Positions 1 to 64,000 of a DNA stretch of 64,000 nt are shown piece after piece. The stretch spans positions 1,304,501 through 1,368,500 of the forward strand of contig NC_092317.1 of NCBI RefSeq assembly GCF_036785885.1. Direction: 5' to 3'. The DNA comes from Coffea arabica (lineage: Eukaryota; Streptophyta; Magnoliopsida; Gentianales; Rubiaceae). Made by a program: the position numbers and the translations under genes. Each line of letters opens with the position of its first letter. Position 1 is the stretch's first letter. The notes beneath the pieces were generated by a model that saw nothing but the letters and a program-made list of their open reading frames with translations, did no database searches and had not been told where the DNA came from.

Positions 1-2100
1 CGTATAGCCAGTTACTAGTTTTTTTAAGTTATTTCAGTATTTCCTGTCAAGTAGGTAGCTTCCACAAAGTGACTTAATTGCAAATGAAATGTTTAATTTC
101 GCTTCTGCAGTGAAGTGCTTTAATAACTTGTGGAACTTGGTTGTATGTTGTGTTTACTTTTGTGTTGTTAATGATGATGATTGGTTGATCCTGCCTGTTT
201 GATTTGATGGTAAAGCATTAAGTTATTTCTACTTTTGTCTTTTTAATGATGACGGGTGGTGGATTCTGCGGTAATCACAAACTCATTGGATACGTGCGAG
301 AAAGACAATCCTCGGCTAAGTAGAATTGGAATCCCTGGCTGCAACTGCTCTGATTTACAGCCTCCCCGGGCTGAATGAATATTCAGGAACTCAGACTTGG
401 TTCCTATCAGGAAGCTATTGTGTAAATGTCTGAGGCCTTTCTACTGGAAGGCAGAATCTATTTGCTGAAAGCATGGGCTTGAAATGGATAACCTGGATGG
501 TCAAGAATCTCCACTTCTTGACATGTCATATCATACCATACGATATTAATATGTAAAAGCAGTTTATGAAGGGGTAGGTATTCTCTGCAAGTGCTTGGAA
601 TTTGCAAGATGCAGTTAACACTTCTATCAGGAGCATTTCAGGTTCAGTGAAAATATTATTATCAGGGAAATTGTACATCAACTGCCCATGCTTTGCAAGC
701 TTTCACATAGCCAAAGTTGGAAAAAATTCTATGCGTTGGTATTTGATGAGATTAATATGCTTGAGGTTTTCTGCTGTGCATTCTGAAACATCAATAGCAG
801 CAGCAGAGCTTTTCCGTGGCTCTGGTCAGCCTCTACAACCACTTATTGTGACAGAGAGTTCGAATTGTATGGGAACTATAATCAATTTTAGCTCGAATGG
901 TTTGTAGAGGAACCCTACCCTTTCTAATCCATTCGACGTGTGCAATTGCGCATGACTCTTGAACCCTGAAGTACGTTGTACATGAAATTCTTCGGTAAGC
1001 ATGGTGGGGAAATAAACTCCATTTCTCCTGTCCATTTCCCCATCTTGGGAATGTAGTTTGATATAACTTGAACCTCAGGAAGAATTTTTACAGTTTTTAC
1101 TTGATCGTTTCACAGAAACCACTTTTCCGTTGAATTTTCACCAATCTAATTTATTCTTTAAACTTTTGATTTGGCACCACCTTATCAGGATGCCATCTCT
1201 GAAACTCAGCATTCGGTAGCATCTTCATTCTTAATCAGCATAATATAACTTGGATCGAAAACAAAAAGCAAAAGATAATCCCATTATCATCCGAAGCTTA
1301 AAAACAGCTCGGATTGGTTTGAGTGCTCACTACTTGCCGGATTAACGATAATTTAAACTCGGCAATTGAGAACTTGGATCAATGGTGGAATCGGGCAAAA
1401 CCAATTACGCATTATGAATTGGACAAGTTGGTGTGTATTTTTAAGTTCTATCATGACAAATATGTGTACGTAATGCTTGGTGATCGCAACACTTACAAAT
1501 GAACTGGTTGTTCCTACGATCTGGGAATGATGGATTGGACAAAAGCAATCGTACGTACTGGGGAAAGTTTGCGATTCAAGTATATTGAAGGCTAGATATG
1601 TAAGAGACGTTTCACCTACATGTAAGCAAGGGTTAATGTTAATAAGATCAGCAACAATAATTACTTTTCGCACAAAATGTAATCCTTCACGTACATAAAG
1701 ATAAACGGTTGTTCCTTAATCAGCAAATGACATGGTCCACTGGCTAGCTAAACGTTAAACTACTTGAACAATAGGATGGCGAAGGTAGCATGACCGAATC
1801 AACCAATGGGCCGGCATGTTGAATTTGACTATTGAAGTACCAATGAAAACGATTTTTATGTAGGTTTAATATTTGTTGGTAATGAATAGCATGCAAAAAG
1901 AGGTGGCGGAGGAGGTTTCTAACCTTCTACACCACAAATCCAAGGCCCGTGACTACCAAATTCTGCCAGAAATAAAAAAGCCAATATGCAATCACGGGCT
2001 GGCGTTATCCCATGCGTCCCCACCATTTATCTGTAGCTCCACGCTCTTGACAGTAGTCCCACCTTTCCCTTCTTTCATATCATGATATAAACAATGATCT
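1..2100. other. Intergenic stretch, no gene recognised
   Basis: I see no conserved coding exon, RNA gene or clear repeat in this stretch. Open frames are short (about 100 codons or less), have no recognisable motif, and do not link through plausible GT-AG introns. It may hold the 3' flank of a gene lying to the left and the distal promoter of the lipid-transfer protein gene at 2207. Confidence 0.4.
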
Positions 2101-2109
2101 GCTTCTGCC

Positions 2110-2117
2110 TATAAATA
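2110..2117 (+). promoter_or_regulatory. TATA box of the DIR1-like gene
   Basis: The sequence TATAAATA lies 90 bp upstream of the ATG at 2207, the usual distance for a plant TATA box plus a short 5' leader. No other strong TATA match lies closer to this start. Confidence 0.6.
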
Positions 2118-2206
2118 TAGAGGATGCTCTAGTGCTCTATCCCACAATTAAGCATTACATTGAGTTTATTATAAAGAATTTCTGAGTTTGCGCAACTGTA
2201 TCCCCG

Positions 2207-2521
2207 ATGGAGATGAAACCTTATCAGAATATCTTTGTTTTAGTTCTTTTCCTAGTTGCTTTTGCTAGTAATGTCGTGGTAATGCATGGCCAGACAATAT
2301 GCAAGATGTCGGCTCAGGAGCTGATGTCGTGCAAGCCAGCAGTGACTCCTCCCGAACCGTCCGATCCTTCATCTGCCTGCTGCGCTGCACTTAAACATGC
2401 AGACGTTGCTTGTCTTTGCTCCTTCAAGAGCTCCAGCTGGTTGCCTTCTCTTGGAATCGATCCAAACCTCGCCACGCAGCTGCCCGAGAAGTGTAAACTT
2501 CCTCATCCAGCCAATTGCTAG
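2207..2521 (+). CDS. DIR1: DIR1-like non-specific lipid-transfer protein
   Basis: Single-exon gene of 104 residues. Residues 1-28 form a hydrophobic secretion signal, and the mature part begins near QTICKMS. It has the eight-cysteine LTP pattern (C, C, CC, CxC, C, C). The spacing, the PAV-x-P segment, the KHADVACLC block and the SLGIDP segment are those of the DIR1 subfamily (LTP type 2-like). DIR1 proteins are secreted or apoplastic lipid binders required for systemic acquired resistance in Arabidopsis. They carry a proline-rich PxxP stretch, here in PPEPSDP. Length matches the family (about 100 residues). A TATA box lies 90 bp upstream. The family assignment is strong; a role in long-distance defence signalling is inferred from homology only, since DIR1-like paralogues vary in function. 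Confidence 0.9.
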   Translation: MEMKPYQNIFVLVLFLVAFASNVVVMHGQTICKMSAQELMSCKPAVTPPEPSDPSSACCAALKHADVACLCSFKSSSWLPSLGIDPNLATQLPEKCKLPHPANC

Positions 2522-4101
2522 GGAGTGATTGGAATGGAAAAGGGCCGCCAATTGACGGAAAAACTGTGTGTTAATGTTGACAAAAACATATATCCAACTG
2601 TACTCCTTAAGTCCAGATGCTCCACTGGAGTAGTTCTGCATGCATGTGTTTCTTTCAGCTGCCTATGCTGTGTTACGGTCTACTGCTGTTTATGTTGCCT
2701 GAATCAAGTTGGCATGCAGTGAGCCAACACGTCTATTTGTACTGTCTTCATGCTGTCTGCTTAATGAAGTTATCAATTTCAAAGTTCCAAGTTTTTCCTA
2801 ATTTTGGAAGTTGATCATTACGGACACAGGATTAATTTCTAGTTCTCACCAAAGAATTGGTGGAACATAACATTGCACCTTGTAGCAGGTATTCAAAAGG
2901 CATAAACAGAACAGTACCCCAGAGAACTTAGAGCTTTGACAATTGAAGATGAGCAGTCAGTCAAATGCGCAGCGGTTCGCGTGTAAATAAACTGGAAGAG
3001 GCAATAACGGTTATCTGAACAATTGTTCCTCAGCTTGTAACACTATTGTTTAAACAAGTTCCAATTTTTTTTTTTTTTTAACTACTTGTACAACTTTACA
3101 ACTAACATATGATATTTAGTTACTATTACAAAGTCGCAGAACTAGTTGACAATAAACTACTAGTTGTTCAAAAGGTGCTACACTGTTCACAAATAGTTGT
3201 TACGGTTATACTCGAAACTGTTATTGCTCCTTTTCGAAAAACCTAACCATTTCAGTTAAGTAGCGGAGGAGTCTAGAAACAACATAACCCTGGTTTGTTT
3301 TGACTTCTACCAATCCAGATAATTGTATGTGTTAGAAACTCCGATTTAATTGTATGTGTTAGATAATTGTATGTGTTCAAGAAAACACTTGTCCGTGCTT
3401 AATTTCGCTAGTTTTAAAACGAGTTGCCATCTTTTCAAACTTGATTGAGGACTCGCGCCATCAAGAAGACGTGGGAGTTCAAAGTTAACTTTGGTTGTCA
3501 AATCATGAAAACCAACCTTGGGGAATGAAGTTCCATCAATCACTGGATTTCAAGGAGGAAAAGTATTGCTCATACATTTGGAAAAATTAAAAATTTAACG
3601 CATCAGCACAACTATTTGTAAAAGAAAAAGCCGAACAGCTTGTGTAGCTTTAACTCATCATCACTTGTCGTTGACAATGGGGGTTGCCGGAAAGGTGAAT
3701 TGGAGCCCATGCACCGACAAATGTAGGAAAGCTACAGTCTTTGGTAATGTACAACATAAACACCAACCTGGGTCTAATATGATGGTTCTAACTGCTGTTG
3801 ATAACCCGTAAAAATTGTTGCCCAGAAAGATGACCCCTGAAAGTGATGGACTCACTTTGCCATATATGAGCCAAAAAAAGATACCAGTACTGGTCTTCTT
3901 TTTTTGAGTTCTATCCACAGCACATATTACGGCTTCACAGCTTTGGCTTTTAAACCAACAATTTGTTGTACTAGCAAATTATTAATCTTGACTTTTGGGT
4001 CCAAGGCGATAGTGACCAAAAGGGGGATCTTTATTATTGTGTATTACTAATTTATTATCATCCCTTCTTTCACTTGCACTAACTGACAGAGAGGCAGGGA
4101 G
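2522..4101. other. Intergenic region between LTP and aminopeptidase genes
   Basis: Holds the 3' flank of the DIR1-like gene, a T-run near 3067, a small cluster of the short repeat TAATTGTATGTGTT, and the presumed promoter and 5' leader of the aminopeptidase gene. No further exon or RNA gene is supported. Confidence 0.4.
3320..3377. repeat. Three copies of a 14-bp repeat
   Basis: TAATTGTATGTGTT occurs at about 3320, 3347 and 3364, the copies separated by 13 and 3 bases. It looks like a small local duplication. No function can be read from it. Confidence 0.6.
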
Positions 4102-7100
4102 ATGGATTCCAGGGAAAAGAAGCTTGAGCAGTTCAAAGGTCAAACCAGACTTCCTAATTTTGCAGTCCCTAAACGCTATGATCTCACTCTCAATCTTGAT
4201 CTTCAAGTTTGCACTTTTTCCGGTATTGTGTTAATTGACATCTCTATTGTCCAAGCCACAAAGTTCCTGGTCTTGAATACTCTTGACCTAGCGATTGATG
4301 ATGTCTCTTTTACCAGCTCCGAAAACCATGTACGTTGTGCTTTGACCCAACTCGTTTATTTATGTCGGATATGATTGAGAGTTCTTGACTTTTGTTTGAT
4401 TGACGTGATTAAGGTGTTCTTTATATTGCAGAATCATATTCCAACAGATATTATAGTTGATAATGGGGATGAGATACTTGTTTTAGGCTTTAATGACTCC
4501 TTAGCAACTGGAAATGGAGTTTTGAAGATCTGCTTCTCTGGAACTCTTAATGAACAACTGAAGGGCTTATACAGATGGTGCTCTCTCTTTTTCTATCCTT
4601 TGTTTCTTCGATCATTTGAATTGGTTGTCACTCCCATAGACAAATCAGTCATTATCCGAGAAGGAAAGCTCATGAATTTAGTTTTGGAGTCTTGCTAATT
4701 GGAGATAACAAGCTTTTCAAATCAGAACCAGAAAATTGAGCTTTGCAGTTTCGCTGATGACTACATCAATGAAACTCATGAGCTCACTGGATTGAATTCT
4801 GACTTTCCTAACATTGGAACCTAACTTTTGCAGTACTTATGTGGACGGAGGAGTGAAGAAGAATATGGTTGCAACTCAATTTGAAGCAGTGGATGCAAGA
4901 CTATGTTTTCCATGCTGGGATGAACCAGCTTTCAAGGTTGATTGGTGAAAGCGCAGTAACTAGTGTGCATTCTATTAGCTGTTTCTTTCTTGAATAATGA
5001 TAATATAGGAATTTTACATTGAGAATTTGGATACAAATATAAAGGCACTTGAGTTCAGGGGAACTTCATTAGTTTCAAATGATCTTTCACAAATGAGTTT
5101 GACCTTGAAGTTCTGACTTACTGATTTGTTGTTAGATGTTGAGGTCTTGATTTCAGCTCACCTGTGGTATGTCCATCATGTAATAAGTTTGATGGAAGTG
5201 ATAGTTACGGTGTTTCTCGTGGTATTAGTTTTCTTGGTCTTCAGTCCCTAATTTTCAATAAACTCGGGAACTTGAGTCTCAAGCATAACAGGAGAATACT
5301 GAAGTCTGACCATTTAGGACTCAGACATGTTATGTTAAATGTGTCTTAGTGTTTCAAGGATGGAGAGTTTCAAATCAGAGGACTGGCGACTCAATTGTAT
5401 TTGAATAGTTGTGTCCAAAGTCAATTGTCAATATGGTGAACAATTTCCATTGAGCTGGAAAACTGTGAATACTGAAGATCAGCTACAAGCAGGATGCATG
5501 CTCCGACTAGAAAGTTCTCAATACAGCATGTTAATGAATTATGTGACGTTTGCCAGTCCATTTGCTTTGTGAACTCTATGGTACCAAAAAAGTTGATATA
5601 GAAAAGGACTTTTTAACATGGTTTTTGTAGTTAGTAATAACCTCAAATTTTTTCTGTCTTGAAGAATTTGGTTTGTTTATCAAGTCTACTGCAACGCTTG
5701 TCTGCATGTTGGGTTGAAGCCAACTCAAACTTTTGGCTAATGACTTCTTTATATAATATAAAAGTGCAACTGGGTGCAACATATTCTCTGCTTGCCTCAT
5801 CTTTTCCTTGTTAGCTCTTTGACGTTTATGCTGTCAACTGCTTCAAATCGTAATTATCTACGAAACTGATCTTATTAGATATGCTAACTACACATTCTTT
5901 CCAGGCTACCTTTAAAATAACATTAACCAATGTACCACTAGAGTTGACAGCATTATCGAACATGCCAGTTTCTCTGGAAAAACATAACGGGCGTCATAAG
6001 ACTATTTACTTTGAGGAATCCGTGGTTATGTCAACATACCTGGTTGCAGTTGTAGTCGGACTGTTTGATTACATTGAAGACACAACTGACGATGGTAAGC
6101 ATATAATTCAATTTGGATATTATAATATGATTGTTTTTGTATCCCCACTTTATAAATTCCCTCAATTGTTTCTGCAGGAATCAAGGTGCGTGCATACACT
6201 CCTGTTGGTCAAAGTGAAAAGGGAAAATTTGCTTTAAAAATTGCAGTTAAGGCACTTGAATTCTTCAAAGAGTAAGTATCTTATCTATGATGCTAAAGCA
6301 AGTAAAATGCACACCAGATGTATTGTCAATGTTTTTCAAATGCTGTCCGTAATCATAAGATGGTCAACTGACTCAGTGACTTCAGATTAGGGTGTTGCAT
6401 TTTGTATGCCTATCATGTAGCTCGATGTGAGGAAAACCTTTTCGCTTTCAGGAAAATCAATTTGAAAATCTCCAAAGGATTTACATTGCTAACCCATAAA
6501 TAGTTAAACTGAATCATGTGAAGATAACATTTAGACATAAGAATCGTATGACGTATTTAAGAATTAGTATGATTATGCAAGGAAAGATGTCCATGCATTC
6601 TTTGATAAATCATTATCATGATTAGAATTCAACGTCCTTATCTTATATGTTCAGAGAACAGGATTTCTTCATTTGTATTGTTCTTCGAATCATTGATTTT
6701 TTAGTTAGATCAACTTAGTATTTTCAACTGCTAATTGGCAAAGTGGAATATGCAGGTACTTCACATTCCCTTATGGACTTCCTAAGCTGGATATGGTTGC
6801 TGTTCCTGAATTTTCTGGTGGGGCAATGGAGAATTATGGTTTGATTATCTATCGTGAAAATGAATTACTTCATGATGACTTGCACTCTTCAGTGGCTAAC
6901 ACACAGAGGGTTTGTCATGACTTTGGCTGCATATTCACTTCTCTTTCTTTTTTATATTATTAGCAAATATTTAAAACCAAACACATTATCCCCGGAAATT
7001 CCTGATAATGCAGTGATGACATTGCTACCTGGTACTTTGTGGTTTGTATGGTATCTGAAGTCTTTTAAGTTTTACCCTCTTGGACTTATTGCAGATGACC

Positions 7101-10100
7101 ATTGTTGTGGCTCATGAAGTTGCACATCACTGGTTCGGCAACCTAGTAACAATGGAGTGGTGGACTCATCTATGGCTTAATGAGGGTTTTGCTACTTGGG
7201 TACTACTTTCAGATTCCATTCTCTTTTATCTGCTTGATAGGTCTCTTCTCAATGTAACAATAGTTCCCTTCTTATGATTCTTTGCAAACGTGATCCTTTC
7301 AGGTGAGTTATCTAGTTACTGATATTTTATTCCCAGAATGGAAAATTTGGAATCATTTGCTTCAAGAGACCACTGATGGGCTACAGATGGATGCACTGGA
7401 ACAATCGCACCCAATTGAGGTTAAAAGAAAAACATCACGATCAACCAAGACTGTTCCATGTGATTCAGTTCTTGTTTGTTCACATAAAGAATGTTGCAGG
7501 TGGAAATACACCATGCTCGTTCAGTCATCGAGTACTTTGATGCCATAAGCTATAAGAAAGGATCTGCTGTCATTCGAATGTTGCAGGATTTTCTTGGCAA
7601 TGAAATATTCCAGGTAGGGAAGTTAGACAATAACTTGTACAGTATTTGACCAACGGAATTAATTTCTTTGAAGTTCATCTCCCTCCAAAATGACATTATA
7701 TATGGCCATTTATAGTCCTAAACTTATGTACCCAACAAGTTCAAAGGTAGAAAACATCTTTAGTGGTCAGAATTTCCAACAGCTATTGTATCTACCCTTC
7801 CGGCTATCTTGTGCATTTTAAATCCACAACAATGCTACTCCAGCACTATTAATTTTGATGACAAAATCAACCCTGCCACTCACCTACCACTTTATCCTAC
7901 TCCTAGGCTTGTTCTGTTTATTTGCACCTTTGAATGTCTATCAGAGGCCTGGAAAGGGAAAGAAATACCAACTTCCTGATCCTTCCTTTTAATAGTTGTG
8001 AAAATTTTGAAGAAGGAACTTAACAATAACTTGTGCATAGAATTCTCTCTCTTTCTCTGTTATCTCTATTCTCCTCTATTTCTATTTATCTCATCTGGAT
8101 ATCGATTATTTGAGACCAAAAACGATACTCTTGAGAGTCAGATATGCTGGCCAACCAGAAAATCCAAAAGTAAAACAGAAAATATTGATTATTTAAGTAA
8201 TAAGAACTCCTTTGTTGTTTAAGAAGTGACGTCTGCTCATTTCATGGTATAGTTGCTATGGAACAGCTAAACTCCTCCATAAAATTGTTGTGCTTAAATA
8301 CAATTATCTATATTATACCAACGTCCAAGCATCCCTTAGAAAAACTTCCCTAATTGGCACAAGTCAACTCTATTTGATTCGAGGAAATGGAACCTAATGT
8401 AGCAGCTGTTGACTCATCCTCATTCCTAGCTCCTTGTGTTTATTGATACTATTGTTAAACAAATAGAAGACTAAAACCAGCCTCACCTGTTAACTGTTGT
8501 ATGCTTTTTGGAGTCAGAAGTCTTTGAGTTCATACATGGCAAGATATGCCTGGGGGAACGCCAAGACAGAAGATCTATGGAGTGTTCTGTCCGAAGTATC
8601 TGGTGTTGGAGTAAGCAAAATCATGAGCATATGGACAAAGCAAACAGGCTATCCAGTTATCTCACTATCATTAAAAGATTGCAGTCTGGAATTTAAGCAG
8701 GTTTTCATCTTCAATGAAAATCACAAGTATCAAAGTTTGGATTCACTGTTGATGAGACAAATTTGTATTACTGGAAAATCTTATATATTTCTTATCTGTT
8801 TTCAGACACAATTTCTGTCTTCTGGATTGCATGGTGATGGCCGGTACTGGATCATTCCAATTACCTTGTCCCTTGGTTCATATGATAGGCGCACAAATTT
8901 CCTCCTTGAATCAGAATTTGGAGAACTGGATATATCGGATATTTGTCATACAGGAGGCAGCTCAAACATGCATCAGAAGGAAAGTGCAGAAGACTTTCAG
9001 GAGGAATTCTGGATAAAAGCAAATGTCCACCAAGCTGGATTTTATCGGGTGAAATATGATGATGGCCTCTTAACTCAACTGGCTAAAGCTATAAAGAGTA
9101 ACTGCATATCAGCAGCAGATGAATTTGGTTTGTAAAACCTCTTTCACAATAATCTCGAAAATTTTGATGCAGCAATGCTTTTGAACTGACTCACTCTCTT
9201 GAAACCTGATCAGAGCTAAGCGGTGGGCTTCACTTTTTTTATTGATAGATATCAAGCAACTAACTTGAAACTTTCACAGTAAACTCAGTTTTGTGTCAGA
9301 ATTGCTCATTTAGCATGCATGAATGCGTTTGACAAATGATTGTATCTAGGGAGAAAAGTAGTGACAGCTTATTCTTTCCTGTCACGTAAGTAAATTACCT
9401 GTCAGACAACATAGGTGCAGTCTTTTAATTTTTTGTTTCATTTGCACGGTGTTGAATAAGTTCCTGTGCAGGCATTTTGGATGATACATTTGCTCTTTGC
9501 GAGGCTTGCGAGATTCCATTATCATCTTTGCTTTCACTGATTGAAGTATACGAAAAGGACCTCGAGCAGATCACATTGTCAAGACTAATTGATGTACTAT
9601 TTTCTCTTCAGTATGCTAATTTTTTACATGCCTCAGAACACAACTAATTCCCGTGATGTTCATGACAGGTATGTCAAAATGTTGCAAAAATCGCTCATGA
9701 TGCCATCCCAGATTTGCTGGCCACTCTGAAACAATTCTTTATCAATCTTCTACTATTGTGTGCAGAGTAAGAGTGGCTTACATAAATGATCATAAAGCTT
9801 GTCTTGTCTATTCCATTTGTCTCCTGAGTACTATTAAGAACTGCTTAAATGTAGTTGGTTCTACCTGTTTTCTCTGAATGCATGTCAAGGGAACCATATT
9901 CATAAAAAGGATCCATCAATCGAAAAAATGTTAAAGATTTTCAACTCTGTAGCTTTCACATAATTAACATGGTTTATTTACCATAACATCGATATTTTTA
10001 CTAGATATTAATGTTGATATTTCTATTCCCTGTTCCTGAATTATGGAAGTCAACCTTAAGTAGATCAACTCCAGATTCATAGCCAGGCAAATTGATCTCA

Positions 10101-12088
10101 TAAAGCTTCTTGCCTGGACCCCCTTGCTCCTCCAACATTCTTCTCCTTAACAATTTTTTCTCCATGGCTACTCTTCCATATGCCCCATCTCTTCAGCCTT
10201 CACAAGATTCACTTGCCATACGTGCAGAAGTTTAGGTTGGGATGTCGTACCTGGGGAAAGCCAGTTAACTGCCTTGATGAGAGAAGAAGTTCTGATGGCT
10301 TTGGTTCGTTTTGGTCATAGAGAAACTTGTGAAGAAGCGTTAAAGAGGTTCCAAGCATTTTTGGATGACAAGAAAACTACAGTTCTTCCAGTTGATACCA
10401 GAAAGGTAACTGGAGGACTCAGTTTCCAGATCTTCTTCCCTGTGTTTGTGATCCATTTAATGAGAATGTTCTGCAGGCTGCTTATATTGCTGTGATGAGG
10501 AATACCAGCAATGATATTAGGAATGGGCTTGAACATCTTCTAAGGTTATATAGAGAAGTTGACGCAGTGCAAGAGAAGACTAGGATTTTGCGTAAGAACC
10601 AGTTAACTTTTTCCAGATGAGGGGGCCAAGTACCTTGTTGATATGAGAAACTTTGTGTTTGGATTGTAAATTATTACACCTTATTTACACACACTAACTT
10701 GCTTGTATCATCAACACATTTTTCAATTACCTTTTTATCTCATATACATCATATCAAAAAAGTGCTACAGTATTTTTTTCACAAAATTATCTCAAATAAT
10801 TTACTATCCAAATACTTCACCTCCTGTTGTTCACCTGTTTCTACGTCCTTTTCCATGTTGGGTTATGAAAGTGCTTGTTTTTTCTAGGATCTTATGTTTC
10901 AAATCTGTAGGCTGCTTGGCTAGTTCTTCAGACACAACCATAGTATTGGAAGTTCTGGATTTCATGTTTTCTGATGAGGTTGGTATATTTGGTTGAGAAC
11001 ATCATGAATATTAAGAAGAACATTTCTGTTTCCAGTTCAAATTACAGTCACTGATGACATTATTCTTCCATTATAGGTTCGCAGTCAAGATATAATATAT
11101 GTTGCTTCGGGAATAAGCTTGGAAGGCAGATCAACAGCCTGGACATGGTTGAAGGTAGGCATCAGAGAGTTAAGAAAGTTTTTCGATAGAACCTTGAACA
11201 GCAACATCGGAAAAGTTGCTGCCTGGAAACATTTCTCTGTCAGGAAATTCAGAATCATAAACGCCTTGGAATATTGACTCTGGATCTTTACTCAAAATCT
11301 TTTGCATAAAAAGTATATGCATAAACTATCCAGGATAACTAGAGATGGTATTTCAGGACTTGTGGTATTTACTTTCTTTTGCACACATATATATATGTTA
11401 GATTCCAGATATTGTGTTTCACTGAGTCATATATGTCTGGGATCAATGCAGGAGAGGTGGGATATGATCCTGAAGAAATGGGGAACTGGTCCCCTACTCC
11501 ACCCTCTCATTAGAAAAATTGTTACACCTGTAAGTGACCGAGTCTGTCAGAGTTAATTTCTACCTTTTCCTCAGTGTTTCACTTTCCTTGAAGTCGAGAA
11601 GGCTAAAATATGGAAACGAATATGCATGATTGCTTTTAGTCTTCATCCGTCATCTCCCCCTTACTTCTGGGCTCAATAGAAAAGTAAATTTTGTGGATTA
11701 TACTTGGCGAGTAGGCATCCTATGTGGGTGGGTATGCCATTGTAACCACTGTCATGTGCATCAGGAGTTAATGATAAGCACCGCAGTACATTAGGAAATA
11801 AGAGAGAATGATTGAAAGAAGGTAGCAAGAGGAGTTATGCATGTACCCACCCTTGTGTTCCTTTCCAGAGGCATCAGCCCGTCTAAAAGCGTCTTCCCAT
11901 TTCAGTTTTGCAGCCACGAGATGGCAGATGAAATAGAAGCTTTCTTTGCACCCCGAGTGGATCCTTCATTCGCTATGAACGTGAACCAAAGCCTGGAGAT
12001 CCTTCGAATTAAAGCGAGGTGGGTTGATTATGTAAAGCAAGACGCAGTTCTTGGAGAGGTAGTCTCCCAATTAGCCAGCCAGAAATGA
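4102..12088 (+). CDS. APM1: M1-family aminopeptidase, APM1-like (puromycin-sensitive type)
   Basis: Nineteen exons encode about 891 residues in one open frame: 4102-4329, 4432-4577, 4834-4936, 5905-6094, 6178-6271, 6756-6909, 7095-7199, 7303-7419, 7500-7613, 8518-8700, 8806-9127, 9472-9593, 9669-9766, 10228-10405, 10477-10591, 10911-10978, 11077-11154, 11452-11529, 11906-12088. The start opens with [14 protein letters not shown], as in plant APM1. The exopeptidase motif GAMEN lies at residues 276-280. The zinc site HEVAH is at 312-316, with the third ligand in [10 protein letters not shown] (E335), the normal HExxH-x18-E spacing. The C-terminal helical (ERAP1-like) domain is complete. Family members remove N-terminal residues; Arabidopsis APM1 sits at membranes and the cytosol and affects auxin transport and meristem growth. 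No broken exon or phase clash was found, so the gene looks functional. It is fairly diverged from Arabidopsis APM1 and could be a paralogue. Confidence 0.92.
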
Positions 12089-12230
12089 TTGCCGTTGCCT
12101 TGGTAGTTACAAGTACGCGATGTCTGTTGAAGGACTCTAGAGCAGCACCTGGCTGTTTTCTGTTTTCCAGGAATTCAACTTCTCCACATGCTATTTATCA
12201 TTCTCGTCTTTAATGGGAATAAGGGGAAGT

Positions 12231-13289
12231 CAGGTTTTTGGACAAGTTTTTTACCTACTAGTTTTTTAACAACTTTTGCTACAGGAACCCCAAAAAACTT
12301 CTCAAAATTTTTTACCTACACACTTAAAATATCCAAAACACAAAAAAAAATAAAAAATCCCTTCTCCTTCTCTTCTTCTTCTTCCTCCCCCACCCCAACC
12401 CACCACCACCTCTGCCGCCGCCAATCTTCTTTTTTTTTTTTTTGCCCTTTTTCCCTCTCCCCCTCTTCCTCCCTTGCCATCCTCCATCTGTCTTGTTTTT
12501 TTTCTCTCTGCGTCTCCCCCACTCCTCCCCCCACCACTTCCCCTTCCCTTTTGGCTGATCTGATCGCTAGACCAGATCGCACGGGGGAGGGTGAGGGTGG
12601 CGGGGGAAGGGGAGGAGGGGGGAGAAGGAAAATTGCCAAAAACAAAAAATTTCATTTCGCTGCTTCATCTGCCGGCAAGAGCAAGGAGAGGAAACGGGAG
12701 GAGAAGGAGAGGAAAAATGTGAAAAAAAGAAAGGGACAGAGGGAAGATGAGAAGCAGGAAGGGGAACGGGGGAGGGGGTGGCGGGGGAGAGGGGAGGAAA
12801 GGGATGATGGGCATAGGGGGTGGCGGGGAAGGGAGTGGGAGGGATGGCGGCCCAAGAGGGGTGGCGGGCAGAGGGGGGGAATGGGGAAGGGAGTGGGAAG
12901 GGGGTGGCAGGGGAGAGGGGAGGAAAGGGGTGGCGGGGGAGGGAGAGGGAGGGGGGAGAGGAGAAAAGAAAAAAAAAAAGAAGAGAGGTGGTGCTGGAGG
13001 TGGGAGGCAGAGGTAACGGGGAAGGGGGAGGGGGAAGGAAGAAGAAGAAGAAGAAGAAGAAGAGAGGAAAGAAAAGAAAAAGGAAAGAAAGAAAAAGAAA
13101 AAGAAAGAAAAAAAAAAAGGAAAAAAAATTTTCACCTTACAAAAACTTCTACAAAATTTTTCACATTACAAAAACTTCTATAAAAAAGTTTTTCACCTTA
13201 CAAAAATTTCTACAAAAATTTTTCAAAAACTTCTACAGTGCACTACAATAAAGTTTTAGACAAACTCCTAAAAAACAGGTTCCAAACAG
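12231..13289. mobile_element. Non-autonomous DNA-transposon-like element with C/T-rich then A/G-rich core
   Basis: The ends are imperfect inverted repeats. The left end reads GGTTTTTGGACAAGTTTTTT; the complement of the right end reads TGTTTGGAACCTGTTTTTTA. Inside, AT-rich flanks carry repeated TTTTTCACCTTACAAAAACTTC-like units (three near 13130-13230). They enclose a pyrimidine-rich half (about 12360-12560) followed by a purine-rich half (about 12590-13120). It has no transposase. The long open frames across it are low-complexity artefacts. It starts 140 bp past the aminopeptidase stop and may overlap that gene's 3' end. The superfamily is uncertain (hAT-like termini possible). Confidence 0.55.
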
Positions 13290-13430
13290 GCCTTTAGTAG
13301 TGTAGTACTCTTTTTATCGAAACGGCAAGACTTTTGCTTATTAACCTTATCTCAGAAGACACCTCAAAAACCGGCAACTCTTGAGGAGCTCCCAGGGACT
13401 AATAAATCCAAACCCAACCCCCCCAGAAAC

Positions 13431-13441
13431 CGATGTGGGAT
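13431..13441 (-). promoter_or_regulatory. USE-like snRNA promoter motif, copy 1
   Basis: The minus strand reads ATCCCACATCG, an exact match to the plant snRNA upstream sequence element RTCCCACATCG. Exactly 24 nt downstream is TTTATT (plus strand 13401-13406), in a TATA-like position. In plants this spacing class (about 23-24 bp) marks RNA polymerase III snRNA-type promoters, whereas polymerase II types have about ten bases more. The TATA-like box is weak, so activity is unproven. Confidence 0.4.
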
Positions 13442-13654
13442 GGAAACCCCACAGGGGCAAGCCAGTAGGGCCGCCTGACTACCCAGTTCCTCTAGACCCC
13501 AGTATAACTCCCCTGCGTGTCCCCATCGTTTGTCTTTTTACCGAAACGGCAAGACTTTTGCTTATTAACTTTATCCCAAAAGACACCTCAAAAGCCGGCA
13601 ACTCTTGAGGAGCTCCCAGGGACTAATAAACCCAAACCCAACCCCCCCAGAAAC

Positions 13655-13665
13655 CGATGTGGGAT
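13655..13665 (-). promoter_or_regulatory. USE-like snRNA promoter motif, copy 2
   Basis: The second 150-bp repeat has the same exact ATCCCACATCG on the minus strand, again with 24 nt to TTTATT (plus strand 13625-13630). The conserved motif and spacing in both copies may simply reflect the duplication. Confidence 0.4.
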
Positions 13666-13701
13666 AGAAACCCTACAGGGGCAATTAGTAGTGTAGTACT
13701 C

Positions 13702-14377
13702 GACCGACTAGTAGTTGTTCAGTTCCAACTTCAATTTGAAAGTTGTGAGGGACACTTTGAAGGCGTGGGACTGCTACTCTTTGTGGAATCCCCGCCTTTG
13801 GTATTGGGACTAATTAGGATTAAATTGGGTTGTTAATCATGGTTAACAAATAGTTTCACAAAATCTGGTCCTGTTTGATACCTCTATTTAATGCTGAAGA
13901 TTAATTTAGTCATAACTTTTTGAATTTAGTATATTTAGTGACATAAATGCATCATCACTTAATATACTATTAACCACTACTTAATTTGCGTAGACAACTT
14001 TTTGAATTTGGTATATTTAGTGACATAAATGCTTCACAGTTTAATATATTGAGCATTACTTAATTGGTGTACAAAATTTTAAGTGAAAAAAAAATTGCAT
14101 TGAAATCTTCTTGAATTGACTGCACACTCACAAAATATATATTTGTCCTCTTTTAATTCGATACTTAAACACATCCTAATCGACACACTCATTCTCTTTT
14201 AATTCGATACACGCATATTCAAACACATCTTAATTATTCATTATTTTCTTTTGCACATGCGCACCCTTTTCTTTACTTGTTTCTCTTTCTCAAAATACAC
14301 AAACCTAAGCAATTTATTTTTCAATTCAATGCTATAATTCAATTAGTTATCAAACAGATATATAATTTTATCAATTC
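13702..14377. other. AT-rich intergenic stretch
   Basis: Low-complexity AT-rich sequence with a loosely repeated phrase near 13918 and 14000 (TTTTTGAATTTRGTATATTTAGTGACATAAATGC-like). No gene or recognisable element beyond that partial duplication. Confidence 0.4.
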
Positions 14378-14399
14378 AGCAACTTTTTAGATTTTAAAC

Positions 14400-14666
14400 C
14401 ACTAGCCCAAAATCTGGTGGCCACTATCAAAATATTAAAGTTTAGTGGGGTGGAAGACAACCTTATCTCCCATCAATTGGCACGTTAAAAAGTGGTTTTG
14501 CTTAAAAAAATTTAGGCGGAAGCATAGTGCATCCATTTAATTCGGTGATAGTTTAATCCCCTTCGGATTATACTTGGGTGTCTTTATGTCCGTCATTCCC
14601 TTTGGTATAGGGTATATTAGGTTATACACAGTCATCGTCTCTGATAAAAAAAAAAAAAAAAAAAAA
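14400..14666 (+). mobile_element. Retroposon (SINE or 5'-truncated LINE) with A tail and target duplications
   Basis: A 267-bp insert ends in a run of about 22 A (14645-14667). It is bounded by a 22-bp direct repeat at 14378-14399 and 14667-14688 with two mismatches, both beginning AGCAACT. An A tail next to a long, variable target duplication is the mark of LINE-driven retroposition. I do not see clear polymerase III box A and B motifs, so a truncated LINE tail is as likely as a SINE. The two mismatches suggest moderate age. Confidence 0.65.
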
Positions 14667-14688
14667 AGCAACTGTTTAGATTTTAGAC

Positions 14689-15118
14689 TTTTGAGTTTAC
14701 CAAATCAATATCGGAAGGGAAGAGTTGGGAACGCCTATCATACGGTAACTGAAAAGGGTCAAGGTCAAGTCAATGACCCGTTATCGTAAATGGGAGGATA
14801 GGGAGCATATATATTCTGACAAACTGCGGTGCGGCCGGCGGGAGAAGAATTCCCGACTTTGCTGTTCAGAGCGTAATAACTCCAGTTGAATTTTACTAGT
14901 ACGAAAAGGGGAAAAAAAACTGATCTTGGAGTTCTTATATCTGCATAAAAGCTTCGTTTATGACCTTTAACTCCTGCAAAAATCGTTGGTGAAATATTTT
15001 AATTAGGAGTTGTCTGGAATTCTATTTTGAGCTAGGCTTGGTGCATTAGATTTTGAAGCTTCCCATTTAGGGTTTGTCACTGGGAAATTCCGAAAGGCAG
15101 TAGTGTATTTACTAGCAA
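14689..15118. other. Upstream region of the p38-related gene
   Basis: About 430 bp between the retroposon and the ATG at 15119. It should hold the promoter and 5' leader of the downstream gene. No strong TATA box or known motif stands out. Confidence 0.35.
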
Positions 15119-16860
15119 ATGAGGAGCAGAAATAAACCTAACAAAGCCTCCACGGTCGAACTCAGCACTTCTGATCCTAAGCAACAACTGTAAGGCTTCT
15201 TTTATTCGAAAACTGTACTAGTCGTAAATTTATTTGGTGCCAACTTTTATTGTGAATTTTAATTATTAATTTTCCTTTTTTTTTTCCAGCTGCTATGAAG
15301 GAGAAAGTCTCCTTCGTCTCCTTGAGTTGATTCGGAGGTGAGTCTTGTTGTACATACTATGCCCAAAGATTATATTGATCTGATAGGCTTTGATTACAGG
15401 GAAATAGAATCTGCAAGAAATTTGGATAGAGCATTGCCTGAAAAAGTTTGGCTCAAGGTTGGTTCTTTCCCTTTATTATTATTTTTTTTTAAAATTAACT
15501 TTCTGCTTTTCATACTAAATACTAGTACTTGCTAAAGAGTTAAGGCAGTGGAAAAGCTTAATCTAAAATTGTCCATGGTTTCATTGGTGTGGGCAGCAAC
15601 AATTTTCCGTAGGGGTCAATGATGTCACGCGTGTGCTTGAACGAATGCAATCTCTTTCTTCAGTGAAAAGCTCCCCTCAGGAGCAGTCTCTTCACGGCAG
15701 CCACAATATGAAGATGCCTTCGGTGCAACTCCAGGTTACTTTCTTCCATACCATTTTTCTCTCTATGTTCTTGACTTGTTACTCTGTGATATTATCACCA
15801 TTTACATTATTTGCGTGATTTTTTATTGCAATTGCTTATTGGTCCTATTGGTTTTCGGATGTTTCATGCTACGATTACTTGGACTAGGTTTCGGTGGTTT
15901 GTAAAGCATACACGTAATTACATAGAAAGCGTTGCTGTCTTCCCTTTTCCTTCAGAACACCAAATCTCTGTGACATGTACATGCAATTAGAGGTCAAATT
16001 TCTTTAAATATAATTGAAACCTGATTAATGACTAACTATGTCCCAAGTGATCAATACTTATAATATGGTATGATGTTTTCCAAACCTTCAATGCCTTTCT
16101 GAATTTCAGAGCTCAGGGCGAGATGTCTTTCTGTTGGAAAATCCTGTGATATGCTCTTGCATGATGTACTTCCAGACTACACTTTACTATTGTAGCTCTA
16201 AGAACTCTCAGGCTTCATCTGAATCCAATCTGTGGCTGACTAGAAGTCGTTAAAACACTGTATATTTGCCTCAAAAACATATGGAAATAAAATCATGAAA
16301 TCATAACATGTTGATGGATGTAGAAGACTATTAAGCTGACATTGTTAGTGTGGTAATACCGTTTAGACTCACATTTTGTTGATTTCTCTCAGCACCAAAA
16401 TTTTTTGATCCTGGATTTTGCATATCAGACAAGTTCTCGAGATAGCATTTGGTTTATAAGCTTGAAATTTTGTCAAGGAATGAATAACTTTGATGCTTGT
16501 TCCTCTCATCAGGCCATTCTTTTAGCATCAGATTGCAACCCACGGTGGCTGTCAAAGCATTTGCCGAACTTGGCCCATTCTAGAGGGGTACCAATCCTGT
16601 TTGTCAGGGATAAGAAAGGGGGATCTTTAAGATTAGGTGAACTGCTCAAGCTGAAAACTGCAATTGCTATTGGAATTAAGGTGCATTTCATATGACTTCT
16701 ATTTACTTGCACGTATCTCTCGTTTCACGGCATAGTTGTGAGCCAGAATGGCCTTTCACACCTCTCATTGTTGCACCTGAGACAGGCTAGAGGCAATGTC
16801 ATCAATCAATTTGTTGAGAAGCTCCTTGACAATGAAATCCAGGTGGCTGTAAGCACTTGA
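15119..16860 (+). CDS. L7Ae-type protein, RNase P p38-related
   Basis: Six exons: 15119-15189, 15290-15337, 15400-15457, 15597-15734, 16513-16680, 16786-16860. They give about 185 residues in one frame starting MRSRNKPNKASTVELS. The N-terminal part (CYEGESLLRLLELIRR) and the C-terminal L7Ae/L30e-like domain (ILLASDCNPRWLSKHLPNLA, then VPILFV, then LGELLKLKTAIAIGIK) match the plant family annotated as ribonuclease P subunit p38-related. L7Ae proteins bind kink-turn RNA; a part in tRNA 5' processing or a related RNP is inferred from the family name. The 3' end is the weak point. Read-through of the last exon ends in VAVST. Splicing at 16843 to a distant acceptor near 17557 would give another short tail. 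Confidence 0.72.
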
Positions 16861-17949
16861 ATCGATTGATCTGCCTCATGACTGGAAATCAACCTTATCA
16901 TCAAGAATTATGCTGGACGCACAACTAGCATCCATCCTTCCATAGACTAACAAATAGTTCGCTTGTAAAGTTTTGATAGGTTCACCAAATGAGTTGCAGC
17001 CCACGGGAATGAGAAATGATGATGTTAGGAATTTTGCAGTTGGGATCCTAAGTGCTACTATTCCATGTCAAATACAGTGTTAATCCCACCTATCATGTGA
17101 GGCCAGTGAGGGTAGAAAAAATTTAAATAAACAGCATATAACAAGTTAAATAAACAGGACACTTAATATAAATATAAGTGGCACTAAGGATTTTATGTGG
17201 GAATTTTGTATGCCATAAATTTTGGTAGTAGTTTATTCACGGTTTAGGTGTGAAACAGGTTTTGGTAACGTACCAAGTAAATCTTGAATTGGTGGCTTTA
17301 AGAATTTATTAGCATGATCGGCGTTTATGTTTATGGATCAAATTGGACTGGCTGGTTGGAGCTGAGCTTGTAACCAGCTCATGCATCCTAAATTGAAGTT
17401 AACGCTCACAGTTGGCATATTGTCATATTATTGTTTGTAAAGCTTCAACATCATGGAAGTCTTCCAAGTCTCAATTAATACCAACTACTACCATTTTGTC
17501 ACATGTTGACCAATTCCCAACTCATCTTTTTGTTCTCCCTCAAAAATTTTCGGCAGAAAGCAGCTTGCCCCGGTGAAATTGCACTGGGTGACTAAAATAT
17601 CAAAGGATGCGGCCGCAAATGGCCAAATACACTTTGCTAACTACATGGTATTAACTCGAGAATGAGATATAACTTGTGTTTTTCATCTTTGTTTGAACTA
17701 AATAATCTGAACTTTTTAACTTCCTCGTCCTTCGCCACACTGATACATTTGTTCAGAGATAGCAATCTCATTCTTGACAGCAGACTCTTGTTAACATACA
17801 AATACACGCTATCAAAACACCAGTTAGTTGGCTTGCTGAACAAACTGCTGGTGTGCGCTACCACTCTTTACGCCCCCAGGCAAAAATAAATCAATCAATC
17901 AATAAATCAGAATTTAATATATTTTTTTTCCATGAAAACTTGAAAACTT
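16861..17949. other. Intergenic region, converging gene ends
   Basis: Lies between the 3' end of the p38-related gene (+) and the 3' end of the proline-rich gene (-). A short GC-richer patch at 17557-17650 follows a good acceptor and could be a last exon of the upstream gene, but this is not secure. Nothing else is recognised. Confidence 0.35.
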
Positions 17950-18750
17950 TCAAATATCAGTTGGGCCTGAACCTGGGCCGAGGTTAGAAAAGCCCACTCC
18001 GTGTCTTTTGTTCATGGAATCTATCTTCTCAAGCTTCAACCCGGCCCGAAATCTGCTGATGAAGCTCTCAGCTTTTGAATCCACGTCCGGGCTCGGACAG
18101 AACAATGGTGACGCCGCGAAGGGCGTCATATCACCTCCGTCAGCAGCAGCTGTGGGCGTGCCATCCGATTCCACGTCATCAAGATCCGGAGACCCACTCC
18201 GTGAGCTCAGGTTGCTATTTACCCGCACATAGTCACCTTGAAGTACAAACTTCCACGCCGGAGATTTGAAGAACGGCGGAGGAGGCGGCGGGGGAGGTAT
18301 GGGAACTAGTGGAGATTCTCCGCCACTATTTGAATTACCTTCCTCACTGTCAAAGCTTCTCACTTTCACTGGTTGCAGAGCTTTTTGCGTGGGCTGGTGT
18401 CTGGAAGGAAGCTGCGGAATGGGAACTGAAATGACTGTATGTGTTGTCTTTCCTTTGGATTTCTTCGATGCGAACAAATTCTGCAAGACGGAGGGTGGCG
18501 GCGGCGGCGGAGGAGGAGGAGGAGGAGATTGTGGTGGTAGTTGAAGATGGAGAGGTGGCATTTGAGGCTCGTTAAGCAAAGCATCAAAGTTTTCAACACT
18601 TTTTTGCCTCTGCCTTTTCTTCTTCTTCTTATGGTAAAGAGAATTCAAGAAATCCTTGGTTGCATTTCCCCCAGTTCTTTTCTTCTCACTTTTGCCACTC
18701 TTTTGATCCACAAATTGCGGCAGCGGCGGCGGCGGTGGAGGAGGAGGAGG
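17950..18750 (-). CDS. Proline-rich DUF761-type protein, 3' part of a gene split by a retrotransposon
   Basis: This is the C-terminal portion of the gene whose start lies at 31859. It encodes a run of prolines, then a basic lysine-rich stretch, further polyproline blocks, and a C-terminal motif FISRFRAGLKLEKIDSMNK. That motif is typical of the plant DUF761 or 'hydroxyproline-rich glycoprotein family' proteins. The stop is at 17950-17952. The frame is continuous with the other half across the target-site duplication, so before the insertion the host exon encoded about 603 residues. In this allele the 12-kb insert separates the DUF761 end from its promoter and start codon. The function of the family is unknown; a membrane-anchored structural or signalling role is only a guess. 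Confidence 0.75.
   Translation of the reverse strand, partial: PPPPPPPPPLPQFVDQKSGKSEKKRTGGNATKDFLNSLYHKKKKKRQRQKSVENFDALLNEPQMPPLHLQLPPQSPPPPPPPPPPPSVLQNLFASKKSKGKTTHTVISVPIPQLPSRHQPTQKALQPVKVRSFDSEEGNSNSGGESPLVPIPPPPPPPPFFKSPAWKFVLQGDYVRVNSNLSSRSGSPDLDDVESDGTPTAAADGGDMTPFAASPLFCPSPDVDSKAESFISRFRAGLKLEKIDSMNKRHGVGFSNLGPGSGPTDI
18746..18750. repeat. Target-site duplication, left copy
   Basis: GGAGG directly before the TGTGAGG start of the left LTR, matched by GGAGG directly after the ACA end of the right LTR at 30904-30908. Five bases is the normal Ty3/gypsy duplication length. The target is a (GGA)n proline-coding microsatellite, so slippage could hide a base, but both junctions agree. Confidence 0.85.
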
Positions 18751-21700
18751 TGTGAGGACCCGCAAATTTCCTACTTTTTTCCTCAAAAATGCCTTTTATT
18801 TGAAAATTATTATTTATTAAGGCCCCCTACCTCATTATATCACACTAAGTGTAAATAAACCTAGAAAATAAGGTTTTACGCTTTGGTTTCAAGTTTTGAG
18901 CAAAATTAGGGTTTTTGCGATTTTTTCCGCCGGATGAATTTTCGGTACTGGCCAAGGATCAATTTGATGATTAAAAGTGACTCTTAAGTGAGAAATAATA
19001 TGTGAGTAGTAGCAATGATATAAGGTTAGTGAATGGGAAGTAAAAACCCTAGTACGTGAGTTTTTAAGAAACGGCGCGAACCGGCGGGTCCCGCGCATTA
19101 CCGATTGAACGCACCACTTGACCACCATTTTTCTTACCCAACAAGTTTGTTGACTTTTGCACATAATATCTTCTCTCTTGGCAGCATGTTGACCGAAAAT
19201 TGGTGGCTAAGAAAGGCAAGAAAGAAAGAGAAAAAGAAAGGGTGGTGGTGGTGACAAGTGTCACCACCTCATGGCTTCTTACCCAAGACCATTACCAACC
19301 ATATAACCTTAACACTTAGCCAATTCTTCCTCATTTCTGCTGGAGCTGGCCGAGAGCATCAAGGAGGAAAAACTCCAAGGGAAATCTTTCATTTCATCTC
19401 CAAATCCAACAAATAAGTGAGGAATCGAGCGAAGTAAACCGATTAAACTTGCTTTCTAGTGACTAGCTAGTGAGTGGTGGTGTGATTCTTGAAGGGGAGA
19501 GCTTGTGCTACTCTTGGTGACTTTTATTCAAGGTAAGAGAGTTTATCTCTCCAAGTTTTACATCTAATCTTGTTAAATTAAGTTTAGTAGGTGATTATAG
19601 TGGTGAGATTATGGATGATTAGCATGATTTAGAGGTTTTCCCCAATTTATTTGATGAACTAGGGTTTCTGATTTTCTGCTCAATGTGATGTATGATGCAT
19701 GAATGTTGTAATTAAGGTTATATAAGGTTGTTTAGTGGTGAATAGAACCAGAAATTTGAGGAATTTACACTTAGAGCTAAAAATTCCAGATTTCTGGAAA
19801 ATTGCCCAAGCATTCTGTCCGAAATTGTACCTATATGTTAGAGGCCGAATTGGCCTTTGGTCAAAGAAGGAAAGTTGTAGAGAATGGTGTTTTATAGGTG
19901 CCTATAAAATTTCAGCTCAATCGGAGCAACGCAGAACGTGAAAAGTCCAAAATACCCCTACTGTTTTAAGAATTCCCCAGCAGTCCGTTTCTTCAGTTCA
20001 GTCCAGTTTATCACGATTTTTGACTAGGATCCCTTCTGATTTAGCTCTGGGCCAAAACATAAAAGTTGTAGTGCTCTGAAGTAGCTTTAAAACGCCTCAA
20101 AGAAAACCTGATTCGGACTTGTGTACACTGAGTTAGGTTCATTACAGTGTTCTGCGTTTAAACAACCGACGAACTGGTTTCTGGTTTAGTAATCTGAGAT
20201 TTTGACTAAGTTACATTAGGAACTGGACTACGTGACCTTCATGAATGTTGTAGCTCTGTGTCTTAGCTTCGAAACGGCGTAGGTTTCGTTTTAATCTGAT
20301 AAGCGTAGCCTCGGGTATGGTATTACCGCATTTGTACGTCAAATCTGTCTTGAACTAAATTGCGTTTCTGCACTTGTACTTGATGCGATTCTTGTTGTTA
20401 TGATATTGTGAGCCTATGGAACGGCTCTTGACATAAATTGCTTGTTTGTATGATGTTGGGATGTTGTTGAAGAAAAATAATGAAGCCTAAATGGCTGGAA
20501 ATTAGGTAAACACAAAGGGCATGCTGCCCAAATTTTTACTCGAGGTCTAGAAAACTATCTTTGCGACTTGAGTGAAGGTTAAGTGATTATCACTTGAACT
20601 ATCGAGGACCTTTGCCACTTGTTTAGGACTTGGCCGAACTTGTACCCTTAGGAAAATGATATGAATCACTACGAAACCGTTTTACTTGCACTTTTGACTC
20701 AAGAGTCATATTCAAGCAAAAATGTTATCAAATTTTCCAGTTTAAAGAGCGAGCAACTATTTCACGACTCTTCTCAAGTGAATTTCAATTTCTTGATTCT
20801 TATCGAACGAAACGCTTAAGTTTTGAACCTTGGTTGATTTCAAAGTTCTCAAGTAAAGTTTTATCGCAGATTTGGACTCCCAACCCGGAGTACCACCTCG
20901 ACGCGAAAACTAGAAGCACTATTGTGGTGAGTGCTTCCAAATATCCGATTGTACTTGATATGTGTACTCCCTACTTGACTTGTGTGATTACATGACAATG
21001 AATGAAAAGGCAAGGGTGTACTTTATCGCACTTGCCCTAATATGACCTGTTCTTGCTATTGATCATACTTGACTTGTTGTACATGTACTTGAATTGTATC
21101 TTGCCTGGAATTCCAGAAACCCTGTGGCTAGTTAATCGAGTCGAGCCGGCAAGGGCCTGGTCGATTAGATAACAAACCCTGGGTCACTTGTAATGTCGAG
21201 TGGAGTGTTATCTCCTCGACTAACGGTATACTCGAGTATTACCACCCATGTTTATATGGCGTGCGGGCCCGGAATAGGGGGTGAATCGGTGGACGGAAAT
21301 TGGCGTGTAGTGGAGTTTATTTGGACTTGAAATTACTTGAAAGTTGACGGAGTGTCAACTACCACTTGACCAAGCTGGAATGGAGCCGTAACATGAATAC
21401 CGTATCCTTATATGTGAATGTGCATCTAATACTACTTGACTAGCTGAAGTACTATTTCCTTGATTTGACTTGTTTGCTCGTCATTTCACTTTTATTTTGC
21501 TATAACTTGGTTGTTGCCCAATTTGATATTTGGGAACTTCACTGAGCTTTGGCTCACCCCGTTAGTTTGTTTTCCTTACAGGGGTACGAGTAACGCGAGA
21601 GACTTGATAAAGACTAGTGTAGCCTTTTGTTTTGACTTTTGAATTTTGGTTTTGTACTCGCGCTATTCCCCGAACGAAACATGTTGTACTTGGATTGTAT

Positions 21701-21903
21701 ACGTTTTGGTACTAGTTGGTGTATTAAGACTTTGTACCTGATTCCTATCGATGTAAACTATAAGTTTGAATCGTGAATATTATTTATGGTGCATGGTTGT
21801 GTATATATGATTCGATTGAGATAGTGAGTGAGTCCTGGCGAGAGCTGGGCAGGCGGTCCGCCGAACCCTTTGGTACGCCTTAGGGAGAGGTGGGGTCGTC
21901 ACA
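18751..21903 (+). repeat. 5' LTR
   Basis: 3,153 bp, starting TGTGAGGACC and ending GGGGTCGTCACA, with TG...CA ends. It is nearly identical to the copy at 27751-30903. Short open frames inside it are not supported as genes. Confidence 0.95.
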
Positions 21904-21905
21904 GG

Positions 21906-21918
21906 TGGTATCAGAGCC
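21906..21918 (+). other. Primer binding site of the retrotransposon
   Basis: TGGTATCAGAGCC lies two bases after the 5' LTR. It is complementary to the 3' end of plant initiator methionine tRNA, the usual primer of Ty3/gypsy elements. Confidence 0.9.
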
Positions 21919-22068
21919 TAGGTTTGAATTGATCGGGATAGTTTGAGTGCTTGACTTGATAGGCTAGGGTTTTATTATCGGCTAGGGTTTTATTATTGCG
22001 TTTAGCCTTAGCCTTGTTTTGCGCTTGATGTGTACTTACCTTTGCAATGTTATTTGCAAACTTAGGTG

Positions 22069-22767
22069 ATGGCAGACACTGACTCTTCTGGGGGTGCTGG
22101 ACCGTCCCAGCCTGCACCTATTGACATACCGACCGAGATACCTACTGAGGTGCCTGAGGTGCCTGAGGTGCCTACTGACGCACCTACTGACGCTTCCGTG
22201 GTCGAGCCATATCTAGTGGGCCCTGTATGTCGCGTGATCACATACCAGGAGGTTCCCGGCGGGCCAGTGCAGCGGTGGTCCCCAGCGCGCAAGATCCGGC
22301 GCTGCGATTGCTGGAAGACCTACTCTTACCCTGACCGAGTAGTGCTTGCTATAGATGACGATCGGAGACGATTGGGTAGCACCAATCGTAGGTGCTTTGC
22401 GGAGATAGAGCGTCTCCAGGCTACTCTCCGAGATCAGGGAGCTCGGATACGCGAGTTGGAGGCCGCAGTTCTGGCGGAGCAGCAGCAGTCTGATGCTTAC
22501 CGTGATCAGGCTCATGCGGTGACTGGACGTTTGATGCACATAGTTGGACACATACGAGACCGGACCGACCACATCCTGACTGAGTGCGAGGCACTTGTAG
22601 AGGATGTGATGCAGGACTTGGCCGAGGAGGGCCAAGCCCCTGTAGCTCCTGCCGCTCCCGGTGGCCCTGAGGAGGATCCAGAGGAGGATCCTGAGGAGGA
22701 CATGGAGGAGGAGCCGAGCGCGTCCTCGGAGTCAGTTGGGTCGGCGTCTAGCCAGACCACTTGTTAG
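22069..22767 (+). CDS. Extra reading frame of the retrotransposon, upstream of gag
   Basis: 232 residues starting MADTDSSGGAGPS; the ATG at 22069 is preferred. It has an N-terminal Pro/Thr/Val-rich part, a basic WSPARKIRRCDCWK segment, a likely coiled coil (about residues 105-145) and a strongly acidic tail with repeated EEDP. I recognise no known domain. It lies between the primer binding site and gag, where some plant gypsy elements carry an accessory frame. It could be structural or a recruited fragment; function unknown. Confidence 0.6.
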   Translation: MADTDSSGGAGPSQPAPIDIPTEIPTEVPEVPEVPTDAPTDASVVEPYLVGPVCRVITYQEVPGGPVQRWSPARKIRRCDCWKTYSYPDRVVLAIDDDRRRLGSTNRRCFAEIERLQATLRDQGARIRELEAAVLAEQQQSDAYRDQAHAVTGRLMHIVGHIRDRTDHILTECEALVEDVMQDLAEEGQAPVAPAAPGGPEEDPEEDPEEDMEEEPSASSESVGSASSQTTC

Positions 22768-23061
22768 GATCGGGGTTTTAGGAGGTTTTGTGGGCTAGTT
22801 AGGAACATAGTGGGACGACATGTCTTCTTTTGTTTTTGTTTTAGACGTGTCCTGGTGGATGTAAATATCTTTTGTTCTATGTTCCTCGGCTGTTATAGCC
22901 TTTGACTACGTGACTTGTTGGCCTGTATATACGACTTGTTTGATATGTAAATAAAGTGCTTGTTTCTTACGTGTTTATTTGCCTCTAGTTATGTTGTTGC
23001 AACGCGATATATGAGTCGTACCTTACCCCGTTTATATGTTCTAGTTGGTTGACTCTCAAAC

Positions 23062-26000
23062 ATGGAAGATAAAAGGAGTCGGACCAAGAAAACTAATCGA
23101 GAACGCGGTTCCAGGCGAGGCCGTGAGGGTGAGAAAGTACAGGAACCGGTGCCTGAACCGATAGAGGAGAGGGAGGCAGCGGTTGAACAGCAACCTGAAC
23201 CCCAGACTGCCGGGGGAGATCAGGTGGCCACTGCCATCCAACAGATGACTAATATTTTGACTCGGTTAGTGGAGCAACAGGGTCAAGGGTCTGTAAATCA
23301 ACCTAGAGACCCTGATTCGGGGCAAGATAGAGCCTTGGAGAGATTCCAGAAGTTCTCTCCACCCAAATTTTTAGGAGGACCAGACCCGTATGAAGCTGAG
23401 AAATGGCTGGAGGCCATGGTAAATATCTTTGCTGCCCTAAACTACACTGAGGAGAGACAAGTCCAATTTGCCGTATTCCAATTTGAAGGGCCAGCTAGGG
23501 CTTGGTGGAATGTAGTGAGGGCCAAGTGGGAGAGAGAGGAAACTGCCTGGACTTGGCTAAACTTTGTACGGGACTTCAACGAAAAATACCTTCCACCCAT
23601 CGTCCAGGAGAAGAGAGAGGACGAATTCATTAAACTCCGTCAGGGGTTGATGAGTGTAACTGAGTATGAGACTCAGTTTACCAAGTTGTCCAAATTTGCT
23701 CCCGAACTGATAGCTACGGAGCCGAGAAAAGTACGGAGGTTTATACAAGGATTAAATGTGGAATTACAAGAAGCCTTAGCAGCGGTCCAAATCAATACTT
23801 TTACGGAGGTTCTGGAGAAGGCCACGAGGATAGAAACTGCTAGGACGCAAGTAAGGAATTTCCACGCTAAGCGGAAAGGGGCACCTAGTGGAGCCCAAGG
23901 GTCGGTACGAGGCGAGCGAAGCATGCCACCCGCTAAATCCGGTCGTGGAGCTGGAAGTGGACGATTTTCGAACACGTTTAGGGGCAGTGCTCCGAGAGGG
24001 AATGCCCAGAGGGGAGGCCAGGGCGGTAGAAGTCAAGGTAGAGGTTTTACTCAGGGAGGTCAAACCTCCACTCCCCGAGTGACATGTGGGTATTGTGGAA
24101 AATTGAACCACACTGAGGACGAGTGCTGGAGAAAGGCTCGGAAGTGCTTGAGGTGCGGAAGTGCGGATCATCAGATGGTCAATTGTCCGCTAATCAATGA
24201 CACTCAGTCGACTGCCAGGTCAAACCCGAAGCCGACTACTGCTGGAGGGGCTAGGTCGAGGGTACCGGCCAGAGTGTACTCGCTAGATCAAACAACTGTG
24301 CCTGAACCAACCAGGGTGATAGAAGGTACAATCCCTGTTTTTCACCGGTTAGCTAGAATTTTGATAGATCCCGGTGCTACTCACTCTTTTGTTAATCCTG
24401 CATTTATGCTTGGCATTGACTCGAAAGTTGAAAGGTTACCTTATGACTTAGAGGTAAGAACACCTACAGGTAATCAAATCTTGCTTGCGAATGAGGTGTA
24501 TAGGAATTGTGATATTTGGATTGGCGAACGGAAATTGGTAGTGGACCTTATTAGTCTAGCCATTAAGGGGTATGATGTTATCCTAGGTATGGATTGGCTA
24601 GCTCACTATCATGCTCGGGTAGATTGTAAGATGAAAGTGGTCGAATTTGGTATACCAGGAGAGGCAACCCTAAAGCTTGATGTGAGGGGTATGATAGCCT
24701 CTTCTGCACTTATTTCGGGTATGAGGGCTAGGAAGTTGCTTAGTCGTGGGGCTCGTGGTTACTTAGCTTTCCTAATTAACACTCCGGGTGAAAAGACTAA
24801 GTTGGAAGACATGCCAGTAATCAGTGAATACCCGGACGTATTTCCGGAAGAATTGGGGTCTTTGCCACCCGAAAGGGAGATTGAATTTAAGGTTGATTTA
24901 GTACCCGGAACCACTCCCATTTCTAAAACTCCTTATCGTATGGCACCTGCTGAGCTTAAGGAATTAAAGGTGCAATTACAGGACTTGCTAGAACGGGGGT
25001 TCATACATGAGAGCGAGTCGCCGTGGGGAGCTCCAGTTCTATTTGTTAAGAAAAAGGACGGGAGTTTAAGGTTGTGCATTGACTATCGAGGATTGAATGC
25101 AGTAACCATTAAGAATAAATATCCTTTGCCCCACATAGATGAGTTATTTGATCAGTTACAAGGGGCTGTAGTGTTTTCCAAGTTGGATCTGCGACAAGGG
25201 TATTATCAATTGAGAGTTAAGAAGGAGGATGTGCCAAAAACGGCGTTTAATACTCGATATGGGCATTTTGAGTTCGCAGTGATGCCTTTTGGTTTAACCA
25301 ATGCCCCAGCAGCATTCATGGATCTGATGCATCGAGTGTTCAAACCTTACTTGGATAGGTTTGTAGTGGTGTTCATTGATGACATCTTGGTGTATTCGAG
25401 GTCAAGGGAGGAGCATGAACAACATTTGCGGATAGTATTGCAAACCTTGAGAGAGCACCAACTGTTTGCTAAGTTCAGTAAGTGTGAATTTTGGTTGGAA
25501 GAGGTGGCGTTTTTAGGTCATATAATTTCGAAAGATGGCCTTGCTGTAGACCCGGCGAAAGTGGAAGCTGTGGCTAAATGGAAACGGCCAGAAAATCCCA
25601 CAGAGGTTCGAAGTTTTCTAGGCTTAGCAGGATACTACCGCAGATTTATAAAGAATTTCTCGAGGATTGCAGGACCCTTGACTAACCTGACCAAGAAACA
25701 AGGAAAATATATTTGGGATGTTAAGTGTGAAAGTAGCTTTCAAGAGCTTAAGAAACAATTGACTATGGCTCCAATTTTAGCTTTGCCCAGTGGAAAGGAT
25801 AGTTATACGGTTTATACTGATGCTTCGAAAGAAGGGCTAGGATGTGTGTTGATGCAGAATAGGAATGTGATTGCCTACGCATCCCGAAAGTTAAAAACTC
25901 ATGAGCAAAATTACCCGACCCATGACTTGGAACTTGCAGCTGTAGTGTTCGCTTTGAAGAAATGGCGACATTATCTCTATGGTGTAACTTTCGAGGTTTA

Positions 26001-27858
26001 TACGGATCATAAGAGCCTTAAGTATCTGTTTTCTCAGAAGGAGTTAAATCTAAGACAACGTCGGTGGGTAGAGTTCTTAGAGGATTATGATTGTACAATT
26101 AACTATCATCCTGGAAAGGCCAACGTTGTAGCAGATGCTTTAAGCCGGAAGGCTCAATTGGCAAGTTCTATAGTGAGAGAGTGGAGCCTATTGGAAGATG
26201 TATGTGAGTGGAAACCTCGTTTGGAACCGGAAAAGGTGATTTTTGGAAATATTGAGGCGAAATCGGCATTGATGGAACGAATCAAAGAGGGCCAAGTGAA
26301 GGATCCAATAGTGCAGAAGTGGGTAGAGAGAGTGAAGAGAGGGGAGTTACCTAATTTCAATCTAAGCCCTGATGGAATTTTAAAGTTTCGAAATCGTGTC
26401 GTGGTACCTAGGGATGAGGAATTGAAAAGGGAGATTTTAGAGGAATCACATTGCTCTAGGTATACGGTGCACCCAGGGAATAATAAAATGTACCAAGATC
26501 TTAGGAATCTGTATTGGTGGGAGAAAATGAAGGCGGAGATTGCCCAGTTTGTGCAAAAATGTCTTACGTGCCAACAGGTAAAAGCTGAGCATCAAAAGCC
26601 GTCAGGTTTGTTACAGCCTTTAGAGATCCCTGAGTGGAAGTGGGAGCACATAACGATGGATTTTGTGTCAGGGTTGCCACGCACACAAAAGGGGCATGAT
26701 GCAATTTGGGTGATAGTGGATCGATTGACTAAGACTGCACATTTTCTGCCAGTGAACATGAAATATCCTTTGGAGAAACTTGCTAAAATTTATATGGATG
26801 AGGTAGTAAGATTACATGGGGTACCAGTGAGTATTGTATCGGATAGAGACCCCAGGTTTGTATCTCGATTTTGGCAGAGGTTACAAGAGGCTCTAGGAAC
26901 TAAGTTGAGTTATAGTACAGCATATCATCCACAAACTGATGGACAATCTGAGAGAACTATCCAAACTCTTGAGGATATGTTGAGAGCCTGTATTGTGGAT
27001 TTTAAAGGAAGTTGGAGCCAATACTTGACTTTGGTTGAATTCGCGTATAACAATAGTTACCATTCCTCTATTCAAATGGCTCCATATGAAGCCTTGTATG
27101 GACGACGGTGTCGATCCCCAATCCATTGGGATGAAGTAGGAGAGAGAAAAGTAATAGATCCAGCTACTATACCATGGGTTGAGGAAGCCTATGAAAAGGT
27201 GAAAGTGATCCGCCAGAGACTTCAGACAGCCCAAAGCCGTCAGAAAAGCTATGCCGATCATAGGAGGAAAGACTTGGAGTTTGAAATAGGAGATAAGGTG
27301 TTTCTTCGGATCACACCATTGAAGGGAAAGATTAGATCCGGAAAAGGGAAAAAGTTGCAACCACGATATATAGGACCTTTCAAGGTGCTACAACGAATAG
27401 GAAAGGTGGCTTATCGACTTGAGTTACCAGCTAGCTTGTCTAGGATCCACGATGTCTTTCACGTCTCTTTGCTTAAGAAATACCATCCGGATCCGACTCA
27501 CATTTTGCCACCCGAAGATGTTGAACTTGACGAGTCTTTAACCTATGAAGAACGACCTATTCAAATACTGGATCGAAAGGTGAAGGACTTGAGAAACAAG
27601 CAAATTCCTTTAGTAAAGGTACTATGGAAGCATCATGAAGTGGAAGAAGCAACTTGGGAGCTAGAAACGGATATGCAAGAAAAGTATCCTGGCCTGTTCG
27701 CGACAAAAGGTATGAATTTCGAGGTCGAAATTCTTTTAAGGGGGAGAGGATGTGAGGACCCGCAAATTTCCTACATTTTTCCTCAAAAATGCCTTTTATT
27801 TGAAAATTATTATTTATTAAGGCCCCCTACCTCATTATATCACACTAAGTGTAAATAA
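23062..27858 (+). CDS. gag-pol polyprotein of the retrotransposon
   Basis: One frame of 1,598 residues. Gag includes a capsid-type region (about residues 80-270) and two CCHC zinc knuckles (about 342-377). Protease has DPGATHSF near residue 433. Reverse transcriptase has FIDDILVYS near 771. RNase H has YTDASKEG near 917. Integrase has an HHCC finger (about 1130-1180) and the D,D,E core from about 1199. A chromodomain-like segment lies at about 1500-1550. Gag and pol are fused in a single frame, as in most plant chromoviruses, so cleavage by the element protease is expected. The frame runs on through the polypurine tract and ends inside the 3' LTR. The element looks whole. Confidence 0.93.
27738..27750 (+). 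other. Polypurine tract of the retrotransposon
   Basis: AAGGGGGAGAGGA lies immediately before the TG of the 3' LTR, in the position where plus-strand priming occurs in LTR retrotransposons. Confidence 0.9.
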
Positions 27859-30800
27859 ACCTAGAAAATAAGGTTTTACGCTTTGGTTTCAAGTTTTGAG
27901 CAAAATTAGGGTTTTTGCGATTTTTTCCGCCGGATGAATTTTCGGTACTGGCCAAGGATCAATTTGATGATTAAAAGTGACTCTTAAGTGAGAAATAATA
28001 TGTGAGTAGTAGCAATGATATAAGGTTAGTGAATGGGAAGTAAAAACCCTAGTACGTGAGTTTTTAAGAAACGGCGCGAACCGGCGGGTCCCGCGCATTA
28101 CCGATTGAACGCACCACTTGACCACCATTTTTCTTACCCAACAAGTTTGTTGACTTTTGCACATAATATCTTCTCTCTTGGCAGCATGTTGACCGAAAAT
28201 TGGTGGCTAAGAAAGGCAAGAAAGAAAGAGAAAAAGAAAGGGTGGTGGTGGTGACAAGTGTCACCACCTCATGGCTTCTTACCCAAGACCATTACCAACC
28301 ATATAACCTTAACACTTAGCCAATTCTTCCTCATTTCTGCTGGAGCTGGCCGAGAGCATCAAGGAGGAAAAACTCCAAGGGAAATCTTTCATTTCATCTC
28401 CAAATCCAACAAATAAGTGAGGAATCGAGCGAAGTAAACCGATTAAACTTGCTTTCTAGTGACTAGCTAGTGAGTGGTGGTGTGATTCTTGAAGGGGAGA
28501 GCTTGTGCTACTCTTGGTGACTTTTATTCAAGGTAAGAGAGTTTATCTCTCCAAGTTTTACATCTAATCTTGTTAAATTAAGTTTAGTAGGTGATTATAG
28601 TGGTGAGATTATGGATGATTAGCATGATTTAGAGGTTTTCCCCAATTTATTTGATGAACTAGGGTTTCTGATTTTCTGCTCAATGTGATGTATGATGCAT
28701 GAATGTTGTAATTAAGGTTATATAAGGTTGTTTAGTGGTGAATAGAACCAGAAATTTGAGGAATTTACACTTAGAGCTAAAAATTCCAGATTTCTGGAAA
28801 ATTGCCCAAGCATTCTGTCCGAAATTGTACCTATATGTTAGAGGCCGAATTGGCCTTTGGTCAAAGAAGGAAAGTTGTAGAGAATGGTGTTTTATAGGTG
28901 CCTATAAAATTTCAGCTCAATCGGAGCAACGCAGAACGTGAAAAGTCCAAAATACCCCTACTGTTTTAAGAATTCCCCAGCAGTCCGTTTCTTCAGTTCA
29001 GTCCAGTTTATCACGATTTTTGACTAGGATCCCTTCTGATTTAGCTCTGGGCCAAAACATAAAAGTTGTAGTGCTCTGAAGTAGCTTTAAAACGCCTCAA
29101 AGAAAACCTGATTCGGACTTGTGTACACTGAGTTAGGTTCATTACAGTGTTCTGCGTTTAAACAACCGACGAACTGGTTTCTGGTTTAGTAATCTGAGAT
29201 TTTGACTAAGTTACATTAGGAACTGGACTACGTGACCTTCATGAATGTTGTAGCTCTGTGTCTTAGCTTCGAAACGGCGTAGGTTTCGTTTTAATCTGAT
29301 AAGCGTAGCCTCGGGTATGGTATTACCGCATTTGTACGTCAAATCTGTCTTGAACTAAATTGCGTTTCTGCACTTGTACTTGATGCGATTCTTGTTGTTA
29401 TGATATTGTGAGCCTATGGAACGGCTCTTGACATAAATTGCTTGTTTGTATGATGTTGGGATGTTGTTGAAGAAAAATAATGAAGCCTAAATGGCTGGAA
29501 ATTAGGTAAACACAAAGGGCATGCTGCCCAAATTTTTACTCGAGGTCTAGAAAACTATCTTTGCGACTTGAGTGAAGGTTAAGTGATTATCACTTGAACT
29601 ATCGAGGACCTTTGCCACTTGTTTAGGACTTGGCCGAACTTGTACCCTTAGGAAAATGATATGAATCACTACGAAACCGTTTTACTTGCACTTTTGACTC
29701 AAGAGTCATATTCAAGCAAAAATGTTATCAAATTTTCCAGTTTAAAGAGCGAGCAACTATTTCACGACTCTTCTCAAGTGAATTTCAATTTCTTGATTCT
29801 TATCGAACGAAACGCTTAAGTTTTGAACCTTGGTTGATTTCAAAGTTCTCAAGTAAAGTTTTATCGCAGATTTGGACTCCCAACCCGGAGTACCACCTCG
29901 ACGCGAAAACTAGAAGCACTATTGTGGTGAGTGCTTCCAAATATCCGATTGTACTTGATATGTGTACTCCCTACTTGACTTGTGTGATTACATGACAATG
30001 AATGAAAAGGCAAGGGTGTACTTTATCGCACTTGCCCTAATATGACATGTTCTTGCTATTGATCATACTTGACTTGTTGTACATGTACTTGAATTGTATC
30101 TTGCCTGGAATTCCAGAAACCCTGTGGCTAGTTAATCGAGTCGAGCCGGCAAGGGCCTGGTCGATTAGATAACAAACCCTGGGTCACTTGTAATGTCGAG
30201 TGGAGTGTTATCTTCTCGACTAACGGTATACTCGAGTATTACCACCCATGTTTATATGGCGTGCGGGCCCGGAATAGGGGGTGAATCGGTGGACGGAAAT
30301 TGGCGTGTAGTGGAGTTTATTTGGACTTGAAATTACTTGAAAGTTGACGGAGTGTCAACTACCACTTGACCAAGCTGGAATGGAGCCGTAACATGAATAC
30401 CGTATCCTTATATGTGAATGTGCATCTAATACTACTTGACTAGCTGAAGTACTATTTCCTTGATTTGACTTGTTTGCTCGTCATTTCACTTTTATTTTGC
30501 TATAACTTGGTTGTTGCCCAATTTGATATTTGGGAACTTCACTGAGATTTGGCTCACCCCGTTAGTTTGTTTTCCTTACAGGGGTACGAGTAACGCGAGA
30601 GACTTGATAAAGACTAGTGTAGCCTTTTGTTTTGACTTTTGAATTTTGGTTTTGTACTCGCGCTATTCCCCGAACGAAACATGTTGTACTTGGATTGTAT
30701 ACGTTTTGGTACTAGTTGGTGTATTAAGACTTTGTACCTGATTCCTATCGATGTAAACTATAAGTTTGAATCGTGAATATTATTTATGGTGCATGGTTGT

Positions 30801-30903
30801 GTATATATGATTCGATTGAGATAGTGAGTGAGTCCTGGCGAGAGCTGGGCAGGCGGTCCGCCGAACCCTTTGGTACGCCTTAGGGAGAGGTGGGGTCGTC
30901 ACA
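27751..30903 (+). repeat. 3' LTR
   Basis: 3,153 bp, the same length as the 5' LTR and almost identical to it. It is followed directly by the right target-site duplication. It carries the last 36 codons of the gag-pol frame at its left end. Confidence 0.95.
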
Positions 30904-30908
30904 GGAGG
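30904..30908. repeat. Target-site duplication, right copy
   Basis: GGAGG, matching 18746-18750. The host proline-rich frame resumes here on the minus strand. Confidence 0.85.
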
Positions 30909-31859
30909 CGGTGTGGCTGGTTCTGAGATGGGTTCGTTGTTTTCCATCTGACTATCCCTTCTTTTTCTCCTTCTCTCCCTTCGATGAGCAACACTTTGAT
31001 GGACTCGCTTTGGCTTTTCATTATCCAGTGGTGGTGAAGCAGGCCGCAGTAGTGGTGATTCTGGCGGTGGAGATGGTGGAGCTGGCGGAGGAGAAGATGG
31101 AGGGGGAGTAGCTGGAGTGTTTGAGGGTCGTTCCTGAGGATGAGGGTACGCAAATTTATCCACATAAAAGTTCTTGCTTTCCAGCTGGGAATCATCAAAT
31201 GTGTATTTCCAGCTTCGTCGACGATGAAGCTCGCCGGTGCGGGAGTACCGGGGAGTTTCGATTATCATATCATCATAACACATCCACGGATCATCCCCGG
31301 AGGCCAATCTTGAGGAGGCTACAAGTAGATCAGGATATGAGCTATATGTCCTCCTCAGCAGTCCACCTTGGTTATCAGTACTAGAAGTACTGTTGTAGGC
31401 CGTCTGATCTGAATATCCATGCCATTGAAGAGGATTTGACTGATGCGTTTTTTCAGCTTCAATAGGGGAGTAATTATACCATCCCTGTGCGGTTGATGGA
31501 TTTGATTTTCGGGTTTCAGTTCTGGTAGTAGTAGGAGTAGTATCATGATACTCCTCAAAGTTTCTATCTTCATTCTTGTTTCTACTGAGGAATCCAAAGA
31601 CTAATGCAACTAGAACTAATACCAAATTAAGAGAATCCCAGCTTTTCTTAACATTATTTGGCCTAAAGATTTGAGAAGAGAAAGAAATGGTTGCAGGGAC
31701 TACCAAAACCAAGAAGGAAACAGCTGTTATCAGCAGAACGGAGACTAAAAGTCCAGAGCTTAAGAAGAAAGAGGATAGGCCGTGGCGAAATCGGCGGACA
31801 CGGCCGCGATTGCTGGTGCTTGGTACCCAAAAGGGGGTCAAGTCTTCCCCATCTTCCAT
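30904..31859 (-). CDS. Proline-rich DUF761-type protein, 5' part of a gene split by a retrotransposon
   Basis: N-terminal portion of the same host gene as 17950-18750. The ATG at 31859 (MEDGEDLTPFWVPSTS) is preferred over one 60 bases upstream, because family members start with a short soluble segment. Two hydrophobic segments follow (SSGLLVSVLLITAVSFLVL and LVLVLVALVFGFLS), typical of the DUF4408-like membrane anchor. Then come a Ser/Thr-rich region, a PPPSSPPPAPPSPPPESP block and a basic patch (RRERRRKRR). Host sequence ends in a PPP run at the insertion point. The frame then reads into the retrotransposon LTR for about 40 foreign codons and stops at 30780. Any product would keep the membrane anchor but lose the DUF761 end. 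Whether this is the normal allele or a mutant or heterozygous one cannot be told here. Confidence 0.75.
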
Positions 31860-31919
31860 GGTTTTTAGTTGCTTGTGTTGCTTTTGATAAAAGATGAAGA
31901 GGAGCGCTCTGTGAAACAA

Positions 31920-33567
31920 CCTTTGTTCCCTCTTTATTGCTTTTGCTTTTCCTTTGCCTTCTTTGCTTGTACTTGTAGCAGCGCTAAGAAATGTAATGTT
32001 CGGCTCCTCGTTCTCTTTTGTTGCTTTCGTTGCCCTTCGAGCAGTTGGTGCTAAAAAAATGAGTTGCTTTATTTGGTGCTGGGGAGGGCTATGGATTTTA
32101 GGATGGAAGGAAAATGGATCAGTGGTAGGTATATTTTTATTCTTGAGTTGTGTTGAGCTAAGAGTATTCTAATTTTTTTTTTTTTTTACTTTTTTGATAA
32201 TGAACTAAGAGTAGTATTCTACTTGAATGGAATGGAATGGTGGTCAGTAGCGTGTGGATCAAACTACTTGAAGAGTGCTAAGAGTAGGCGACTCGCATGA
32301 CGGCTTTCACGCATTTGGCTTTTCTGGCAAGAAGAATGACAGCCTAATCAATGACGCGTATTTTGTCCATGTAATGTAACTTGAACTTTGGTCTCACGCA
32401 GCTAACATCTATCTGCTCGTAACAAATCCAGGGAACTTTTAGCTTTAAAATCAATTGAAGATTCCTCCCCGAGATTGCCGATGAACCAAGCGATCCACAA
32501 ATGAAGTAAACAATAACGTGCTTTAATTTTTATAACGGCCAAAATTAGCAGCCGACTAGGATGCGCAGCCAGGCAGAGCAGAGCAGAGCAGCTCATTCAC
32601 TTCACTTGGTATCGTTTTGGAATTCTCAATTCTTTAGTATTCTTTCAAAACCATGAACGATTTGGCTGAATGCGGAAAACCATGAGGGGAGAGGAGACGA
32701 GAGTCTTGGTCATCCTTCCGCGTTCAGTCTAGAGCAAGCAGATCTTACAAAGGAGGAGTGGTTAAAATTCGGGACAATGAAACGGAAAAACGCGTACTTA
32801 ATTGGTAACAAGTCCTTTTCAATCACTTTGCAGAGAACGACAGAGCAGAATCGCTCCAGTCTTTCGCATGATTGTTCTGTCTTCAACTCCCTAAACAGAA
32901 ATTACCCCTTTTTTTTTTTTTTTGGTCTCGTCTCGTGGGCTGTTTGCGTGCGCATACATCTGTACACCGGGAAATTTGTGGTTGCTGCCAAAACTGAGGC
33001 GTCTATCAAAAGTCATGACAAGCACACCGGGAAATTGCAAGCTACCATGGGTGTCCAAATACAAATAGTTAGTGTTAATTCTATACAAAGCAAAGAACCT
33101 CTAATGGGCTACATAGCATATGGCTAAGATAATCATACATTTCCCAGCAAGCTTCTTCATTCATACATAATCATACTAAAAAACTGTACATGTTGTTAAG
33201 GCTGCATCAGGTGCAATTGAACTCGAAGAATACGCCAAATATTGCTAGCTTCCAATGACTTTAGCTGAAAGTAATCTAATTTGTTATGACATCAAACTAT
33301 TGCTTTTTCCACCCTCTAAAGTGTAGAAACCTACTTGAAAACCCTTTTTTTTTCCTTTTTTTTTCTTTTTTAGGGAGGCGTTGGACCCAATTGTACTGAA
33401 CTTCAGGGGCCCTATGATACATGAGTTGTATACTACATGACAAACTGAGAGGATGACCAGGATCAAGCAAAACTTGGAAAAGCCCCCATAGTAGGATGCT
33501 GTTTAATCACAGGTATCCATCTCATGCCATTGTCTGCTGAAACTGATAAAGCCTGAGAGCCTAGGGA
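31920..33567. other. Intergenic region
   Basis: Holds the promoter side of the interrupted gene (minus strand) and the 3' flank of the L18a-like gene. It contains T-runs at about 32172, 32912 and 33345 and a small duplication around a T-run at 32156-32221. No exon or RNA gene is supported. Confidence 0.4.
32156..32221. repeat. Direct repeat flanking a T-run
   Basis: Near-copies of CTAAGAGTA(GTA)TTCTA flank a core of about 15 T plus a short AT-rich tail. This resembles a target duplication round a tiny retroposed tail on the minus strand. The two copies differ by a 3-base step, so the call is weak. Confidence 0.35.
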
Positions 33568-34302
33568 CTAGAAGAGAATAATAGCCACAACAATCAGGAC
33601 AACAACAGTAAATATCAGAGCCTGCAATCGTTGTATACATGATATTAGCAAGCAATAAGAGAATGATGAAAGTGCAGAGCATCTTCAAGCATTAGGCAAA
33701 TGCAATCCATGCCTACATGTCATACCATGGTGCAGGCTCTAAAGAAGACATACTTGCTTTTCAATATTTGAAATAGCGAGAATCCTAGAATATAACGCAG
33801 GGGTAAAGGTCATGTCACCTCAAAGGGACACAGTAAATCACTAATGACTCAATAATCGTTTTTTTGGTTTATATCCCTGCAAGAATGGAATCAATCCCCA
33901 TACCACAGAAAGAGTGAATATGACAACATATAGAGAACTGCATGACTGCGAGATAACACTTACAGCTATTGCATTAGCAGCGAGCCCAGCTCGTTCTCTG
34001 GGATCCTTGTGGTAGTAATTCCCAAAGTAAAGAATAGTAGCATAGTACCAGAACAAGGGGCAGAAAAACCCAAGCAGAAGACTGCAAGAAGAATTTGAAT
34101 CCATAAGATGTAAACCCGGAGAAAAACACCATTAAGGAAAAATGTATAAAAAAGTAAGGACATACGAAAACCATCCTACTCCACAACCAAAACAAGGAAG
34201 GGGTTTATCAAACATTCCCAGCTGGGCATGTTCTATGTCGCCAGTAAGGGCATAGTCTCCATTCTGATGCTGCTTGGCATCTTCTAAAAGTTCTGTATCC
34301 AT
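33568..34302 (-). CDS. 60S ribosomal protein L18a-like small membrane protein
   Basis: Three coding exons on the minus strand (34302-34166, 34081-33964, 33621-33568) encode about 102 residues starting MDTELLEDAKQHQNGDYALT. An in-frame stop precedes this ATG in the same exon, so it is the first usable start. The core PLPCFGCGVGWFSLLLGFFC, then PLFWYYATILYFGNYYHKDP and RERAGLAANAIA, is the signature of plant 'L18a-like' proteins. Despite the name these are short proteins with two or three membrane segments, not ribosomal L18a itself. The last exon encodes the terminal hydrophobic helix ALIFTVVVLIVVAIILF. Cysteines before the first helix are conserved. Molecular function is not known. Upstream non-coding exons are likely. 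Confidence 0.85.
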
Positions 34303-35444
34303 CCAAATGTTTCAGCCATCAATGCAGCAATGTATGGATCAAACATACCATGTTCAAGCTGATATATGAATAACATATAGATGTCCTCAAGAGGATAATA
34401 AGGGAATGCAGTTCAGTCATTTTAAATTTATAAACAGCACTTATTCAACAATTAGTAGCAAAGTTCTCTTCTATGAGATTTATCTGTCTTGCTGTGGAAA
34501 CAACTTTTACAGTTAACACTCCTTATGAATTCTAACCCTGTTTGCCAGATATGACAGAATCCCAGGCTCAGAAGTACATTAGAACCGATTTAAACTACTG
34601 GAAAGTAAGCTTCTAGCTGAAGATACAGAGGGCAATGCTGAGACAAGCAGACAACAGCTAAGTGAACAGAAGAACTTTCCCCAGAAAAGGGAAAAAAGAA
34701 AAGGCAGCCAGAAGAGAAATTTCAATTTTTTATGCAGTTCAAAAATGCTGGCAAATCTTAAATCAGCCCTTATTCGAAGCCAACAGCACCAAAGAGAAAT
34801 TGGAAAAATTTTGAGATGTGGTTTAACAAAATCCGGGAAGGATATCCTAGCACTAACTATATTATCTTGCTAAATTCAACAATGACAAAACTGAATCCTT
34901 TCCAATATTAACCAATCAAAGCGAAAGGTAAAAGCAATACAAAAACCATATAAAGAAAGGTATCACTGAAAAGAAATCTCATCCTGAGATAAAAGCAATT
35001 TTTAGCCAAATTTAATAATATACATGTGGAACATTGGAACATTCACATTCAAGACAAGCAAGACCACAGACCAACAAAACAAATGACCAAATATATGATG
35101 AATCACTTAGCCAGAATAAATCAAGAAAATTCATACTGATTAGCAAACACACTGCCCCACCACTTCCAGCACAGATAAAACACCCAGCACCCAATTCAAC
35201 AACATGAATATACATATTGCAGCATATATGCAGTTTTGCATCAGAAAATAGGAACGATGGACATTTTAGGGACTACTGCAATGACACAAGAGGAAATATC
35301 GTGACACAAAGCTACGGTTTTGAATTTGCTGAAAAATTTTCACTGACAGCAAATTAAAGCCATGGCCATTAACAAAATGAAAAGAATGAAAAATGAAGGG
35401 ATAACACAAAATGAAATACTTTGATCCATATGTTAAAAGAAATC

Positions 35445-36430
35445 AACTCTCTGATCCAATATTCAAACTGCTCCGTCTTCTCTGTAACTCCTGCAACATA
35501 TACCATGCACCAAATTAAAGAGCCAATCGAAACGTTCTGCTTGTTAAAACGTACAAGGTAAATAATCTTTAATTGCAGTAATTAAGTTACAATTAACCAA
35601 TTGAAAGCCCAAGAAATGTTTAGCTGGTTGCGTTCTGACATGAAATGTAAGCTGTAGTCCAGTTTCAAATAACTAAATAGCTCGATCCAAAATGTTAGAA
35701 ACGTACTCCACTTTCAATTAAAGATCGAGCACCAAAAGTACCAGGGCTACACTTAGATCACTGCAGAAGCCTCAGTAAGTAGCTACAAAAATCCGTGAAA
35801 ATAAAGGCAATTGTAAGCAGACAGTCTTCAACTTTTAACATTAATAAAAAATAGATTTCCAATTTCCGTTACCTGACACCAATAAAGTCAACTACAGTCC
35901 CAAAATTAAGCAGATCGTCACACCCCAACCCCCCCCCCCCCCCCCCCAAAAAAAATCAATCCTACGCAGATTCTTAATCAATTGTTATGAGGAAAATAAT
36001 GTAATCTTCAGCTATAATTTTCTGAACCCAAAACCACAGTTACAAAACAATAAGAAAGCTCCAATTTTTTCCCCGAGAGAAACTGTACTTGATATCCAAA
36101 ACCCACCAAAATTGGCTAATTTAGACTGTTAAAGATAACGAGCTGAATATTAGAATTATCAGCAGATAAAATAAAGCTAAGAAACATAGAAAAGACAAAA
36201 AAGAAAGTAAAAAGAATAAGTAAATGATACGGAATGGGCTTGGCGACAGTAATACCTGAAAGAAAAATGTTGGAGAGATGGAAGATCGGTTGTGGGCAGT
36301 CGCAGGAAACTGACGAACAAAAGGGGCGAAAAAAAAAGAAGAAAAGAAGAAAACTGGAATATGCTTCAGCGTAAAGAATTAAAGAATGGATTAAAGCTCA
36401 AGCACAACAAGAGTGGATGGGGGTAATTTT
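35445..36430 (-). other. Likely 5' untranslated exons and intron of the L18a-like gene
   Basis: On the minus strand an exon appears to end near 36257 (TTTCTTTCAG followed by GTATTACTG). A good acceptor TTGCAG lies near 35497. These would place the transcription start about 2 kb upstream of the coding start, with long leader introns. The intron holds a C homopolymer near 35932-35947. Splice choice is inferred from sequence only. Confidence 0.4.
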
Positions 36431-37159
36431 GCACCTCCTCCTGCTTCTTCTCCTTTGAATGGGATGATTTTACTAATTTGACTACTTGTTTACCAGCCAG
36501 TCTCTTCTTCTTCTCCCTCACTCCACCCTCCACACTAAACGGAGGGTGCTGGACAACTCAATTTTTTTGCTTGTTAGTTTTGTAGGTAAAGGTCCAAATC
36601 AAAATGCTGTATTAAATCCACTACTATTTGTTAATGACGGGACGGGACAGGACGTCATGGACGGCGGATAAACGGAAACGTTAAATGGGCTGCGTATAAA
36701 TCGACTGACGGGGTCAGGCGTGCGTGCAGTTGAATGCGTTTTTTCTCCAATAAATGAATGCTTTTCTCTATCTTAATGCACGAGATTTGATTTTTTTTTT
36801 AATTAGTTGTTAAACTTGGGCACATATGAATAATTCATGAATGGGATATAAAAGTATTCGTACTTTTTAATCACTCATATTTATTTTATAAAATTAGTAT
36901 TATTATTACTACTCATAATGATTTGTTTCTAAGAGCTTTATTAAATTTACAATATAACAATTCAAATTCACTAAGTAAAATCACTCTATATGAATAAAAA
37001 ACAATTATAGTATCTGTATTATGTGAGAATATGGACTTAAAATGGTTATGTTGCAAGATATTTCACATTGGTTATTTAGGCATTAAAAATTCTTCTTGGC
37101 AAAAATTATGCTTTAATGCGCGAAAAATACATTAATAAATCTTTTTCCAAAGTATGGAA

Positions 37160-37420
37160 TGAATACAATGAGTGAAAGGGATGAAGAGGGGGAATGGGGG
37201 AGAAGGAAGGAGGAATAGAGAGGAGTGAGAAGGAGTGGTGTCAGTGATTAGTGGTGGGGGGTGAGTGATGCTATTTTTAATTTTTAAAAATATTAAAAAT
37301 ATTAAAAATACTCAAAATGCATTATAAAAACATGATAAAAAACTTAAAAATATAATAAAATTTCACATACATTTTTACAATAAAATTTTTGGAAAATACT
37401 TCTAAAAATGCATATTCATA
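37160..37420. repeat. Purine-rich block joined to AT-rich repeats, possible element remnant
   Basis: A G/A-rich stretch (about 37165-37265) is followed by repeated AAAAATATTAAAAAT-like units and a TTTCACATACATTTTTACAA phrase. The layout resembles the right half of the element at 12231-13289, so this may be a decayed relative. No clear termini. Confidence 0.3.
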
Positions 37421-37749
37421 TTGATTGTTTATTAGGTTTTTCTAATGCATGCTCATTGGATACTTATTAACACACTGACAATTCATCTAATCTAATATAC
37501 CATGTATATATACATACTAATAATTATTATTATCCTTTATCACATTTATATACTTTATTTATTTAATTTAATCTATCATTCCTTGTATTTATTTACTTTT
37601 TTTAATTAATCTTACATTTTCAAAAAACATGACATCCAAAATATATTTTAACGAGTATCCAATGATTACCCATTAAACAATGCTTGCTTATTGCAAAAAA
37701 AAAAAAAAAAGGCTTTTTCCCTACCTATGTATTGCTATTGCAGCATTGA

Positions 37750-37795
37750 TATATACACACACACATACACATACACATACATATGCATATGCGTA
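37750..37795. repeat. CA/CATA microsatellite
   Basis: Tandem ACACAC followed by CATACA units; a simple sequence repeat in intergenic DNA. Confidence 0.7.
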
Positions 37796-38408
37796 TTTTT
37801 TTATATGTATAATTTCTTACGGGAACAGGTTTAAATTATGGCACATAATATAAATTTAACATGGGTTGGCAGCTACGGTGTAGTATATATAAGATTAAGG
37901 TATAATTTTAGAAACTTCCCTGAGATTTGTCATAATATCACTCAGCTCTCCTCAAAATTTTAAAATCTCACTTACCTTCCTTGTCAACTTGATAAGATTA
38001 AATATTCCTATCAAATGTTATAAATTGATAACATTACCCTTACTCTTAATAACTATTTAATAAAAAAGCCAAAACAAAATAAAATTTTAAAAGTAAAAAA
38101 TGTCAATTAAAAAAAAAACAAATTGCTAGCTAATAATGGTCCATTTTTTTTTTTTACATTATAGTCATGGTGGGATAGCAAAAAAATGGATAAATTAAAT
38201 ATAATCAAGATCAACCATTTGGGAGGATTTTGGAGAGTAATTAATACTTAAAAAAAAATTCGTGTATAGTTAAAATTAAGGAAGTCAAGATATTTTTTAG
38301 AAAAATATGTTTTAATTCATGGTATAGTTTAAGTTGTATTGCAAACTAAAATAATCTCTTTATATGTGTAAAATTTTCAATGTGTAAATTTTGCTTTTGT
38401 TCCAATGC

Positions 38409-38454
38409 AACTAAAATAAATAGTTTTTTTTGAACTAACTAAAATAAATAGTTT
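38409..38454. repeat. 18-bp perfect direct repeat round a short T-rich core
   Basis: AACTAAAATAAATAGTTT occurs at 38409-38426 and 38437-38454 with 10 T-rich bases between. It may be a minimal retroposition or repair footprint, like the one at 46350-46403. Confidence 0.6.
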
Positions 38455-38848
38455 ACGTCAAGAAATTAATAACTTATAAAAATTTAACCTTAACTTATTT
38501 TCTATTGGTGTTATAAATTCCATAAGTAGGATAACATAAGGATAGTATTAGAACAAAAGTTTATCTTTCTTGTATTTCTTCCAAAGGGTTTAAAATGCTA
38601 CAAGAAATGTCAATCTAAGGGAAGTAAGTGAAATTTTAAAAACGTCATAGGAGCTTAGTGATATTATAGAAAACCTCGGGGGAGGTTTCTGAAATTATCC
38701 CTAAGATTAACTAAAAAGGTTAACCCTATGTATAGCCAAATGGTTCATAATTCGGGCAGTTCACCCGGCTGTGGTTACACGATAGAGTAGGGCTCGTACC
38801 TGGTAGTTCACATCTAACGCTGTTACGTCGACTTCTTGTCGCAAAACC

Positions 38849-41800
38849 ATGGCCAAACCAAAGGAGAAGAAGAGGAGACCAATAAACCAAGAAATTCAGC
38901 AAGTAACGGAACCTACTCAGGAGTACTCCAGGGAAAAAGACGAAGGAGAGGAAGAACAAAGGGATGCAGAAGAGGCCGACCCCATAACATTAACAACTGC
39001 AGAAAAACTTGAGAAGAATGAGAAAAAGAAGCACAAGGAAACACTAGACGTCAAAATCGAAACTTTCGGTGAAAACCCTGATAAAATTTCTCCAATTGTG
39101 GGTTATTTTCCATCCGGGTACGATCCATTGAGGAGTTGGAAGGAAGGCGAAGAAGCGGAGCCTGAAGCCAAGGTTAAGGTATACAAGAATAAGAAGAGGA
39201 GTAATAGGCTGCAGTTGGTGGTGAGCCCTAAGGTTGCTCAGGTTAATTTCGTCGGAACTAACTACTCTGGCGAGGCTACGGCGGCTCAGATGTGTACTTA
39301 TGGTCTCGGAGTTTTTGACAAGACTAGCCAGACTCTGAAGATTGTTCCTATTGCAGCTAACAAGGTTATTTTATCTTATTTTTTAAACCAAAGCCAAAAC
39401 TAGCAGGGATATAAGCGAATGCGGTAAATTTTGAATATTTTTATTACTTTTGTGGTGCATTTGCCATTTAATTGCTGAAATATGGTGGCAAAGGGGAAAA
39501 AGCTATTAGCTTTGAGATTTATTTATTGGTATGCTTGGTTTATCTGTGGAATTGTGCTTGTTTTTGGCTGCTAAAATGCCTTGTGATTTTTGTAGTTTGT
39601 GGTTAAGATTACATTTGGAGGTTGTACCGTGATTTTGTTTCTCAGAAACTGTTATGAGAATTACTGAAGTTGCCCTCTGAATGAGAAGGTTATAGCTTTA
39701 TGTTTCATGTGTAGGATTTTTTATTATTTTTTCAATTTTTTTTTGGGGGTAAGCGGGAGGGCTTGAAACCATGACCTCCTACTTACAATCCCTCCCACCT
39801 TACCACCCAATCCAACCCTACCCTCCACCTGTTTCATGTATAGTTGGTTATCTTTTCCCTAATATCTGGGCTACAAGGTTGTTGAACGAATGGTTAGATA
39901 GGAGTTCAATTACAGATGTAGCATCTTGAGGAAAAGGAAACCAATTTTTTTATTTTTATTTTTAATTCACATTTGATCAAACTCAAAGAACTTCTAGCTG
40001 AGTTGTGGGAAAATTTGTCATCTTGCAACTTTCCACCCAGGTTTATTACTTGCTCTCACTATGCTCTGATTTTGGCCGGAGCATGAGGTTGGCTTGTGTC
40101 TCTTGCCAGTTGCCACTACTGGCAGATCTCTTTTTTGGTTTCGATTCCAGTTATGTTGGATTGCAAACTGATCAACATTATTTATTTTATTCTACTTGGA
40201 TGCCCCAGATATTCAGATTGGAACCGAGAGTTGCTGGGTTAGACCTACCTGAAAATGAAACTCCAGAAACTTTGAAGCATGAACTTACTGCAGAAGAGAA
40301 GGCTGACAAAATGAGAGAATTGACTCTTATGTATTCATCCAAGAAGACTATAAGACAGGTATACCCTTTTTCCTGCATAGAAGGGATGTGACTTCTCCAA
40401 GCTCTAGCTCTTTCAGAAGGTCTATTCTTGCATGTATTGAACACTAAATACTAAATCAAATTTATTTCTTTAGTCATTATATAGCTCTCTGATGTATTCC
40501 AGGAACCCTTGATGCTGCATAACCATGTTAGTCCCATACTGATTTTGTATATTTTTTTTAAACCTTTGTACTGTTGATAGGGTCATTCAATGTCAGAAAT
40601 GGAATTCTTTGTTGCACTCGGCCACCCAATGGAAATAAAGCTAATGTGATTTCCATACTCTCTACGTTGGGCACTTAATAACTAAAAAGTGAAAACATAC
40701 AAAAAATTGGGCTGATTAAAACAGTACTGGAAAAAAATTAGAGAGAGAAACATACTTTAGTTTTGACAATTCTGGTCTAAAGTTTGGTAGAGAGATTGTA
40801 TTCATCCGATATCTGTTTTGCAGACTCAGAAACTGGAATCACTTCGTCAGAGACAAGATCCTGAAAGTCAGCAGGATTTGGACCAAAAATTAGGGGGTAT
40901 TGAGATAAACAAAGAGGGGCTCGAGGTTACAGAGACTACAACTAGTGCTCGAAATATCCCACCCCATGATTTGTCTGCCACTACACCTCAAACAGCATAT
41001 CCATTGCACAAGATTATCTTTAGCGGGGAGTGGGATTACCTTATGGACATTCTTGAAATTTCACAAGCTGGAGCAGAAGTGACGTCTCATAATTACCCGA
41101 GCTTTGTTTGCAATCGAGTATATAAATTGGATGATATTACGGTAAGATTTGCAATAGACTTTGTGCATCTTTACGTGGATGCCTATCAGTTATTTGGTTA
41201 GCATTTTCACCAACCTGCGCGTCATGTTCTTCTATTTCAGTATAGCACCCTATAACTTCCATAGCGTATGAATGACATAAATTTGTGCTTTTGACCGTTG
41301 AGAAATATGGTCAACTCCCATTCGTGAGAGTTCTATCCCTTTCCTGTTGAAATAATTTCCTGGATTATCAGGTTAACAAGTATGGCAAACTGCATGCCTT
41401 TGTGCATCACAGCCTCTTCTGGTTGTTAAAAAGGAAGGTCAAACAACCTGGTGATTTAGTTTATGTTACCAATCTTTTTTATCTATGCCAGTCCATGAGA
41501 CTTGTAGCATGATACTTTATTATCATTTTTTTTTGGCAAGGTTTTATATGCAAGTCAAAACAAATTCCCCTATTAATTTTGTCATGTAATACTTTCTTTT
41601 ATGTTCTAGGATGAAGTGGAGAAGAGGCAGCTTGCTGGCATATTTTCATACATCACCCATCTTGTCAAGTTCAAGGATAAGCACTCCATGGATGGTGTTT
41701 CATCGGCAAAACATCATAAAATTCCTGGGATCTTGTACCAGAAGTTCTCTTCCTTGTTTGCTAATTCAGACTCGAAGAGGATTGCAGATGACAAAAAAGA

Positions 41801-42017
41801 TCTCCTTATCAGCTACATCTTGGTGCTTACTTTATATGTTGACAATTTTCGGACAGACTTATCTGACATAGCGAAGGATCTAAGAATGAACCCGATAGCA
41901 TTAAGACCTCACTATGAACATTTGGGCTGTAAGCTCGCGCGCGAGAAGCAATTGTTACTGGCGACACTATCTCTGCCACTGCAGTTCCCAACGGTGAGAA
42001 GGAAGCGGCGAAGGTAG
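38849..42017 (+). CDS. RPA49: RNA polymerase I subunit RPA49
   Basis: Four exons (38849-39364, 40209-40358, 40824-41141, 41610-42017) give about 463 residues in one frame. The N-terminal domain carries a long acidic/basic leader, then IVGYFPSGYDPL and the dimerisation-type part ending CTYGLGVFDKTSQTLKIVP. The C-terminal part has the winged-helix region (WDYLMDILEISQ, then SFVCNRVYKL, then LAGIFSYITHLVKF, then HYEHLGCKL). This is the A49 order: an N-terminal TFIIF-like domain that pairs with A34.5/PAF53 partners and a C-terminal tandem winged helix used in Pol I initiation and elongation on rDNA. Length is near the family norm. A SINE-like insertion sits in intron 1. The gene converges on the HAB1-like gene, with stops about 500 bp apart. 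Confidence 0.9.
39715..39829 (-). mobile_element. tRNA-derived SINE in RPA49 intron 1
   Basis: A 115-bp insert is flanked by a 14-bp direct repeat (TGTTTCATGTRTAG, one mismatch) at 39701-39714 and 39830-39843. On the minus strand it starts GGTGGAGGG, carries a box A-like TGGTAAGGTGGG and a box B-like GGTTTCAAGCC about 30 bases on, and ends in an A-rich tail (T-rich on the + strand at 39715-39750). Target duplications, A tail and polymerase III boxes together support a short SINE. It lies antisense to RPA49. Confidence 0.7.
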
Positions 42018-42513
42018 ATGGGGCCGTTGAGTCTTTTCTTCTCATAGCTTTTTACAGGCTTGAGACTACTTGAGAATGCGTTTTTACCGTCTCATTCCTT
42101 TCTTTTCGTTTTTTTGGTTGGCCCATTACAAGTTTGCTGTGGATCGAAGAAAAGAAAAAAAGAAAAACAGAGAATTTGCTTATCAGAAGTTTTAAGGCCT
42201 TTTTCCACGTGCATGTTTTATATTTGATCTGCTTTTGCTGGATCTGAATTCATACAATTAGAATACAACTAAAAGCTTCATTATAAATTCCTGGAAGATG
42301 AGCACCAGACAAAATCTTTTACTGGTAAATTAAAACGCTAACTCTCATCTCACGACATGACTCAAGCAAATAAGTTAAAAAGTTGACTTGTACGGTTGTA
42401 TTCAAATTCAAGCACATTGAGGAGAAGTGCACTTACACAGCTACGCTAACTTATTGAAGCTGGTGCATAACAAAACATTTGGAGATGAGATTTAAAGTCA
42501 TTTCTTGACGTTG

Positions 42514-44971
42514 CTATGATACATACTGCCTACCCTTCCGTCGAGCTTTCAAGTCTATGACAATCACTGAAATATCATCCTTGCTCCCCTTTTGAAGAGC
42601 AAGCATGGAAAGGTACTCCGCTGCCGCTTGTGCTGCAGGATCAACTCCTCGTCCCCTTTCTGGAAGAGGGTTAGTTCCGTTCTTCTTGTGCCAAAGCAAA
42701 ATTCGTCTCCTAGCAACTTCACATGCTTCTTCATTCGTCATGACATCCCACAAGCCATCACTTGCTAAAACAAGACATTCATCCTCCCTTGCACGGGGTA
42801 GAAACATGACCTCTGGGGTTGGTATGATCCACGGTTTAAGGTATCTATCACCTGCAGACAAGATGGGGCCAAAAACATTTGAGGCAAACACTGATTCCTT
42901 TCTTCACAAAATCCAGCACCATGCAACAGATTCAGAATCAACTCAGTTTTCCCCTAATTTTGAAACAAAGAGAGAATCTTTCTCCAGGTTCAGAACAATC
43001 TCATTGAAAGAGCAGAAAGCGACATTGGATTTACAGTGCCTACACATGCTACACATATGCCAGTGCATGTGTATTGACATACGATCGCAAAGTAAATCGA
43101 ATTTCTAATGCACTTACCGATGGATCTAGACATTGCAAGAACACCGAATACACGGTGACCATTCCACTGTATGACTTTGCCACCAGATGCTTCAATTCTA
43201 GCATATTCATCTTCTCGGTTTGGCTGCCAAATAAGTTTAAAAGAAAACAAATCAAATTAGCTTAGATTACAAGCCTATACAGACTACTAATCCCCCCCCC
43301 CCCCCACCAAAACAAAAAAAAAAAAAAACTGGGCCCAAAAAAAGGAAGAAAAATGGCAAAAAAAAGTTTTAAACTTTTCGTACTTTATGGTCAATTGACA
43401 GTACTACAGCTTCTTTGCCACGATAAAGAACTGCCCTGGAATCCCCACAATTTGCAACTATAATATGGGATGAACATAGAATGGCCACCACTGCAGTAGA
43501 CCCAACAGTTTCAGGTGCAACAGGTTCAGATGCATAATTGGAGGAATCTACATTTTCAGGAGACGTATTTCGGCTAACTTTTCCCCCTACTTCATCATCA
43601 ACCTTTAGAAAGCAAGTAGTAAAGACCTTCTCCCACTGCATTTGTCGAGTGTCTATCAGGCTTTCCTTCACCAAGTCATCTGTTATATCTTTTAGCTCAT
43701 CGCCCAATGCCATATGGATCCTATCACGGCAGTAATTTGCTACCTACACGGACAAGCTTACTTAACTTTGATAAACTATGATTGAAATTTCAACGGCATA
43801 TCTAACATTTTATGCAGGTTTCTTAGGTTAGCCAAAACTTGGGGCCAAAAGCTCATTAATGAATAGTATGGAAATTTGATGTTTAACAAATAAAGCTTAT
43901 TAACAGCTGCCACGAGGATAATACCTAATGAACCTACAGAAAGAAACAAATTCTAGGTTGAATTTGACAAGATGCAACTGTAAACCAGTTTTCCATTTAA
44001 TGCTATCTTGTCCTTGATGGAGATTCATCAAGCAAACCATCTAAAAAAGTCAACAATAATATAGATGCTGACAAAATTCTACTCTGATAAGGAAATGAAC
44101 ATTTAAAATCGAATTTAAGAAAAAGGGAATATACCTGAGATCCTCCGTGACCATCATATACTCCAAAAAAGTGAGACGTCAAGTGACTCAACGTTTGGCT
44201 TATACCATCCCCGACTCGGTCACCAATGAACATCTTAATAGGAATTCTCATGAAATGTGGCACAACCATAATGGCATCTTCAATTTCCGGCCTCTGTCCA
44301 CAAATTGACACGGAACCCCATAGTGGCACACATTCTAATTCAAAAACACTCTTCATACCGCCTTTTACTGGATCTTTCTCGTTGGGCAACTGAAGAGCCA
44401 CTACAGATGCCTTGAGTGTGGGTACACTTGAGTTTTCTTCATTCAATTGAGCAGCAGTAGTTAAATTGTCCTCACTCACCTTCCTTTCAAAACTTCTTTC
44501 TTCCAAACTGATTACCTTAGCAAGTATTTGACCATTGTTGATGCCCTCAATCTGAACAGCAATTGGTAAGCTCATTTCTGAAGTCGGCTCCAGGGGAAGC
44601 AACTCCATGCCATTAATTCCATTCCGGTCATCTCTAACCAGTAATACCTCATCCTCTTTGCTTTCTTGCATTATTGCATCTCCTACAATCTCATTGTTTT
44701 GAGTTTTCTGCAACATTTTAGATACCCCCCCATTGTCTATAGGTGATACCGACTTATCCTTACTACCTTCTGTACCTATCCCATTGCAACTGCCGTCCCA
44801 ATTAGTACTTGAATCTGCATGCAACAGTGATGCTGGATCTGAAAGCAACATGGCAGTGTCTGTCACTATTTTGAGTCGTGTGATTTCCATATGATTCGAG
44901 ATTCCAGCATTCTCACACATAGGACTACCTAAACTAAGTGGAACTGCAACTGCTGGAGACATCTCTTCCAT
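42514..44971 (-). CDS. HAB1: Group A protein phosphatase 2C, HAB1-like (ABA co-receptor)
   Basis: Four coding exons on the minus strand (44971-44135, 43743-43384, 43223-43118, 42851-42514) encode about 546 residues starting [15 protein letters not shown], as in HAB1. A long, poorly conserved N-terminal region (about 1-200) precedes the PP2C domain. That domain begins [18 protein letters not shown] and contains the metal-site motif [46 protein letters not shown] and ASDGLWDVM. The Trp in VIQWNG corresponds to the ABI1/HAB1 'lock' residue that contacts ABA-bound PYR/PYL receptors. Group A PP2Cs dephosphorylate SnRK2 kinases and are shut off by the receptors when ABA is present. A 5' leader exon near 45957-46015 with donor GTAAGT indicates a long leader intron. 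Assignment to the HAB1/HAB2 branch is strong, to HAB1 itself likely. Confidence 0.92.
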
Positions 44972-46015
44972 CTATTCTCCGGATTACAACTAACAATACA
45001 GAGCACAAAACTCTCCAAACTTGCAAAGTCAACAACTCTTTAGTTCAATCATCCAGTTCCCAAAATGATCAAAGGAGGGGAGAAGCTCCAAAGTTTTGTA
45101 AAGCACACAGTCCAATAATGAAAACCAAAACTGACAACACCTTGATACAAATTAATAAACCATGTCACACACTCATACCAAGATTAGGTCGTTGCTCGTG
45201 TGAGTGAAGGATGAGAAAGATACAAGATTGGAGATGTCACAACTCAAAAGACTTAAGTCAACAGCTATCCAAGTTGTACAAGAAACAGTAGGCATACTAC
45301 TTAGAGCAAATTACAGGTGGATTTAGGTACTTGCTTTAAGCAAAGCAAGAAAGAGTTCCCAGATCTGGATGCACTAACATTCCATCAATCAGAAACTTAA
45401 GCTGAAACAGTCGTGCCTTTCTCGTGCCTAGAGTTTTGCCAAATTCTTCCCTTGTAGCAAAGAATTAAACCAAGATACCAAATCCTATGTGCACCACCAA
45501 CCCTTCTGTACACTGAACCGGAAGGAAGAAGACAAAATTAAATCCTTATCCAAACACCAATCTAGAAGGGAAATGAAAAGAAGTCATCGAAAAGAACCTA
45601 GGAATGGGAAAAGGACAACCTACCCCCCAGGATTCACAAGCAAACCCTAAAAAGGCTCTAGACTTTTTGCCACGTGGTACTTGGTTTCGGGGATTTGAGG
45701 CAATTCTTATCAGCCTCTTAAACTAAATCATGGGTTTTTCTGAAAATTCAATCTTTCTTCCTCCCCAACATTTTCCACCCTAAAATCAAGAATCTTGTGT
45801 AATAAAGGAAATTCTAGTGCATACATATCTTCTTGGAGCACAAGAACATAGGATCAGCTTCAATACATTTTAGGATAAAAGAAAATGAAATTGCCAACAG
45901 AATTACCACAGGATCAATCAAGAATCGAAGAAAGAAAGAAAGAAAGAATACTTACAGAACCGAAATAAACACTTAAAAACACTTGCCCCAGAGCTGAACT
46001 CCTCTCTAACTATGG
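44972..46015 (-). other. 5' leader and leader intron of the HAB1-like gene
   Basis: On the minus strand a probable first exon ends near 45957 at GGTTCT followed by GTAAGTATT. A likely acceptor lies within about 25 bases upstream of the ATG. Leader introns are usual in HAB1-type genes. No other gene is seen here. Confidence 0.5.
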
Positions 46016-47965
46016 CCGGTAGTAATGCCAGTTTTCCTAGACTGTTTACTCTTCACATCTACACTATTTTTCCTTTTCTTTTTCTTTTTCTTTTTTTTTT
46101 CCTGGGCATGGCGCAAAGAAAAAGCTTTTACTGCTGTGAGGTGACACGTGTAGACTCATCCAATCAATGCTATGGACGGAAAATGCTTTTGGATAGTGCT
46201 TACATTAATAATAGTAGTAGACTGCCTCATGGACTTTTCATGAGACAAACTTCAAGAAAATGCAACGTGTCCCTGCGTGGCAGCTCACCACCTGACCTGC
46301 AAAGTCTCCCATAATCATGTGCCTTCTTTACATGGGAAGATTTCATTTTAAGTAGTACTTACAGTTTTTTTTTTTTTTTGTCAAAAAAGTAGTACTTACA
46401 GTTGGATGGACTGAATTCCTTGTAATGCCAGCAATTCTTGCGCAATCATGTTAGTGATTACATGTTCTCAAATAAGCTCCCCTTCAATGCAATTTTGCAC
46501 TCTATATTTGTAACTTGATTCAGAAAAACAGTAAGTACACCGCATTTTGTCTGCGTTATTAGGGGTACAATACAAAGTCATTAATGCACTGGAGTTAGGA
46601 TAAAGAAAAGAATGTAGATGTGCTTAGTGAATAAATCTAATTTGTTATCAAAGATTTGGCAAGGAATTATTAAAATTAGCGGCAAAAGGAGCAAGAGAAT
46701 GAAAGGAAGAAGTAAAGCAGGTTAGGCAAATAAAATAATGTTGGGTTAGGTTGATATGCCCTTGACTTTGTGTAGATATGGAATCGAACTTATAGATGAT
46801 TATTTGTTTTAAAGTGGTTAGGTTGTCGAAATAGATTGGCTGGAGAAGTTGAAAGAGAAATTAATGACCAAAACTTTGCGTAGGTAATCGATAATCGCAG
46901 CCCCAGTCTCTGATTTACGTACCATAGAACTTTAATTTCTTGATTCTTTACCCAAAAAAAAAAAAAAGAAAAGAAACATTGCAGGGATATTTTCTTTTAC
47001 TGTTGAAAAAGGTTTACCAGGAAGTGACACATTAATTGCGTTGAAAGAGTCGAATTTATGGTTTTGTCTTATGTCGGCAAAGTTGCAGGGACCATTTTAT
47101 TGTCTATTTTTTCAATTATACATAAAAGATGATCTTTTTAGTTCAAGAGTCCAACGCCTGCGACCGTCCAATCACGGTTCATGGATTACGATGTGATGTG
47201 AACAAATTTGAGGGTAAAGGCTGGCCCGAGTTGTGCTCCAAGAAGTGAGGAATCTTAAGAAAATTAACAAATATTTGTTGGATTTCTCTTCTACAGGGCA
47301 GTCCAGATTGTCCAGCTGGCGACGAACAGCTACAAATCTTTCCAACTTTCACGGACCGCAGATGCTTGATTCCAGTGACCCCTCAAAAATCTTTGTAGAA
47401 AAAACTGCCCGCGACAACTCTGACGCCAACCCTCAAAAGTACTGTTTATTTAATTTAAGGCTTTGAAATTCACGGTTAACAGATTTACATTAGTATGCTA
47501 CTATTTATGGTTTGTTAAAACTGGAAGAATGATAAGAATTGAAGTGGACTGAAAATGGACTCGGTCAGCAGCAGGACATAAAACCAGGAAAGGAAAGAGA
47601 GGTGTGACTGTACGTAGAATTTCAAATGACCAGATAGGCATTTTTCTTCTTTTCTCTTCTTTTGGACAACAAGCTAGCTACTCGATTTTTGCGGTTTATA
47701 TAACCAAAGCAAGCGTGAAAGAGAAACCTTAGGGGTTATGGTACTCCTGGGGACAGCTACATTTTTCATTTTTCCCCATCTTCTTGTGGTGGTGGCGGTG
47801 GTTGTGGGTACATGATGGGGGTGCCGTTGTAGCAGCACCACCGAGCTGGTGCTTCCAAAATTAACTACTATAATAAGCAACCCGTGGAAGGCGGCCAGGC
47901 ATTTAATTGGCCCTTTGGGTTTTATATAGTTTTTGATCTCCCATTACTTGGGTCCTAGGCTAACA
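46016..47965. other. Intergenic region between divergent HAB1-like and kinase genes
   Basis: Both neighbouring genes read away from this stretch, so it holds both promoters. A TATA-like TTATATAG lies about 40 bp before the kinase ATG. Open frames at 46012 and 47233 lack recognisable motifs. A short direct repeat round a T-run lies at 46350-46403. Confidence 0.45.
46350..46403. repeat. 17-bp perfect direct repeat flanking a T-run
   Basis: AAGTAGTACTTACAGTT occurs at 46350-46366 and 46387-46403. Between them are 20 bases, thirteen T then GTCAAAA. This is the shape of a target-site duplication round an extremely short A-tailed retroposon end on the minus strand. Confidence 0.6.
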
Positions 47966-50900
47966 ATGGCAAAGGCGTTGTATTCACCAGAAATGATTTT
48001 CAATGCGGCAGTAGCAATTGACGCAGACAAGAATAGCCAGTTTGCTGTGAAATGGGCGGTCGACCGCCTGAACTTGAATGGTTTTATCACCCTCCTCCAT
48101 GTCAAAACTCAACAGAATTCCTCTCCTCGTAGGTCCCTTGGCCTTTCCACTAATCCTCCTCGTTCTACATTTCATCCTTCTTGTCTTTATGGGATAACAA
48201 GGGGCATATATGCATGATAGTTGAAGATGTTTTCAATCCTCCCTGTTTTGAAGTAAATGCCTTTGCAGTAGTTGAAGACGTCCAACATGCATGACAGAGT
48301 TCCATGAATTACGATTAAAATTCTAATATAGCAAACGTGATCCGTATAGTTCCTAGAGAATGCAAGAAAATTGACATTTCATTCGACAATTGAAATTTCT
48401 AAGATGTGTTGATCAGCTCATGTCACCCACGGGGTGGAAGTTTTTGAGCGCCTTAAAACTCACTTGTTGCATAATTGCAGAAGAAGATGTTCCCAAAGAA
48501 GGACGTGCGCCTACGAAAGATGAGCTGGCGAAGTTCTTTCTTCCATATCGTGGATTTTGTGCTCGAAAAGGGGTACAATCTTGATATTCCAATCCCCCAA
48601 AGATAAAAGTTCTTGTTATTATTATGGAAGACTGTAAAAACGAATGACGAGAACAATATATAAATTTCAGATCAACAAATTGCTTATTGCATGATTTCGA
48701 AATGATCAGGTTAGAGTACACGAGGTGGTTCTCCATGACATTGACGTTGCCAGAGCAATAGCTGAATACGTTATTGATAACTCCATCAGCATGATTGTGC
48801 TCGGAGCTTCATCTCGGAGTGCCCTAGCCAGGTACTTTATCTTCTCCTACATTTTGTGCCTCTATCTTGTAATGTAGATATTTCAGATCATCCTCGTTTG
48901 GAAGGAAATAGCCGATAAGAAGCTGATAAGAAAATGTCAAAAGCATAGATTTGCAGCAGTTGAACCTCACCTGTTCCTTCTGCATGCATATATAGCTTCT
49001 TCTTGATGAGTTTTTTTCACTGACTAGATTTATGTGTAAAGAGCTTGACAAGCTGCAGTAGTGGTTTTCTTAAGAGTCGAGTGACAGAAAAACGAGATAA
49101 AAGAATTTTAGGGTACGCGCTACTGATGATCTTTTTTGCCTGCATTACTCAGTGAACACCTCAATGTTTGGTTTATTGAACAGGGCATTCAGAGCTCAGG
49201 ATATGCAAAGTCAATTAATCAAGTCCATCCCAGATTTTTGTGCAGTTTATGTTGTATCCAAGGTAAGAGCTCAGGCTGTTAAATCAGCTACTCGATCTCC
49301 CAATGCAAGCAGCATAGCCAGTTCCAGGCAGCAGCCTCAAGTAGGATATTTATCAGATACTCCAGGTTCCCAACAGCTTACATGGTTAGTCAGTCACAAA
49401 TGCTTTCGCATTACTTTGTTGATATGCCCCAGGAATCACGAACTAACTAAGATTGATATTACACTCATCTGGATGTGAGGAAAGAGACACAATTCATATG
49501 TTGACACTGTTACAAAATTTGCAAAAAAGATGTTTTAATATTTTATTGCACCTATTGAGTCTTGTAGCAAGGGAAGCTGGAGAAGTGCAGGCTCTGATAG
49601 ATCACACTCCGATGGAGGTAGCCCTGCAGTATACTCTGATAAGAGTAGTAGAGACTTTGTGCCAATGACTTCAAGGAGGGGGCAAAGCAAGAATCGTTCA
49701 CCTCAGTACCCCTCGCCTCAGCATCCATTAAGTAGTTCGGGAACTGATTTTCTGCATCTACCTCCATTGGACCGGCAGCCCAACAGCAAAAATATTTCAC
49801 CTCCAAAAACCGCAGATTCTTTGCAAATCTGTCTCTATAACAGAAATCCAGGCAGCAAAACACCATCCAACCAGCTCTCAGGGAACAATTTAAATCTCCA
49901 TTTTCCAATTCCAGGAAGTCCATCCCATTCCCTCTCTGGCTCCAGTGATCGCTCAGAGCCACTAAGTTTTCAATCATCTAATTTGTCCTTTGAGCTTCTA
50001 GACCAGTCACATACGTCAGATGCGTCCTGGACCTCCTCCTCTTCACAAGGCACAGTAAGTTCAAAAAATAAATTCTGTAGTATTAAAGCTAACAAAGATT
50101 TTCCTTATCGCTAAAGTTATGTTTGTCACAGGACCAGGGCCTCATGCAGTTTTAGAAGCGTAAGCATTCCTAAAATAGACTAGTAAATTCCACTTATATC
50201 AGATGTACATGAAAACGTTGACTTAATGACCTCCACGATAAACACTAATTACTTGGATTTCAGTGAGTGGCTTCTGTTAAAAGAAATGGCAGAAGTAAAC
50301 TGATAACTGACAGATTAAAACAACATTGAAAGCAAACCAAATGGAAATGAGCACCGGCACTGATTTTCCAGGCCTGAAATTGCTTTCTACTGCAGGGGGA
50401 ACTAGAGGAGGAAATAAAGAGATTAAAACAGGAATTAAAGCAAAGTATGGAAATGTATAATTCAGCATGCAAAGAAACACTGGCAGCCAAAGGGAAGGTA
50501 CAATTCTGGGTTCAAATCACTGTTCGTACCATTTTCATAAAAGCACAAAACCATGTGACCTATTATTGTATTAATCAAGTTTGTTTTCGTTTCCAGGCAA
50601 GGGAGATTGATGAATGGAAATTGGATGAGGCACGCAGAATAGAAGGGTGCAGGCAAACCCGAGAGTTTGCAATGATTATGGTGGAGACTGAAAAGCATAA
50701 ATGCAAGGCGGCTATTGAAGCAGCACAAATGGCACAACGTCTTGCAGAATTGGAGTCCCAAAAACGAAAGGAGGCAGAGATGAAACTCCTGCAAGAGGCA
50801 GAAAAGAAGAAGAAAGCTATGGATGCTTTAGCACACTGTGATATTAGATACAGAAAATACAATATTGAAGAAATTGAAACTGCAACTGGTTATTTCTCAC

Positions 50901-52695
50901 CTTCAGAAAAAATTGGTGAAGGTGGATATGGGCCTGTTTATAAAGCCTATCTTGATCAAACGGCTGTTGCTATAAAGGTGTTGAGGTCAGATATTTCACA
51001 AGGGAAAAAGCAATTCCAAAGAGAGGTACTCCATTTTTTTATTTTCTTAGCTTCCAACTTCCAAACAGAGCAGATACATAGAAAGGCTCATCTAAAGATT
51101 AGCATCAATGTTTTTATCATCTGCAGGAATGGAAACTTCACAAGATATCTCTCTCATTCTCTCTCTCTTTTTGTGGACCAAAATATTTTCACATGTACAA
51201 TTACATGCATAAGTCATAGCCCTAGATTACAAAATACATGGGGGCCAAAGTCAATGAAAACTGTCTATTTTATGGTAAAGCACAGAAAGTATTATTTTGA
51301 GTAGATTACTCATATTAAATGTTGAGTCTGACCATTTGACAAGCAATGGCATTTGGCAGTGAGCCAGTTTGCCAGCCATGTCTTCCAATAGTTATATGGA
51401 GCCAATTTGTAACCTGTCTTTACCTCCTATTTCTTCCATTGTTCATCATTGTGCAGGTTGAGGTGCTAAGCCACATGAGACATCCACACATGGTTCTCCT
51501 TCTGGGTGCCTGCCCTGAGTATGGGTGCCTTGTATACGAATATATGGAGAATGGAAGCTTAGAAGACCGGCTTTTCTGCAGGAATGGCAGCACTCCACTA
51601 CCATGGACCATCCGTTTCAGAATAGTAGCAGAGATTGGCACGGCCCTTCTCTTCCTTCACCAAACAAGACCAGAGCCCATCGTCCATCGCGACCTTAAAC
51701 CAGCCAATATCCTCTTAGACCGAAACTATGTGAGCAAGATTGGTGATGTTGGCTTGTCCAGGCTAGTTCCACCGTCAGTGGCTGATAGTGTTACTCAATA
51801 TCATATGACTGCAGCAGCCGGTACATTTTGCTACATTGACCCAGAGTATCAACAAACCGGGATGCTATGTACTAAATCAGACATTTATTCCTTTGGTGTA
51901 CTGCTGCTACAAATCATTACGGCAAGGACTGCCATGGGTCTAACATATCATGTAGAAGAGGCGATTGAGCATGGATCATTTCAAGAGACACTTGATCCCA
52001 AAGTGGCTGATTGGCCAGTTGAGGATGCTCTGTCACTTGCAAAATTAGCTCTAAAGTGTTGTGAACTGCGGAGGAGAGACAGGCCAGACCTTGGCTCAGT
52101 CATATTGCCTGAACTGGAACGGCTCAGAGATCTTGGATCAGATGCCAAAGCCGGAAGTGGGAATGGGAACCTAGATGAAGCCATTCTTCATAACCAAGTT
52201 TCCCAAGAAAGCATACCTCTCAGCCAGGTTCGTGTGCAATCTTCCCCACACTTTATACTGTCCTTTACAATTTGTCCATTTATAAAAGCTTAAATCTATG
52301 CGGCCATTGCTCTAGAATGCAGGTATTGGAAGCCACAAGGGCGTGCCTCCTTTCATGCTCTACTTTCTTTTCACTATTACACATATCGGGTCAAAGATAA
52401 AAGATACAAAGCTCATGAAAGTTAAAAATAAAAGATACTTTGGATGGATCTATTTAGCTGATTTTCTACGTTCTGAAATGGAAATACAAACAAGATCATT
52501 TCATTTTAAGAGTGCTAAAACAGAATGAAGGATGTGTCTTCGGATGCAAAAAGATGAATATGTCAGAATAGAAAGGTTAAACCAGAGACAGATGACAATT
52601 TTCTTCTCAGGTTACATGCATTAATATTATACTTTCATGTTGTGTTTACCCAGGAGGCAAGCAGCAGCAATTCTGATGCTAAAATGGAAAACTAA
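47966..52695 (+). CDS. USP-domain receptor-like cytoplasmic kinase (RLCK-IX, U-box-kinase relative without U-box)
   Basis: Nine exons (47966-48128, 48481-48572, 48710-48831, 49184-49384, 49568-50054, 50396-50497, 50597-51025, 51457-52227, 52654-52695) give about 802 residues in one frame. Residues about 10-160 form a universal-stress-protein domain (VAIDADKNSQFAVKWAVDRL, later MIVLGASSRSALAR). A Ser/Pro-rich linker follows, then a charged coiled coil (EEEIKRLKQELKQSMEMY through KRKEAEMKLLQEAEKKKKAM). The kinase domain has IGEGGYGPVY, VAIKVL, VHRDLKPANILLD and GTFCYIDPEYQQTG. The activation-segment motif is DVG rather than DFG, as in many relatives. The chain ends soon after the kinase, so the C-terminal U-box of PUB-type relatives is missing. 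Stress-linked signalling at the plasma membrane or in the cytosol is inferred. Whether it is catalytically active is open. Confidence 0.88.
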
Positions 52696-53600
52696 TGCAG
52701 ATACACTTTAAAAAATGGAAGCACCTGAATGCAACCTTGAAGAATCTTCTGAGCTAGTTCTTCAAAAGTGGCTACCTGATTATTGCTTGTATAGATCAGA
52801 TACGCTTGGGCATCTTGCCCTGCAGGACATTTTTCTTTCTCTCTGCTTTTCCATTTTGGGACAGTGTCCTGAAATAATCTAGACCTCGTAGTAACTAATC
52901 TTGTGCATGTGCACACTCCAAATATGGGGTGAGCCTGACAGGTGCACTTAAACCCTAGAATATTTGAACTCAAGACTCGAGTAATATAACCAACGTCTTG
53001 GATATCTATTGCACTTTCCTGGGGCTTCTAAGACTTCATTTATGTTGCATCAAGACTTGTGATTTAACTCTTGCAAGATAAATTTTCCCTCTGTATGCTT
53101 CTTTAAGTCATTTAGATAAATTAATCCTAATGTTTTCCTTTTGTATGCTCAAGTTATGGTAAATGATCGCATAAATCTTCAATGAGATTTCCTTAGAATC
53201 TTGCATACCATAAATTGTCAGCATCAATTACATTCGAATACTTAGAATAAGAGTGATATTTTGAGCACTTGCCCTTCTATGAGCTTCAGTGCACAATAAA
53301 AACAACATAAGATGAAAGTTTCCACGTCAATGAGACAATAGATTCTTTCATGAAATGTGATGAAGGACTTCAAGTATGCACACAAAGCTACTTAGAGCTG
53401 ACAGTCAAAGGTACTCTTATGCAGCTTCCGGCATTATATTTTTCTGCCAATTTACAAATTACAGGTTGGCTATTAGCAATATGAAATTCCATCAATAAAC
53501 ATAACTATCGGGGCCAAAGGCAACGGCTCACTCACTGTTGGCAATATACATTCTATGAAGAGATCAAGTGCTCAAACAACCGCTACTGAACTGACTAATA
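52696..53600. other. Intergenic region between converging kinase and methyltransferase genes
   Basis: Contains the 3' flanks of both genes. No exon, RNA gene or clear element is seen. Short open frames here have no recognisable motifs. Confidence 0.4.
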
Positions 53601-56600
53601 TCACTTCATTGCAGGGTGCACTGAAAGCTGGCTGAAAATGGCACGTATCCAACGCCTAACCACAAAAACCAAACTATGGTTAAAGGAAAAGACACCAATT
53701 TTAGAAGACAATGGTACTGCACCATCAAGATACTGTTTCTCTAAATCACGAAGCTAAAGTTGTCAAAAATGGGAATAGAAGGACAAGAGAGAATCACAAA
53801 AGTGAAATTAAAAACATCCATGCATTTTCAACAGATAAATTGTGCATATTTGAGGGTGCAGTTGCATATGTACTTCAGCAAATTCATGACTAACAGATGT
53901 TATAATTCTTTCCGGGAATCTAAATATTGCAATTTGACATGCCAAGAACCAACCAATCTTCATACATTGCCAAAAGAATAAGAATGTTAGAGTTAACGTA
54001 ATTTCCTTTCAAACCCCTATGTGCAAAAGCTTCAAACTTGAGAGATTGGCAATTAAGACTAAGGCAACCTTGAAAAAAATTATAAATTAAATGGACACCT
54101 CGAAATTTCGATATTCTTGGAACGATTCTCAATTTTTCTGCAATATGTACTGATATCCACAATGCTGAAGCCAGCTCTCTCAAACAAGGATGACAAGAAA
54201 TCCTCTGAGAAATAAAATGCACACTGTGGACAGATGAACGTTAGTAGGGTTTGCACAAGCACTAGATTAACAGACAAGACATACATTGCAGATCCAGTAC
54301 ATAGTACTTACAGTACCATCTCCACGGAAGCAATAGTTATCGTCAATTATTTGGTTTCTATTCTGCAATTTCACCTGAGATAATGGAAATGGTTGAAGAA
54401 TTTTGTTGCAATAGTAGAGCTTGGCAATATGCCTCAGAAGATTGTATGACCATGGCAATGGGAGGGGAGGGAACATGAAGGTAAGAACACTTGCATGGCA
54501 TAAATTCTATTGCCCATTCACATGGTTGTGAAGGGAATAGTGTTAGCCAGCTACCACACATTGTCTAAAGTGATTGAAGTGTCAAGCAAACCTAGTGGCT
54601 TTTCTTAAACTTAAATACCAAAAGTAAATAATGTTAAAAAAAAAACGAAAATATTGCTTTAGCATAAATGAAAAGTGCAAAATGCAAGAGGGAAACAGAG
54701 CACTGAAAAGGAGAATTTACCTGGGCAGAATCTCCTAGAGCATAATCTCGTAAAAGAATGTGACCATCTGGCTGCAAAATGAGATATCCACCCAATGACA
54801 TTATGGTGAAAATCCACAAATAATAAATAGTGGGAAAAAAAGGCATTATTGAATATGTACCTTTAATACTCTCTTAAGGTTCTGCAACACCAAAGTCATT
54901 TTACTTGGTGTAACTGCAGACAACACAAAAATCTGCTTAAGAAGTTAGTTGATTATGCCAGCTTCTCTCCATAATATACCATTACAAGTACTATTCATTT
55001 AAAAATTGCTTGAAAGACTATAAGTGCCTTATCAGGCCATGCTTTTTCCTGATATGATGAAGAAGATAACAGCATTATATGTATAGATAATACTAGAGAT
55101 CTTGTCAGAAAATAAGCACTAAATAGATACCAAAACTGTGATATGGCCTACTTACCAAGGTAACAATGTCAACAGAAGAAGGTTTTATGTTAATGCAAAG
55201 GTCATCTTTTGCAACATCACAGACAAAAGCATTTACACAACCATTGTTGAAACTTGCATGTGACTGCATTCAGCAAAATAATCTATGTTATTCACACTAC
55301 TCATGACGATTATGATCTATACTAGCTTTAAAACCACGCATAATTCTATAAGGGAAATATTTTCACTAACATCTGCAATGATACTGTAACGTTACGCTAA
55401 TTTTGATGAATCACCATAACATGATCATACATGTAAATATTATTCTGATTATCATAATAGAAAAGGTTGATGCTGTAAGTGTCACACTGAATTTAATACT
55501 ACCAAACTTGGACAATTTCTGCTCCATCTGGGGACAAATTATTGCAATGATCTCTGCAAGTTCATTAACAGTAAAATGTCACGAGACACAACAAATTGGT
55601 ATTACAGATACATGAGGAAATTCCATTATTTCCACCCATAGGAGATCCTGTCACGAGACACAACAAATTGGTATTACAGATACATGAGGAAATTCCATTA
55701 TTTCCACTCATAGGAGATCCTTTCAGCTCATATGAGTTATGGTACTTCATTAATCAATAGAAGTCTACCTCTCTCTCGCTCCCCCCCCCCCTCCTACTGA
55801 TTCTTAGCTCCCTTCTCTCATGGCATGCGCGATTATTTGTTGGAACAGAAGATGTAAATATCCTCTCCCTTGTTTTCTCTCCCATTATAGTAGTTCTTTC
55901 TCAAAACTCATCAATTATGCTGTCTTTGGAACTTCAAATTCAACTACATACTATATCTGCTTACAGATAGATTAACGGCCATACTAAGAAATAACCTCTG
56001 TTACCCATAACCCTTACATGCAACCTTATTGCCTTGCATATTTGGTTCTAAATTCACATAAGGAGGAAAAGGCAACAGCATGTTTTTTTGGAGTTTGCAC
56101 TTAAATTATAACCGTACGAGAGAAAGACTCCAAGTTGAACAAAGGAAATCAGGTTGCATCTAGCTTATTGGTGACTTTTGAAATACTGAACTATGAAAAG
56201 TTACATGTGAAAAAGGTCCATGACGGCAAGATTGAGGTTGAGTGACAAACCTTAACAAGACTGACAGCCTGAGGAGAGAAATCACAGGCATGAACAAATA
56301 TATTAGGGTATGCAGCAATAAGTGGGAAGATGGTATTCCCCGCTCCACAACCCACCTGTCAGTTACCCTATCAGCATCAAAACATATGCTGACTGTGATG
56401 AGTTAAAAAATAATAATAAAAAAGGCCCAAGATAGGGTGACTAAAGGGCCATTGAGTTACCTCCAAAACAACCTTTCTCTTTGGTGAATTTGTATCATTG
56501 ATATCATTATCACAGAAATATTGTCCCCAATCCTTCTGCAAGTAGTGCCTATCCTTAAAAAACTGTACATTTATTTGATGCACTTGAATTTAGACAACAA

Positions 56601-56918
56601 GCAAACATTTTTTAAAATACAAAGAACTAAAATGAGAGAGTAGTAATAGTAGAATAAAGGGGTGACCTTGTTCTTGTGGCGATGGTAGAATTTGTCCCAG
56701 TAATGAATGGCGTTTCTGCTGTAATGGTGTTCTACCTCAACTTCTTGTTTATCCAATTCCGCAGCAAGTAACAGCCCACATCTGGGGGTAGTAGAAAGTA
56801 GATGAGGGGTGCAAGTGGATGTCCGAGGAAAGGTTGTCACGGATAATAAATTTACAAAGTATGCTGTGCAAGTAGACATTCCTAAACCTTTGGAAATTGG
56901 AATGCACTGGCTGGCCAT
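53601..56918 (-). CDS. METTL2/6/8-type tRNA N3-methylcytidine methyltransferase
   Basis: Nine exons on the minus strand (56918-56667, 56562-56461, 56355-56251, 55263-55156, 54932-54861, 54771-54721, 54374-54312, 54223-54099, 53655-53601) encode about 310 residues in one frame. After a variable N-terminus rich in Ser/Thr comes the family block HYWDKFYHRHKNK, then FFKDRHYLQKDW. The SAM site is VLEVGCGAGNTIFPL, the acidic motif is HACDFSPQAV, and PDGHILLRDYALGD, DDNYCFRGDGT and YFSEDFLSSLFERAGF follow. These are the marks of the METTL2/METTL6/METTL8 group, which makes m3C in the anticodon loop of tRNAs. The N-terminal extension (about 75 residues, few acidic residues at first) could be an organelle targeting peptide, but this is not certain. 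The gene converges on the kinase gene. Confidence 0.88.
55577..55720. repeat. Tandem duplication of 72 bp in a methyltransferase intron
   Basis: Two adjacent copies starting TGTCACGAGAC at 55577 and 55649 differ at about one position, so the duplication is recent. It lies in the intron between the third and fourth coding exons of the methyltransferase gene. Confidence 0.8.
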
Positions 56919-57239
56919 TAATAAAGGGTCATTTCACATAACATAGCTACTTTTTAATTGAAACTGTTTATCTCATTCTCCATTCTTTCTTTTCATACTT
57001 CTCTCAACAGCCGAGCAATCACAATCCTCCTCATCCCTTACTTCACTCCTTCCTCCTCCCTCTCCTCCCTTCAAATCCACAAGATATCTGCAAAGGTTTC
57101 AGCAAGAATGAAGATATCTGGTATCTGGTGCAATGGTGCAGAATCCAGCCATAACCACGACAGCGGTGGCTGCTTTGATGGATAAGAGCGGTTCAAGATA
57201 GAGCTTCGTGGTGGATTTTTCTGTATTTATTATGTACGA

Positions 57240-57260
57240 AAGAGAGAGAGAGAGAGAGAA
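57240..57260. repeat. GA microsatellite
   Basis: About ten AG units in the region upstream of the methyltransferase gene. GA tracts are common in plant promoters and leaders. Confidence 0.75.
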
Positions 57261-57668
57261 AGGAGGGCTTTATGGCATTGGTGTAAGTTGAGAGGAGGAG
57301 GGAGCTCTACTTGGCTGTGGAGGTAAGACGAGAGAAAGAACCAGAGAAAATAAAAGGAAAGCAAGAAACCAAAGAAATAAGCCAGGATGGAAATAAAGCT
57401 GAATTATGTGTTTTCATTGTAGATTAATTGAAGAAAAGAAGAATTCTGTTCACTTCAACATCTTCTATTGATGTGTTTGGGACATAGAAGGATGACTGAA
57501 AACATTGGGGGAAAAAAAGGTCGTAATAAAGGTCGTTGGAGAATCTTAAAATTTTTATTTTTTACCAAATAATTTTGCAATCTTAATAAGGTTGTGAAGT
57601 AAATTACCCAGAAACCAAATATTTGTTCCCCGAAGAAAGAAAAAAAAATTTGCAAATAGACAAGAGTT

Positions 57669-57806
57669 GTGTTTGGATTACATTTTTTTAAATTTTTTGT
57701 AGGAAAATTATTGTAGCAATTTGATACACGTGAGATAAAAAATAATTGAAAAATATGTTCACGAAAAACATAACAAATTTTCTTTGAAAAATGGCTGTCC
57801 AAACAA
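57669..57806. mobile_element. Short MITE with TGTTTGGA termini
   Basis: A 138-bp AT-rich stretch with inverted ends: TGTGTTTGGATTACATTTTT on the left, and the complement of CTGTCCAAACAAG on the right. The inside (TTGTAGCAATTTGATACACG, then GAGATAAAAAATAATTG) is typical of small plant MITEs with such ends. No coding capacity; superfamily not assigned. Confidence 0.6.
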
Positions 57807-58064
57807 GACCTGTATTAACAATCCTCTGGAAAGAACCAGTCGTCACGCCCGCCATCCAACGAGGCCGAGAAAACATCACAGGCTGGAACCGGGGCCCATT
57901 TTTTTTTATGGTCAACCGGGCCCCATTTTATTTGCAAATGTCCCCACGCTTTTCTTTACAAACGCTAATCAATAAGCATACGCCTGCAGGGCTGGGGAAT
58001 CATTTCCTCTCTTTCTCTGAGAACCCTCCTCCGCCTCCGATCGCTTCCACTTCCCTCCACCCCG

Positions 58065-58079
58065 AAACCCTAACCCTAA
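58065..58079 (+). promoter_or_regulatory. Telobox upstream of TIM23
   Basis: AAACCCTAACCCTAA, an extended telobox, lies about 70 bp before the TIM23 ATG. Such motifs are common in promoters and leaders of plant ribosomal and mitochondrial biogenesis genes and support expression in dividing cells. Confidence 0.65.
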
Positions 58080-58148
58080 CTAGCTTTCTCTTAAGAGAGA
58101 AGGGAGAGCCGAACCAACGGAAAAAAAATAATAGAAAAATCATAAATC

Positions 58149-58733
58149 ATGGCTTATCAACCTCGAGCTCCAAATTTCGACGACGACGACCAAAACAACA
58201 CCGCCCCCTCCGACGGGGCAAGACTTTACAACCCATATCAAGATTTAAAGGTCCCCATCCAAACCCTTTACCGCCTCCCTACTTCCCCGGAATTCCTCTT
58301 CCAAGAAGAGGCCATCGCGCAGCGCCGTTCTTGGGGAGAGAATATGACCTATTATACCGGGATTGGCTACCTTAGCGGTGCCACCGCCGGAGCGGCTAAG
58401 GGCCTGGTGGAAGGAGTCAAGGCGGCTGAGCCGGGTGATACTCTTAAGCTGAAAATTAATCGGATCCTCAATGCGTCGGGTCAGTCGGGCAGGAAGATCG
58501 GAAACAGGGTTGGGATTCTCGCGTTGATGTATGCTGGGATGGAGAGCGCCATGGTCGCTGCGAGGGATACTGATGACGTTATCAACTGCGTGGTGGCTGG
58601 ATTGGGGACTGGCGCTCTTTACAAGGCGGCGTCTGGGCCGAGGTCGGCTGCTGTTGCCGGAGCTATTGGAGGGGTGCTAGTTGGGTTAGCCGTCACCGGA
58701 AAACAGGCTTTGAAGCGATACGTGCCGATTTAA
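58149..58733 (+). CDS. TIM23: Mitochondrial inner-membrane translocase subunit TIM23
   Basis: Intronless gene of 194 residues beginning [18 protein letters not shown]. The motifs [22 protein letters not shown] and [13 protein letters not shown] are diagnostic of plant TIM23. The Tim17/Tim22/Tim23 domain follows with four glycine-rich membrane helices ([72 protein letters not shown]), and the chain ends KRYVPI as in Arabidopsis TIM23. It forms the presequence import channel of the inner mitochondrial membrane with TIM17 and TIM50. The single exon and length are as expected. A longer overlapping frame starting at 57791 is in another frame and has no family match. Confidence 0.95.
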
Positions 58734-59811
58734 TTTCTTTTTGATAATGTCCTTCTGGGGTAGTTTGTAACTTCTGTGGGCTTAACTGAGTTTAGTCTTT
58801 TTACTTCGTTGTTACAAGTCTACAATTTTGATGATATATTGGGAATACATTCTCATATACACTATATCTGTGGTAATATGATGTTATAAGTAGGAAAGGC
58901 CCATGCTTTGTTAGCAAAATTTGCAAACTTGTTCTCGAAATGGTTTTTGATTATGATGTATTTTTTCGGTGAATGCGACCCATGAATAAACACATTCCTT
59001 CCTAGAGACCTTTACATGGATTGTCCATTATATTTGCTGTTTTTGCATTCTTTAGCGATTGGAACTTGAAGGGTTCGCAAAAAGATTTCAAATAGAAGCT
59101 GTGAGAATGGTGAATTGAATCTTAGGATGCATGTGGTAATTTATTCTTAACTTTTTGAATTGATGTTTCTTGTCCAATATTATGATAAAGTTGATAGAGA
59201 TAAGTTGATAGAGATAAGTTGTCCAATGTACTCTCTCCTCAAGACTGTTGATATCATGAGACATTTTATCGTTTCTTAATGGTGGATTCTTGGGTTGGGT
59301 TATTGTTTGAAAAATATTTTGTGCTGCAGTGGACAAAATTGTGATTGACGAGTTCATGAATTGCTGTGTAACACTTGCGTTTCCATTGATGATGATTTCC
59401 TGGTATATCTTTCTGTTTTTCCTGAATAAATTCATTATTCTCAAAAGAACCCTTTTTTGGTCCTTTCTTCAATCTTAGCATGCAATATAATGGTTGCGAT
59501 TGATATATTTCATCAGATAAAGAATTGTAACTTGTTACTCCTATTACGATTGCCTGTTTAATGAAAATTATACTGAATTTTAGATTTCTGCAAAAGTGGT
59601 CTTTCTTTCAATTTATTGATCTTCTACATATTTCAGTTGGGTTTTTCCGTGTACTGTGGTAGAAATCCTCAAGTGATGCTCATTATATTACAATGAGCAT
59701 GTCTGTGTAAAGCAGGAGGGGCTAGGTCAATGAAAAAGTTTGTGGAAGGCCTACATCCTTGAGAAGTCAGTGATGTGAATGGCTAGCTTGTTCTGAAGAG
59801 TAGCATCTCTG

Positions 59812-59852
<41 letters not shown>

Positions 59853-61219
59853 CCCAAACAAAAATTTTGTATGGTAAATCAAGGGGATGGTTACAGGCCA
59901 TATGGTAGTTTTTTTTTTTCTTTTTCAAAACGATAATTTTGCATTGATTATAACAAAATCATACACAGTTTGAGCAAAGGCTTAATAATCACTTTACAAT
60001 TTGTGCATTTAGCACAACAGGATAGGGTTGACCATATGGTAGTTAACGGATGCAGAGTTTAAATAAAAGGCTGGGAAACTCTTGAACCCCTACTTTGTAT
60101 GGTAAAACAAAGGAATGGGTTGAATGATTGCATGCGTGGTGGAGGATCAAAGAGAGGAACTCTTTGTACAAAGTCCATATGGTAGTGTTATTGAATGCAG
60201 ATCTAAACAAAAATATAGGCCAGGGAAATGGGGGTATCTGCTAAATAGATCTACACAGGAGTTTTTGATGAAAACACCTAAATCAGGACTCTCTGCTCCC
60301 TCTGAATCATGACAGATCACTCGTTTTTCACAATAAGGTAACAAGATTGTCTTCCCATGTTTATGTGAATGTGTAACATGATGGTTGATGGGTATGTGTA
60401 GCAGTGACTTTTAAATGCATTATTAATGTACACACTCCCAGATGAGGTCCTAGAACTTTGGAAATTTTCGATCTGAAAGAGGATAACGTCAGAGCTCATT
60501 TTCGTTGCAAAAAGCGTATGATTATACTTCGTTTGTCAGCTAAAAGGAGGTCTGTCCAAACTTTTTCATTATGTGGTTTATATACTTCTTGATTTTCTGC
60601 TGGCCTTGCTGGGGTACATGGTCTTAACGAGAATGCGGCTTGGAGCTGTTGTTGATCAACAACAATAATAATGCACTGCCATTGTCATCCGTTTACCTTG
60701 ACCATTTCTTGAGCGGAGTTATTGTAGAGAGATCTGGCAAGTCGGCTTGTCGGGTGATGCAGCTACGTGTAGAAGCATATCGGAAAGCCTAGAACAGAGT
60801 CATCAACAAAGTAGGAAAACTCTCTACCTTAATTACTTACGAGTTGTCTCTAATACAAATTAAAACAAACTTGCATGTCATTGGTAAGGTCAATTTCAAT
60901 GACGGAATTTTATCATTAGAACCTCGAAAGCAACAACTGACTCTGTCAGGAGCAAAGTGTTTTTGCTCTGTACATTAGCAAATTGAGTCAGTGTATCACC
61001 AAGAGCATTATTATTATTCCAAAATTATCTTCCTCTCTTGATCCTTTGGAAAGATAAGATATGAGAGATACAATCGAGCACAAGATGGACAAAACCATCG
61101 AAATCAGTTTATGGAAACGTGAAAGTCCCTCGTTAAACTCAATCAACATAAGAGGGAAAATTTGTAAGGTAACAGGAACCTCAATGCTAGCTGGCGTGAG
61201 AAGCGAACTGTACGTCAAT
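58734..61219. other. Intergenic region between converging TIM23 and E2 genes
   Basis: Contains the two 3' flanks, a small tandem repeat TTGATAGAGATAAG near 59190, and a long CT microsatellite at about 59812-59851. No exon or RNA gene is supported; open frames are short and unmatched. Confidence 0.4.
59812..59851. repeat. CT microsatellite
   Basis: Nearly perfect (CT)n of about 19 units in intergenic DNA. Confidence 0.85.
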
Positions 61220-64000
61220 TTAAAGCAACATGGACTCTGGATTTTCAATGTATCCTTTGAATGCTTTTAGCCATTCTGCTCCAATTGCACCTAAACACCA
61301 AAAAGCCACACCAACAAGTATAGGACTTTAACCTCCAATGCGGACACTGACACAGGAGTACGAAGTATTATTCAAGGCCAGTATGTTTACCGTCAATAAC
61401 CCTGTGATCACAGCTTAATGTCACAGACATGAAGGATGCAAACTTGAACTGTTCAGGGCCCGAATCAGGCACAACCCTCCTTTCAGCTGCCCAAGAACAA
61501 ATTTTAATATGAGGAGAAAAATTAGAACCATGCAGGAAGAGAAACATTATCAGAATTCCTTCTTACCAGACCCTACTGCTAAAATTCCAGCCTGAGGAGG
61601 ATTGATAATGGCACAAAATTGCTTGATGCCAAATGGGCCTCCTAAATTTGACACTGTGAATGTGCCTCCCTGCAAAGAATCCATTTTGGTGCAAATATCG
61701 TTAAACAATCACCTAGCGCAGCAATATTCCATTACAATCACTAAAACATTCCACCACCTCATAATCTTCCGGTTTAAGGCTGTTATCTTTTGCTTTCTGG
61801 GCCAAATACTTAACTTCATCAGCAATTTTCGACAAGCCTTTCTTATCAGCATCCTGCAAATATCCATGAGAATATGAAGAACAATAATATTTGGGCTTAT
61901 CAACAGAGGCAACGCAATATCCAGGACGAATGACATACCCTGATTACAGGAACATACAGTCCATTATCTGTTTGTACCGCGACATTGATGTTCACATTGC
62001 GATATCTGCACATGCCAAAGAAAAATTAGACAATTAACATAAGGAAAATATCCATAACAAGTTTCCCACCACTTGCCAAGCATATTACCAATCTGCATTT
62101 ACTAATCATACTTACTGGCGAATATAGTCATTGGTCCATGAACTGTTACATTGTGGAACTTTCCGAAGAGCCAAAGCAGCAGCCTACATCCAAAGTCAAC
62201 AGTTATTTGGCTGAGGCTCTATCCTACCAAGTCAATTAGCATGTCATTTATTTTGAGACTTCAACTAGGCAAAAAAATCATCCACCATATTGTTTTTTCT
62301 TTTGGTCCTACAGTCATCCACCATATTGTTATCCCTTGCTAAATGTGTTTGTTTTACTAAAAGAAAGAATCTATCGAGCTTATATTAGAAAATGACCATA
62401 ATGTCTTTTTAAAGGTAAAGGATTAAAACCTAGAATGTGACCATTTAAGGAAGCCTAGAATAGACCTGGACTCAGGCCATGGCAACCTTCCAGCAGTAGT
62501 CAGGTTAGAACAGCTGGTGAAACAAGACATGACAATGAGTGGATTATTGTTCACAGCCAGCTGATAGCAAGCTAAGACTGCAGGGTTATAACTGCCCACT
62601 AATGATGTTGCTAGGATATGTAAGAGAGAAGCCACATCGTAAATCAAGTATTGCATTATTCCCCAACTATGCTAATCCTAACACCTAATGTGGAAGACCA
62701 AGCTTGTTAAACATCCACGAATATGCAACCCAATCCCACCACCTATTCGCCTCCCAAACAACAGATGTTAAAAGAGAAAGAAGAGAAAGGGTCTCCTCCA
62801 ACAGAATTTGGCAGTCTAGAACAAGGATCAGAATATAAGATTTGCTTTGGAGATTATGCTTATACCAAAAATGATTTTGAATGCCTGAAGTATCATATTT
62901 TCACTCATACCTTAATTACAAGATCGTTCACAGATATCCTTTTCCCGCCTGAAGCTTCTTGTAATGAGTTGAGCTGGGAGCGCAATCTGCACAAGAAGAT
63001 CATAAAGAACAGAGTTCAGTAATCAAAGACCTGTTCAAATTTAGCATTAATACAAGGTGAAGACCATCACTTACTCCATAAGTTTGTCCACACATGTATC
63101 TACAGTTAGATAGTAATGTGGAATTGTTTGCTTTGAGAGCAATAACCGTGATGCCGTCACCTGTAAAGATTGTAAAACATATTAGCCACAACCAGAATTT
63201 GCAAAAAGATGAACGGACAGTACTTGGCATGCTGCTGGCACAACTAAACAGAGATTAAGGATCCAAAATAGAAGCTTCTCTAACTAAAGAGTACTTTTAG
63301 ATGCATGATTAGCAGAGAAAATGCCTCAAACAACCTTTCTTATTTGGGAAAGAGGGATGTCAGCATAATCCAAAGATGTAGCTGTTGCAGTGGCAGCCTT
63401 GGGAGCAGGTGCTTCCTTCCCACGAGAAGCTACAAATCATAAAAGAGTAACAAAGTGAAGAGTCATTTCAGCTGTCCAATTTGTGCACAGTTTAAAGGTA
63501 GGGACCACCTACTGATGCACACCAGCATTAGCCCCCCCCCCCACACACACACACACTCTCTCTCTCTCTCTCGTGTGTGAATATCATGTACATGTATCTC
63601 TTACACATCTACCAAACACAAATACTAAACTCTCATAAGCATCAAGCATGAGTATAAGGACATCTCTTCCAGTCAGAAAGGAATACCCAAATAATCTTCA
63701 ATGTCAGCCTTCACAATGACTCCATCAGGACCAGTTCCTTTTATGTCCGCAATGGGTACCTGCATCCAAAATAAGATGAAGTAAACTGGAAAAGCATCCA
63801 GGAATCAAAACCAGTAGATACAAAAGGTAGAACCCAGGAAAGAATATAGATTTCAAAAGTTCAAATATACACAGTGGCAAACCATACATTATGCTCCTCG
63901 GCAATTTTCCTAGCCAGAGGACTAGCAAAAATGCGACCTTCTGCTGCAGGAGCTGCACTTGGCTTAGAAACTTTTTGCTCTGTTGCAGTGACAGGTTCTC
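61220..64000 (-). CDS. Dihydrolipoamide acetyltransferase, E2 of pyruvate dehydrogenase (5' end outside window)
   Basis: Eleven exons are visible on the minus strand: 64000-63888 (partial), 63759-63687, 63429-63335, 63160-63075, 62986-62911, 62183-62116, 62005-61939, 61853-61758, 61669-61567, 61486-61391, 61290-61220. The frame is open throughout. From the window edge they encode the end of a linker and the peripheral-subunit-binding domain ([17 protein letters not shown], then [19 protein letters not shown]). The catalytic domain follows: [57 protein letters not shown], and the active-site SCDHRVIDG, ending [10 protein letters not shown]. The sequence matches the plant mitochondrial E2 (AT3G13930 type) more than the plastid one. 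E2 transfers acetyl groups from lipoamide to CoA at the complex core. The lipoyl domain and targeting peptide lie beyond position 64000. Confidence 0.93.
63528..63580. repeat. C-run, CA and CT microsatellite in an E2 intron
   Basis: A C homopolymer of about 12 is followed by (CA)n and (CT)n tracts within the intron between two E2 coding exons. Confidence 0.8.

Follow-up and report, generated by a model that had tools for sequence, protein, structure and literature searches.

A young Ty3/gypsy element, a probable chromovirus, within one homoeolog of a DUF761 gene in Coffea arabica

A 12,153-bp Ty3/gypsy retrotransposon interrupts the coding frame of a DUF761 gene on contig C8 of the Coffea arabica assembly, and the corresponding site on contig C7 of the same assembly is free of it. 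The window, i.e., the whole stretch of 64 kb that was analyzed, lies on C8. We consider it very probable (about 0.9) that a Tekay/Del-like chromovirus integrated into the chr4e homoeolog of this gene, giving rise to a putative loss-of-function copy that is buffered by the homoeolog on C7. This is a retrotransposon insertion of the ordinary kind, and it is young enough to test post-hybrid movement in coffee.

The element and the interrupted gene

Both junctions of the element can be read directly in the window, together with the following features (the evidence for each is given in brackets).

17950..18750, minus strand: C-terminal half of the host gene with the DUF761 motif and the stop codon (frame, Pfam PF05553)
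18746..18750, no strand: target site duplication GGAGG at the 5' end of the element (sequence and empty site on C7)
18751..21903, plus strand: 5' LTR, TG...CA, 3,153 bp (LTR alignment)
21906..21917, plus strand: primer binding site TGGTATCAGAGC (sequence)
22069..22767, plus strand: extra open frame of 232 codons between the primer binding site and gag (ORF list, Pfam search)
23062..27858, plus strand: single gag-pol frame with its 3' end within the 3' LTR (Pfam profiles for gag, protease, RT, RNase H, integrase and chromodomain)
27738..27750, plus strand: polypurine tract AAGGGGGAGAGGA (sequence)
27751..30903, plus strand: 3' LTR, 3,153 bp (LTR alignment)
30780..30903, minus strand: LTR-encoded tail, where the frame of the host N-terminal half enters the 3' LTR in antisense and meets a stop codon at 30780-30782 (ORF list, frame)
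30904..30908, no strand: target site duplication GGAGG at the 3' end of the element (sequence and empty site on C7)
30909..31859, minus strand: N-terminal half of the host gene with its ATG at 31859, two hydrophobic segments and a proline-rich stretch up to the break (frame, hydropathy)

The element (18751-30903) possesses the hallmarks of an LTR retrotransposon: long direct repeats bounded by TG...CA, a polypurine tract and a primer binding site, which we take to be of the initiator-Met-tRNA type. Its LTRs differ at 4 of 3,153 positions (one transition and three transversions, no gaps); at each of these sites, the deviating base occurs in a single LTR of this copy, and the other five LTRs compared carry the alternative base. 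For the profile search, the open internal frame (23062-27858) was split into three pieces, and the domain order protease, RT, RNase H and integrase of Ty3/gypsy elements was recovered. Integrase_H2C2 scored 65.6 bits, over its Pfam cut-off, while rve, with 29.4 bits, stayed under its cut-off of 32.6. The chromodomain (PF00385; E 8.1e-5) reached 22.9 bits, under the cut-off of 25.1, at the C-terminus of pol where it is expected. From this domain layout and the long LTRs, we presume that the element belongs to the Tekay/Del-like clade. A Pfam search with the extra 232-codon frame returned no family above its cut-off.

The host gene is one open frame on the minus strand, running from 31859 to 17950 and split by the element. 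One half (31859-30906) comprises 318 whole codons, the other (18750-17950) 266 codons and the stop codon; rejoined with one GGAGG, they give an open frame of 583 residues, four codons shorter than the C7 frame. In the N-terminal half, 19-residue hydropathy windows exceed 1.6 within residues 26-65 and 73-94, and the C-terminal half matches DUF761 (E 7.2e-10; 38.7 bits versus a cut-off of 22). We also considered the gene as a DUF4408 member and rejected this assignment: PF14364 matches neither half at E 0.1, and the locus is absent among the 17 PF14364 matches in the genome (best 150 of 269 candidates scored). A literature search pairing DUF761 with DUF4408 found nothing. The gene appears to be under constraint between the homoeologs (dN 0.0128, dS 0.0347, ratio 0.37, Fisher p 0.009).

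Integration would have been of the ordinary, integrase-mediated type, with a staggered cut of 5 bp in the part of the chr4e homoeolog that encodes the polyproline stretch. The element lies antisense to the host gene, which otherwise has one uninterrupted coding frame; the host transcript would run into the antisense 3' LTR and end as a predicted 359-residue chimera lacking DUF761. The chr4e homoeolog would thus be a loss-of-function copy, and the function would be carried by the C7 homoeolog, which would buffer the loss.

These data bear out what an earlier note on this DNA had proposed in several respects. The junctions, LTRs and profile matches agree with a full-length chromovirus with an exact GGAGG target duplication; its placement inside a coding exon is likewise supported; the 4/3,153 LTR differences fit the very young age claimed; and the halves, put at about 320 and 265 codons, are in frame with each other. 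The note had further regarded the undecayed state of the host gene as agreeing with this youth. Both halves are indeed open, but they are weak evidence of age because, at the LTR-derived rate, 1,752 bp would be expected to accumulate just about 1.1 substitutions after the insertion, so that both halves would be intact with a probability of about 85-95% anyway. We therefore rejected the open halves as an independent sign of youth.

The homoeologous site and the origin of the two copies

On C7, a single GGAGG lies between exactly the two flanks that border the element on C8; the empty site is base-exact, and the gene copy is unbroken (587 codons). Because C7 carries one GGAGG together with both flanks, the two copies on C8 are a true duplication and cannot be put down to a 5-mer recurring by chance in a GGA repeat. 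Across the whole window the two contigs are collinear, with 89-99% identity per aligned block of more than 300 bp, except for the 12-kb insertion and smaller unshared stretches. At a distance of about 22 kb from the insertion, this contig pair also shows an unexplained tract with zero substitutions.

When the whole assembly was searched with DNA probes, the host N-terminal half gave two matches only, on C8 and C7, and the C-terminal half gave long matches on C8 and C7 only, along with five short matches (33-63 bp). A protein search of the assembly further hit C11/C12, a distant pair with 31-46% identity in pieces, and weakly C19, where the match contains stops. An old duplicate of the host gene was ruled out, since the probes give C8 and C7 as the sole long matches. 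The earlier note had named a second intact host copy as the finding that would turn the locus into an old duplicate; such a copy does exist on C7, but it indicates redundancy with a homoeologous partner and not an old decayed duplicate.

C7 is probably chr4c (canephora) and C8 chr4e (eugenioides), an assignment drawn from contig order and two other chromosome pairs, and not from a chr4 marker. Among the 17 PF14364 matches (again the best 150 of 269 candidates), 14 fall into seven neighboring odd/even contig pairs, one of them on opposite strands, and three are unpaired. Methyltransferase exons on C1 and C17 are identical at 138/138 positions to the coffee-type methyltransferases PDB 2efj and 2eg5, respectively, while the copies on C2 and C18 (one each) are less similar to these entries; 4 of 20 loci were compared. 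We infer that the contigs form homoeologous pairs and that the source is the di-haploid allotetraploid C. arabica ET-39. The insertion is homoeolog-specific and leaves one intact homoeolog.

The empty C7 site had initially led us to a working reading of a heterozygous diploid, as the earlier note had also suggested. The collinearity and the 98% probe identity would suit two haplotypes of an outcrosser; nevertheless, the contig pairing and the methyltransferase exons, whose exact PDB matches sit, for each of the two pairs checked, on the odd contig, led us to drop this reading, and PMC10805892 gives 94.9% as the average homoeolog identity in another C. arabica assembly. The empty site belongs to the presumed homoeolog, the only other full-length host copy found, and not to a second allele at one locus. 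Because ET-39 is di-haploid, a heterozygous insertion would be excluded for the sampled plant, and we regard C7 and C8 as two haplotypes of a diploid as very improbable. An assembly chimera or misjoin might be suspected from the zero-substitution tract in the same homoeolog pair; it would not, however, yield an element complete from TG to CA, flanked by a 5-bp duplication and matched by a base-exact empty site, and its probability is close to negligible. The insertion could also be tolerated without a knockout, the element being removed from the transcript or the halves acting as separate genes. The open frames in both halves would fit this, but they are expected by chance at the estimated age, and we consider such tolerance highly unlikely.

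Insertion age and timing relative to polyploidization

At the published coffee LTR rate, the LTR pair dates the insertion to 49 ka (13-125); the date is 98 ka at 6.5e-9 and 146-220 ka (40-562) with the rate scaled to the host gene's own dS. Depending on the clock, the point estimates thus span about 50-220 ka. Since all of them are below the published polyploidy date of 350-610 ka, the insertion qualifies as a candidate for a jump after polyploidy. If polyploidy dates to 350 ka, the probability of four or fewer LTR substitutions prints as 0.0000 at 1.3e-8, and is 0.0014 at 6.5e-9 and 0.12 with the dS-scaled rate; with 610 ka it is at most 0.003 at all three clocks. Given the published date, the insertion likely took place after hybridization.

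LTR family counts are lower bounds, as the best 40 of 15,671 first-look candidates were scored. A search with an exact 120-bp LTR pattern turned up 19 matches, of which C8, C12, C14 and C22 hold two each, C20 five and the odd contig C13 six. Identity to the C8 LTR is 91-98% for the copies on C12, C13 and C20. Of the copies scored, the youngest three reside on C8, C14 and C22, all of them even contigs. The C14 copy is flanked by a CAAAC duplication and shows six LTR differences (73 ka, 27-159, at 1.3e-8). The C22 LTR pair (four differences) was left out of the dating because its flanks lack a matching 5-bp duplication. At least 40 genomic matches to the extra 232-codon frame, with identities of 84-100%, were scored (best 40 of 603 candidates); three of them, including the C8 copy, stand at 100%.

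Compatible with the integration and gene break described above, the insertion might instead have occurred in C. eugenioides or its population before hybridization and been inherited with the subgenome. That the near-identical copies on C8, C14 and C22, among the copies scored, and the best six matches of the extra frame, C8 included, all lie on even, putative eugenioides contigs speaks for such an origin. Earlier polyploidy dates span 10 ka to 1 My (quoted in the introduction of PMC11018527), and four or more LTR substitutions would be improbable if polyploidy were only about 20 ka old (0.08, 0.01 or 0.001 by clock). Against it stand the low probabilities of so few substitutions since 350 or 610 ka, and we view this earlier timing as a real possibility at less than even odds. 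Our tentative reading, itself held at just under even odds, is that a chromovirus of the eugenioides lineage jumped in allotetraploid Arabica well after hybridization and silenced one homoeolog of a conserved gene, an insertion that may still be polymorphic among accessions.

Relation to known insertions and significance

The Tekay/Del chromoviruses of Coffea are chromodomain-type gypsy elements, as the C8 element probably is; PMC13013560 describes Tekay as the most abundant lineage in Coffea, recently active in C. arabica and its parents, with insertions polymorphic among C. arabica accessions. Coffea Tekay is mainly pericentromeric according to the same paper, whereas the C8 copy occupies a coding exon, some 1.32 Mb into a contig of 48.75 Mb. 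Exon landing is shared with LORE1, a Lotus chromovirus, for which PMC2832683 reports that 43 of 97 new insertions were judged genic and that 31 of these 43 were exonic; those insertions arose de novo in regenerated plants, whereas ours is one natural, LTR-dated insertion. In being present in one homoeolog only, the C8 element resembles the non-shared LTR elements of the C. arabica subgenomes, which are reported to be younger than shared ones (PMC10805892). That study could not decide if non-shared insertions arose after polyploidy; the present case adds a hit gene, an exact empty site and an age. A search of the titles and abstract openings of 10 out of 18 matching papers found no report of this insertion.

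We thus read this locus as a homoeolog-specific break of the gene and no longer as a heterozygous allele. Such a break would be gene loss by insertion in a young polyploid, whereas in PMC11018527 excision is named as the main force. The insertion also provides a dated, base-exact marker for asking whether the element moved before or after the origin of Arabica. PMC11018527 states "no major evidence" of LTR mobilization after allopolyploidization, and its discussion mentions a higher LTR turnover rate. If true, a post-hybridization jump in Arabica would be a concrete, datable case against that published statement.

The element and the gene it interrupts

Inspection of the C8 contig, on which the window spans 1304501-1368500, placed a complete Ty3/gypsy element, probably a chromovirus, within the coding frame of a DUF761-type gene that is read from the minus strand.

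Features of the retrotransposon and of the interrupted host gene
18751-30903, plus strand: complete LTR retrotransposon, 12,153 bp (LTR comparison)
18751-21903, plus strand: 5' LTR, 3,153 bp
22069-22767, plus strand: extra open frame of 232 codons, upstream of gag
23062-27858, plus strand: single gag-to-chromodomain frame (Pfam search in three pieces)
27751-30903, plus strand: 3' LTR, 3,153 bp
31859 (ATG) to the break, minus strand: N half of the host gene, open frame
18750 to 17950 (stop), minus strand: C half of the host gene, open frame with DUF761

The two LTRs differ by 4 substitutions and no gaps; by sequence inspection, the 5' LTR is followed by a primer-binding-site sequence, and a purine tract stands before the 3' LTR. 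The long frame matches Pfam profiles for, in this order, gag, protease, reverse transcriptase, RNase H, an integrase zinc-binding domain, the integrase core and a chromodomain, with the last two scoring below the cut-off. GGAGG flanks the element on either side, while the empty site on contig C7 joins both flanks through one GGAGG in a frame that is open throughout. This base-level comparison bears out the earlier note in its description of a near-identical-LTR element in a coding frame, of the target duplication, and of host halves in frame with each other: joined at the duplicated site they yield 583 residues, against 587 counted from the ATG on C7, and all length differences are whole codons.

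The 232-codon frame gave no Pfam match above the family cut-off; at least 40 genome matches of 84-100% identity were scored for it. This conserved frame lies between the primer binding site and gag, is 100% identical in the copies on C8, C14 and C22, and its product has an acidic C-terminal end. A near-identical element at C22:12892229-12904385 has flanks without a matching 5-bp duplication, possibly through recombination between elements or deletion. Family copies in a row with a spacing of about 9 kb (C20:21823997-21836156, C20:21908287-21935109 and C16:18690478-18711655) suggest tandem LTR-internal-LTR-internal arrays.

Subgenomes and zygosity

C7 and C8 are collinear across the entire window, and the full and empty sites are therefore homoeologs. 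A 175-residue caffeine-pathway methyltransferase probe matched C1 at 99% over residues 25-165, with further copies on C2, C17, C18 and other contigs. Four of 20 such loci were compared with PDB entries 2efj and 2eg5, both C. canephora proteins: the C1 exon was identical to 2efj and the C17 exon to 2eg5 (138/138 each), and one C2 and one C18 exon were less alike. Odd contigs are taken to be canephora and even contigs eugenioides; from contig order, C7 and C8 are probably chr4c and chr4e, two pairs other than chr4 having been checked.

We take the assembly to be the HiFi assembly of ET-39, described in PMC11018527 as a di-haploid C. arabica line. Since a di-haploid plant cannot carry a heterozygous state, the insertion would not be heterozygous in the source plant, and this option of the earlier note is not supported, the empty site being on the collinear homoeolog.

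Further features of the two contigs were observed. A tract of 13,018 bp with zero substitutions and 4 indels runs from 53264 to 64000 and on to about C8:1370781; the preceding 1-kb bins are mostly 1-3% divergent (some up to 8%), divergence is low already from 50012, and 1.5-kb stretches show 98% identity at C8:1378501 and 95% at C8:1418501. Two readings fit this tract: homoeologous gene conversion or a short exchange of very recent date, or an artefact of gap filling during assembly. About 1.48 kb at about 12210-13692 is absent from C7. Conversely, about 0.8 kb at C7:1318213-1319024, with ends resembling an inverted pair by eye, is absent from C8 (counterpart near 17634-17648); relative to the stop of the host gene it lies downstream, at about 0.3-1.1 kb.

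Age of the insertion and the polyploidy

Among six LTRs compared, each of the 4 differences is private to one LTR of the C8 copy; they thus arose after insertion. At 6.5e-9, a substitution rate from grasses, the LTRs date to 98 ka (27-250), and a clock scaled to the host gene's own dS (parental split 4-6 My) gives 146-220 ka (40-562). The rate of 1.3e-8 used for LTR elements in PMC11018527 gives 49 ka (95% Poisson 13-125). The earlier note had also read the open host halves as a sign of youth; over the time derived from the LTRs, however, 1,752 bp would gather about 1.1 substitutions, which leaves a probability of about 0.85-0.95 that neither a nonsense nor a frameshift change occurred (with assumed proportions of nonsense and indel changes), so that intact frames are likely by chance and alone do not support youth.

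Activity of the family in C. eugenioides before the cross would be expected to leave near-identical copies on even contigs, where, among the matches scored, the C8, C14 and C22 copies indeed reside, as do the best six matches to the extra frame, the C8 copy included; this speaks against a jump after polyploidy. That all three copies lie on a single subgenome is, however, weak evidence, and every point estimate of LTR age is younger than the polyploidy, dated to 350-610 ka in PMC11018527; 350 ka is compatible with the slowest clock alone (P of at most 4 substitutions, 0.12). According to PMC11018527, there is no major evidence that LTR elements were mobilised after allopolyploidisation, while the discussion of that paper refers to a higher rate of LTR turnover; PMC10805892 states that it could not tell insertions before polyploidy from those after it. 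PMC13013560, citing PMC11018527, reports that C. arabica accessions can be told apart in part by insertion polymorphisms of SIRE, Tekay and TAT, so insertions varying within Arabica have already been reported in general.

PMC13013560 describes the Tekay elements of Coffea as abundant, with recent activity and a mainly pericentromeric location; the C8 element, whose Tekay placement is putative, lies in a region that bears genes, about 1.32 Mb from the start of its contig, which is less usual for this lineage. Entry of a chromovirus into an exon is a known kind of event, as 31 of 97 new LORE1 insertions were judged exonic (PMC2832683).

Likely consequences for the host gene

The homoeologous host genes differ by 17 nonsynonymous and 14 synonymous changes (dN 0.0128, dS 0.0347); the ratio of 0.37 (Fisher p 0.009) indicates constraint. 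Pfam located DUF761 in the C half, and the N half, which has two hydrophobic segments, matched no Pfam family at E 0.1. Besides the C7 homoeolog, the genome search found no more than two distant paralogues, paired on C11/C12, and on C19 a weak match with stops. As read from the sequence, the host transcript would enter the antisense 3' LTR and end after LTR-encoded codons at 30780, and the predicted product of 359 residues would keep the hydrophobic N-terminus and be without DUF761. The 3' LTR points outward to the host promoter, so the N half may be transcribed in antisense. The host gene keeps one intact homoeolog, on C7.
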